36,765 nucleotides of DNA. Source: Ignavibacteriota bacterium (lineage in GTDB: Bacteria > Bacteroidota > Ignavibacteria > UBA10030 > UBA6906). The DNA lies in contig PMNE01000075.1 in assembly GCA_003162635.1 (NCBI GenBank), positions 1 to 36,765 of the forward strand, given 5' to 3'. How positions within the stretch are numbered: position 1 is the stretch's first letter; every line of letters begins with the position of its first letter. Positions 1 through 36,765 of the stretch are shown one piece after another. Both the position numbers and the translations under genes were made by a program. Below the pieces are notes generated by a model. It searched no databases, was not told the origin of the DNA, and saw nothing but the letters and a program-made list of their open reading frames with translations.

Positions 1-1167
1 ATGGCACGCCGTTTTGTTCTTCTCGTTTTTCTTTTGCCCATTGTCGGTTTTGTGGATGGTGGTGGAGCCCAGGCGAGAGACCCTTCATGGTCCGTGATGA
101 CCGCAAACAGCTTCCTGGCGAAGTTTCCCGATCCGGATACCATCCATTGGGTCGGTCAGACCAATCACTTCAGCTGGCAGGCCGGGTACGTGATGTTTGC
201 CATGGAAAAAATGTGGCGTGCGACAGGCAACGAAAGATATCTTCGCTACGTACAACGGTATGTGGATCAACAGGTGGATGAGAACGGGAACATACCGAAT
301 TTTTCTCCTGATGCCCTCGACAATTTTCTCCCCGGGTATGCAATCATTTTCATCTATGAACAGACCCATGGCGAAAAGTACAGGATTGCAGCAAAGAAGA
401 TCCGCGACGGATTCGTCCATTACCCCCGGAATTCAGACGGCGGGTTCTGGCATGGCGTCTGGGCCAAACATCAGATGTGGGTCGATGGGGTCTTCATGGG
501 ACAGATGTTCCTTGCCCGTTATGGAAGGGTCATCGGCGACAGCGCCTATGCGTGGGAAGAAGTAACGAAACAAATGAAACTGGTTCTCTCCCATTGTCTC
601 AAGCCCAACGGGTTGCTCCTGCATGGGTGGGATGAGAGCAGAGAAGCAACATGGGCGGACAAGAAGACCGGTCTGGCGCCGGAAGTGTGGAGCGAGGGAC
701 TCGGATGGTTTGCCGTTTTGATTGCCGATGTCCTCGACGATGTGCCCCGGAACCATCCCGATTATGCCTTCCTGCGTTCAACGCTTCAGAATCTGTGCGC
801 TGGACTCAGGAATGTTCAGGATGAAAGAACCGGGATGTGGTGCCAGGTCGTTGACAAACCCACTCTGCAGGATAACTGGGACGAGACTTCAGGAACGGGC
901 ATGTTCCTTTATCTGATAAGAAAGTCGATCGCAAAGGGATATGTCAGCAGGGACGAATTCGATCCGGTTGCGAAGAAGGCGTATGAGGGGATTATCAGAA
1001 AGGCACAACTCAATGATCGCGGTCTCGTTGATATCTATGATTGCAGCAGCATCGGCATTATGGACGACTACGCGATGTATGTCCGTCAGCCAAAAGAGGT
1101 GAATACTTTCGCAGGAGTAACATCATTTATTCTTGGCACGCTCAGCATGGAAGGCCTCTATAAGTAG
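1..1167 (+). CDS. Secreted GH105-type unsaturated glycuronyl (rhamnogalacturonyl) hydrolase, YteR/YesR-like
   Basis: A 388-residue protein with an N-terminal signal peptide (hydrophobic stretch about residues 5-20, then GGGAQA), so it is probably periplasmic or secreted. The body matches the GH88/GH105 (alpha/alpha)6-barrel family, which hydrates the 4,5-unsaturated uronic acid left by polysaccharide lyases and releases it from oligosaccharides. MWVDGVFMGQ at 159-168 places the probable catalytic Asp at 162, and a second conserved Asp lies at 107 (LDNFLPGY). HGWDES (208-213) and EVWSEGLGWF (228-237) are further family landmarks. Length is normal for the family. The ATG is the first base of the window, so an upstream start cannot be excluded, but the signal peptide begins naturally here. 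Two secreted beta-propeller genes follow on the same strand. The substrate is uncertain: rhamnogalacturonan is the usual one, other lyase products are possible. Confidence 0.85.
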   Translation: MARRFVLLVFLLPIVGFVDGGGAQARDPSWSVMTANSFLAKFPDPDTIHWVGQTNHFSWQAGYVMFAMEKMWRATGNERYLRYVQRYVDQQVDENGNIPNFSPDALDNFLPGYAIIFIYEQTHGEKYRIAAKKIRDGFVHYPRNSDGGFWHGVWAKHQMWVDGVFMGQMFLARYGRVIGDSAYAWEEVTKQMKLVLSHCLKPNGLLLHGWDESREATWADKKTGLAPEVWSEGLGWFAVLIADVLDDVPRNHPDYAFLRSTLQNLCAGLRNVQDERTGMWCQVVDKPTLQDNWDETSGTGMFLYLIRKSIAKGYVSRDEFDPVAKKAYEGIIRKAQLNDRGLVDIYDCSSIGIMDDYAMYVRQPKEVNTFAGVTSFILGTLSMEGLYK

Positions 1168-1208
1168 CGAAGATGTATTTCAGCCAATCGTAGGAATGGA
1201 GGAGTGTG

Positions 1209-2198
1209 ATGAAACAACTCTGTATGGCTCTTTGTCTGTTCTCCTGCCTGACAGGCATTCACGCGCAAACAACAACACCTGTCGGACAATTACCCGGCAA
1301 GGGATTACGCCAGCACCCCTTCCTGTACGTCGGGGAATGGGATACACGCCATCCCGAGGCCCAATCGATGTTCCTTGTCCGCGATGGAAAGGTTGTTTGG
1401 AAGTATTCGATACCCCAGCGGACTGCATCGGGAGGGATTCAGGAGTTTGACGACGTCACCATGCTCCCCAACGGCAATATTGTCTATGCGTGCATGTCGG
1501 GCGCAGGAATCATTACCCCCGGGATGAAGACGGTATGGAAGTTCCAGTGTCCTCCGGGCACGGAAACGCATTCGTGCCAGCCCATCGGGAAGGACAGTGT
1601 GCTGATGGTACTGAACGGCAATCCTCCCAAGGTCCTGATCATCAATACTGCGACCGGCGCCATACTGAGGGAAATCCCAGTTTCCACCGCCTCGACAAAC
1701 CCGCATGGGCAGTTTCGTCATGTGCGGATGACCAGGAATGGGACAATCATGGTGGGTCTGTTTGCCGAAAAGAAGGTCGTTGAACTAACAATGGAGGGGA
1801 AGGAAATATGGTCGGTGAGTGCGGTTTCTCCATGGTCTGCCGTGCGACTGCATAATGGCAATACGCTCATTTCGGGTGACGGGGCAGGGTACACGCGCGA
1901 GGTGAACAGGAAAGGCGAAACTGTCTGGGAGTTCACAAGAGAGGATGCACCGTTTACCATCGGGAATACGCAAACGGCAAACCGGCTCGCCAATGGCAAC
2001 ACCGTTATCTGCAATTGGATTGCAGGAAACCCAAAAACGGAAGAATGGGCCGGCACCGTTCAGGTCTTCGAGGTGACACCGGAGAAGAAAGTGGTTTGGG
2101 CGCTCTCGTCGTGGGAGAATCCGGACCTGGGGCCATGCACATATGTTCAACTGCTCGACGAACCCGTCGACACAGGAACGATTGATCCGCAGAGGTGA
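1209..2198 (+). CDS. Secreted NGN-repeat beta-propeller protein (arylsulfotransferase/PQQ-propeller-like), copy 1
   Basis: A 329-residue protein with a signal peptide (MKQLCMALCLFSCLTGIHAQ). The body is built of propeller-blade repeats marked by x-NGN motifs: LPNGNIVYAC, LNGNPP, RNGTIMVGLF, LHNGNTLISG and LANGNTVICN, each followed by a KxVW or xxIW strand (KVVWKY, KEIWSV, ETVWEF, KVVWAL). The repeats resemble ASST/PQQ-like beta-propellers. I see no clear catalytic residue, so binding or scaffold roles are as likely as enzyme activity. The ATG at 1209 is preferred over an in-frame GTG at 1206 because GGAGGAG at 1198-1204 then has a workable spacer. It lies 41 bases after the GH105 gene and 27 before a paralogous propeller, suggesting one operon for processing or sensing a charged glycan. 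The function is inferred from context only. Confidence 0.7.
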   Translation: MKQLCMALCLFSCLTGIHAQTTTPVGQLPGKGLRQHPFLYVGEWDTRHPEAQSMFLVRDGKVVWKYSIPQRTASGGIQEFDDVTMLPNGNIVYACMSGAGIITPGMKTVWKFQCPPGTETHSCQPIGKDSVLMVLNGNPPKVLIINTATGAILREIPVSTASTNPHGQFRHVRMTRNGTIMVGLFAEKKVVELTMEGKEIWSVSAVSPWSAVRLHNGNTLISGDGAGYTREVNRKGETVWEFTREDAPFTIGNTQTANRLANGNTVICNWIAGNPKTEEWAGTVQVFEVTPEKKVVWALSSWENPDLGPCTYVQLLDEPVDTGTIDPQR

Positions 2199-2225
2199 TT
2201 CCACACGTACGGGAGAAAACACCCG

Positions 2226-3140
2226 ATGAGAGCGGTTCTTTTCACTGTCATGTCTTTTCTTGTCTTCATGAATTCTTTTGCCCAGGTGGACGGTGCAAGA
2301 CCTCCCATGCCGCCATTTGTCTGCGCGGACTATACGCAGGGAAAAGTCTTTATCATTTCACAAACGGGGAAGAAAGAATGGGAGTATCCGGCCGAACGAT
2401 GCAACGATATCTGGATTCTGCCGAACGGCAATCTCTTGTTTACGACCGGCAACGGGGTGAGGGAAGTGACGCGGAAGAAGGAAGTAGTTTTCTCTTATGA
2501 ATCCAGGAGCGAAATCTATGCCTGCCAGCGGCTGCCCAACGGCAATACGTTCATCGGCGAGTGCAACTCGGGTTCGTTGTTGGAAGTCTCTCCCGGAGGC
2601 AGGATCGTGAAGAAGATACGACTTCTCCCGGATGGGGTGGACGGCGGACATTCCTTCATGCGCAATGCAAGAAAGCTGCACAACGGAAATTATCTCGTTG
2701 CGCATTATGGACTGGACAAGGTGTGTGAATACGACTCCACCGGCACTCTGATTCTCGAAACACCCATACAGGGAGGCCCGCATTCCGTGATCCGATTGCC
2801 AAACGGCAATACGCTTGTCGCGTGTTCCGACCATAACGGCGAACCCCGGGTTGTCGAAGTCGACACATCCGGCACGATCATCTGGCAATTGTCAAAAAAC
2901 GAACTGCCGGGGATTGAATTGAAATTCATGGCAGGAATGCAGTGCCTGCAAAACGGCGACCTGGTTCTCACGAACTGGCTGGGGCATAACCAATTCGGCA
3001 AGGCGCCGCACGCTTTCGAAATAACCCGCGACAAAAGAGTGGTGTGGGCTTATCGTGACTCTTCGGTGGTGGAAACAATCTCCAGTATCCAGCTCTTCGA
3101 TGTCAGCGGGAAAGCGCTGACCGGCGAGATACTGCATTGA
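2226..3140 (+). CDS. Secreted NGN-repeat beta-propeller protein, copy 2
   Basis: A 304-residue protein with a signal peptide ending near NSFAQ. It has at least five blade motifs of the same type as its upstream neighbour: LPNGNLLFTTG, LPNGNTFIGEC, LHNGNYLVAHY, LPNGNTLVACS and LQNGDLVLTNW, with WEY, WQL and VVWAY strands between them. It is a diverged paralogue of 1209-2198, shorter at the N-terminus. GGGAGAAAAC upstream of the ATG can serve as ribosome binding site. It is the last gene of the GH105/propeller set; the next element downstream is the tRNA-Ala terminator on the opposite strand. No enzymatic motif was recognised, so an arylsulfotransferase-like fold assignment says little about its role. 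Confidence 0.7.
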   Translation: MRAVLFTVMSFLVFMNSFAQVDGARPPMPPFVCADYTQGKVFIISQTGKKEWEYPAERCNDIWILPNGNLLFTTGNGVREVTRKKEVVFSYESRSEIYACQRLPNGNTFIGECNSGSLLEVSPGGRIVKKIRLLPDGVDGGHSFMRNARKLHNGNYLVAHYGLDKVCEYDSTGTLILETPIQGGPHSVIRLPNGNTLVACSDHNGEPRVVEVDTSGTIIWQLSKNELPGIELKFMAGMQCLQNGDLVLTNWLGHNQFGKAPHAFEITRDKRVVWAYRDSSVVETISSIQLFDVSGKALTGEILH

Positions 3141-3157
3141 TGGATCGGGCTGCCAAC

Positions 3158-3192
3158 AAAAAAGAGCCTCCCATGTGTAGTGGAAGGCTCTT
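3158..3192 (-). terminator. Intrinsic terminator of tRNA-Ala
   Basis: Read on the minus strand this is an 11-bp stem (AAGAGCCTTCC paired with GGGAGGCTCTT, one G-T wobble), a 9-base loop and then a run of T. It begins one base after the tRNA 3' end. On the plus strand no T-run follows, so it is oriented for the tRNA rather than for the propeller gene. Confidence 0.9.
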
Positions 3193-3193
3193 G

Positions 3194-3266
3194 TGGAGCT
3201 GAGGGGGATCGAACCCCTGACCTCGTGAATGCCATTCACGCGCTCTCCCAGCTGAGCTACAGCCCC
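3194..3266 (-). tRNA. tRNA-Ala (anticodon GGC)
   Basis: The minus strand folds into a complete cloverleaf of 73 bases. The acceptor stem is GGGGCTG with CAGCTCC and includes the G3-U70 wobble that identifies alanine tRNAs. The D-arm is GCTC/GAGC. The anticodon stem is CGTGA/TCACG with loop ATGGCAT, giving anticodon GGC. The T-arm is AGGGG-TTCGATC-CCCCT and the discriminator base is A. The CCA end is not encoded (CAA follows), so it must be added after transcription. It has its own promoter and terminator. Confidence 0.97.
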
Positions 3267-3279
3267 GGAACAATTATCA

Positions 3280-3321
3280 ATGGAGAATGGATAATGGAGA
3301 ACGGATAATGGAGAATCGACA
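3280..3321. repeat. Heptanucleotide tandem repeat in the tRNA-Ala leader
   Basis: Six consecutive 7-base units of the form ATGGAGA / ATGGATA / ATGGAGA / ACGGATA / ATGGAGA / ATCGACA. They can also be seen as a 14-base unit repeated about 2.7 times. The array lies between the predicted tRNA-Ala transcription start (about 3340) and the mature 5' end (3266), so it would be part of the pre-tRNA leader. There is no dyad symmetry or spacer structure of a CRISPR. Confidence 0.85.
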
Positions 3322-3346
3322 GAGACGATTTGCTCCAGACGACGAT

Positions 3347-3377
3347 AAAATGTACCCAAAACGACGGGGAAAGTCAA
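3347..3377 (-). promoter_or_regulatory. Promoter of tRNA-Ala, TTG-N20-TACATTTT
   Basis: On the minus strand TTG (3377-3375) is followed after exactly 20 bases by TACATTTT (3354-3347), matching the Bacteroidota-type -33 TTG and -7 TAnnTTTG boxes in all but the last base. Transcription would start near 3340, giving a leader of about 74 bases. It is back to back with the promoter at 3385-3415. Confidence 0.75.
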
Positions 3378-3384
3378 CGAGATA

Positions 3385-3415
3385 TTGAAACTGCCCGCGA
3401 TATTCGGTATGTTTC
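3385..3415 (+). promoter_or_regulatory. Promoter of the DUF4013 / cytochrome-like operon, TTG-N20-TATGTTTC
   Basis: TTG at 3385-3387, 20-base spacer, TATGTTTC at 3408-3415. Start of transcription would be near 3421, about 30 bases ahead of the ATG at 3451 and just upstream of the GAGGAGA ribosome binding site. The two divergent TTG boxes (this one and that of tRNA-Ala) are only 7 bases apart. Confidence 0.7.
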
Positions 3416-3450
3416 AGTACCTGCTCCAGGATTCGCATAGAGGAGACACC

Positions 3451-4125
3451 ATGAACGACATCGGCAAAGCTTTCAGCGCCCCGTTTCACGACCCCGCATG
3501 GATCTCGAAGTTCCTCGTCGCAGGAATCTTCCTTCTCCTCTCGGTGGTCCTTATCGGGATCCCATTTGTCGTGGGGTACCTCGTACAAGTCACGCAACGA
3601 GTCATGCGCCGCGAGGAGCATCCCCTGCCCGAGTGGAAGGATCTGGGGACGATCTTTGTTCTCGGATTCAAGTATTGCGTCGTCTACCTCGTGTACATGA
3701 TTCCCATCGGTCTCCTTATCCTCCCCGCCATCGGACTCGGAATCGCAGCGGGGGCATCGGATATGCCGGAGGTGATCGGGATCATCGCGTCGATCTACAT
3801 GTTTGCGCTTGTCCTGCTTCTCATTCCGTACAGCCTGGTCCTTTCGGCGATGTCACCGATTATCGCGTACCGTTTCGCGATGCACGAACGTATCGGCGAC
3901 GCCCTGGATGTCGGGGCAATCGTGCGGGATTTCCGCAAGAACTGGCAGAACACGCTCGTGGTCGCCCTGATCGTGGTCGGGATCGAGTCCTTTGCGTCCA
4001 TCGGGATCATCGTCTTTCTTGTCGGCGTCTTCTTTACCATTTTCTACAGCTACCTCGTCTCGGCGTACCTGCATGGGCTTCTGTACAGAGAGACGATACC
4101 ACAACAACTGGAGGTTCACCCGTGA
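3451..4125 (+). CDS. DUF4013 family integral membrane protein
   Basis: A 224-residue polytopic membrane protein with hydrophobic segments around residues 22-45, 71-95, 108-135 and 165-205. The N-terminal signature (AFSAPFHDPAW, then GIPFVVGYL, MRREEHPLPEW) is typical of DUF4013, a family of unknown function. I chose the ATG at 3451 because AGAGGAGA precedes it at a good distance and the predicted promoter at 3385-3415 lies upstream. An in-frame extension to 3385 would run into the promoter boxes. Its stop overlaps the start of the next gene by one base (TGATG), so the two are translationally coupled and may work together at the membrane. No function can be assigned. Confidence 0.8.
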   Translation: MNDIGKAFSAPFHDPAWISKFLVAGIFLLLSVVLIGIPFVVGYLVQVTQRVMRREEHPLPEWKDLGTIFVLGFKYCVVYLVYMIPIGLLILPAIGLGIAAGASDMPEVIGIIASIYMFALVLLLIPYSLVLSAMSPIIAYRFAMHERIGDALDVGAIVRDFRKNWQNTLVVALIVVGIESFASIGIIVFLVGVFFTIFYSYLVSAYLHGLLYRETIPQQLEVHP

Positions 4126-4520
4126 TGAGGGGATGGCGTGCGGTGGCAATCGGTGGATCGATGCTTCTTGCTTGGAGTTGCAAGGACACAATCACGGGAA
4201 ACAGCCCTTCGACTGTCGTGTTCCCCGCAAATAACGTGAGTTACAATGCCGAAGTCCAGGTCCTCTTCAACCAGGCGTGTAATTACAGCGGCTGTCATGA
4301 CGAAGGGACCCATCAAAGTCCCCTGAAGCTCACGTCCTGGGGGGAGACCGTGACCGTCGGAGGCGTGGTAATTCCGGGAAAACCCGACCAGAGCATTCTT
4401 GTGTTCTGGATCGAGGGAAGAGTGGGAACGGAACGGATGCCGCCGGGAAGTCAGCCGTTGAACCAAAATCAGATCAACGGCATCCGTACGTGGGTGGCCG
4501 AAGGCGGGAAGAACAATTAG
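4125..4520 (+). CDS. Cytochrome-c-like lipoprotein with a CX4CH haem motif
   Basis: A 131-residue protein. The N-terminus (RGWRAVAIGGSMLLAWSC) looks like a lipoprotein signal with Cys19 as the acylation site, although Trp at -2 makes the lipobox imperfect. FNQACNYSGCHDE contains C-x4-C-H, an unusual spacing compared with canonical CxxCH but seen in short FCB/planctomycete surface cytochrome-type domains. RMPPGSQPL and the C-terminal IRTWVAEGGKNN also match that domain; the Met may be the distal haem ligand. It probably sits on the outer membrane or in the periplasm and binds haem or transfers electrons. It starts one base inside the DUF4013 stop codon and ends 9 bases from the convergent nadK stop, with no hairpin between them. 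Haem attachment itself is an inference. Confidence 0.7.
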   Translation: MRGWRAVAIGGSMLLAWSCKDTITGNSPSTVVFPANNVSYNAEVQVLFNQACNYSGCHDEGTHQSPLKLTSWGETVTVGGVVIPGKPDQSILVFWIEGRVGTERMPPGSQPLNQNQINGIRTWVAEGGKNN

Positions 4521-4529
4521 AGCGCTGTA

Positions 4530-5414
4530 TCAACCCCGGGTGTTGCGCGCGTCCTTTCCCCATTGAAGTTTTGCCCGCAGCACGTCGAAATACGACCTGT
4601 CCGTCCTCTTCACCAACCTGACCGTGTGGTTCGCTTTCCGGATCGTGATTTCCGCGGGAGGAGGCAGGACCGCTTCCTCCTGTCCATCGGCGGAGAGAAG
4701 AATCTCATCTTTCTCCGCATGAGCGATGACGCGTACGATGCTCGTATCGGGAACAATCAGGGGACGGCCGCTGAGCGTGTGCGGGGAAATCGGCGTAATG
4801 CCCAGAACGCTGCTCGTCGGCGTCACAATAGGTCCGCCGTTTGACAATGCGTATGCAGTGGAGCCGGTCGGCGTGGAAATGATGAGCCCGTCGCAGCGAT
4901 ACGTGACGGCAAACGCTCCGTCGATCTCGGTTTCCAGGTCGATGACCCGCGATGATCGGAACTTGTTCACCACGATGTCGTTCACGGCGAACATCGACCT
5001 TCCGGGGAGCTGACCGCATTGGGCCTCCAGCACGAGCCTCTCCTCGACGGCATATTTTCTGTTGAAAATGTTCTTCAGGGCCTTCTCGAGCTCCTCCGGC
5101 GCCAACTCTGCAAGAAATCCCAACTTGCCGAGGTTGACGCCAAGGATGGGGATCCCCCGGGTTCCGACGGTGCGTGCGGCGGCCAGGATCGTACCATCAC
5201 CTCCCAGCGCGATGAGCATCGCAGCCCCGTCAAGGCATTTCTCGCGCGGCGCAATCCTCCCCGGTCCACAAAGCTCAGGGTGATCAGCGACGATGGGAAG
5301 CAGCGCATCGTCCAACGCGTATTCCATGCCGGAACCATTCAGGCGCTGCAGGAGAAGGAGCAGGACATCGTTCAACGCCTGCTTTCGCACATTTCCGAAG
5401 ATGGCGAATTTCAT
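4530..5414 (-). CDS. nadK: NAD kinase
   Basis: A 294-residue protein that phosphorylates NAD to NADP. The diagnostic GGDGT is at residues 71-75 and NLGKLGFL follows at about 94-101. A central NDIVV and the long glycine/threonine-rich CDGLIISTPTGSTAYALS block form the NAD-binding site. The C-terminal SADGQ is also conserved. Length is normal. Its start overlaps the DUF1844 stop by four bases (ATGA), making it the last gene of a run that begins with the recombinase at 13983. It is probably translated by coupling, since the upstream sequence lies inside the DUF1844 coding region. Confidence 0.97.
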   Translation of the reverse strand: MKFAIFGNVRKQALNDVLLLLLQRLNGSGMEYALDDALLPIVADHPELCGPGRIAPREKCLDGAAMLIALGGDGTILAAARTVGTRGIPILGVNLGKLGFLAELAPEELEKALKNIFNRKYAVEERLVLEAQCGQLPGRSMFAVNDIVVNKFRSSRVIDLETEIDGAFAVTYRCDGLIISTPTGSTAYALSNGGPIVTPTSSVLGITPISPHTLSGRPLIVPDTSIVRVIAHAEKDEILLSADGQEEAVLPPPAEITIRKANHTVRLVKRTDRSYFDVLRAKLQWGKDARNTRG

Positions 5415-5719
5415 GGCGCGGGTTCCTCGGTCTCGGGTTTCTTCCCAGGTGCCGGCTCCTTCCCCAATTCATCGATATAATTCAGGCGCAGTTCCTGGAG
5501 CAGCTGATCGAGCATCTTCTGCTCCTCGGCCTGCAGATTCCCCTTCGTTTTCACACGGAGCATTTCCAGGAGGTCGATCATCCCCTGTGCGGCCTGGAGA
5601 TCCCGTTCCACGGCATCGCTGAGAGGATTCTTGATCTTTCCCAGGTGTTGCATCGCACCGGCATGCAGCATCAGGACGAGTTGCGTGAACATTACTTCGT
5701 GTTTGTCGGACTGTTCCAT
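5411..5719 (-). CDS. DUF1844 domain protein
   Basis: A 102-residue, mostly helical, probably cytosolic protein with the DUF1844 pattern FTQLVLMLHAGAMQHLGK followed by a helical region (AAQGMIDLLEMLRVKTKGNL) and a Pro/Glu-rich tail. The family has no assigned function. I kept the start at 5719 although it lies 28 bases inside the preceding glycosyltransferase gene, because AGGGGAGG stands directly upstream at good spacing. The alternative Met at 5692 lacks such a site, although it would form a TAATG junction. It is coupled to nadK by a four-base overlap. Confidence 0.8.
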   Translation of the reverse strand: MEQSDKHEVMFTQLVLMLHAGAMQHLGKIKNPLSDAVERDLQAAQGMIDLLEMLRVKTKGNLQAEEQKMLDQLLQELRLNYIDELGKEPAPGKKPETEEPAP

Positions 5720-6489
5720 CTGTCCTCCCCTTTGCTATGGTCCGCTTTCTCCAGTTCCCACAACTTCGCGTACTTCGCAAACACGTACGCAGAGGACGCA
5801 GTCGAGAGAATGAAGCCGTGGATGCCGTCAAGAACGCCCAGCCGCAGGATGTACATCTTGAGGAACTGGTACAACGGCCTTACCACGATATCCACCATGC
5901 GGAATTTTCTCCCAGCCCTCATCATATCCTGGGCCGCAAGCGTGCTGTACGCGTTGAATTTCTCGAAGTAGTGCTGAAGGCTGGGGTCGGTGAAATGGAG
6001 GAGATCGTTCCTCAGTTCCCCCGTCGGCCCGTTCAGGAGCAAACGCTCGTGCACGTTCGATTCGGTGAGTCTACCCAGCTCCCTCCGGAAGAGCCGGACA
6101 ACGCGCGACGGATACCACCCTGCATGCCTGATCCATTTCCCGCAGAAGTAGGCGCGCCGGGCAACCGAATACCCGGCCACCGAAGGATCATTGGCCCGGA
6201 CAACGCGCCGGATCTCGTCCGCCAGCTCCGGCGGCACCCGTTCGTCCGCATCCAGCCAGAGCACCCACTCCCCCGTCGCCCGTTGAATCCCGCTGTTCCT
6301 CGCCGCCCCGTATCCCTTCCAGGGGAGGGAAATCACAAGGGGGGTAAACCGTTTTGCGATGGCCATGGTCCCATCCGTGCTGCCGGAATCGATCACGATC
6401 ACCTCATCTGCCCATGCCACCCCGCTGAGACATTCGGCGATATTCTCTTCTTCATTGCGTGTGAGAACGATGACGGAAAGTGCGGCCAT
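5692..6489 (-). CDS. GT2 glycosyltransferase, LPS core WaaE/KdtX-like
   Basis: A 265-residue single-domain GT-A enzyme. The N-terminal LSVIVLTRNEEENIAECL, the EVIVIDSGSTDGT nucleotide-binding segment and the metal-binding D-x-D at 80-82 (LWLDADE) are all present. The later HAGWYPSRVVRLFRR and VHERLLLNG motifs are typical of the WaaE / beta-1,4-glucosyltransferase branch that decorates LPS inner core. It lies 6 bases after an O-antigen ligase family gene and is a paralogue of the GT2 at 9578-10399: both place D-x-D at 80-82 and both end in a similar helical tail (ALWEY/KLWELEK type). It probably acts at the cytosolic face of the inner membrane; the sugar transferred cannot be read from sequence. 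Confidence 0.88.
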   Translation of the reverse strand: MAALSVIVLTRNEEENIAECLSGVAWADEVIVIDSGSTDGTMAIAKRFTPLVISLPWKGYGAARNSGIQRATGEWVLWLDADERVPPELADEIRRVVRANDPSVAGYSVARRAYFCGKWIRHAGWYPSRVVRLFRRELGRLTESNVHERLLLNGPTGELRNDLLHFTDPSLQHYFEKFNAYSTLAAQDMMRAGRKFRMVDIVVRPLYQFLKMYILRLGVLDGIHGFILSTASSAYVFAKYAKLWELEKADHSKGEDRWNSPTNTK

Positions 6490-6495
6490 GGCTTT

Positions 6496-7743
6496 TCAGA
6501 GTGGGACAACATGTGAGAGGGGCATCCCCCCCTGCGTTTCCTCCTTCGCCTCCCGCAACTGCGTGCTTCGGACCGCAAGCAAGGCGACCACCGCAAGGAG
6601 GATGCGGACGAGAAGACCCGCAAGGATATCAAGGAATCCTCCCATAAGGAAAACGAGAGTCAACGAGACCAGCGAACCCGCAAGAATGTTTCGTTCTCCC
6701 GGGGTCAGGCATCCCGACCGGAACGCCTTCCACGCCTGCCGGTAGACCGCGGCGATAACGATCGCAAGACAGACCAGAGCCGTCAGGCCGCTGTCCATAT
6801 ACACCTGAACATAGTCATTGTGCCAGCTCCCGATGCCGGGATCGGCGAGCATGTCCCGCAGGGGAAAGATCGCGGGAAAAGTCCTCAGGCCGAACCCAAA
6901 GACCGGGTGCTGGCCTGCCAGCATCCACGCGCCCCGCCACAACACGTCCCGGCCGCTCGTATTCGATCCAACCGCCGCAAGCTGCAGAAGCCGATGGGCA
7001 ATATCCGGCACGGAAACAGCGAGGATCACCATCACCACGACGAACCCAAGGATCAACTTCCTCTCACGCACGATCCCGGCAATGACGATTGCCGCTGCCA
7101 TACCCACCCAGTGGAGGCGGTCGAAGGTGAAGATGATCCCAGCCGCAATCGCGAGGCACGATGCGATCCAGGCGACCCGTGATTCCAGGAACCCCCGCCT
7201 TCCACCGGAAAAAAGAGCCAACGGAAGCACAAGCGACAGGTACAATCCGAGAGTGTAGTAGCCCGACGTCGACGATGAAGCCCTGGCTTCCGCACCGACA
7301 AGGTATTTCACCGAACCATACAGCGCGGCGATGACTGCGGCTGCGACGGTGATCTTCCACAGGACGGTGATCTCCTCCTCCATCGCGTCGAACCGGATCG
7401 CATGCGTCACAACAAAGAACAGAAGGTAAAAGACGATCTCCTTGTGCAGCGCCGGCAGACTAAGCGCAGGATCGATCGACAAAGGGATCGCCGCACATCT
7501 CGCGGCAACAAATGCCAGGAGCGGAATGTCGAGGGGCGTCCGGCGGAACGATTTCCCTTTCGATGCGACAATTCCCCACACCCAGGCCGCCGCGGCGACT
7601 GCAAACGCAACCTGCACCAGTGCAATCGAAAAGATCATGGAAGCCGCAAGAACGGCCACCCCGGCCCACACGACCTTCTCGTGCACCGCCTCCCGCCTCC
7701 GCCATCCGTTGCGGAGTTGACCGATCACTCCTCGCTTCAGCAT
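6496..7743 (-). CDS. O-antigen ligase / polymerase family membrane protein (Wzy_C domain)
   Basis: A 415-residue polytopic membrane protein with around ten or more hydrophobic segments. A periplasmic loop near residues 270-315 contains GRDVLWRGAWMLAGQHPVFGFGLRTF and then SWHNDYVQVYMDSGL, the conserved H-N-x-Y/E pattern of the Wzy_C/WaaL family. Members ligate undecaprenyl-linked O-antigen to lipid A core or polymerise repeat units. Ligase versus polymerase cannot be decided by sequence alone. The start overlaps the upstream ABC transporter stop by one base, and a GT2 gene follows after 6 bases, placing it in an LPS assembly operon. Confidence 0.82.
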   Translation of the reverse strand: MLKRGVIGQLRNGWRRREAVHEKVVWAGVAVLAASMIFSIALVQVAFAVAAAAWVWGIVASKGKSFRRTPLDIPLLAFVAARCAAIPLSIDPALSLPALHKEIVFYLLFFVVTHAIRFDAMEEEITVLWKITVAAAVIAALYGSVKYLVGAEARASSSTSGYYTLGLYLSLVLPLALFSGGRRGFLESRVAWIASCLAIAAGIIFTFDRLHWVGMAAAIVIAGIVRERKLILGFVVVMVILAVSVPDIAHRLLQLAAVGSNTSGRDVLWRGAWMLAGQHPVFGFGLRTFPAIFPLRDMLADPGIGSWHNDYVQVYMDSGLTALVCLAIVIAAVYRQAWKAFRSGCLTPGERNILAGSLVSLTLVFLMGGFLDILAGLLVRILLAVVALLAVRSTQLREAKEETQGGMPLSHVVPL

Positions 7744-9581
7744 CAGAGCGCAAACTGCAGTTCGTACAACTTCTTGTACAACCCGCCGGGCGAGTTCAAC
7801 AGCTCTTCATGTCCTCCCATTTCCACGATCCGCCCGCCGTCGATGACCACGATTCTGTTCGCCCGCTGGATGGTGGAGAGCCGGTGGGCGATCACGATGG
7901 ACGTGCGTCCCGCCATCAGGTTTTCAATGGCCTGCTGCACAAGGACCTCCGATTCGGTATCCAGGGCTGAAGTGGCTTCATCCAGGATCAGGATCGGGGG
8001 ATTCTTCAGGATGGCGCGGGCAAGCGAAAGACGCTGGCGCTCGCCGCCCGAGATCTTCACGCCCCGCTCTCCGATGGTTGAATCATACCCCTGGGGCATC
8101 TCCGACACGAACGCATGCGCGTTCGCTGCACGGGCCGCGGCGATGATCTTCTCGATGGGACATCCCTCGAGTCCGTAGGCGATGTTGTTTCGGACGGTGT
8201 CATTGAAGAGGATCGTTTCCTGCGTCACGATCCCGATCAGCTCCCGGAGCGACTTGACCGGGACCTGCCGCAGGTCGACGCCGTCGATAAGGATGCGCCC
8301 TTTCACGGGGTCATAGAACCTCGGCACCAGATCGACAAGGGTCGATTTCCCCGCTCCGCTCGGCCCGACGATCGCCACGACCTCCCCTTTCCGGATCGTG
8401 AGCGAGATATCGTGCAACACGGCATCGCCGCTTTTGTAGCTGAAGGAAACATGCTCGAACCGGAGATCCGCGTTGAAGCCATCCAAAGGGGTCGGTGACG
8501 CCACATCACGGATATTGGGCTCGGTATCGAGAATCTCGAACGCCCGCTTCCCCGCCGCCGACGCCTCCTGAATCCTGTTGTTCACATTGCTCAGCTCCTT
8601 GATCGGAGGCATCAGCTGGAAGATCGCAAAAAGAAAGCCGAGAAATTCGCTGGCCGACATGCTGCCATGGAGAAGAACCTGCATACCGCCGTACCAGACA
8701 ATCACGGCACCTGCAGCCGCGCTCAGGAACTCCGTCGTGGGAGAAGCGATGTTCCTGATGTTGGTCACCCGGAGAATGGTCCGGAAGTACGCATTACTTT
8801 CCTTTGCAAACTTCCTGTTCTCAAACTCCTCCATCCCGAACGCCTTCACCACCTTGACCCCCGATATCGTCTCATGCACCACCGAGGTCAGATCCGCGAT
8901 TCGCGCCTGGGCCAGACCGCTCTCGTTGTGGACACGGCGGCCAACCCCGGCGATCACGAGGAGCACGAGGGGAAAGACGACGAAGGCAATCAGCGTCAGT
9001 TGCCAGCTGATGCTCAGCGTGATGGCGAGATAGACGATGATCAGGAGGGGTTCCCGGATCATCGTCTGGAAAGTCGCCGACACCCCCGTATTGATAATCG
9101 GGATGTCATTCATGATCCGCGAGATCAGGTTCCCGGTCCGCTCATTCGTGAAATAAGCAAGGGGGAGTTCGTGGATGTGCCGGTACAGGGCGTTCCGCAG
9201 ATCGCGCGTGAGTCCCTGCTCAACGTAGATCATCAGGTTGGATTGGATATACCCAAAGACGTTCTTGATGAAGAATGCTCCCACCATCACCAAACAGACA
9301 TTCAGGAGGGAATCGGCGGGATTGGGACGGAAGACCAGCTCCTGAAACGCCCCTGCCAGCGCATCCTTGGCTCCAAGGAGCCACCCCGGGAGGAACGACG
9401 GCCCTGTCGAAGCCGCGGCATGGGCGGCGGTGTTCCCGGCGAACAATGTCTGGAGCAGCGGGATGGTCAGGTAGATCGAGACCCCGCTGAAGATCGAGAA
9501 GAAGATCGAACAGACGATCGAGAGGACCAACGCAAGACGGTAGGGCCGGATATAGGCAAAGATGCGAACGTAGATGTTCAT
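7743..9581 (-). CDS. MsbA-like ABC exporter (fused membrane and ATPase domains)
   Basis: A 612-residue half-transporter: six membrane helices over about residues 1-330, then an ATPase domain with Walker A GPSGAGKST (near 405), Q-loop VTQETILFNDTV, signature ISGGERQRLSLARAIL, Walker B ILILDEATSALD and H-loop IAHRLST. This is the lipid-flippase branch of type IV exporters; with LPS genes on both sides it probably flips lipid A-core or another glycolipid. The start at 9581 (NIYVRIFAYIRPYRL follows Met) is chosen because it forms an ATGA overlap with the upstream GT2 stop. A longer in-frame version starting at 9668 would overlap that gene by about 90 bases and adds a non-conserved tail. No Shine-Dalgarno is visible, which fits coupling. 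Confidence 0.93.
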   Translation of the reverse strand: MNIYVRIFAYIRPYRLALVLSIVCSIFFSIFSGVSIYLTIPLLQTLFAGNTAAHAAASTGPSFLPGWLLGAKDALAGAFQELVFRPNPADSLLNVCLVMVGAFFIKNVFGYIQSNLMIYVEQGLTRDLRNALYRHIHELPLAYFTNERTGNLISRIMNDIPIINTGVSATFQTMIREPLLIIVYLAITLSISWQLTLIAFVVFPLVLLVIAGVGRRVHNESGLAQARIADLTSVVHETISGVKVVKAFGMEEFENRKFAKESNAYFRTILRVTNIRNIASPTTEFLSAAAGAVIVWYGGMQVLLHGSMSASEFLGFLFAIFQLMPPIKELSNVNNRIQEASAAGKRAFEILDTEPNIRDVASPTPLDGFNADLRFEHVSFSYKSGDAVLHDISLTIRKGEVVAIVGPSGAGKSTLVDLVPRFYDPVKGRILIDGVDLRQVPVKSLRELIGIVTQETILFNDTVRNNIAYGLEGCPIEKIIAAARAANAHAFVSEMPQGYDSTIGERGVKISGGERQRLSLARAILKNPPILILDEATSALDTESEVLVQQAIENLMAGRTSIVIAHRLSTIQRANRIVVIDGGRIVEMGGHEELLNSPGGLYKKLYELQFAL

Positions 9582-10399
9582 CGGATTCGCCGCATAGCGT
9601 GAAGGTCCTCGTTCGTCATTGGGGGAAGATGACCCTTCCCTTCCTGCAGGCGCATCCTGTATTCCCACAGCTTGGCGTAGAGAACAAGTGCATACGTCCC
9701 GTCGAGAAGAGCGAGAACAAAGCCATGAAACCCGTCGCGATATCCCTTCAGCGAGATAAAGCGGCGGAGGAAATGGGCAACCGGGCTGAGAAAGAGGTTG
9801 TACCAGGAAGCCCGCGCTTCCGGATTCCGCGCGAGGCGATTGGAGAGCTCAAGTGATGTGTAGTCGTTCATCCGCTCCAGATATGCGTGGATCGTATCGT
9901 ACGTATAGTGGTAGACGGGGCCGCTCATGCGTCCGCGGGGTCCGGAAACCGAGAAGCCGCCGTGGACTTCCGCATGCATGGCGACGGCGTCCTTTCTTCG
10001 CAGAAGGCGGAGCTGATAGTCCGGAAACCATCCGCCATGTTCGATCCACCTGCCGAAGGCCTGCGGCTTGCGCAGTATCTCGAAGGCCGCATACGGAGTT
10101 CCGGAGGCGAGCATGCCCCTGATTTCATCGGCAAGGGGCTCCGATACCTCCTCATCGGCATCAAGGAAGAGGATCCAATCGCCGGTGGCCTCGCGGATCC
10201 CAAGCTCCATCTGCCGCGTGGACCCCCGGTAACGATGCTGGAACACTTTCTCGGTGAACCGCCGGGCAGTCTCCATCGTCCCGTCGCTGCTGAAGGAATC
10301 GACGACAACGATCTCGTCGGCCCAGCGGACACTCCCGAGGCAGCGGGGTATGTTGCGTTCCTCGTTAAGCGTGATCGTGATGACGGAGAGCGTTTCCAT
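9578..10399 (-). CDS. GT2 glycosyltransferase, LPS core WaaE/KdtX-like (second copy)
   Basis: A 273-residue GT-A enzyme with TLSVITITLNEERNIPRCL, EIVVVDSFSSDGT and D-x-D at 80-82 (FLDADEE). The HGGWFPDYQLRLLRR motif mirrors that of the GT2 at 5692-6489, so the two are paralogues flanking the MsbA-like and O-antigen ligase family genes. The ATG at 10399 lies four bases after the leuS stop (TGA-ATTA-ATG). A TTG start at 10426 inside leuS is possible but less likely. No Shine-Dalgarno sequence is seen. It probably adds a sugar to the LPS core on the cytosolic side; donor and acceptor are unknown. Confidence 0.88.
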   Translation of the reverse strand: METLSVITITLNEERNIPRCLGSVRWADEIVVVDSFSSDGTMETARRFTEKVFQHRYRGSTRQMELGIREATGDWILFLDADEEVSEPLADEIRGMLASGTPYAAFEILRKPQAFGRWIEHGGWFPDYQLRLLRRKDAVAMHAEVHGGFSVSGPRGRMSGPVYHYTYDTIHAYLERMNDYTSLELSNRLARNPEARASWYNLFLSPVAHFLRRFISLKGYRDGFHGFVLALLDGTYALVLYAKLWEYRMRLQEGKGHLPPMTNEDLHAMRRIR

Positions 10400-10403
10400 T
10401 AAT

Positions 10404-12980
10404 TCAGCGAACAACAATGTTGACAAGTTTGTTTTTCACCACAATCGCCTTGACGACCTGCTTGCCATCGATATGCCTTTTCACGCCGTCGTCCGCCAGG
10501 GCCATCGCCTCGAGATCCTTTTCGGCAAGATCAACCGGGGCAGTGAGCTTCCCCCGGACCTTGCCGTTCACCTGAAATACGATTTCCGTGATTTCCTGGC
10601 GGAGTTTTGTCGCGTCATAGGAGGGCCATGGCTCGTACGCGAGAGATGTGGCATGTCCGAGCTTTTCCCAAAGTTCTTCCGCGATATGGGGGGCAAAGGG
10701 AGAAAGGAGGAGGATAAACGGCTCCAGGAGCTGCCTCGGCCGCTTTTCCGCCTTCATCACCTCGTTGACAAAAATCATCATCTGGGAGATTGCGGTATTG
10801 AAGTGAAGCCCCTCGACATCATCTCCAACCTTCTTTATCGTAAAATGATAAAGCGTTTCTAATTCAGAAGTTACAGGAATCGTCTGAATTGCAGGATCGA
10901 TGTTCCCTTCGTCTGTCATATAGAGCCGCCAGACGCGGTTGAGGAATCGGGACACACCCTCGACACCCCTCGTGCTCCATGGCTTCATCTCTTCCAAAGG
11001 CCCCATAAACATCTCAAAAAGGCGGAGAGAGTCGGCACCGTACTCCGCCACCACATCGTCCGGATTGACTACATTGCCACGCGACTTTGACATCTTCCGT
11101 GAATCCTCGCCAAGGATGATCCCCTGGTGGCGGAGCTTCAGGAACGGCTCCCTGGTGCTCACGTGCCCAAGGTCATAGAGCACCTTGTGCCAGAAGCGGG
11201 CGTACATGAGATGAAGGACGGCGTGTTCCGCCCCGCCGACGTACAGATCGACGGGCATCCACGCCTTCTCCAGCTCCGGGTCACAGAATTGCTTTTCATT
11301 CTTCGGGTCAAGGTACCGCAGGTAGTACCAGCACGAACCCGCCCACTGGGGCATGGTGTTCGTCTCGCGCCGGCCCATCCGTCCCTCTCCATCCTTCACG
11401 TTCACCCATTCCCCGGCGAGAGCAAGGGGGGACTCTGTTGTGCCGCTCGGCTGGAATTTCTTGAGATCCGGAAGAAGCAGCGGCAGTTGATCCTCCGGCA
11501 CGGCTTCCATCGTTCCATCGTCATAATGGATGATGGGGATCGGTTCGCCCCAGTAACGCTGCCGTGAAAAGAGCCAGTCACGGAGCTTGTACTGAACGGT
11601 CGCCGCGCCGATGCGTTTTTCCTCCAGCCAGCGGACGATCTTCTCCTTTGCCGCTTCCGTGGGGAGTCCATCGAGGCAAATTTCCGCGTTGGCCGAGTTC
11701 ATCGCTGTTCCTTCGCCGGTGAACGCATCGACAGTAAGATCGCCTCCCCGGACCACGGGAACAATCGGGAGGTTGAATTTCCTGGCGAAGGCATAATCGC
11801 GCGCGTCATGCCCGGGAACGGCCATGATCGCCCCTGTGCCGTATCCCATCAGAACATAATCCGCAATCCAGACGGGAATGTCGCGTCCTGTCGCGGGGTT
11901 CGTCACGCACCCGCCGGTCCATACGCCGGTCTTCTCCGTCTCGATCCCCCTCTCCATGTCGCTTTTCCCCGCCGCCTCCTTCTTGTATTCTTCGACGGCC
12001 TCCTTCTGCGAGGGAACGGTCATCCGCGGGACCAGCGGATGTTCCGGAGCAAGAACCATGTAGGTAGCCCCGAAGAGCGTATCCGGTCTCGTGGTAAAGA
12101 CGCGCATCTTCTCGTCGATCGCACTGCACCGGAAATCGATCTCCGCCCCTTCGGAGCGGCCGATCCAATTCCGCTGCTGTTCCAGCGTCGACGGCGGCCA
12201 GTCCAGGTCCTTTGCATCTTCCAGCAGGCGTTCCGCGTAAGCCGTGATACGCATCATCCACTGTTTCATCGGGCGCCGTTCGACCGTATATCCTTTATCG
12301 GCCCATTCGGCCACCTCCTCGTTTGCCAGCACGGTCCCCAGCCCTTCGCACCAGTTCACCGGAATCTCGGCAACGAACGCCAGGCGAAACGCCGCGAGAA
12401 TTTCCTGTTGTCGCAGCTTCGACATCCTCCCCCATTCATCGGCGGAGAACGCCGGGAGAGATGAAAATCGCCGCGACCCGTTTGTCGCGAACTCGGCACT
12501 CAGGTCCCCGATAGGCCGCGCGCGCCGCATTTCCCGGTCGTACCACGAGCCATACATTTTGAGGAAGATCCACTGTGTCCATTTGTAGTATCCCGGATCC
12601 GTGGTATCGACCTCGCGCGACCAATCGTAGCTCAGGCCGAGCATTTTAATCTGGCGGCGAAACGTCGCGATATTGTCGGCTGTGGTGATGCGCGGGTGAA
12701 TATTCGTCTGCATCGCATACCGTTCCGCTGGCAATCCGAAAGCGTCCCATCCGATCGGATGGAGCACATTGAAGCCCTTCATCCTCCTGTAGCGGGAGAA
12801 GATGTCCGTCGCCGTGTATCCTTCGGGATGGCCGACATGCAGTCCGGCACCGGACGGGTAAGGATACATATCAAGGATATAAGCTTTCGGTTTCCCGGGA
12901 GTGAATCTCGTCAGGAACGTTTGGTGCATGTCCCAGTAGTCCTGCCACTTCCGCTCAATTGCTAAAAAGGGATACGCCAT
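10404..12980 (-). CDS. leuS: Leucyl-tRNA synthetase
   Basis: An 858-residue class I synthetase that charges tRNA-Leu. HIGH-type motif HVGH is at residues 48-51 in [16 protein letters not shown], and KMSKS is at 629-633 ([12 protein letters not shown]). The CP1 editing region has [14 protein letters not shown]. About residues 148-205 (SWYD to AEIPVNWC) hold an insertion relative to the E. coli enzyme, a form I associate with Bacteroidota LeuRS. The start at 12980 ([15 protein letters not shown] follows Met) aligns with family N-termini; an 82-residue in-frame upstream extension is unlike LeuRS and overlaps the recombinase gene. It lies 85 bases after the recombinase and four before a GT2 gene, an odd setting for a synthetase. 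Confidence 0.97.
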
Positions 12981-13065
12981 GTCTTCTGGAGAATGTCCGC
13001 AAGAGTGATGGTTGTGCCGTCTCTCCCCCGCCGCCGCCGGCAAGCGCGGCGTCAGCATGAAGGTC

Positions 13066-13983
13066 CTACCCTGTTCGTTGATCCTCAGAGCGTGGAAGGT
13101 ATAACCGCGCCGTCGCCAGACTCCCCAGGCGGAGGTGTTCCCGAATCGCATCCGCCGATGCGCCCGTGCCCGCAAGGAAACGGGCGGCCGTATGGCGGAG
13201 GGAATACGGAGTAACGTGGCGTCCATCCGCCCCCTCGATTCCAGTCCGCCGGAGGTAAAGCATAACCCGGTCCCTGACTCCCCGCGTCGTCATTCTCTTT
13301 CCCCGGGTCCTGTTCCCGGCGCTGGTAAAGAGCGGCTCGGCCGATCCGGAGGCGGGACGGGCGAGGAGGTAGTCCTCCAGCGATCCACACACATCCTCCG
13401 GTACCCTGACTGTCTGGTCCTTCTTCGTTCGTCCCTTCCCCTGAACAGCGAGGAACGCTCCCTCCTCATTCCGCGTGAGATCGCCGATATTCGCCCGGAT
13501 GATCTCTATCTCAGAGAGAGCGCATCCCAGCATGAGCTTCATGAACGCGAAGTCCCTTTTCCCCCGTTCGTCCCCTCTGCCGACAGAAGCGAGCAACGCG
13601 CCAACCTGCTCAGGCGAGAGAAAAGCGCGCGTATGAAGACGCGGCCTGCTGTTCCCGCGGACCTCGAGGGCGGCGTTGCGCGCAATCGTCCCCCGATGGG
13701 CAAGGTATTCGCCGAAGCGCCGGAGCGCCGTCAGATACGTGGAGACCGAGACAGGCGAGAGTTTCCTGCCGGCCGCAAGGTATCGTTTGTACTGCACGAT
13801 TTCCTGCAGGGTGAAATCCGTTCCCCCGCGCCGGCCGGCCCATCGGAGGAATTCCCGCAAGGCCCGCTCATACGTCCCTCGCGTCTCGGGTCTTCTCCTC
13901 TTCAGACTCCGCAGAAATCCCTTCTGGTCTCTCGCGAGAGAAGCCGGGGAAAGATGCCGTCGTGTATGGGCGCCGTGTGCCAT
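13066..13983 (-). CDS. Degenerate XerC/D-like tyrosine recombinase
   Basis: A 305-residue two-domain protein: an N-terminal SAM-like DNA-binding domain (about residues 15-110) and a C-terminal phage-integrase domain (about 120-300). Compared with XerD, the catalytic Lys (K183, GKGRTKK), second Arg (R263 in SLRHT) and Tyr nucleophile (Y295) are kept. The first catalytic Arg is Ala155 (GCALSE instead of GLRxSE), the HxxR His is Tyr260 and the third His is Leu286. Three of six catalytic residues are therefore substituted, so normal strand exchange is doubtful. The ATG at 13983 lies just after a TTG-N20-TAAATT promoter; an in-frame TTG at 14082 would overlap the SpoIIE gene. No att sites or inverted repeats surround it. 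It is followed by leuS. Confidence 0.85.
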
Positions 13984-13995
13984 GTCTGCAATAAC

Positions 13996-14026
13996 AGAAT
14001 TTACCCTTTTTGCGTCAGGAAAGCAA
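13996..14026 (-). promoter_or_regulatory. Promoter of the recombinase-leuS operon, TTG-N20-TAAATTCT
   Basis: On the minus strand TTG at 14026-14024 is followed after 20 bases by TAAATTCT (14003-13996). It sits in the gap between the SpoIIE stop (14066) and the recombinase ATG (13983). Only about 12 bases separate the -7 box from the ATG, so the leader would be very short. It may drive the whole run down to nadK. Confidence 0.65.
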
Positions 14027-14065
14027 ACTGCGGCGCGGGAAGCGTGCGGGATGTGCACGGCAGGA

Positions 14066-15823
14066 TCAGCGGATTTTGACAACCATCATGGTGATATCAT
14101 CCGACTGGGGGGCGCCGCTGGTATGGAGGGCGACGTCATCATGGATCGCCCGGACGACGGATGGCGCGTCCTCCCCATGGACGCGGTGCAGGACCCGTTC
14201 GAGGCGCTCTTCCCCATACTCCTGTTGCTGCGCGTTCATGGCCTCGCTGACACCGTCGGTGAAGAGGACAAGCATATCCCCTCCCCTCAGCGAAATAACC
14301 CCCTCTTCATACGCAACCGGAGTTTTCATCACCCCGAGGATCATCCCCCCTTTTTCCAGCCGCCCGCTTGTGCCGTCGTCGTGGATGACATACGGATAGT
14401 TGTGTCCCGCGTTGACATAGGTGAGAGTCATGTCCCGGTGATTGATGGCGCCCCAGAAAAACGTGACGAACTTGTCTCCGCCCGTGTTCTCGCACATCAG
14501 GTCGTTCACCCTGCCGGTGAGCTCGCCGAGACTGAGTCCAAGGGGAACCAGCGCGCGGATGGTCGCCTGCAGGTTGGCCATCAGGAGCGCCGCCGGCGAC
14601 CCCTTTCCCGAGACATCACCGATCGCAATGATGTGGCGTCCATCACTCGTCCTCAGAACATCGTAGTAATCCCCCCCCACCTGTTTCGACGAGACGTTCG
14701 TTGCGCTGATCTGAAACCCGGGAATCTCGGGGATCACGCTCGGGAGCAGTCCCTTCTGGATCTCGCGCGCGATGAGCAACTCGTCCTCGAGCTTCTGCTT
14801 CTCGATTGCTTCCTTGAACAGGCGGGCATTTTCCAGGGAAATGATCGCAAGGTTACCGAGCGATGCAACGAACTCGAGGTCCCCCTCGCTGAACTGTTCC
14901 CGGCTGAGCTTGTCGCCGAGCAGCAGCAATCCCCGCGCCTCTCCCTTCAGTTCGATCGGAACCAGGACCGACAGCGTCAGCGAATCCAGCACGGGGCGCG
15001 GATCGACCGGTCCCCTGACAACAAGATCTTTGGTGAAGGTCGGACCTTTGATTCGTGCAAGGAGGGAAAGGAGTTCCCCTTGCGGCGGCGGTCCGTCGAT
15101 CTTCGAGGCCACGACATTCATGTCAGGACCGTTCTTCACGCAGATCACATAACGCCGGACACCGATCTGGCCAAGGAGTGAAAAGACGAGAAGTCGCACA
15201 AGCTTCTCGGGATCAAGTAACGCGCTGAACTCCCTCCCCAGCTCCGACAGGGTGCCCAATTCCTGCACCCGCCTGTCAAGATTCCGATTGACGCGTTGCA
15301 GCTCGCCGATCATCTGCGACTTCTCGATGGCAGTGGCGGAGATGTTCGCCAGCGAACGCAGGTACGTGATCTCCCTGGCATGGAGTTTCTTGCGGGCCAG
15401 CCGTTCACCAAATCCCAGGAAGCCGATGGTCCTTTCCGCGATCACCAGCGGCAGGACGATCGTCACCCCCTCGTCCTGGAGACTTCGCACCCATGGATGC
15501 TTTTTCCCGTCCAAGGAAGAGACGGCGAATGAACCGGCAGGCAGCGATCGGATGGTCCATTGTGTGCCGCGGAGAGCTGAGGGAAATCCCTTGACGGTTT
15601 CGACCCCGTAACTATTCCCGTCCCGCCTCAGGGCAACGAGGCCGCGCGTCGAGAGGATCTTCCCCATGATCGTCAGGAGAATATGGCTCAGGATGAAGTC
15701 GAGCTCCAACGAGGAGTTGATGACCTTGCTGAATTCGAAGAGGGCGGCGTGATCAAAGTGGCTGCTCTCTGCGTCGTCGCCCTGCGCGGCGGGTCCTGTG
15801 TGTCGGCGTTGCTGCCTGGGCAT
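14066..15823 (-). CDS. Cytosolic GAF-domain SpoIIE/RsbU-type PP2C phosphatase
   Basis: A 585-residue protein without membrane segments. A first GAF-like domain spans about residues 25-170 and a second about 190-340, joined by a helix, followed by a linker helix (QKLEDELLIAREIQKGLLP) and a SpoIIE-type PP2C domain. Metal-binding landmarks are GGDYYD at 383-388, AIGDVSGKG, LFTDGVSEA and the terminal SDDITMMVV. Such phosphatases dephosphorylate STAS antagonists and so release sigma factors. The GAF domains probably sense a cytosolic ligand or partner. Met at 15823 is chosen because it follows the HATPase stop by 13 bases; the frame stays open upstream into that gene. It is the last gene of the partner-switching cluster. 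Confidence 0.92.
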   Translation of the reverse strand: MPRQQRRHTGPAAQGDDAESSHFDHAALFEFSKVINSSLELDFILSHILLTIMGKILSTRGLVALRRDGNSYGVETVKGFPSALRGTQWTIRSLPAGSFAVSSLDGKKHPWVRSLQDEGVTIVLPLVIAERTIGFLGFGERLARKKLHAREITYLRSLANISATAIEKSQMIGELQRVNRNLDRRVQELGTLSELGREFSALLDPEKLVRLLVFSLLGQIGVRRYVICVKNGPDMNVVASKIDGPPPQGELLSLLARIKGPTFTKDLVVRGPVDPRPVLDSLTLSVLVPIELKGEARGLLLLGDKLSREQFSEGDLEFVASLGNLAIISLENARLFKEAIEKQKLEDELLIAREIQKGLLPSVIPEIPGFQISATNVSSKQVGGDYYDVLRTSDGRHIIAIGDVSGKGSPAALLMANLQATIRALVPLGLSLGELTGRVNDLMCENTGGDKFVTFFWGAINHRDMTLTYVNAGHNYPYVIHDDGTSGRLEKGGMILGVMKTPVAYEEGVISLRGGDMLVLFTDGVSEAMNAQQQEYGEERLERVLHRVHGEDAPSVVRAIHDDVALHTSGAPQSDDITMMVVKIR

Positions 15824-15836
15824 GACGAAGGGAAGC

Positions 15837-16253
15837 CTATGGGAGGTACTTGGTAAGGCGGACTTCGTTGAGTTTTCCCGGTGCAATGTCGAACTCAACC
15901 TTATCCATCAGCGACTTCATGAGGTAGACGCCGAGCCCGCCGCGGCGGTAGTGGGAAAGATATTCCTTCATATCGGGGCTATGAAGACGCGCAGGGTTGA
16001 ATTGGTTGCCGGAATCCCGAATGACGACCTGAAATGCGCGTTTCTCGGCCGCGACGGCGACCTTGATGGTCTTCTTCGGGTCGAACTGGTACGCATGCTT
16101 GATGATATTCGTGCATGCCTCATCGACCGCCAGCGCTATCTTGCTGACGTCTTCGTCGTTGAATCCGAACGAGCGCGCGGCCGCGGAAACAAACTCCCGC
16201 ACGGCGATCAACCGTTCGGTCCGGCTCTCAATTTGTATGCTGCCGTCTTTCAC
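15837..16253 (-). CDS. RsbW/SpoIIAB-like anti-sigma HATPase (serine kinase)
   Basis: A 138-residue GHKL-fold protein. The N-box is ALAVDEACTNIIKHAY (about 41-56), G1 is IRDSGNQFNP, and the glycine-rich lid is RRGGLGVYLMKSLMD. No histidine-kinase phosphoacceptor domain is present, so it belongs to the anti-sigma kinase family that binds a sigma factor and phosphorylates the STAS antagonist. It starts 3 bases after the STAS gene and precedes the cytosolic phosphatase. No sigma factor gene is found in the window, so the target may be encoded elsewhere or may not be a sigma factor. Confidence 0.92.
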   Translation of the reverse strand: MKDGSIQIESRTERLIAVREFVSAAARSFGFNDEDVSKIALAVDEACTNIIKHAYQFDPKKTIKVAVAAEKRAFQVVIRDSGNQFNPARLHSPDMKEYLSHYRRGGLGVYLMKSLMDKVEFDIAPGKLNEVRLTKYLP

Positions 16254-16256
16254 AGT

Positions 16257-16613
16257 TCACTTCGGCTTGTCAAAGAATCGGTTGATCGCTTCGTTTTCTT
16301 CCTTGAATATTTCGTACAGGAGCGGAAATCCAAGCAGGTCGAACACGTTGTACACCTTCGGCGACATGTTCGTCAGCTTGATGTCCCCCATGTTCTGCCG
16401 CACGTCCTCGATGAACGCCATGAACACGCCAAGACCGGCGCTGCTGATATAGGACAAATCCTTGCAGTTCACCACGATCTTGAAATGCTGGCTTGCGATG
16501 AGGTTCTGGAATGCCTCCTCGAGTTTCGGGGCAGTGTGGGCATCCAGATAGCCCTTCAATGCCAGAACGTTGACGTTCTCCTGCTCGCGGCTTGCGATCT
16601 TGAAGTCACTCAT
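16257..16613 (-). CDS. STAS-domain anti-sigma factor antagonist (RsbV/SpoIIAA-like)
   Basis: A 118-residue single STAS domain. The conserved phosphorylation loop DLSYISSAGLGVF places the phosphoacceptor Ser at 57 or 58 (aligned with Ser58 of SpoIIAA). In its unphosphorylated form such a protein captures the HATPase and frees its partner. The start overlaps the upstream membrane phosphatase by 8 bases and the next gene begins 3 bases downstream, so the order phosphatase-STAS-HATPase-phosphatase is translationally tight. The C-terminal extension (about residues 95-118, FDLLGFPLLYEIFKEENEA) is a common variant. Confidence 0.93.
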   Translation of the reverse strand: MSDFKIASREQENVNVLALKGYLDAHTAPKLEEAFQNLIASQHFKIVVNCKDLSYISSAGLGVFMAFIEDVRQNMGDIKLTNMSPKVYNVFDLLGFPLLYEIFKEENEAINRFFDKPK

Positions 16614-18759
16614 TGATTCTCCTTCGGTTTCGTATCGCGCGATCCTCGCGTGGATCTGATCCCTTCCATTTCACAATCACCAATGTCACATCGTCGTCGT
16701 TGGCGCGGTGGTTTGTAAAGTCGCTGACCGTGGACAGGATGGCGTCCTTGATTTCCGCGGCGGTTCGATCCCGCACATTCCTGGTTGTCTCCAACAGGCG
16801 TTCATAGCCAAACTCATCCTCCTCCCTGCGCGCCTCCGTGAGGCCGTCGGTGTAGAGCACACAGACATCGCCTTCCTGCAGGTCGAACGACTCCTCTTCG
16901 ATTGCATTCTCGAAGATCGAACCGCTGCGCAACCCCATCCCAAGTCCGTTGGGGCGGACGTACGTCGCCCGATCGCCGCTGACCCGCAACAGGGGACAAT
17001 GCCCCGCCCGGGCGACCGTCACGCGCCCCTTCTCCAGCTCGAACATTGCATAAATAACGCTAACGAATGAGTGTTTGTCAATAGAGCAGACCAGCGCCTC
17101 GTTTGCATGGGTAAGGAATTCCTTCGGGGAATGATACATGCGGCCGAGGGCCTGGAAGATTCCCTTCATTTCCGACATGTAGAAGGCAGCGGACACGCCC
17201 TTTCCCGAGACGTCGCCGACAATGACCCCGACCCTGCCGTCGCCAAAATCCACAAAGTCGTAGTAGTCTCCCCCCACTTCGAAGGCAGGCGTGGAGATCG
17301 CATCGATGTCCAGACTGGAATGGGACGGAAGGAACTGCGGCAGGAGCCGCTTCTGCATTTCCTGGGCAACGAGCATCTCGCGAAAGAGGCGTTCCCGCTC
17401 GATCGATTCCCGGATAAGACGCGAATTCTCGATGGCAACGGTCGCCTGATCCGCAAATGCAGAAATGACATCGACGTCATCCTTCACGAACCCGAACGCC
17501 TCCTTCTTTGTCGCGTAGAGAATCCCCGCGAGTCCCGCATGGGAGATCAGGGGGACCACGACGAGGGAACCTGCAACGTCTTTGTGATGCCTCCAGACGG
17601 GAAATCGCGGGTCCCCCTCAATCTTATCCACGAGCAGCGGCTTGCTCCCGCGTATGACGTCGTTCCGGACGTTCTCCCCTCCCGGGGGAACGAGGAGCTC
17701 GATCTGCTCGCGCGTGATATTCTTCATCCCCGCAATCCGTACCTGATGACCCGCAAGCACCTCCGAACCCGCGGTCACGGGCTGATCCTTCGACACCGGG
17801 AATACTTCCAGCCAGCAACGCGAAGCCCCGACGACTTCGAGCGTCATGGCGGTCACCGTATCGACCAGTTCATTAAAGTCGAACACCTGCGTCACGAGCC
17901 TGCTCAGCGAATGCAGCGATGACACCTCCGACCGCTTGCGATCGAATGCTTCTGCGGTCGGCAGGTGGAAGAGAGTGCTGACAAAGGCAAGGCCGGCATA
18001 GATCGTGACGCACACCGAGATGAGGAGGACAAACTCCCGCAACGGATACGAATAATAGAGGAGCGAACGGCCGACAAGCGTGTTCCCCCCCACCACGACA
18101 TCGAGAATGACAAACAGGACGAAGAGGAAAAAGCCGTAGAGGAGGCCGAAGATCTTCTCCTTCTTTGTCAGGCCGACGATCCAGGGAAGCCGGAAGGAAT
18201 TCACGATCGCAACGATCAACGCCAGCCCAAAGAGAATCCCCGTCGCCACACGGGAGTCGAGCGGACGGAGCCACGCCGTCGAGAGTGCGGTCGCAAGGAT
18301 CAATCCGACGAGCACCCCGAAGTTCCTCCTGACGGAGGGTTTTCTGTTCATCAGGATCATGTCGCGCATCAGGAGGAAGACGGCAATCCCAAAGAGACCG
18401 AAAACGAGCGAAACAAGCGATCCGAGGAACAGGGTGAGATAGTCGAGCGGAACGAGCGACAGGCTTTTCGAATCAAACCCGGCAAGGTCGAGGGCACTGT
18501 AGATCGCGCACACCAGAAGGAGCACGCCGGCACCCACGAGGGCAAGTCCGAGCTTTCTGACCGGTGAAATCTCATTCCGGACCGGTGTCGCCTTGAGAAG
18601 GAGATACACGAGCGCGAAGGCGCCGATGGCCGCGATCTCCCGTATCACGGGAAGCCCGCCAAAATCAAGCTCGACGTTCTTCCCGATCAGGTCGATCGTG
18701 AACTTCACGAGCACCAGGAAAAACGCCCCGGCCAGATAGAGAATCCTGCGCACTTTCAT
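16606..18759 (-). CDS. Membrane-bound GAF-SpoIIE phosphatase (signal input of the partner switch)
   Basis: A 717-residue protein. The first 270 or so residues hold about seven to eight hydrophobic segments (for example near 8-25, 40-57, 68-92, 105-130, 150-165, 173-192, 203-225, 240-262) with no recognised sensor motif. A helix leads to a GAF domain (about 290-460), then a SpoIIE PP2C domain with GGDYYD at 496-501, GDVSGKG, LYTDGLTEA and DDVTLVIV. It probably links a membrane or envelope cue to dephosphorylation of the STAS protein encoded directly downstream with an 8-base overlap. It differs from the cytosolic phosphatase at 14066-15823 in its whole sensor half, so the module has two inputs. 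Confidence 0.92.
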   Translation of the reverse strand: MKVRRILYLAGAFFLVLVKFTIDLIGKNVELDFGGLPVIREIAAIGAFALVYLLLKATPVRNEISPVRKLGLALVGAGVLLLVCAIYSALDLAGFDSKSLSLVPLDYLTLFLGSLVSLVFGLFGIAVFLLMRDMILMNRKPSVRRNFGVLVGLILATALSTAWLRPLDSRVATGILFGLALIVAIVNSFRLPWIVGLTKKEKIFGLLYGFFLFVLFVILDVVVGGNTLVGRSLLYYSYPLREFVLLISVCVTIYAGLAFVSTLFHLPTAEAFDRKRSEVSSLHSLSRLVTQVFDFNELVDTVTAMTLEVVGASRCWLEVFPVSKDQPVTAGSEVLAGHQVRIAGMKNITREQIELLVPPGGENVRNDVIRGSKPLLVDKIEGDPRFPVWRHHKDVAGSLVVVPLISHAGLAGILYATKKEAFGFVKDDVDVISAFADQATVAIENSRLIRESIERERLFREMLVAQEMQKRLLPQFLPSHSSLDIDAISTPAFEVGGDYYDFVDFGDGRVGVIVGDVSGKGVSAAFYMSEMKGIFQALGRMYHSPKEFLTHANEALVCSIDKHSFVSVIYAMFELEKGRVTVARAGHCPLLRVSGDRATYVRPNGLGMGLRSGSIFENAIEEESFDLQEGDVCVLYTDGLTEARREEDEFGYERLLETTRNVRDRTAAEIKDAILSTVSDFTNHRANDDDVTLVIVKWKGSDPREDRAIRNRRRINE

Positions 18760-18780
18760 CGACGCTGCGACACCCTCAGC

Positions 18781-20130
18781 TTACACTGTCATGGACAACC
18801 ACGAGCCGCTTTGGTACTTCCTGTAGATCAGCAGTGAATAGGCGACAATATAGACGGGGAGGGCAAGCCACGCACCCTGGATTCCCCACCCCATCCTCAC
18901 GCCAAGAATATACGACAACGGAAGAAAGACAACCCAGTGGGTCAGAACCTCGATGCGCATCACGAACACCGTCGCGCCGGCGGCCTGAAGCGCATTGGCA
19001 AGAACGATCCCCATCGCGTAGAAGATCTGCGCCGCTCCGGCAATCCGGAGGATGGGACGGGCGACATCGGCCACGCCTGCATCATTCGTGAGGATGGTGA
19101 TCACCAGATCGGGAAATGCGACAAAGATGATTCCCAGAACTGTTGTGAAATACGTCGCCAATCTCGCTGTTTCCATCCCATACCGTTTTGCCAGCCCCTT
19201 GTCCCCCGTGCCGAGACTCTGGCCGACCAACGTCTGCGCTCCCACGCCGAACCCAAAACAGGGCAGGAACGACATGAACAGGGCGGTGATCACGACCTGG
19301 CTTGCAGCTTGCTGGGAGGTACCGATCATCCCGGTAATCGCGACAAACACAAGGAATCCCAGCAAAATGAGGATATTCTGGAATGACACCGGCGCCGAGA
19401 TCTTGATGACCTGGCGCAGAACATCCTTCAGCACGCGGAATCGCGTGTAGTACCTGTATCTTCTTCGATACCGGGGGAGAAAAGTTACACTCAGGAAGAA
19501 GAGGCAACCGAGGACGTTACTGACGGCAAAGGATACTCCCGCGCCCGTCAGACCCATGGCGGGCACGCCCAGCGCCCCGAAGATGAAGATGTAATTGAAG
19601 AGAATATTGGTCAGGTTGATGATAATCGCCGAATACATGAACACTTTGGTGTGGCCGATCCCGTTAAAGAACCCCCGGTAGGAGACGACGAACAGAAAGA
19701 AAAGGAGGCCCAGAAACCGCCACTGCATATAGCCCGTTCCCGCCATTGCCACCGCCGGGTCGCTGGAGAAGAAGCTGATGACGTTGTACGAGAAGAAATA
19801 CCCGGGGATTGCGAAGGCGATACCGAGGAGGAGGGAGAGGAGGAGGGAATTGTTCAGGACGTCCCCCGCGCCGGCGTACGCGCGCTCCCCGTAGCGCCGG
19901 GCCACAATAACATGGGTTCCCGTGGCGAGACTGGAGAACACACTGGTAATCGCCCACGAGGCCAGGGAGCCAAGTCCCATCGCCGCCAGCACAACCTTTG
20001 CGTTCTCCAGCCGCCCGACCATGGCGGTCTCGACAACGGAAACGATCATTTGGAAGGAAAGTCCGGCCACTGCAGGCGTCGAAATTCTCAGAACGTCCCG
20101 CGTCAGTGGTTTGTCGGGGAGAAAACCCAT
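18781..20130 (-). CDS. MATE family efflux transporter
   Basis: A 449-residue polytopic protein with twelve expected membrane helices in two homologous halves. The N-terminal ISTPAVAGLSFQMIVSVVETAMVGRLE and the second-half ISAPVSFQNILILLGFLVFVAI repeat are characteristic of MATE (NorM/DinF-type) exporters, which expel cationic drugs or metabolites using Na+ or H+ gradients. QTLVGQSLGTGDKGLAKRYG is another family landmark. It is 65 bases downstream of the TPR gene and 21 upstream of the membrane phosphatase, so it is probably on one transcript with them. The substrate cannot be inferred. Confidence 0.93.
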   Translation of the reverse strand: MGFLPDKPLTRDVLRISTPAVAGLSFQMIVSVVETAMVGRLENAKVVLAAMGLGSLASWAITSVFSSLATGTHVIVARRYGERAYAGAGDVLNNSLLLSLLLGIAFAIPGYFFSYNVISFFSSDPAVAMAGTGYMQWRFLGLLFFLFVVSYRGFFNGIGHTKVFMYSAIIINLTNILFNYIFIFGALGVPAMGLTGAGVSFAVSNVLGCLFFLSVTFLPRYRRRYRYYTRFRVLKDVLRQVIKISAPVSFQNILILLGFLVFVAITGMIGTSQQAASQVVITALFMSFLPCFGFGVGAQTLVGQSLGTGDKGLAKRYGMETARLATYFTTVLGIIFVAFPDLVITILTNDAGVADVARPILRIAGAAQIFYAMGIVLANALQAAGATVFVMRIEVLTHWVVFLPLSYILGVRMGWGIQGAWLALPVYIVAYSLLIYRKYQSGSWLSMTV

Positions 20131-20195
20131 GCAGTCCTGCAGATCGGTGAGTCGTGTGGCCGCGCGTCCTGCCCGCCTTGCGTTTGCCTGGCGGA

Positions 20196-20885
20196 TCAGA
20201 CGGAAAGTTGCGCGATGAACCTGTCAACGTCACGTGCGAAGGGCGATGTCGGATAACTCTTCCGTATCCTCTTGTAGATCTCGATTGCCTTCTCCTTCTC
20301 CCCTGCCTCCCCGTAATTGCGCGCCGCGTTGCTCAGATTCTCCGCAGCGTTGGGATCTTTTGCATACTTCGTCGCGGCCTTCTCAAAGTTCTCCGCCGCC
20401 TCCTTGTGGTTTCCCAGCGCTTCCGCGCACGCGCCAATCCCCGAGAGCCGTGACACGATCAACATCTCGTTGCTCGGCGAAAACTCGTCAAAGAGTTTCT
20501 TTGCCTCGTCGTACTTTGCCATGTTGAAGAGCGCGTTTGCCATATAGAAGCGCGCAAGATCGCCCGTCGCTGAATTGCCAAAGTTTTCGACGATGGAGCG
20601 TAATCCGGCGATATTTCGCTCCGGAATGCCGTCAATCGCGGTTTGGAACTCTCCCTGATCGTAGTAATGGAAGACTGCACCAAGCTGGGCGATCGCCTTC
20701 TCATTATTATCCGCCCTGTTCTTCACAAAAACGACTATCGCCAGGACGGCGAGAGCAAGGACCGCGACGGCAATGCTGATGGTCCGCTTGTTCTCTTCGT
20801 ACAAAGACGTCACCTTCACGTACGTCGTGATGAGGGCGTCTTCTTTCAGTTCTCTCTTGGAGATCTTTTTTTTGGGGCGAAGCAT
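20196..20885 (-). CDS. Single-pass membrane protein with TPR domain (YfgM/tol-pal-like)
   Basis: A 229-residue protein. A lysine-rich N-terminus (RPKKKISKRELKED) precedes one membrane helix (about residues 36-54, ISIAVAVLALAVLAIVVFV), then a periplasmic region with three or four TPR-like helical pairs (ALFNMAKYDEAKKLF, EALGNHKEAAENFEKA, YGEAGEKEKAIEIYKRI). The layout resembles YfgM-type chaperone/scaffold proteins, but identity is not certain. It begins 48 bases after tRNA-Arg with no promoter or terminator seen in between, so it may share the tRNA transcript. Confidence 0.82.
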   Translation of the reverse strand: MLRPKKKISKRELKEDALITTYVKVTSLYEENKRTISIAVAVLALAVLAIVVFVKNRADNNEKAIAQLGAVFHYYDQGEFQTAIDGIPERNIAGLRSIVENFGNSATGDLARFYMANALFNMAKYDEAKKLFDEFSPSNEMLIVSRLSGIGACAEALGNHKEAAENFEKAATKYAKDPNAAENLSNAARNYGEAGEKEKAIEIYKRIRKSYPTSPFARDVDRFIAQLSV

Positions 20886-20933
20886 GTGCGGGCATGTCCT
20901 GAAATGATCATGAATGGAGTTTTCGGCGTGTCG

Positions 20934-21007
<74 letters not shown>

Positions 21008-21043
21008 GGAGGGAAACGGAAAGGCCGCAAAACACGCTGATGA

Positions 21044-21074
21044 AAAAGGTACGAAAACCCCTGTTCTCATGCAA
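21044..21074 (-). promoter_or_regulatory. Promoter of tRNA-Arg, TTG-N20-TACCTTTT
   Basis: On the minus strand TTG (21074-21072) is followed after 20 bases by TACCTTTT (21051-21044), matching TAnnTTTG except the last base. The start would be near 21036, about 30 bases before the mature tRNA. It may also serve the TPR, MATE and phosphatase genes downstream. Confidence 0.72.
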
Positions 21075-21090
21075 GGACGAACGTCGTCCT
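21074..21090. other. Perfect inverted repeat next to the tRNA-Arg -33 box
   Basis: AGGACGA-ACG-TCGTCCT, a 7-bp palindrome with a 3-base centre, between the permease stop (21137) and the tRNA-Arg promoter. Its last base is the first T of the -33 TTG. It may be a weak terminator for the importer operon (no T-run follows) or an operator. Which one is open. Confidence 0.4.
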
Positions 21091-21136
21091 CTCCAACGAA
21101 ATCTCAAATGAAATTGGGCGAAAACAAGAGAACCGG

Positions 21137-22843
21137 TCAGAACGAACTGTCCATCATCGCCGTCACATTTTCGCGGCCGCTCCCCCCTCTCCCGAGGAAC
21201 GAGGGTATCCAGAGAATCAGCAGGATCAGAAGCATCAAACACACGGCGTACGCCGACGCCGCACCGATATTGAACTGCCGAAGCTGCGCCAGAATCTCCA
21301 CGGACACGGGTCGGCTTGCGTAGGTGTACAGCATGATCGAGGAAACAAACTCACCGAGCGAAGCGATCGCAACAAGGACCGCGCCCGAAAGGATCGCGGG
21401 AGCAATCGCAGGGAGAAGGACGGACCGGAACCTTTTCCACGCCGATGCTCCCAAGCCATCCGCGGCATCAAGCAGCGAACCGTCCATGGTCTCCAGCGAC
21501 GCCGTCACCGATCGAACAACCACCGGGTACTCCCGCATGATATAGGCAAAAGGGAGAATCCAAAACGTTCCGACAAGTCCCATCCCCCCGGTCCACCAGC
21601 GCGGAATGTTGAACGAGACGATCAATGCGATCGCCACGACCGTCCCGGGCACCGCATACGGCAGGGTGAGGATGATGTTCGCCGCTTTTCCCCAGAAACG
21701 ACCTTGCGCGCGAGACGCAAGCACCGCCGCAGAAACACCGAACAGGATCGAGCCGATGACCGCAATCCCCGCGCACAAGAGACTGTTGAGCAGGGGCTCC
21801 AGCATTTTTCGCTCACCCAACAGCGAGAGATAATTCTGCGTGGCATAGCGGTCGGGCAGGAGCTGCGTCGTCCAGGACCCTTCCCGAACGAAGGAGAGAA
21901 GCACGATCATGGCCACCGGCAGAAGCTCCGCAAGGAGAAGCAGGAACGTCCCGCCCACCAGGAGACGCCGGAGAATCGGCGGCACCGGGAGAACGCCCCG
22001 CCGTGCCACGCCCTTGCCGCCGCGCGCGGTTTGCGGTGTTCCGCCGACCGACATCATGACGGCGTAGAGACCCAGGGAAACGAACGTCAGGAGAACCGAC
22101 TGCGCAGCGGCGAGATTGACGTCGCCGTTCAGTTTCGTCTGAAAAATCTGCAGCGTGAGGAATCGCTTCTCCCCCGCGAACAGCAACGGTGCCGTAAAGG
22201 ACGCCATGCTCGACATGCACGTGAGGGCGGCCGATGCGAGGAGGGCAGGGCGCAACTCGGGGAGGATCACCTTTCGGAATGTGCGCCACCCTCTGCTCCC
22301 GAGCCCGGCGGCGGCGTCGATGAGCGCGCCATCGATGTTGCGCAGGGCGGCGGCACAAAACAAATACGTGTAGACGTGAAACGAGTAGACATGCACGATC
22401 ACAACGCCTGGTATCCCTTCAAGAGCAAGGACAGGGTTCGCCGTGTGGAGGATGCCCTGCAAAATCCGTGGAAGAAGTCCCGAGCTTCCAAACACGAACC
22501 TGAACGCGATGACTCCGACCAGGGGAGGAAGAGCAATGGGAAGTATCGCCAGACGCGCAACGACTGCTTTCCCGGGGAATTCCACCTGCGTGACGACAAA
22601 GGCGAGGCACAGACCGAGAAGGCCGGAAAAGACCACCGACAGGACGGCAACGAAGATGGAATTCAGGATCGCCTCGCTATTCGCACCGTTGGCCGGATCG
22701 AACAACGAAGCGTATTGGTGGAATGAAAAGACACCCCCTGCCTTCAGACTTTCCCCCGCCATCATGGCGAGGGGAAAGGCAACGTACATCATGAAGGCAA
22801 ACACCAGGAGCGTGAACGCCGCCAACGGACCTGCGCGCTTCAC
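21137..22843 (-). CDS. FbpB-type ABC permease with two fused permease domains
   Basis: A 568-residue protein with about twelve membrane helices in two tandem BinDeptr (type I importer) domains. Each half has an EAA-like coupling loop: IDAAAGLGSRGWRTFRKVILPEL (near residues 175-200) and LDAADGLGASAWKRFRSVLLPAI (near 455-480). This fused layout is typical of the ferric iron/AEP/thiamine-type importers. I chose the GTG at 22843 (KRAGPLAAFTLLVFAF follows) because it forms a GTGA overlap with the ATPase stop and the hydrophobic N-terminus starts there. An in-frame extension to 22990 would overlap the ATPase by 150 bases. GGGGGGAG precedes it closely. It is the last gene of the operon. Confidence 0.9.
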   Translation of the reverse strand: MKRAGPLAAFTLLVFAFMMYVAFPLAMMAGESLKAGGVFSFHQYASLFDPANGANSEAILNSIFVAVLSVVFSGLLGLCLAFVVTQVEFPGKAVVARLAILPIALPPLVGVIAFRFVFGSSGLLPRILQGILHTANPVLALEGIPGVVIVHVYSFHVYTYLFCAAALRNIDGALIDAAAGLGSRGWRTFRKVILPELRPALLASAALTCMSSMASFTAPLLFAGEKRFLTLQIFQTKLNGDVNLAAAQSVLLTFVSLGLYAVMMSVGGTPQTARGGKGVARRGVLPVPPILRRLLVGGTFLLLLAELLPVAMIVLLSFVREGSWTTQLLPDRYATQNYLSLLGERKMLEPLLNSLLCAGIAVIGSILFGVSAAVLASRAQGRFWGKAANIILTLPYAVPGTVVAIALIVSFNIPRWWTGGMGLVGTFWILPFAYIMREYPVVVRSVTASLETMDGSLLDAADGLGASAWKRFRSVLLPAIAPAILSGAVLVAIASLGEFVSSIMLYTYASRPVSVEILAQLRQFNIGAASAYAVCLMLLILLILWIPSFLGRGGSGRENVTAMMDSSF

Positions 22844-23892
22844 TCTCCCCCCGGAAAGACGAACGCCTTTTCCCAATCGATCGTGAACCAAATCGTCATG
22901 CCCGGACGCAAAGAGAGAGCCCCCGACAAACTCGGGACGATCACGCGAAGGGAAACCCCTTGTGACGCAATGCGGAGCGTGGTCATCCACCCCATATACT
23001 CCACCGCGTCCACCCGCGCTGGTACGCTTCCCGGGATCCCTTCACCCGCCAGGAGGATCCCCTCCGGTTTGAGGGCGAGCGTTGCTCTCCCCGGCGGCCG
23101 ATAATGGCTGGGGGGCAGCACGATGCGGAAGGCACCCTGTTGGAAGATCCCCTCGGCACTGAGGAGTCCTTCGAGAAGATTGGCCCCGCCAAGGAACCCG
23201 GCAACAAACGGATCCTCGGGAGCTTCATAAAGCTCTCTCGGCGTCCCCACCTGCCGAACGACGCCATCCCTCATCACGGCGATCCGGTCGGCAAGCGTCA
23301 TTCCCTCTCCCTGATCGTGCGTGACATAGACGGTGGTGACGCCGCTCTCCCTCTGGAGGGTCTTGATCTCCTCGCGCGTGCTCGTCCGCAATGCGGCATC
23401 CAGATTGCTCAGCGGCTCATCGAACAGAAGGACCTGCGGCCGCAGAACAAGTGCGCGTGCCACCGCGACTCTCTGCTGTTCACCTCCGCTGAGCGTCGGT
23501 ACGGGATCGGCTGTCTTCTGCGTCATGTGGACCGCATCCAAAGCGACTTTCACCCGGTCCCGGACTTCGCGGTCCCCCATGTGCCGACTCTCCAAACCGA
23601 AGGCAACGTTCTCGAACACCGTCATCTGTGGAAAGAGGGCGTAGTTCTGAAACACCATCCCCATCTCCCTGTCGCGCGGATGGCAATGTGTGATGTCGCG
23701 TCCCCCGAGGACGATGGATCCGCTGTCCGCCTTTTCATAGCCTGCGATAAGCCGAAGGAGAGTGGTCTTGCCGCATCCGCTCGGGCCGAGGACGGCAAAA
23801 AACTCGCCGGAGGCAATGTCCAGATCGACCCCGCACACCGCCGCTCTCCCGCGGAATTGTTTTGTCACCTGGTGGAGCGAAAGTGTTGCCAC
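22840..23892 (-). CDS. FbpC/PotA-type ABC importer ATPase
   Basis: A 350-residue importer ATPase. Walker A is GPSGCGKTT (36-44), Q-loop VFQNYALFPQMTV, signature LSGGEQQRVAVARAL, Walker B VLLFDEPLSNLD and H-loop VTHDQGE. A C-terminal TOBE-like domain (about 240-350) is present. Overall it fits the FbpC/PotA branch that powers ferric, spermidine/putrescine, phosphonate or sugar-phosphate importers. It starts 3 bases after the binding-protein gene and overlaps the permease gene by four bases, so the three form one transporter. Confidence 0.93.
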   Translation of the reverse strand: MATLSLHQVTKQFRGRAAVCGVDLDIASGEFFAVLGPSGCGKTTLLRLIAGYEKADSGSIVLGGRDITHCHPRDREMGMVFQNYALFPQMTVFENVAFGLESRHMGDREVRDRVKVALDAVHMTQKTADPVPTLSGGEQQRVAVARALVLRPQVLLFDEPLSNLDAALRTSTREEIKTLQRESGVTTVYVTHDQGEGMTLADRIAVMRDGVVRQVGTPRELYEAPEDPFVAGFLGGANLLEGLLSAEGIFQQGAFRIVLPPSHYRPPGRATLALKPEGILLAGEGIPGSVPARVDAVEYMGWMTTLRIASQGVSLRVIVPSLSGALSLRPGMTIWFTIDWEKAFVFPGGE

Positions 23893-23895
23893 CGC

Positions 23896-24927
23896 TCACT
23901 CTCCTTGCTCGTCGTGACCGCGTCCCCGCACTCGTTCATCCCACAGAGACATCCATCTCTTCTCGTTCGCAGCGAGGGTGTCATAGTCAACCGGCAAGGG
24001 GCGAAGATGAAGTCCGGCAATCCAGGCGGGGAGATCCTGCGCGGGAATGTCCGCACGCGTCGGGATTCGGGCGAACTCCCTGGCCTGGCGCAGCAGGCTC
24101 TCGCGGGATGTGACAAATTCAAAAAATCTCCTTGCTGCTTCCGGGTGTTTCGTCCCCTTCACAAGAGCGATCCCATCCGTCATGAGGGGAGTCCCGGAGG
24201 CCGGAACAACGTAGCCGAAGGGATAACCGTTCGTTTGGATCTGGATCATGACGTCCGAGAGATCCCAGACCGTCACAACTCCTTCCTCCCGCGCAATCGC
24301 CAGGTAGAGCTGCGTAGGGTCTGCCGCGTACGATTTCGTGTTCCTGTCGAGGCGCCGGAGCCACGACAGTCCCGCTTCCTCGTCTCCTCCCCGTCCAATC
24401 TCCCTGAGGATCATCGCGCACAAAATCACGCGCATCGTCCCGGACGCGAGCGGGGAACGGATGATGACCTTTCCTTTCCATGCCGGCGCGAGGAGATCAT
24501 CCCAATCCTTCGGGGCATCCGCGGCGGGAACCCGCGCTGTATTGTACACGATCACTTCCGGCGTGAGGAACGTCCCTTCCCAATAGCCATGGCGGCTCTT
24601 CTCCCCGACCGCGACAGCAGAATCCCAATCCGGGACGTACCGTTCGAGAAGTCCTTCGCGTTCCGCCTGGTCAAACGCCGTCATGGGCGCTCCCCACCAG
24701 ACATCCGCCTGGGGATTCTCCTTTTCCGTTCTGATCCTGTCCAAAACGTCCTGCGAACCCATATCCAGCCATTGCACTTCCTCCCCGGGGTACCGCTCCT
24801 CGTAGGCGTGCGCGAACGCGCTCAACATTTCCTTCCCGTGCGGAGAGTAGACCACGACGGGAGAGCGGCCGGAACCCGAGCATCCCGCGACGACAAGCAG
24901 AACGGCGGCGGCACTCGCCCCTCTCAT
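23896..24927 (-). CDS. FbpA-like periplasmic substrate-binding lipoprotein
   Basis: A 343-residue binding protein with a good lipoprotein signal: RGASAAAVLLVVAGC, Cys16 as lipid anchor. The mature part (VVVYSPHGKEMLSAFAHAYEERYPG onward, DVWWGAPMTAFDQAEREGLLE, SPLASGTMRVIL) is of the FbpA/AfuA/type 2 periplasmic family. The adjacent Tyr-Tyr pair that holds iron in FbpA proteins is not seen in the expected C-terminal part, so an organic ligand is possible. The start at 24927 overlaps the PIG-L stop as ATGA and lies right at the signal peptide; a longer frame to 25056 lies inside the PIG-L gene and is not conserved-looking. Confidence 0.88.
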   Translation of the reverse strand: MRGASAAAVLLVVAGCSGSGRSPVVVYSPHGKEMLSAFAHAYEERYPGEEVQWLDMGSQDVLDRIRTEKENPQADVWWGAPMTAFDQAEREGLLERYVPDWDSAVAVGEKSRHGYWEGTFLTPEVIVYNTARVPAADAPKDWDDLLAPAWKGKVIIRSPLASGTMRVILCAMILREIGRGGDEEAGLSWLRRLDRNTKSYAADPTQLYLAIAREEGVVTVWDLSDVMIQIQTNGYPFGYVVPASGTPLMTDGIALVKGTKHPEAARRFFEFVTSRESLLRQAREFARIPTRADIPAQDLPAWIAGLHLRPLPVDYDTLAANEKRWMSLWDERVRGRGHDEQGE

Positions 24928-27326
24928 GGAACCTTCTTTCGGCAGGCGGAGTAGGAAAGCATGTTTGCAAAGCAGCGATATGCCCCCGCGTTGCCCTCCT
25001 TCAATTGCCGGTACCATACGTACGTCGTATAGATGTACGTTCCGCTGCCATACCACGCTGCAAGATATCCGGTCGTAAGGGGAGACTCGTCCGGATCGGC
25101 GCAGGAAAGGATGCGTTCATAGGCCTCGGGGACATCCGCGGGCATATAGAGAGCCCGTTCCTGCGTCCAATCCATCCAGTCCTGTGCGCCGATCCTGTTC
25201 GGCGATTGCATGAGCGGGTGGGCAGGCAGCAGGATGGTGATCGGTGATTCCTCGACGCACGCCCGCTGCCGGGAGATTCGGAAGGGGTAGGGCGCATACG
25301 CGGGCTTCCACTCCTGATCCTTCTGATACATCACCACCAGATTTCCCCCGTTCCTGACATAGTCGAGGAGGCGCCCGTTCTGCGCCCGGAGCGCATCGCG
25401 GACAAGATACGCCCGGATGTCGATGACGATCGTCGAGTAATGCGAGAGATCTTCCGACACGATGTCCTCATCCGACAGGACGTGCTCCTTCACCCCCAAC
25501 GTCGCCGCCGCCTCCTCCATGGTGGTATCGTAGCTCTTGATGATACCGATGTTGATCCCGGGCGAGCAGGCGGCGTCGATGATATTCACCGTCACTCGCG
25601 TGGAAGCAAGTTCGGTCCGGACATCGATGGGGTATGCCCCGGGAGCCGCATCAGGAGGAGGGGTGACCACGAGGCGGCCCTGGTCCGTGCTGTCCTCCTG
25701 GTCGATGACGAACTGGGCGTTTTCACCGCTCCAACCGGCCGGCGCCTTGATCCCAACCCTGCCTGCCGTCTTATGGGGCATGTGGTTTGTTACGAGATAC
25801 GCGATCGCAAATCCTTCCCTGAGACGCGAGCGGAGGAGGGAAACTGTTTGCGGTTCCACATCGATCTCCTGACGCGGAGCAACTTCATAGGAGGGTTCGA
25901 CACCCAGGCGGAGGCGCCTGCCGCCGATCATCATGGAAACGCGCCCGAAGATCCGCTCGCGCTTTTCCAGCGAACGATATTGTGTCACTGCCTTCGGAAG
26001 CGTCAGCTGTGCATTGCCTCCGACGGTGAGGGTGAAGACCCGTTGGTCGAAGTGCGACGACATCAGGGGAGCATCTCCGGACTCCTCCTGTATCGACCAG
26101 CCCTCCGGAACGCTGAATCCCCAGCGGACATTGCTCACCGCCAGCCGGGGCGACGTTACGGTGAGATCGCATGCCACACGCTGTTGCGCGACGACGGTCG
26201 TATCGCGGAGGCGGAAATCCACCTTGACGCCCGTGATGGTGGCAACCAACCGCGATCCCTCCTCCCTCCAGTGGTCGATCATCCTCCGGGCAAGGGGAGA
26301 CAGAGGAGTTCCCGCCAGGAGGGAATCGGTCCGGTCGATGACGTCGCAGACGATCCCCACAATCGAATCGCCCGGCATCGCGGGCCGCAGGAGGTCCAGT
26401 TCCTTGCGCAAAGGAGCAAGCGGGGCAACCGAGGGATCGCGGAACGGATCGATCCCCGAAAGGAAGGTGGTGCTGTCCTGTTCGTACTGGCTGTTCGACC
26501 GCATGAGCTTATAGAAACTCTTCCCCCGCGTGAACGAACGCAAATCGGCCCGATCCATTCCTTGCGTCTTGTGCATCCGGAGGGCCCGCGAGGCGATATC
26601 AAGGTATGTGCTGCCGGCAGAGGAATCGAATTCTCCGATCTGATTTGAAACATCGGCAATCGGCTCTCCCCTTCCGAAGACGCGGAAGAAGAGTTTCCGC
26701 GGTTGCCAGAGCGCGATGCCGGATTCCTTCAATTGTTCCGGAAAGCAGTTCGAATCCGCAGCGGCATCGAATGCTGCAAGGAGAGTCACCGCAACGGCCT
26801 GGTGATGCCCGTGTCCGTCGATCGTGTTGTGGTTCGTAAAGAGCACGTCGGGCTTGTTCTTGCGAATGGCATACACAAGGCGGCGGAGGACTTCGTTCTG
26901 TCCACCCCATTTGTGGAAAGCTTCCGTTGCCGTCTTGGAGTAGCCAAAATCGAGGAAGTTGAGGAACTGGACTTCCGCACCGAGGATCTTGCCCGCAGCC
27001 CGCGTCTCTTCGGAACGAAGAACGCCAAGCTTTTCATACAGCTCGGGCCCCGTTTCGTTCTGCCCGCCCTCGCCCCTCGTGAACAACACCGAGTATGTCT
27101 TCGCGCCGTACTTCATCCGATAATACGCCAGGGAAGATCCGTCCTCGTCATCGGGATGCGCGGAGACATCCATCACCACGAAGTCGTTGGAGACATCACG
27201 GACTTCCCGGCTGAATATCTTTCCTTCGTCTTCCTGGGCGAGAAGCAGGGAAAACGACAGTACCGCAAGAAAAGGGAGGGCGGCAAATTGCCGCAAGAGG
27301 GACCGGTCAACGTTAGGACGAGACAT
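24924..27326 (-). CDS. Large secreted PIG-L deacetylase with C-terminal extra domains
   Basis: An 800-residue protein. The N-terminus has a signal peptide (hydrophobic about 14-30, SFSLLLAQ). The PIG-L/LmbE zinc-dependent N-deacetylase domain is at about 50-290: zinc motif AHPDDED at 56-62 with His57 and Asp60, and IDGHGHHQAV around 169-178 supplying further His ligands. A middle region (about 370-590) looks like beta-sandwich, NEW3/alpha-galactosidase-associated domains. The C-terminal part (about 600-800; IGIIKSYDTTMEEAAATLGV, then VRNGGNLVVMYQKD) looks like a GATase-like fold. This tripartite layout is seen in FCB PIG-L proteins but its substrate is unknown; N-acetylated glycan or glycolipid is the family guess. 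It overlaps TsaC at its start and the binding-protein gene at its end. Confidence 0.88.
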   Translation of the reverse strand: MSRPNVDRSLLRQFAALPFLAVLSFSLLLAQEDEGKIFSREVRDVSNDFVVMDVSAHPDDEDGSSLAYYRMKYGAKTYSVLFTRGEGGQNETGPELYEKLGVLRSEETRAAGKILGAEVQFLNFLDFGYSKTATEAFHKWGGQNEVLRRLVYAIRKNKPDVLFTNHNTIDGHGHHQAVAVTLLAAFDAAADSNCFPEQLKESGIALWQPRKLFFRVFGRGEPIADVSNQIGEFDSSAGSTYLDIASRALRMHKTQGMDRADLRSFTRGKSFYKLMRSNSQYEQDSTTFLSGIDPFRDPSVAPLAPLRKELDLLRPAMPGDSIVGIVCDVIDRTDSLLAGTPLSPLARRMIDHWREEGSRLVATITGVKVDFRLRDTTVVAQQRVACDLTVTSPRLAVSNVRWGFSVPEGWSIQEESGDAPLMSSHFDQRVFTLTVGGNAQLTLPKAVTQYRSLEKRERIFGRVSMMIGGRRLRLGVEPSYEVAPRQEIDVEPQTVSLLRSRLREGFAIAYLVTNHMPHKTAGRVGIKAPAGWSGENAQFVIDQEDSTDQGRLVVTPPPDAAPGAYPIDVRTELASTRVTVNIIDAACSPGINIGIIKSYDTTMEEAAATLGVKEHVLSDEDIVSEDLSHYSTIVIDIRAYLVRDALRAQNGRLLDYVRNGGNLVVMYQKDQEWKPAYAPYPFRISRQRACVEESPITILLPAHPLMQSPNRIGAQDWMDWTQERALYMPADVPEAYERILSCADPDESPLTTGYLAAWYGSGTYIYTTYVWYRQLKEGNAGAYRCFANMLSYSACRKKVP

Positions 27327-27957
27327 CGGGAATGACTGTTATGATGTGATCAAGAGGGAGAGCCCCCGCGCGCACGAGCCGTGGGGGAGAGAGCGAAACG
27401 TCGACGACTGTCGACGGAAGACTGGCGGGGAGAATCCCCGCATCCAGAAACAGGTCAATCCCGGGTCCAAGGGAGCATTGCATTTCTCCGACTGTTGCTG
27501 GGGTCCGCTGACCGCTCACGTTGGCGCTGGTGGAGGTGATCGGGCACCCGCAGAATGCCGCCAGGCGGAGACAGAGAGGATGTGCGGGAATCCTGATGCC
27601 GATCGTCCCTGTCCCATGTGTCAATGCCGCCGGCACGTGCGGCGCAGCGGCAAAGATCAACGTCAGCGGTCCCGGCCAGAATGCCTCCATGAGGCGCTCC
27701 CCCGCCGCCGATACCTCCGCCGTCAGCTCCCTCGCGGCGCTGAGAGAATCAACAATGACGAGGATCGGTTTGTTCTCGGCGCGATGCTTGATGGCCGGTA
27801 TGCGCCCCACAGCGGCTGCATTCAACCCATCGGCACCGATCCCATACACCGTGTCGGTGGGATAGACGATCACTCCGCCTTCGCGGATTGCAGCAGCGGC
27901 AATCCTGAGGACTCCTTCGTCAGGTTCCGCCGCGTCAATGGTACGGCTGATCGACAT
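27313..27957 (-). CDS. tsaC: L-threonylcarbamoyladenylate synthase, TsaC/YrdC domain
   Basis: A 214-residue single-domain protein that makes threonylcarbamoyl-AMP from Thr, bicarbonate and ATP for the t6A37 tRNA modification. YPTDTVYGIGAD (about 32-43), AIKHRAENKPILVIV (KxR...NKP signature), the GTIGIRIPAHP strand and STSANVSG are all present. There is no Sua5 C-terminal domain, so it is the short TsaC form. It starts 17 bases after the heptosyltransferase and overlaps the PIG-L start by 14 bases. Confidence 0.95.
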   Translation of the reverse strand: MSISRTIDAAEPDEGVLRIAAAAIREGGVIVYPTDTVYGIGADGLNAAAVGRIPAIKHRAENKPILVIVDSLSAARELTAEVSAAGERLMEAFWPGPLTLIFAAAPHVPAALTHGTGTIGIRIPAHPLCLRLAAFCGCPITSTSANVSGQRTPATVGEMQCSLGPGIDLFLDAGILPASLPSTVVDVSLSPPRLVRAGALPLDHIITVIPDVSS

Positions 27958-27974
27958 CCTGTGCTGTCCGATGT

Positions 27975-29060
27975 TCAGTGGGAGCGGACGCCCGCCTTTC
28001 GTGCGTCCCGGGTTTTCCCGACGATGGCCATGACTTCATTCCTCACGCGAACGGCCGATATCGCGCGCATGCACTCCAACGTGCCGATGGGACATTTCTT
28101 CCCGCCGTGGATGGCGCAAGGCCGGCACAGAAGTCCGCTTGTCTCCACAACCCGATCCCGCGGCCCGGCGGGGGCAAAGCCGAAGCCGGGAACCGTAGGT
28201 CCAAAGATTGCAACAACGGGAGTCCTCATCGCGACGCCAAGATGTGCAGGGGCGCTATCATTTGTTATTAACGCCGCACAGCGTCCAAGGAGTTCTGCGG
28301 ACTGCAGAATGGTGAGGGCCCCCGCAGCATGGACGATCCGGGTCGTCCCCGCTTCCTTCGCGATGGAAGCGCAGAGCTCACGATCCCCTTCTCCTCCCAC
28401 GAGGGCGACTGCGATCCCCTCTCCCGACAGCAGGCGGAGTAGTTCGACGTATCTTTCCTTCGGCCATCTCTTTGTCGCCCAGACCGAACCGGGCGCAATG
28501 GCAACCATCTTCATTTCCTCTTTCGCGGACGACGGGGGGGTGCGTCCCTTCAGGAGCTCATCGACGGCGATCCTGTCCTCTGCGGAAGGATACAGCAGAG
28601 GCAACGGCCGCTTCCCCCATTTCAGTTCCAGCGGCTTGCCCAGGGAGAGATTCCGCATGATCTCGTGCCGATCCCGATCATAAGGGACGGTGGTGGTCAT
28701 GAGATGCCTCCCCATGCCTCGCCGGAACCCAATGCGGATGGGGATGCCGGCAGCCCGGCACACAAACGCACTGCGGAACGATCGATGCGGTATGAGCGCG
28801 ATATCGAACTTCTCGGCACGCATGAGCCCGATCATCGTCACCATACCCCCAAACCCCCGCAAGCTGCCGCGCTTGTCGTATTCGAGCACCTTCGACACAG
28901 CCGGGTGGCCGCGAAGCATCGACGCCGCGGCGGGAATCGTTACGGGAATGATCGCAGCGGCGGGGAATTTCTCGTGGAGGGCCTGAATCAACGGCAGGGT
29001 CAGAACGACGTCTCCCAGGAACGCTGTTTGGAACACTGCGATTTTCTTCGGCTCATTCAT
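27975..29060 (-). CDS. GT9 heptosyltransferase family protein (WaaF-like)
   Basis: A 361-residue GT-B enzyme. The N-terminal KIAVFQTAFLGDVVLTLPLI corresponds to the heptosyltransferase acceptor domain, GSVWATKRWPKERY to the ADP-heptose site and NDSAPAHLGVAMRTPVVAIFGPT to the conserved C-terminal motif. A Cys-rich tail (LLCRPCAIHGGKKCPIGTLECM) is also typical. The family adds heptose to LPS inner core at the cytosolic membrane face. The ATG at 29060 is chosen since it forms an ATGA overlap with the acyltransferase stop; the longer frame to 29150 overlaps that gene. Specific acceptor (Hep I, II or other) is open. Confidence 0.92.
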   Translation of the reverse strand: MNEPKKIAVFQTAFLGDVVLTLPLIQALHEKFPAAAIIPVTIPAAASMLRGHPAVSKVLEYDKRGSLRGFGGMVTMIGLMRAEKFDIALIPHRSFRSAFVCRAAGIPIRIGFRRGMGRHLMTTTVPYDRDRHEIMRNLSLGKPLELKWGKRPLPLLYPSAEDRIAVDELLKGRTPPSSAKEEMKMVAIAPGSVWATKRWPKERYVELLRLLSGEGIAVALVGGEGDRELCASIAKEAGTTRIVHAAGALTILQSAELLGRCAALITNDSAPAHLGVAMRTPVVAIFGPTVPGFGFAPAGPRDRVVETSGLLCRPCAIHGGKKCPIGTLECMRAISAVRVRNEVMAIVGKTRDARKAGVRSH

Positions 29061-30001
29061 GCCACTCGTCCGGGGGTGGTCGCACCCCCTTGGCTCATTT
29101 GCTCCCGATAATATGCCGTGTGCTTCCAGCGTTTGTGCATCCACAACCAATGATCGGGGTAACGACGGATGTATCGCTCGAGCAGGGCTGTGTGCCTGCG
29201 GGTCAGTTCCAGAATCTTCTCCTCGGCCGTGCCGACGAGGTGTGACCGGTCGAGTTCTTCGAACTCCACTTTGTACGTCCCATCGCGCTGGCGGAGAATG
29301 AAGTACATGACGATAGGTATATCGTTCTTCAGACTGAACATGGCGGGGCCGCGATGCGTCGCAGCGGGTCTTCCGAAAAACTCCACAAACACTCCCTCCT
29401 TCGGGCCGCTCTGGTCCCCGAGCATCGCCACAATACGGCCTTCCCTGGTAAGCCGAATGACTTCACGGACCGATTGCCGCATCGTCACTGTGCCGTTGCC
29501 GAACCGGTTCCTGTTCGCGTGAATGGCCCTGTCGATATAGGGGTTACGCTGCGGCTGTGCGATCGCGACAACCGGGTTGCCGAGTTGGAGACCGAGGGAC
29601 GTTGCGGTCAATTCCCAGGAACCGAAATGTCCCGAAAGAAGAATGAGTCCCTTTCCGCGGGCCAGCGCATGGAGGGGAACGTCCCTGTTGACAGGCAGGA
29701 ATATCCTCTTCAACTCCGCTTCATCCGCGCCGCCAGCCCAGAGCATCTCGACGACCGCCCGCGCATATCCCCGGTAGGTCCCCGCCGCAATACGGGAAAG
29801 CTCCGCTTCCCCTTTTTCCGGAAACGCATGCCGCAGGTTATCGAGCGTAATCGCCCGCCGGAATCTCAGCACCCGATATGCCAGGGTACCGAGGATGTCT
29901 CCCAGCTTCCCGGCTGACCGAAAAGAGATGTGTTGAGCAACCCTGTTGACGGGAGCGAAGAAGGCGTACTCGACTATGTTTCTCAGTTTGCGGAAAAGCA
30001 T
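29057..30001 (-). CDS. LpxL/HtrB-type lipid A acyltransferase
   Basis: A 314-residue protein of the lysophospholipid acyltransferase family. The H-x4-E catalytic motif is GHFGSWE (about 124-130), with ARGKGLILLS before it and GDQSGPKEGVFVEFFGRPA after it, both family landmarks. The first 40 residues suggest membrane association. It probably adds a secondary acyl chain to lipid A, fitting the heptosyltransferase next to it. The ATG at 30001 directly follows a TTG-N20-TAGATTGC promoter with no ribosome binding site, so the transcript may be leaderless. Confidence 0.9.
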   Translation of the reverse strand: MLFRKLRNIVEYAFFAPVNRVAQHISFRSAGKLGDILGTLAYRVLRFRRAITLDNLRHAFPEKGEAELSRIAAGTYRGYARAVVEMLWAGGADEAELKRIFLPVNRDVPLHALARGKGLILLSGHFGSWELTATSLGLQLGNPVVAIAQPQRNPYIDRAIHANRNRFGNGTVTMRQSVREVIRLTREGRIVAMLGDQSGPKEGVFVEFFGRPAATHRGPAMFSLKNDIPIVMYFILRQRDGTYKVEFEELDRSHLVGTAEEKILELTRRHTALLERYIRRYPDHWLWMHKRWKHTAYYREQMSQGGATTPGRVA

Positions 30002-30005
30002 CGTA

Positions 30006-30036
30006 GCAATCTACGAAACGGGGAGTGAACCTGCAA
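30006..30036 (-). promoter_or_regulatory. Promoter of the lpxL-heptosyltransferase-tsaC operon, TTG-N20-TAGATTGC
   Basis: On the minus strand TTG at 30036-30034 is followed by 20 bases and TAGATTGC (30013-30006). The last two bases of the -7 box deviate from TAnnTTTG. The ATG at 30001 begins only four bases after the box, so transcription would start at or near the start codon. Confidence 0.5.
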
Positions 30037-30097
30037 CGACAAGAACCACTGCGTCCCGTCAGGACGCCACCAAACTTGTTCGGCGCGGCATCCCCCA

Positions 30098-30133
30098 AGA
30101 AAAAAAAGACCCCGGGGAAACTCCACGGGGCCC
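30098..30133 (-). terminator. Intrinsic terminator of the GWxTD operon
   Basis: On the minus strand GGCCCCG pairs with CGGGGTC (with one G-T), followed by a T/C mismatch, two more pairs and a short loop. A run of eight T comes directly after the stem (A run at 30100-30107 on the plus strand). It lies about 25 bases after the GWxTD stop and separates this operon from the lpxL promoter. Confidence 0.9.
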
Positions 30134-30155
30134 TTGGACAACGACAAGCCCTGTT

Positions 30156-31523
30156 TCAGTTCGTTTGGATGAAACGCTGCCAGTTTTCATCCTGAAGCTC
30201 GCCCCGAAGGGTGGAATGGACAAGATCGTATTCGCCCCCCTGGTTCTTCTGGACAAAAACGAAGATCGCTCCCCCCTGAAGACTGTGGTAGGTCCAGATT
30301 TCGTACGCCTTGCTGTCCGATTCATTCGGATGGCGTTCAAAATCGTCCGGTGTGCCATAGGTGATGTACACTCGACCGCGGTCCGACCTGTATCCTTCGC
30401 GACCCATCACCCCGAAATTCGCATTGGCATACGTCACGCGTGTCATGTATTCATCCCGTGTTCCCGCGGGACGCTTCCGCCACAAATCGCTCAAAAGTTT
30501 CCTCTTCGCGTCCGCCCCCGACAGTTGCTCGTACTGCGACTTCTCGGGCTTCGTCATTTCATACTTGGACCAGCGGAATTCGCGATCGAGTTCCGATTCC
30601 GGCATTCCCGTATAGATCGCAAGAGGAACCGAGGACGCGGAGGCGAGCAGTGTTGAATCAATCCCCATGGAAGGATTATAGACGAAGAATCTCCTCGCAC
30701 TTTGCGTCAGGACGGCACTTGTTGTGTCCAGGAGAGCCACGATGAGCGTATATGTCCCGGTTTTCAGACTATCCGTATCGAACTGATCGACAAGCACCGC
30801 GGATTCACCGGTCCGTTTGCGAGTCCGGTCCTTGCTCAGCATCGGCTTCCCGACGGCATCAAAGATCGATGTGCGCATCTTGTAGTTGCTCCGGTCGTCC
30901 CCCAGCAGAAGACCATAGGCCTCCACGTAGATGAGTCCCTGTTGGCGCTCACCGTACAACCCGCCGATATTCGGGATCACGTCCAGCGTATTCTTGGTAA
31001 ACGGGGTCTTCTGCTTCGATGGCCGGATGGCCGACGCAAACTCGATGTCGCTCAGCGTGATTTTGTCGGTTGGCACGGGACGCATGGGAAATCGCAGAGT
31101 CGTGCTGTCCATTCTCTGAGGCGCATGACGATCCCGCACCACGGCCTTTAGCACGTAGTCGCCCCGGGGGAGCTGGACGGGGTAGACCCCCACGAGATTC
31201 ATACCGGTTTTGATCTCCGAAGTGTCCCGCACAGAATGAGGGACCAGCCACCGGTCGGCGAGGACAAGCGAGTCGCGCATCCGAAGCAGGAAGGTGACAT
31301 CTGCGGCACAGTTGAAGCCGGCAGAATCCGGCATATAGCTGAGGCCGGCCTGGCCGATGGAATAATGGATCTCGACGGTGCCGGTCGTATCATCCGGCCC
31401 GCGAAAACGTGCTGCATCCACACCGAGACGCAGCGGCTGCTTTGGAGGTACGACCTGTCCCCGCCCTTCCGCAGCGACGGAAAGGAGAAGGAGAAGCATG
31501 GGAACGACGAATGGGTTCTTCAC
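30156..31523 (-). CDS. GWxTD-domain protein with degenerate GWxTD motif
   Basis: A 455-residue secreted or periplasmic protein with a signal peptide (KNPFVVPMLLLLLSVAAEGRGQ). Residues about 30-330 are predicted beta-rich. The C-terminal GWxTD domain begins near 374. The motif that names the family reads GYRSD (377-381) instead of GWxTD, but the rest (RGRVYITYGTPDD, then YEIWTYHSLQGGAIFVFV) is standard. GWxTD proteins are found in FCB-type bacteria and have no firm function. It is the last gene of the response regulator-YjbQ-GWxTD run and is followed by a clear terminator. Confidence 0.9.
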   Translation of the reverse strand: MKNPFVVPMLLLLLSVAAEGRGQVVPPKQPLRLGVDAARFRGPDDTTGTVEIHYSIGQAGLSYMPDSAGFNCAADVTFLLRMRDSLVLADRWLVPHSVRDTSEIKTGMNLVGVYPVQLPRGDYVLKAVVRDRHAPQRMDSTTLRFPMRPVPTDKITLSDIEFASAIRPSKQKTPFTKNTLDVIPNIGGLYGERQQGLIYVEAYGLLLGDDRSNYKMRTSIFDAVGKPMLSKDRTRKRTGESAVLVDQFDTDSLKTGTYTLIVALLDTTSAVLTQSARRFFVYNPSMGIDSTLLASASSVPLAIYTGMPESELDREFRWSKYEMTKPEKSQYEQLSGADAKRKLLSDLWRKRPAGTRDEYMTRVTYANANFGVMGREGYRSDRGRVYITYGTPDDFERHPNESDSKAYEIWTYHSLQGGAIFVFVQKNQGGEYDLVHSTLRGELQDENWQRFIQTN

Positions 31524-31527
31524 GGTG

Positions 31528-31941
31528 CTACTCCCCGATGATTTTGACGACGACCCGTTTCCGTCTCCGACCGTCGAACTCAGCGTAGTAAATCTGCTGC
31601 CAGGGGCCGAAATCCAGATCGCCTTCTGTGATGGGAACGATGACCTCGTGGTGGATGAGAAGGCTCTTCAGGTGTGCATCTCCGTTTGTCTCTCCGGTCC
31701 GGTGATGCCTGTACTGCGGATTGGAAGGTGCGAGCTTCTCCAGCCATTCATCGATGTCCTGGATGAGACCGTCCTCCGCATCATTCACATAGACGCCGGC
31801 CGTAATATGCATCGCCGAGACGAGAACCATCCCCTCCCTGACACCGCTCTTCTTGACGATCGCCCGGACCTTTTCGGTGATATTGAGGTATTCCCGCTGC
31901 TTTCGTGTCTCAAACCAAAGGTACTCTGTCGCACTCTTCAT
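31528..31941 (-). CDS. YjbQ family protein (UPF0047)
   Basis: A 137-residue protein. The family blocks are present: [19 protein letters not shown] (45-63), [19 protein letters not shown] (77-95) with the conserved His-rich pocket, and [20 protein letters not shown] (104-123). Members have been annotated as secondary thiamine-phosphate synthase because of weak activity, but their physiological role is not settled. Its start overlaps the response regulator stop (ATGA) and it ends 4 bases before the GWxTD gene. Confidence 0.95.
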
Positions 31942-32300
31942 GTGATAAAGCTCTTCACTTTGCTGATAACATCCGGAATCGACAATGGCTTCGGCAGGAA
32001 GTCGTTTGCGCCCGCGGCAAGCACAAGGTCACGCACGTTGTTCGCGCCGAATCCGCTTATTCCGATAATATAGACTGTTGCGTTCGTGGCACGGATGCGG
32101 CTGATCAGGTCCACCCCGCCGAGGTTGGGCATTCCAAGATCGGTCACGACAAGTGCGATATCATCCTGATGCGCAAGGAGGATGTCGAGCGCGACGAGAC
32201 CGTCGTTCGCCTGGTACACCACAAAGCCCTCCACTTCGAACGCGAGAGCGAAGAGCATCCGAAGCGTTTCGTCGTCCTCGACCACCAGAACACCAGCCAT
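31938..32300 (-). CDS. Single-domain response regulator (CheY-like receiver)
   Basis: A 120-residue receiver domain. Acidic pocket EDD (8-10), phosphoacceptor Asp54 in VVTDLGMP, Ser82 in GISGF as the switch Thr/Ser, and Lys104 in PKPLS are present. There is no output domain, so it acts by protein contact. The ATG at 32300 is chosen at the natural start of the fold (AGVLVVEDD follows); the open frame extends upstream to 32390. It leads the YjbQ-GWxTD run, with no histidine kinase gene in the window. Confidence 0.93.
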
Positions 32301-32378
32301 TCCCAACCCTCGTGTGGTAACTCGATTGCCGCGCCAGGAGGAACACGCACCTTCAATGACTGGACGCTCTCTGATGGA

Positions 32379-32409
32379 ATAATGTATCAATTGTCACCGT
32401 GATTCGCAA
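32379..32409 (-). promoter_or_regulatory. Promoter of the response regulator operon, TTG-N20-TACATTAT
   Basis: On the minus strand TTG at 32409-32407, 20-base spacer, TACATTAT at 32386-32379 (last two bases off consensus). The start would be near 32372, giving a leader of about 70 bases before the ATG at 32300. It overlaps the region shared with the divergent gene at 32457. Confidence 0.6.
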
Positions 32410-32422
32410 TCCTCATCCGTTC

Positions 32423-32453
32423 TTACCTTTCGCACGGAGATTTTGTATATTTC
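32423..32453 (+). promoter_or_regulatory. Possible promoter of the small membrane protein, TTA-N20-TATATTTC
   Basis: TTA at 32423-32425 replaces TTG, then 20 bases and TATATTTC at 32446-32453. The ATG at 32457 follows three bases after the -7 box, with no ribosome binding site, suggesting a leaderless transcript. Weaker than the other sites because of the mismatch in the -33 box. Confidence 0.4.
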
Positions 32454-32456
32454 GTC

Positions 32457-32672
32457 ATGGCAAAGCTCGATCTTACCCTTTTCATCGCCTTCGGTCTGAT
32501 CTCTGCAGCAGGCATCACGACGGCTGTCCTGGCATTTCGCAAGGCATTGAGCGTTTCGGGGGACAAGGACGGCGATCTGAAGATGTTCCTCTGGGCATCC
32601 CTTTCCATGACAGGACTGATCGCGGCCGGCATGAGCATCGCCTACATTTTGCTCCCCATCGTGTTTCATTGA
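32457..32672 (+). CDS. Small two-helix membrane protein of unknown function
   Basis: A 71-residue protein with two hydrophobic segments (about residues 6-26 and 43-66) joined by a charged loop (RKALSVSGDKDGDLK). I do not recognise a family. It is the first gene of the rightmost operon, 24 bases before the esterase gene. The coding call rests on codon-like composition, the clean two-helix profile and its place between a candidate promoter and the esterase. Confidence 0.6.
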   Translation: MAKLDLTLFIAFGLISAAGITTAVLAFRKALSVSGDKDGDLKMFLWASLSMTGLIAAGMSIAYILLPIVFH

Positions 32673-32696
32673 CACCGGCACGGTGAGCAAACCGTC

Positions 32697-33968
32697 ATGA
32701 GCTCTCCATCCCCTCATCTCTCCGTCCGGAGAGAACACCCATTCCAGGTTTCCATTCTTCTGGTTTGCCTTACCTTCCTCCTGTGCATATTTATCTTGAG
32801 CCCGGGACAAGGGGGAACGACCCCGGCAGGGACGGATACTCCCGGCGCCCGGCAGCTCTACTCGCTCTTTGCCCGCGTGCAAGGAATCTCCGATTCTCTC
32901 GAGCGCCGCAAGGCGGTCGCAGATTTCCTCCGGGCGACCACGCCGACCGGCTGTCCGTTGATCGACGATTCGACGGTGACGTTCGTGTATGAGGGGCCCG
33001 GGACCAGCGTCGCCGTCGCGGGAGACATGAACGACTGGAATCCCTCCACGGGGGAGATGAAGCGACTTCAGGGAACCCGGTTCTTCTACCGGACATTTTC
33101 CATCGATCCGGCAGGCCGTTCGGAGTACAAACTCGTCGTGGATGCCTCCTGGATTCTCGACCCGCGCAATCCAAGGACGGTGATGGGCGGATTAGGGTTG
33201 AATTCAGAGCTCCGCATGCCGGCCTATGTCCCTCCTCCCTCCGTCGTCCCTGCACCCGGCATCTTCCCCGGCCGGATCGATACGCTTCTCTTCAGAAGCG
33301 TCCTGCTCGCCTGCGCACATCCGGCCATGGTGTACACCCCGGCCTCGTACGCCGCATCGGCCGATACACTCCCCGTCCTGTTCGTTATGGACGGGGGGGA
33401 ATATCTGGCCCTCACGGAGATGAGAGGGACTCTCGATTATTTGATCGGAGCGAAGAGGATCACTCCTGTGGTTGTTGTCTTCCTTGACCCGCGGACGGAT
33501 ATCCGTTCCCCCGAGTCAAGCAGGAGGATGGCAGAGTATGCCCTGAACGACACATTCATCCAGGCCGTCGTCTCCGAACTCCGGCCCATGATCGGCTCCC
33601 GCTACAGAATCGCCATGGATGCAGCCCGCACAGCCATCATGGGCGTCTCCATGGGCGGACTCATCGCCACGTATGCCGGGTTGACGCGCCCCGATATTTT
33701 CGGACTCTGTGCAGCACAATCTCCTTCCTATTGGTGGGAGAAAAGACGCCTCGTTCGATTCATCGCCATCGCGAGGACGATGCCCCTCAAGATGTACATC
33801 GACACCGGCACCCTTTACGACGCACAGGAGGAGGCAAGAGCGGCTCGGGACGCATTCCTTGCACGGCATGCGGCTCTCCACTACGAGGAACACCCTGAAG
33901 GGCATAACTGGTTAAACTGGCGCTCTCGCATTCCGTCAATACTCTCATACTTCTGGGGCACTCAATGA
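32697..33968 (+). CDS. Secreted or membrane-anchored esterase with CBM48/AMPK-like N-terminal domain
   Basis: A 423-residue protein. An N-terminal hydrophobic segment (about 17-36) acts as signal peptide or anchor. Residues about 85-170 form a CBM48/AMPK-glycogen-binding-like early-set domain (VAVAGDMNDWNPSTGEMKRL, then YKLVVDASWILDPRNP). The rest is an alpha/beta-hydrolase of the Fes/esterase-D type: nucleophile Ser318 in GVSMGG, His403 in EGHNW, and an acidic residue probably around YIDTGTLYD. The glucan-binding domain suggests a role on alpha-glucan or an acylated glycan; siderophore esterase is an alternative. The stop overlaps the next gene's start (ATGA), so the two are coupled. Confidence 0.85.
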   Translation: MSSPSPHLSVRREHPFQVSILLVCLTFLLCIFILSPGQGGTTPAGTDTPGARQLYSLFARVQGISDSLERRKAVADFLRATTPTGCPLIDDSTVTFVYEGPGTSVAVAGDMNDWNPSTGEMKRLQGTRFFYRTFSIDPAGRSEYKLVVDASWILDPRNPRTVMGGLGLNSELRMPAYVPPPSVVPAPGIFPGRIDTLLFRSVLLACAHPAMVYTPASYAASADTLPVLFVMDGGEYLALTEMRGTLDYLIGAKRITPVVVVFLDPRTDIRSPESSRRMAEYALNDTFIQAVVSELRPMIGSRYRIAMDAARTAIMGVSMGGLIATYAGLTRPDIFGLCAAQSPSYWWEKRRLVRFIAIARTMPLKMYIDTGTLYDAQEEARAARDAFLARHAALHYEEHPEGHNWLNWRSRIPSILSYFWGTQ

Positions 33969-36765
33969 AACTGGCTGCGCTTCTCCTCGCGGCGATCGGC
34001 GTCGGACTCCCATTCGCCTCCCTGCAGGCGGGGACCCATGTGTCGCCCCTCGATTCCCTGGCGATCATCGTCAGGAGCCCGTCACGCGAGTTTGCCTATA
34101 CCAACAAGGAGTCCGCGTTCCTCTACGGCGAGACCAATGGCGACAATACGACGAGCTGGCAGGGGTTCAACGTCTTCGGGTCGGAGGTTCTTGATGACTA
34201 CCGGATAACAATTGACGGCCACGCGCTCGATCGAGCCGCGGCGATCACCACCGTCTTTCCCGACTACCTCCGAAGAACGTATCCCGACGGCATCATCGAG
34301 GAGGTCCGGCCGGCAGACAGTCTCGCTCTCTTCTTCGTGACCGTCACCGCCCAACGCCCCGTCGAGATCGCCGTCATGCCCCTCTTCACCGATGGCATCG
34401 ACACGGCTGATTTCACGACGGATCTCTTTCCCGCCGGAATGCTCGTTGCCCGCAGGGCCCGGCTCGGACAGGAGGCCGATACTCACGTGCCTCTCTGGCT
34501 TGCCGTCTCCGCAGCCGGCTTCTCGCCCGCTGTGCGGCCTGTCCTCGTCTCCTCCCGATTTTCTCCGGCAGTCCTGGCCGCGTCCCGCTGCAAATCGTGC
34601 ACCATTGTCTTCAACGCCGGGCACGACGCAAGGGAGACCCGGACGACGGCAGAGCGGGCCGCGCGGCGGTTCGGGGCATTGTGTGGCGCACGCCGACACA
34701 GGATGGAATCACTCCTGGCCGCAACGGCGGTGACGACGAACGACCGCAGATTTGACAAGGCATTGGCATGGGCGAAGATTTCGCTGGACGACTTGATCAT
34801 GAACCAGATCACGAAGGGAATATTCGCGGGGCTCCCCTGGTTCAACAACTACTGGGGACGTGACACGTTCATTTCGCTTCCCGGTGCGGTGCTGGTGACG
34901 GGGCGATTCAACGACGCCAGAGAGATCCTCCGTTCCTTCGCGTCATTCCAGCAGCGGGATTCTCTCTCCCGGGACTATGGACGGATCCCGAATATCGTCA
35001 CGACAACCGAGAAGGCGTTTAATACCGCCGATGGCACCCCCCGTTTTGTCATGATGGTGCGCGAGTATGTCGAACGTTCGGGCGATTCCCTGTTCGGCAT
35101 GGAGATGTATCCCTGCATCCTCCGGGCCATCGAAGGGACAATCCGGTACCACTGCGATTCCCTCTCATTTCTGACGCACGGGGACGCGGAGACGTGGATG
35201 GACGCCGTCGGCCCTGACGGCCCCTGGAGCCCGCGTGGGAACAGGGCCAACGATGTCCAGGCCTTGTGGGCTGCGCAACTGGAGGCAGGAGAGAAATTCG
35301 CGACGGAATTTGGCGATGTCGTTTCCGCCCGGCGCTGGCATCAACGTCTCGTCGCCCTGAAGGAAAACTTCCCCCGCTGGTTCAGTCTCCCGAACGGCAT
35401 TGCCGATTGCCTCGGTGAAGACGGAAAGCCGGACATGCGTCTCCGGCCGAACCAGATCTTCGTCGCCCCCCTTCTTTCCGATCCTCTGCGAATCCGGGTC
35501 GTCGAAAGCGTCACATCCCTCCTTGCATTTCCGTACGGCGTGACGTCGCTTTCACAGGAAGATCCGGATTTCCATCCCTACCATCAGCACGCCCCGTTTT
35601 ACCCGAAGGATGCCGCCTACCATAACGGGACGGTATGGACGTGGCTTCAGGGACGATTGATCTCTGAACTCTGCCGGGGCGGAAGGCCGGATCTTGCGTT
35701 CCTCATGACGCGCAACAGCGTCCACCAGATCCTTGACCGCGGAGCCGTCGGGACCCAGTCGGAACTTCTTGATGCCATGGCGCATCCCGGGGAAAAGGAG
35801 CCGCGTCTGTCGGGGACATTCTCGCAAGCATGGAATCTCGCTGAGTTCATCAGGAACTTCTATGACGACTACCTCGGCGTCCGTCTTGAACGCCGGACGC
35901 ACCGCCTGCTGATCTCTCCCCGCCTGCCTCCGGGCATCCGGACAGCCGGAGCCCGCCTGAATGCCGACGGATCCGGAATTCTCCTGAACTACTCGGTAGA
36001 GGGAAATCTCCAGGATCTCCGTCTCTCCTCCGAGGGGCTGGCGGAAGATTTACGTGTGAACGCGGTGCTGCCGATGCAGGGTGACAGCACTCTCTCTCTT
36101 GCATTTCCTCTCTCCCCGTTTTCGGAGATCCGGATTCAGGTCGCCGGGCGTGTCGTGAATGTGCTGGACCACGGCACCCCCATCCGTTATGACCTCCGTC
36201 TGGATCCGCGGCCGAAAGAATCTCATCTTCCCGCCGGACTTGCACTCGCCACTCCCGTCCTTCGCACAGATCTCAAATGTCTCGCAGGTCCCGGCTACCC
36301 GCTTCTCCCCCACACGACTGTTGTTCGGAGAAATCCGGGAGCACACGTCCTCCTTGACGCCGTGGATCCGGCAGCAGACGATACCGGCAGGACGGGATAC
36401 ACGCCGCCGCGGAGTCACTTCGTTGTGAAGGGTTCGTTCGATCTGAGGCGAGTGACGCTTGCCGCTGATGATTCGTGCTCCTATTGGACGTTGACGTTTC
36501 AGCGTCTCTCGAACCCGGGTTGGCATCCGGAGTACGGGTTCCAACTGACATTCGTCGCGATCGCACTCGATACCGACGGAGTTGCCGGAACAGGACAAAT
36601 GCAGATTGGTAGAAATGCCCGTTACGTGCTGGCCGGCGGGAAGGGGTATGAGAAAGTCATCTACATCGGCGGGGGGGTGAATCTGGAGGATGCCGCGGGG
36701 AAGATACTTGCGGCGTATGTCCCGGCGGCGGAGGATGCCGCCGCACCGTTTGGCGACGCATCAAC
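33965..36765 (+). CDS. Secreted glycogen-debranching-like glycosidase (GDE_C/GH133 type), partial
   Basis: The frame is open from the ATG at 33965 to the window end (933 codons, no stop), so the C-terminus is missing. A signal peptide (KLAALLLAAIGVGLPFASLQAG) precedes a beta-rich N-terminal domain (about 25-260). The central GDE_C (alpha/alpha)6-barrel follows with NNYWGRDTFISLPG, GDAETWMDAV, RANDVQALW, RPNQIFVAPL, YHNGTVWTWL and SQAWNLAEFIRNFYDDYLG. After this a glucodextranase-C-like beta domain begins near residue 790 (FDLRRVTLAADDS, LSNPGWHPEYGFQ). The family debranches alpha-glucans, but most relatives are cytosolic and this one is exported. Translation is probably coupled to the esterase. 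Confidence 0.87.
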   Translation, partial: MKLAALLLAAIGVGLPFASLQAGTHVSPLDSLAIIVRSPSREFAYTNKESAFLYGETNGDNTTSWQGFNVFGSEVLDDYRITIDGHALDRAAAITTVFPDYLRRTYPDGIIEEVRPADSLALFFVTVTAQRPVEIAVMPLFTDGIDTADFTTDLFPAGMLVARRARLGQEADTHVPLWLAVSAAGFSPAVRPVLVSSRFSPAVLAASRCKSCTIVFNAGHDARETRTTAERAARRFGALCGARRHRMESLLAATAVTTNDRRFDKALAWAKISLDDLIMNQITKGIFAGLPWFNNYWGRDTFISLPGAVLVTGRFNDAREILRSFASFQQRDSLSRDYGRIPNIVTTTEKAFNTADGTPRFVMMVREYVERSGDSLFGMEMYPCILRAIEGTIRYHCDSLSFLTHGDAETWMDAVGPDGPWSPRGNRANDVQALWAAQLEAGEKFATEFGDVVSARRWHQRLVALKENFPRWFSLPNGIADCLGEDGKPDMRLRPNQIFVAPLLSDPLRIRVVESVTSLLAFPYGVTSLSQEDPDFHPYHQHAPFYPKDAAYHNGTVWTWLQGRLISELCRGGRPDLAFLMTRNSVHQILDRGAVGTQSELLDAMAHPGEKEPRLSGTFSQAWNLAEFIRNFYDDYLGVRLERRTHRLLISPRLPPGIRTAGARLNADGSGILLNYSVEGNLQDLRLSSEGLAEDLRVNAVLPMQGDSTLSLAFPLSPFSEIRIQVAGRVVNVLDHGTPIRYDLRLDPRPKESHLPAGLALATPVLRTDLKCLAGPGYPLLPHTTVVRRNPGAHVLLDAVDPAADDTGRTGYTPPRSHFVVKGSFDLRRVTLAADDSCSYWTLTFQRLSNPGWHPEYGFQLTFVAIALDTDGVAGTGQMQIGRNARYVLAGGKGYEKVIYIGGGVNLEDAAGKILAAYVPAAEDAAAPFGDAS

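What the first reader, a model, noticed from the sequence alone, without database searches (positions are those of the whole stretch)
13066..13983. Tyrosine recombinase lacking three of six catalytic residues
Tyr295, Lys183 and Arg263 remain, but the first Arg is Ala155, the HxxR His is Tyr260 and the third His is Leu286. The reading frame is intact and well folded by motif, so this is not a decaying pseudogene. A noncatalytic or altered-activity Xer-like protein could act as a DNA-binding regulator. It is encoded ahead of leuS with its own promoter.
Basis: partly seen in the sequence, partly recalled or inferred. Interest (0 to 1): 0.65.

Follow-up and report, generated by a model that had tools for sequence, protein, structure and literature searches.

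The report
Conserved dead recombinase with its own operator
A gene annotated as a DNA-cutting recombinase belongs to an ancient single-copy bacterial family in which no sampled member has the full set of cutting residues, yet the protein is under strong selection and many copies carry the same short, promoter-overlapping DNA word just upstream, so it most likely works as a DNA-binding regulator rather than a recombinase.

Summary
The gene is real: minus strand 13066-13983, 305 aa, intact, tyrosine-recombinase fold. Orthologues share the pattern. Of 97 homologues extracted from across the phylum, none has both catalytic arginines, none has all six residues, and two keep none. They form one clade (SH-aLRT 99) beside intact plasmid-type integrases, evolve at dN/dS 0.01-0.21, and sit in stable housekeeping contexts (before leuS-glycosyltransferase-msbA in four families). 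The window's genome has intact XerC and XerD. New here: a promoter TTGC-N17-TANNTT abuts CTGTTATTG upstream of the gene. CYGTTATTG lies within 200 bp upstream of 38/97 members (background 0.4%). TAANTTCTGTTATTG occurs once per gene copy and nowhere else in nine of ten relatives' genomes. The word inverts or shifts but stays on the promoter, as an operator would. Best reading: a domesticated, non-catalytic integrase acting as an autoregulated DNA-binding protein, like phage repressor MrpR but host-encoded and phylum-wide. DNA binding and autoregulation are inferred. In Rhodothermus-like genomes lacking canonical XerC/D it could instead partner an intact recombinase.

The parts
13066..13983 (-). 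Degenerate tyrosine-recombinase-like gene (305 aa), here called recL for convenience
   Evidence: AlphaFold2 pLDDT 86.8; fold matches XerH, XerA, Tn1549 Int, Cre, MrpR
13513..13515 (-). Ser157 codon: column of catalytic Arg I
   Evidence: alignments
13435..13437 (-). Lys183 codon: catalytic Lys column, kept (90 of 97)
13204..13206 (-). Tyr260 codon: His-II column (family: F/H/Y/L/D/N/Q)
13195..13197 (-). Arg263 codon: Arg-II column, kept here; Thr in nearly all of the large Rhodothermus/Salinibacter-side branch
13126..13128 (-). Leu286 codon: His-III column (family: I/L or H)
13099..13101 (-). Tyr295 codon: nucleophile column, kept here (87 of 97)
13273..13323 (-). Residues 221-237 [17 protein letters not shown]: most conserved block of the nearest orthologues, with R225 nearly family-specific, R234 and R237 near-invariant; inferred DNA-recognition segment
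   Evidence: role inferred from the position of the recognition helix in related recombinases
13989..13997 (-). CTGTTATTG, operator-like word conserved upstream of the gene
13998..14003 (-). TAAATT, -10 box of the conserved promoter
14021..14026 (-). TTGCTT, -35 box of the conserved promoter (spacer 17)
10404..12980 (-). leuS, immediately downstream, probably co-transcribed in many relatives
14066..15898 (-). GAF-SpoIIE (PP2C-type) phosphatase gene upstream; its stop lies 82 nt before the recL start

Best explanation
The gene encodes a host-domesticated tyrosine recombinase that has lost strand-exchange chemistry and survives as a sequence-specific DNA-binding protein. It keeps the two-domain C-clamp fold and the basic recognition segment, but no sampled member keeps both catalytic arginines. 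It most likely binds the CYGTTATTG word that overlaps its own promoter and represses its own transcription, and with it leuS where the two genes share a transcript. Shown here: fold, conserved catalytic losses, one clade, purifying selection, stable single-copy chromosomal position, and a conserved promoter/operator-like architecture. Inferred: DNA binding, that this protein binds that word, and repression.
For: (1) 0 of 97 homologues have both Arg I and Arg II; 0 have all six residues; different lineages lost different ones (Ignavibacteria-side SKFRIY/SKYRLY, Rhodothermus/Salinibacter-side SKHTHY, others TTFKIV, NAGRPF, SEQSPN), so chemistry is not what is conserved. (2) One clade, SH-aLRT 99, next to intact plasmid-type integrases. 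(3) dN/dS 0.01-0.21 in pairs of measurable divergence. (4) Same chromosomal neighbours across genera and families, one copy per genome as a rule. Members next to leuS in family f12 have lost Tyr too but stay in place. (5) CYGTTATTG within 200 bp upstream of 38/97 vs 0.0041 expected per window. In 17 genomes it directly follows TTGC-N17-TANNTT; in 5 it is inverted at the same spot; in others it lies in or near the spacer or on the -35. (6) TAANTTCTGTTATTG is found once per recL copy (two in the genome with two copies) and nowhere else in 9 of 10 genomes, none in the tenth. (7) Precedent: MrpR of SPbeta has this fold, lacks most catalytic residues, does not recombine and is a repressor (PMC10516654; fold match Z 14.2). 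(8) The window's genome has separate intact XerC and XerD.
Against: No binding or expression data. Lys (90/97) and Tyr (87/97) remain common, which pure DNA binding need not require, although MrpR also keeps both and needs its Tyr for DNA binding. The word is absent upstream of 59 members (none in 24 sampled members of other class families, none in f20), so it is not universal. It is short, not clearly palindromic, and could be bound by another protein. The count is not corrected for shared ancestry.
Confidence: 0.6

Rival explanations
1. Altered-activity recombinase: the protein still cleaves DNA with Lys and Tyr, another arginine replacing Arg I, as in the CTnDOT integrase.
For: Lys and Tyr are kept in about 90%. 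In the CTnDOT integrase a missing Arg I is functionally replaced by a downstream Arg (PMC8138268). R225 is conserved in 91/97 members and mostly Asn in intact relatives. The conserved word near the gene could be a cleavage site.
Against: The Rhodothermus/Salinibacter side also lacks Arg II, so two replacements would be needed; f12, f21, f54 members lack the Tyr but remain conserved. Most other conserved arginines (R143, R209, R285) are also in intact relatives. The word sits on the promoter in shifting positions and both orientations.
Confidence: 0.15
2. Non-catalytic partner: it pairs with an intact tyrosine recombinase, as one half of a Xer-like heterotetramer.
For: Rhodothermus-like genome G394 has only two tyrosine recombinases, this one (SKHTHY) and an intact one; no match near canonical XerC/D score is found there.
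Against: In the window's genome XerC and XerD are both present and intact, and other class members have two strong XerC/D-level matches. The conserved word is at the gene's own promoter and no second, dif-like intergenic copy was seen in the genomes tested.
Confidence: 0.15
3. Decaying former integrase, drifting without function.
For: Catalytic residues are lost and some branches are long.
Against: Strong purifying selection, intact frames across a phylum, conserved synteny and promoter.
Confidence: 0.03

Closest known systems
MrpR (YopR), master repressor of Bacillus prophage SPbeta (8A0A; PMC10516654)
   Same: Tyrosine-recombinase fold; crucial Arg/His replaced (Ser, Val, Asn) while Lys and Tyr stay; DNA-binding repressor without recombination activity
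   Different: Prophage-encoded, far in sequence (11% over the structural alignment); ours is chromosomal, vertically inherited and phylum-wide; binding not shown
SroF of phage phi3T (9RD5, 9RGL; PDB titles only)
   Same: Fold match to the model, described as a repressor bound to DNA
   Different: Phage protein; no paper held
IntCTnDOT subgroup integrases
   Same: Arg I missing in some members
   Different: Active, arm-binding domain, alternative Arg; ours are two-domain and many also lack Arg II or His (PMC8138268)
IntDes subgroup of Desulfovibrio
   Same: First His replaced by Tyr, Arg shifted; function unknown (PMC8138268)
   Different: Arm-binding domain, other phylum
Plasmid tyrosine recombinases of lactic acid bacteria (pSMQ308, pLRI05)
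   Same: Among the closest intact relatives found in plasmid and phage records, 33% identity, same VQGKG and RMTTR-type segments
   Different: Full RKHRHY set
XerC/XerD
   Same: Domain plan and fold
   Different: NCBIfam XerC 94.8 bits vs cut-off 335; catalytic set missing

Membership tests
Tyrosine recombinase superfamily (fold) | SAM-like core-binding domain plus Phage_integrase catalytic domain | tested here: met
   Pfam above cut-off; model matches XerH Z 20.3, XerA, Cre
Tyrosine recombinase (catalytic) | Arg-Lys-His-Arg-His/Trp plus Tyr | tested here: not met
   Ser157, Tyr260, Leu286 in the window protein; no complete set in 97 homologues
XerC/XerD | Score above NCBIfam equivalog cut-off | tested here: not met
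   94.8 vs 335 and 83.1 vs 330 bits; XerC/D-like proteins of related genomes score 268-330 and also fall just below the cut-off, so the strict cut-off alone is weak evidence
XerC/XerD | Acts at dif in chromosome dimer resolution | not testable with these tools
   A separate intact pair exists in the genome
IntCTnDOT | N-terminal arm-binding domain | tested here: not met
   Only core-binding and catalytic domains in 305 aa
MrpR-like recombinase-fold repressor | Fold with catalytic Arg/His lost | tested here: met
MrpR-like recombinase-fold repressor | Binds operator DNA and represses transcription | not testable with these tools
   Only a conserved operator-like word
MrpR-like recombinase-fold repressor | Common descent with MrpR closer than with other recombinases | not tested
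   MrpR was not placed in the tree

The most novel reading that the evidence does not exclude
An undescribed, ancient, host-domesticated family of catalytically dead tyrosine recombinases serves as a vertically inherited, autoregulated DNA-binding regulator across Ignavibacteria, Chloroherpeton-like and Rhodothermus/Salinibacter lineages, with its own promoter as main or only high-affinity site.
Probability: 0.45. Interest if true: 0.75.

Novelty: new variant of a known kind. Interest (0 to 1): 0.6.

Why it matters
Recombinase-fold repressors are known only from a few phages as far as the held literature shows. A phylum-wide chromosomal family would show that integrases can be domesticated into core regulators, would explain why some 'XerC/D' or 'integrase' annotations in these bacteria mislead, and gives a natural series of active-site losses for studying which recombinase parts serve DNA binding alone. 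It also raises the question of how Rhodothermus-type genomes without canonical XerC/D resolve dimers.

Tried and rejected
Arg I at Ala155: rejected by alignment. R163 (EIEIIRA) as a replacement arginine: also present in intact plasmid relatives and only about half conserved in the family. A leuS-specific role: recL is next to leuS in four families only. A dif-like site: the word is single and promoter-bound in the genomes tested; other CCGTTATTGAC hits that I looked at in Rhodothermia lie mostly inside long ORFs. Sigma-70 scan found no promoter; footprinting did. The IntDOT primary paper is not held; no paper on SroF or on a RaiA-recombinase fusion was found. Structural placement of R225 in the active site was not possible, as model coordinates are not readable here. 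In one search the printed window-residue letters are mis-indexed; its column numbers and consensus letters are right. Negative control: TANNTTCYGTTATTG in 16 recL-less relatives was absent from 14; the four hits in two genomes are of the CC form and were not examined.

Full report
OBSERVATION. The ORF lies on the minus strand, 13066-13983, 305 codons from ATG. Pfam gives Phage_integrase (60 bits) and two SAM-like N-terminal families. NCBIfam XerC and XerD score 95 and 83 bits, far under their cut-offs of 335 and 330. AlphaFold2 with 11 window/locus sequences gives pLDDT 86.8, pTM 0.65, and the model matches XerH, XerA, Tn1549 integrase, Cre and, lower, the repressors MrpR and SroF.

CATALYTIC COLUMNS. 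In alignments with E. coli XerD and the genome's own XerC and XerD, the window protein has Ser157, Lys183, Tyr260, Arg263, Leu286, Tyr295 for Arg I, Lys, His II, Arg II, His III, Tyr.

ORTHOLOGUES. All near relatives share the pattern. Profile searches found a strong match in 96 of 391 sampled genomes of the class and 86 of 395 of the phylum; a few of these are intact outgroup integrases. Of 97 members extracted, Arg-I column: S 78, T 8, A 4, K 2, one each H, Q, G, R, N; the single R lacks Arg II. None has both arginines, none the full set; two keep none of the six. The phylum splits: Ignavibacteria-side F/Y at His II and I/L at His III; Rhodothermus/Salinibacter-side keeps both His but has Thr at Arg II. 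Some members also lost Tyr, among them f12 members that still sit directly before leuS. The organism names are inferences: near orthologues in named records are Ignavibacteriae/Bacteroidetes MAGs, and replicon lengths 3,261,604, 3,551,823 and 3,293,456 match, from memory, Rhodothermus marinus, Salinibacter ruber and Chloroherpeton thalassium.

ORIGIN. A quick maximum-likelihood tree without the six columns puts all members in one clade (SH-aLRT 99), next to intact integrases of lactic-acid-bacteria plasmids and intact recombinases of the phylum. Best plasmid matches are about 33% identical and fully catalytic. I infer domestication of a mobile-element recombinase in an ancestor of these lineages.

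SELECTION AND CONTEXT. dN/dS is 0.01-0.21 in pairs with measurable dS. In families f1, f5, f12 and f20 the order is recL-leuS-glycosyltransferase-msbA; in many Rhodothermia it lies between a dihydrolipoamide-acyltransferase-like gene and a porin-like/secA side. So position is stable within lineages but the leuS link is not universal. The window's genome holds intact XerC beside topA and intact XerD.

PROMOTER AND OPERATOR-LIKE WORD. The generic scan found no promoter. Aligning upstream regions shows TTGCTT (14026-14021), 17 bp, TAAATT (14003-13998), then CTGTTATTG (13997-13989) and the ATG at 13983. Seventeen genomes have the word at offset 0 from the -10 box; five have it inverted (ATAACGG) 1-2 nt from the -10 box; L127 and f8 members carry it inverted near the spacer; in Rhodothermia CCGTTATTGAC overlaps a -35 TTGAC. 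CYGTTATTG occurs within 200 bp upstream of 38/97 members against 23 occurrences in 1.13 Mb of background (relatedness not corrected, but several lineages contribute). TAANTTCTGTTATTG occurs ten times in ten genomes: once per recL copy in nine genomes, hence twice in the genome with two copies, and not at all in one genome (G017) whose -10 reads TAGTTT. CCGTTATTGAC occurs in all eleven Rhodothermia genomes tested, but in two of them (G430, G527) only elsewhere, their recL copies having a one-letter variant. A word that keeps its place on one gene's promoter while flipping and shifting looks like a protein-binding site rather than a promoter element.

MECHANISM. The most conserved segment of near orthologues is [15 protein letters not shown]; across the family R225 (91/97, mostly Asn in intact relatives), R234 and R237 stand out. 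By analogy with related recombinases this lies at the major-groove recognition helix (established knowledge, not tested here). I propose that the protein clamps the word as a monomer or pair and blocks RNA polymerase. MrpR shows that such a protein can be a repressor that keeps Lys and Tyr, the Tyr being needed for binding.

ALTERNATIVES. Altered catalysis is possible in single lineages but must explain loss of both arginines or of Tyr in others. A partner role is open for Rhodothermus-like genomes: G394 has only this protein and one intact tyrosine recombinase, and no canonical XerC/D-level match.

VERDICT. Not an artefact and not a plain Xer protein; a new variant of a known kind, with DNA binding and autoregulation still to be shown.

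Noticed in passing
L210/L211 (G398 C1:1553135-1553650, G394 C1:1603827-1604342): Rhodothermus-like genomes lack matches near canonical XerC/XerD score; G394 holds only two tyrosine recombinases, the degenerate one and one intact plasmid-type one that may serve as its Xer.
   Followed up: partly
PDB 9i5v chain 14: A solved chain named RaiA (ribosome-associated translation inhibitor), 401 aa, contains a tyrosine-recombinase domain, apparently a recombinase-RaiA fusion.
   Followed up: no
L045 and L035 (genome G005): One relative carries two copies of the gene, each next to leuS-like sequence and each with its own upstream word.
   Followed up: partly
L004 (G000 C108:112810-112998): Truncated integrase fragment with a stop in the window's genome.
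   Followed up: no
L172 and L174 in the window's genome: Two further TTCCGTTATTGC words lie close before long plus-strand ORFs (L172 between divergent genes, one glycosyltransferase-like): possible further targets.
   Followed up: partly
window 14066-15898 and 16606-18759: Two tandem GAF-SpoIIE phosphatase genes; relatives have anti-sigma-factor-antagonist-like and kinase-like small genes between them: a partner-switching cluster upstream.
   Followed up: no
L206, L208, L209 (G027) and L207 (G022): recL-less relatives: G027 has three TAAATTCCGTTATTG words and G022 one TATCTTCCGTTATTG word; context not examined.
   Followed up: no

What the first reader, a model, noticed from the sequence alone, without database searches (positions are those of the whole stretch)
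21137..27326. PIG-L deacetylase fused in operon to an FbpABC-like importer of unknown cargo
The PIG-L stop overlaps the start of the binding-protein gene, which in turn is coupled to ATPase and fused permease. The binding protein lacks the adjacent tyrosines that hold iron in FbpA. A deacetylase that trims an N-acetylated glycan or glycolipid together with an importer of the product would be a complete salvage module.
Basis: partly seen in the sequence, partly recalled or inferred. Interest (0 to 1): 0.6.

Follow-up and report, generated by a model that had tools for sequence, protein, structure and literature searches.

The report
Amidase plus importer, possibly bacillithiol salvage
A secreted deacetylase-type enzyme and a nutrient importer sit side by side here and, it turns out, in many unrelated bacteria; partner genes found elsewhere suggest that they retrieve the sugar-malate core of bacillithiol, the thiol that many bacteria use in place of glutathione, but this has not been tested in the laboratory.

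Summary
PIG-L (24924-27326, minus strand) overlaps the binding-protein gene by ATGA; the ATPase and a fused permease follow, 3 nt apart and overlapping. The binding protein has no Tyr pair (0 of 67 relatives). The linkage is not unique: all 14 of 21 family genomes with this binding protein have PIG-L beside it, and so do 60 of 80 loci from a public genome scan (Ignavibacteria, Bacteroidota, KSB1, Acidobacteria, Gemmatimonadota, Bacillota), in several gene orders. Elsewhere in the phylum related PIG-Ls pair with a Na+:solute symporter; in Alphaproteobacteria and Deinococcus with a sugar-type ABC importer. In Bacillota, Alphaproteobacteria, Deinococcus and two further loci a lyase of the argininosuccinate-lyase superfamily joins, often with a ROK regulator and a sugar kinase or NagB. 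Amidase + fumarate-releasing lyase + amino-sugar genes best fit glucosamine-malate, i.e. bacillithiol or its conjugates. I infer that PIG-L cuts the amide outside and the importer takes up GlcN-malate, for reuse by BshC (this genome) or breakdown (lyase-bearing genomes). Coupling is well supported; the cargo is inference (about 0.5). The window's own family has no dedicated lyase, ROK or kinase, and nothing has been assayed.

The parts
24924..27326 (-). Long PIG-L/LmbE-superfamily amidohydrolase, 800 aa, signal-type N-terminus; HPDDE (57-61) and His172/His175 kept; NEW3-type region 519-570; conserved C-terminal domain about 590-800
23896..24927 (-). Solute-binding lipoprotein (343 aa, Cys16), AfuA/PhnS/FbpA fold, no Tyr pair; ATGA overlap with PIG-L
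22840..23892 (-). ABC ATPase (350 aa) with TOBE_2 domain; nearest NCBIfam model PhnT2, below its cut-off
21137..22843 (-). Fused double permease (568 aa from GTG), two BPD_transp_1 domains; GTGA overlap with ATPase
27313..27957 (-). TsaC/Sua5 L-threonylcarbamoyladenylate synthase; overlaps the PIG-L start by 14 nt; next to PIG-L in most family genomes; probably co-transcribed, not thought to be part of the function
20933..21007 (-). tRNA-Arg(CCG) downstream of the permease; marks the end of the gene run

Best explanation
A salvage module made of an extracytoplasmic PIG-L amidase and an ABC importer. Shown: gene order and overlaps, intact metal and catalytic motifs, a signal-type N-terminus on PIG-L, no iron tyrosines, conserved pairing across phyla with three kinds of importer, and partner lyase, ROK, NagB or sugar-kinase genes in other lineages. 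Inferred: PIG-L hydrolyses the amide at C2 of a glucosamine-malate compound outside the cytoplasm (bacillithiol, a bacillithiol S-conjugate or disulfide, or GlcNAc-malate). The binding protein captures the released GlcN-malate, and the importer brings it in. In this genome, which has BshC, it would be reused for bacillithiol. In lineages with the operon lyase, the malate is eliminated as fumarate and the glucosamine is phosphorylated and deaminated. My estimates: functional coupling of PIG-L and importer about 0.9; cargo an anionic amino-sugar derivative about 0.7; specifically bacillithiol-derived GlcN-malate about 0.5.
For: (1) Linkage kept: 14 of 14 binding-protein-bearing family genomes; 60 of 80 loci of the genome scan, in the orders PIGL-SBP-ATP-PERM, SBP-ATP-PERM-PIGL, and PIGL divergent from ROK-SBP-ATP-PERM-lyase. 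Where PIG-L was not seen adjacent, a PIG-L match occurs elsewhere in 13 of 18 genomes, 10 of them at E below 1e-30. (2) Transporter swap: SSF symporter homologue in 24 of 40 regions around long PIG-Ls of the phylum; all 26 SSF-labelled PIG-Ls fall in one fork of 34 with support 100; sugar-type ABC importer beside PIG-L in Alphaproteobacteria and Deinococcus. (3) Lyase of the argininosuccinate-lyase superfamily in 26 of 27 Bacillota loci and in L090 and L092. It keeps SSIMPQKRNP, THxQ and SRND; ArgH's EDxH, SRNDQ and YNRDxQEDK are replaced in 31 of 31 rows (one locus twice) against 9 ArgH rows. Of nine plasmid lyases opened, the seven in transporter operons share the ED-x-FF and HN[TV]PF-x-D pattern; the two haloarchaeal ones do not. 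(4) Amino-sugar partners: ROK (NagC/Mlc/glucokinase-like) and NagB in L132, PfkB-type kinases and a NagK-like kinase in L173, a creatininase-family amidohydrolase in two operons without PIG-L. (5) Characterised LmbE enzymes act on N-acylglucosamine cores, and GlcN-malate is the BshB/Bca product (PMC4101496, passages). (6) Pocket: AfuA anion residues S37/T150 map to S58 (64 of 67) and T164 (61 of 67, 5 more Ser); AfuA D206 maps to D225 (67 of 67). (7) BshC in 54 of 59 binding-protein-bearing genomes and in 16 of 16 in Acidobacteriota, against 118 of 197 overall, hypergeometric p 1.8e-4 uncorrected for relatedness.
Against: No assay, no ligand-bound structure. The window's family has only ArgH- and PurB/fumarase-like lyases and no module ROK or kinase beside the importer. 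BshC is near-universal in the phylum sample (166 of 168), so co-occurrence there is uninformative, and I noticed BshC within 10 kb of a long PIG-L only once (G353). In the Bacillota sample 3 of 6 binding-protein genomes have no BshC (p 0.16); Tepidibacillus (L132/G058) has importer, lyase and NagB but neither BshC nor PIG-L by these searches. Alphaproteobacterial and deinococcal PIG-Ls start without a signal sequence, so the compartment varies. The window PIG-L scores far below the Mca, BshB and MshB cut-offs, and the HPDH motif of the genome's own BshB-like protein is HG[HN]H in most long PIG-Ls. The lyase reaction on GlcN-malate is my prediction. Some SBP loci have other neighbours (KSB1: M1-peptidase-like gene; divergent Bacillota SBPs: PP2C-like gene).
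Confidence: 0.5

Rival explanations
1. Same module logic, different cargo: another amide-bearing, succinyl- or aspartyl-substituted amino sugar, or an aminopolycarboxylate of the EDDS type, which the lyase splits to fumarate.
For: The second-best solved family of the operon lyase by sequence (6rx8/6g3d series, deposited as argininosuccinate lyase; I recall it as EDDS lyase). Module relatives occur in genomes without a BshC hit.
Against: LmbE enzymes characterised so far need an N-acylglucosamine core, and ROK, NagB and sugar kinases accompany the lyase. I know of no abundant GlcN compound with a succinyl ether other than GlcN-malate (recalled).
Confidence: 0.25
2. Importer of a phosphorylated or phosphonate compound (AfuABC-, P5PABC- or PhnSTUV-like); PIG-L deacetylates an N-acetyl sugar phosphate or related compound.
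For: Closest solved folds are P5PA and AfuA; closest NCBIfam models are 2-aminoethylphosphonate transporters; the phosphate-binding Ser/Gly/Thr are kept.
Against: Below every PhnS/T/U equivalog cut-off. AfuA sugar contacts H205 and E229 fall on Pro/Ser224 and a hydrophobic residue at 249. It does not explain the lyase.
Confidence: 0.15
3. Envelope glycolipid remodelling: PIG-L trims a lipid A-type or other surface glycolipid made by the neighbouring LpxL-like acyltransferase and GT9 heptosyltransferase, and the importer recovers the product.
For: The LpxL-GT9-TsaC-PIGL order is conserved in the family.
Against: The same PIG-L-importer pair occurs in monoderm Bacillota and in Acidobacteria and Gemmatimonadota without LpxL-like neighbours.
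Confidence: 0.07
4. The co-localisation has no functional meaning: a ferric importer next to an unrelated deacetylase.
For: FbpA-type fold; ABC importers are common.
Against: Linkage persists through rearrangements across phyla and through transporter replacement; no Tyr pair.
Confidence: 0.03

Closest known systems
AfuABC hexose-phosphate importer (AfuA, PDB 4r72-4r75; PMC4546632, passages read)
   Same: Best VIA-align match (Z 33.2, 306 residues, 24% identity); anion-binding Ser/Gly/Thr and Asp206 equivalents kept
   Different: His205 and Glu229, essential for G6P binding, are not kept; AfuABC has no PIG-L or lyase partner that I know of
P5PA pyridoxal-phosphate binding protein (6wce; PMC8427247, passages read)
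   Same: Top sequence and Foldseek hit; phosphate held by Ser/Gly/Thr at helix starts, as in AfuA
   Different: About 24% identity; the His that P5PA and AfuA use for the ring lies in the stretch that reads LPDV/LSDV here; the paper restricts P5PA to Pasteurellaceae
PhnSTUV 2-aminoethylphosphonate importers (NCBIfam)
   Same: Best-scoring named models for binding protein, ATPase and permease
   Different: All below the curated cut-offs
FbpABC ferric importers
   Same: Fold and overall gene set; a fused permease is a known variant (recalled)
   Different: Adjacent iron tyrosines absent in 67 of 67
Mca/Bca conjugate amidases and MshB/BshB deacetylases (PMC4101496, passages read)
   Same: LmbE superfamily, HPDD motif; Mca is the best NCBIfam model for the window PIG-L
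   Different: Window PIG-L carries an N-terminal signal-type sequence (Mca and Bca are cytoplasmic, recalled); 500-600 extra residues; below all cut-offs; HG[HN]H for HPDH
GisABCD-Ggt glutathione import system of Staphylococcus aureus (PMC10355420, abstract and passages read)
   Same: Operon of an importer for a low-molecular-weight thiol and an amide-cleaving enzyme whose compartment varies between species
   Different: Unrelated enzyme family; glutathione, not bacillithiol
Argininosuccinate lyase / EDDS-lyase-type enzymes (partner lyase in other genomes)
   Same: Superfamily catalytic loop and fumarate-side motifs
   Different: EDxH, SRNDQ and YNRDxQEDK of ArgH replaced; absent as a dedicated gene from the window's family

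Membership tests
PIG-L / LmbE superfamily (PF02585) | Pfam match over cut-off; HXDD plus distal His metal/catalytic motif | tested here: met
   68.3 bits against 28.2; H57-P-D59-D60-E and H172/H175 invariant among 16 aligned
Mca / BshB1 / MshB equivalogs | NCBIfam curated cut-offs | tested here: not met
   Mca 46.9 of 277, BshB1 27 of 182.5, MshB 24.7 of 224 bits
Mca / Bca | Hydrolysis of thiol S-conjugates | not testable with these tools
   needs enzyme assay
FbpA ferric-binding proteins | Adjacent iron-binding tyrosines | tested here: not met
   No YY at the aligned place in 67 of 67; D225 invariant
AfuA hexose-phosphate binding proteins | His205, Asp206 and Glu229 (the paper's motif) | tested here: not met
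   Aligned residues are Pro (62 of 67; Ser in window), Asp (67 of 67) and mostly Leu/Val/Ile
AfuA hexose-phosphate binding proteins | Anion site: Ser37 and Thr150 equivalents | tested here: met
   S58 in 64 of 67; T164 in 61 of 67, Ser in 5
PhnS / PhnT / PhnU 2-aminoethylphosphonate importer | NCBIfam curated cut-offs | tested here: not met
   Binding protein 106 of 310, ATPase 351.5 of 457.7, permease 162.4 of 247 bits
Binding-protein-dependent ABC importer | Binding lipoprotein, ATPase and two permease domains in one gene run | tested here: met
Bacillithiol salvage (predicted) | Host makes bacillithiol (BshC present) | tested here: met
   G000:C110:44721-45827, 360.6 bits; not diagnostic, as 166 of 168 genomes in the phylum sample have it
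Bacillithiol catabolism (predicted) | Dedicated fumarate-releasing lyase in the window's genome | tested here: not met
   Only two matches, at 30% (ArgH-like) and 25% identity to the operon lyase

The most novel reading that the evidence does not exclude
A dedicated, widely exchanged pathway for taking up and recycling or degrading bacillithiol exists in bacteria. A PIG-L amidase frees GlcN-malate, one of three unrelated importer types brings it (or the intact thiol) in, and where present a new subfamily of the argininosuccinate-lyase superfamily cuts the malate ether to fumarate plus glucosamine. The window holds the salvage-only form.
Probability: 0.45. Interest if true: 0.8.

Novelty: new variant of a known kind. 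Interest (0 to 1): 0.6.

Why it matters
Bacillithiol and its derivatives are described as the most widespread low-molecular-weight thiols in bacteria (PMC6282198, abstract and passages), and I found no paper describing its uptake or breakdown (searches, in an open-licence library only). If the reading is right, one gene neighbourhood supplies the amidase, the importer and a new lyase reaction, explains why genes that resemble ferric or 2-aminoethylphosphonate importers and a spare argininosuccinate lyase sit together in Bacilli, and shows that one bacterium's thiol is another's nutrient. Even if the cargo is different, a conserved three-transporter module around an orphan PIG-L is a defined, testable unknown.

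Tried and rejected
Iron: rejected on the missing Tyr pair. Hexose phosphate as in AfuA: two of three sugar contacts lost. A bsh cluster next to PIG-L: looked for in the phylum sample; I noticed only G353, where BshC is about 7 kb from PIG-L (the BshC match list was cut by the tool, so others may be missed). Co-occurrence with BshC as proof: useless in the phylum of the window (166 of 168), weak in Bacillota (3 of 6, p 0.16; 3 of 4 at E 1e-100 or better, p 0.047), better in Acidobacteriota (16 of 16, p 1.8e-4), none corrected for relatedness. A lyase in the window's own family: not found. First structure model of the binding protein (15 sequences) was poor, pLDDT 62, and was not used; the second (67 sequences) reached 93.6. 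Solved relatives of the whole PIG-L protein by sequence: none at E 0.01. Promoter and terminator scan: one promoter-like site, fewer than in shuffles, and terminator-like sites not clearly above shuffles (16 against mean 10.3, sd 3.7); not used. Papers that looked relevant but were not: B. pumilus bacillithiol and Alicyclobacillus LmbE, passages only. Two paper searches gave nothing of use.

Rows dropped or limits: of the 240 relatives found by the genome scan the tool kept the best 80. In one search I gave 46 of the 80 loci plus 20 family genomes; one locus (L109) was not held, so 65 genomes were searched, 6 of them without the binding protein. Alignment A2 used 67 sequences; near-identical loci were left out. 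In the tree, PIG-Ls shorter than 600 aa were left out, and three SSF labels (L068, L069, L191) were set by hand. Of 47 plasmid records with a related lyase I opened nine.


Full report
What is in the window. On the minus strand, PIG-L (24924-27326, 800 aa), a binding lipoprotein (23896-24927), an ABC ATPase (22840-23892) and a fused double permease (21137-22843) follow each other with an ATGA overlap, a 3-nt gap and a GTGA overlap. PIG-L in turn overlaps the end of a TsaC/Sua5 gene by 14 nt. Upstream lie a GT9 glycosyltransferase, an LpxL-like acyltransferase and a GWxTD protein; downstream a tRNA-Arg, a TPR protein, a MATE exporter and a PP2C/SpoIIE-type regulator. The window is a whole contig (C90) of a 3.1-Mb, 98%-complete genome; its named relatives are mostly Ignavibacteria MAGs.

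Linkage in the family. Of 21 genomes, 14 have the binding protein, and in all 14 a PIG-L orthologue (about 42-70% identity over the aligned pieces) is adjacent, in G018 across a contig break. In three of the seven genomes without it (G014, G015, G020) a roughly 40%-identical PIG-L is followed by a Na+:solute symporter-like gene; Pfam was run on the one in G015 only (SSF).

Linkage elsewhere. A scan of one genome per species with a profile of the binding protein found 240 relatives; the best 80 were kept. They come from Ignavibacteria and Chlorobi, Bacteroidota, KSB1, Calditrichota, Acidobacteria, Gemmatimonadota and Bacillota. PIG-L lies within 6 kb in 60 of 80, in 43 of the 50 with 5 kb or more on both sides, and in 25 of 27 Bacillota loci. 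Orders differ: PIGL-SBP-ATP-PERM (Ignavibacteria, Gemmatimonadota), SBP-ATP-PERM-PIGL (Acidobacteria), and PIGL divergent from ROK-SBP-ATP-PERM-lyase (most Bacillota). In 18 genomes where no PIG-L was seen beside the SBP, a PIG-L match was found elsewhere in 13, 10 of them below 1e-30; one of these (G030) has PIG-L next to a permease homologue on another contig.

The transporter is exchangeable. In a 168-genome sample of the phylum, 67 have a long PIG-L. I read 40 of these neighbourhoods: 24 carry a symporter homologue beside or close to PIG-L, one (L192) the ABC importer. A tree of 100 long PIG-Ls puts all 26 SSF-labelled ones in one fork of 34 (support 100), while the ABC-linked ones lie in other places: Ignavibacteria with KSB1, Bacillota, Acidobacteria, Gemmatimonadota (the root is not known). 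A search of plasmid records with the Bacillota operon lyase found 47 records. Four opened alphaproteobacterial ones have PIG-L, ROK, a sugar-type binding protein, two sugar permeases, the lyase, a UgpC-type ATPase and a PfkB/ribokinase-type kinase. Deinococcus wulumuqiensis has ROK, lyase, a long and a short PIG-L, sugar importer and kinase; D. deserti the same without the long PIG-L. Bosea has importer and lyase without PIG-L. Two haloarchaeal hits have no such module.

The lyase. It belongs to the fumarase/argininosuccinate-lyase superfamily (PF00206, ASL_C2; over the TIGR00838 argH cut-off). It is present in 26 of 27 Bacillota loci (the miss is a 5-kb contig) and in L090 and L092. All 31 operon rows (one locus twice) keep SSIMPQKRNP, TH-x-Q and SRND but replace ArgH's EDxH by EDLFF, SRNDQ by SRND[MIL] and the YNRDxQEDK stretch by a HNTPFGD stretch; the 9 ArgH rows compared do not. 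The seven plasmid lyases from transporter operons share ED-x-FF and HN[TV]PF-x-D. I read this as: the succinyl side of the site is kept, the arginine side is not. Which ArgH residues hold arginine is recalled, not from a call. The next-best solved family is the 6rx8/6g3d series, which I recall as EDDS lyase.

Why GlcN-malate. LmbE enzymes characterised so far act on N-acetyl- or N-acylglucosamine cores (PMC4101496, passages). The lyase superfamily releases fumarate from succinyl groups (general knowledge). ROK regulators related to NagC and Mlc, NagB, a NagK-like kinase and PfkB-type kinases accompany the importer or lyase. In L174 and L175 a creatininase-family amidohydrolase is present and no PIG-L was seen. 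A compound with an acyl-glucosamine and a succinyl ether is bacillithiol (Cys-GlcN-malate) or GlcNAc-malate. BshC occurs in 54 of 59 binding-protein-bearing genomes searched, and in 16 of 16 in Acidobacteriota where 118 of 197 have it. Against this, BshC is nearly universal in the window's phylum (166 of 168), and 3 of 6 binding-protein genomes in the Bacillota sample have no BshC hit. That argues against recycling in those hosts and leaves scavenging.

The binding protein. Its model (pLDDT 93.6) matches AfuA best (Z 33.2, 2.5 A over 306 residues, 24% identity); by sequence and Foldseek P5PA and AfuA lead. By the alignment, read by eye, AfuA's phosphate contacts Ser37, Ser148, Gly149 and Thr150 correspond to S58, S162, G163 and T164; His205, Asp206 and Glu229 to 224 (Ser here, Pro in 62 of 67), D225 (67 of 67) and a mostly hydrophobic 249. 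R64, R157, R287 and R291 are invariant in 67 of 67. The site thus looks suited to an anion but not to iron or glucose-6-phosphate. No docking was done.

The enzyme. The window PIG-L keeps HPDDE and the distal His; the HPDH of the genome's own BshB-like protein (G000:C108) is HG[HN]H in most long PIG-Ls. The long PIG-Ls of Ignavibacteria, Bacteroidota, Bacillota and most others start with a signal-type sequence as judged by eye; those of Alphaproteobacteria and D. wulumuqiensis do not. The amide may thus be cut before or after import, as described for Ggt in different bacteria (PMC10355420, passages).

Verdict. 'Salvage module' is supported, iron is not, and glycan or glycolipid is not favoured. 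The best single reading is retrieval of GlcN-malate from bacillithiol. In this genome it would be salvage, since BshC is present and no dedicated lyase was found. I found nothing in print on uptake or breakdown of bacillithiol in the searches, which cover open-licence papers only.

Noticed in passing
window 27313-31523: Run of GWxTD protein, LpxL-like acyltransferase, GT9 heptosyltransferase and TsaC conserved upstream of PIG-L in the family; TsaC is also next to PIG-L in two Bacteroidetes loci (L082, L083).
   Followed up: partly
window 18781-20130: A MATE exporter gene sits between the TPR and PP2C genes only in the window and genus g5; absent at that place in the other family genomes read.
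   Followed up: no
L106, L111 (upstream of SBP): KSB1 loci with this binding protein have an M1-peptidase-like secreted protein of about 770 aa where PIG-L would be.
   Followed up: partly
L176, L177: Divergent relatives of the importer in Bacillota (32-34% identity) come with a PP2C-like protein; probably a different cargo.
   Followed up: no
L174, L175: A creatininase-family amidohydrolase lies between permease and lyase in SBP-ATP-PERM-lyase operons.
   Followed up: partly
L113, L117, L131: In Thermochlorobacter/Chlorobiales contigs the binding-protein gene stands without adjacent ATPase or permease; a 550-660 aa PIG-L lies elsewhere in those genomes.
   Followed up: no
L090: Record labelled Acidimicrobiia, but its PIG-L groups with that of G030, the genome of an Acidobacteria record; GlmU-like and GlmS-like genes (by eye) precede its lyase, so the MAG label may be wrong.
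   Followed up: no
window 33965-36763: Large glycosidase-like ORF cut by the contig end; proteins at the corresponding place in L053 and L055 match GDE_C. It lies next to an esterase-like gene (32697-33968).
   Followed up: no
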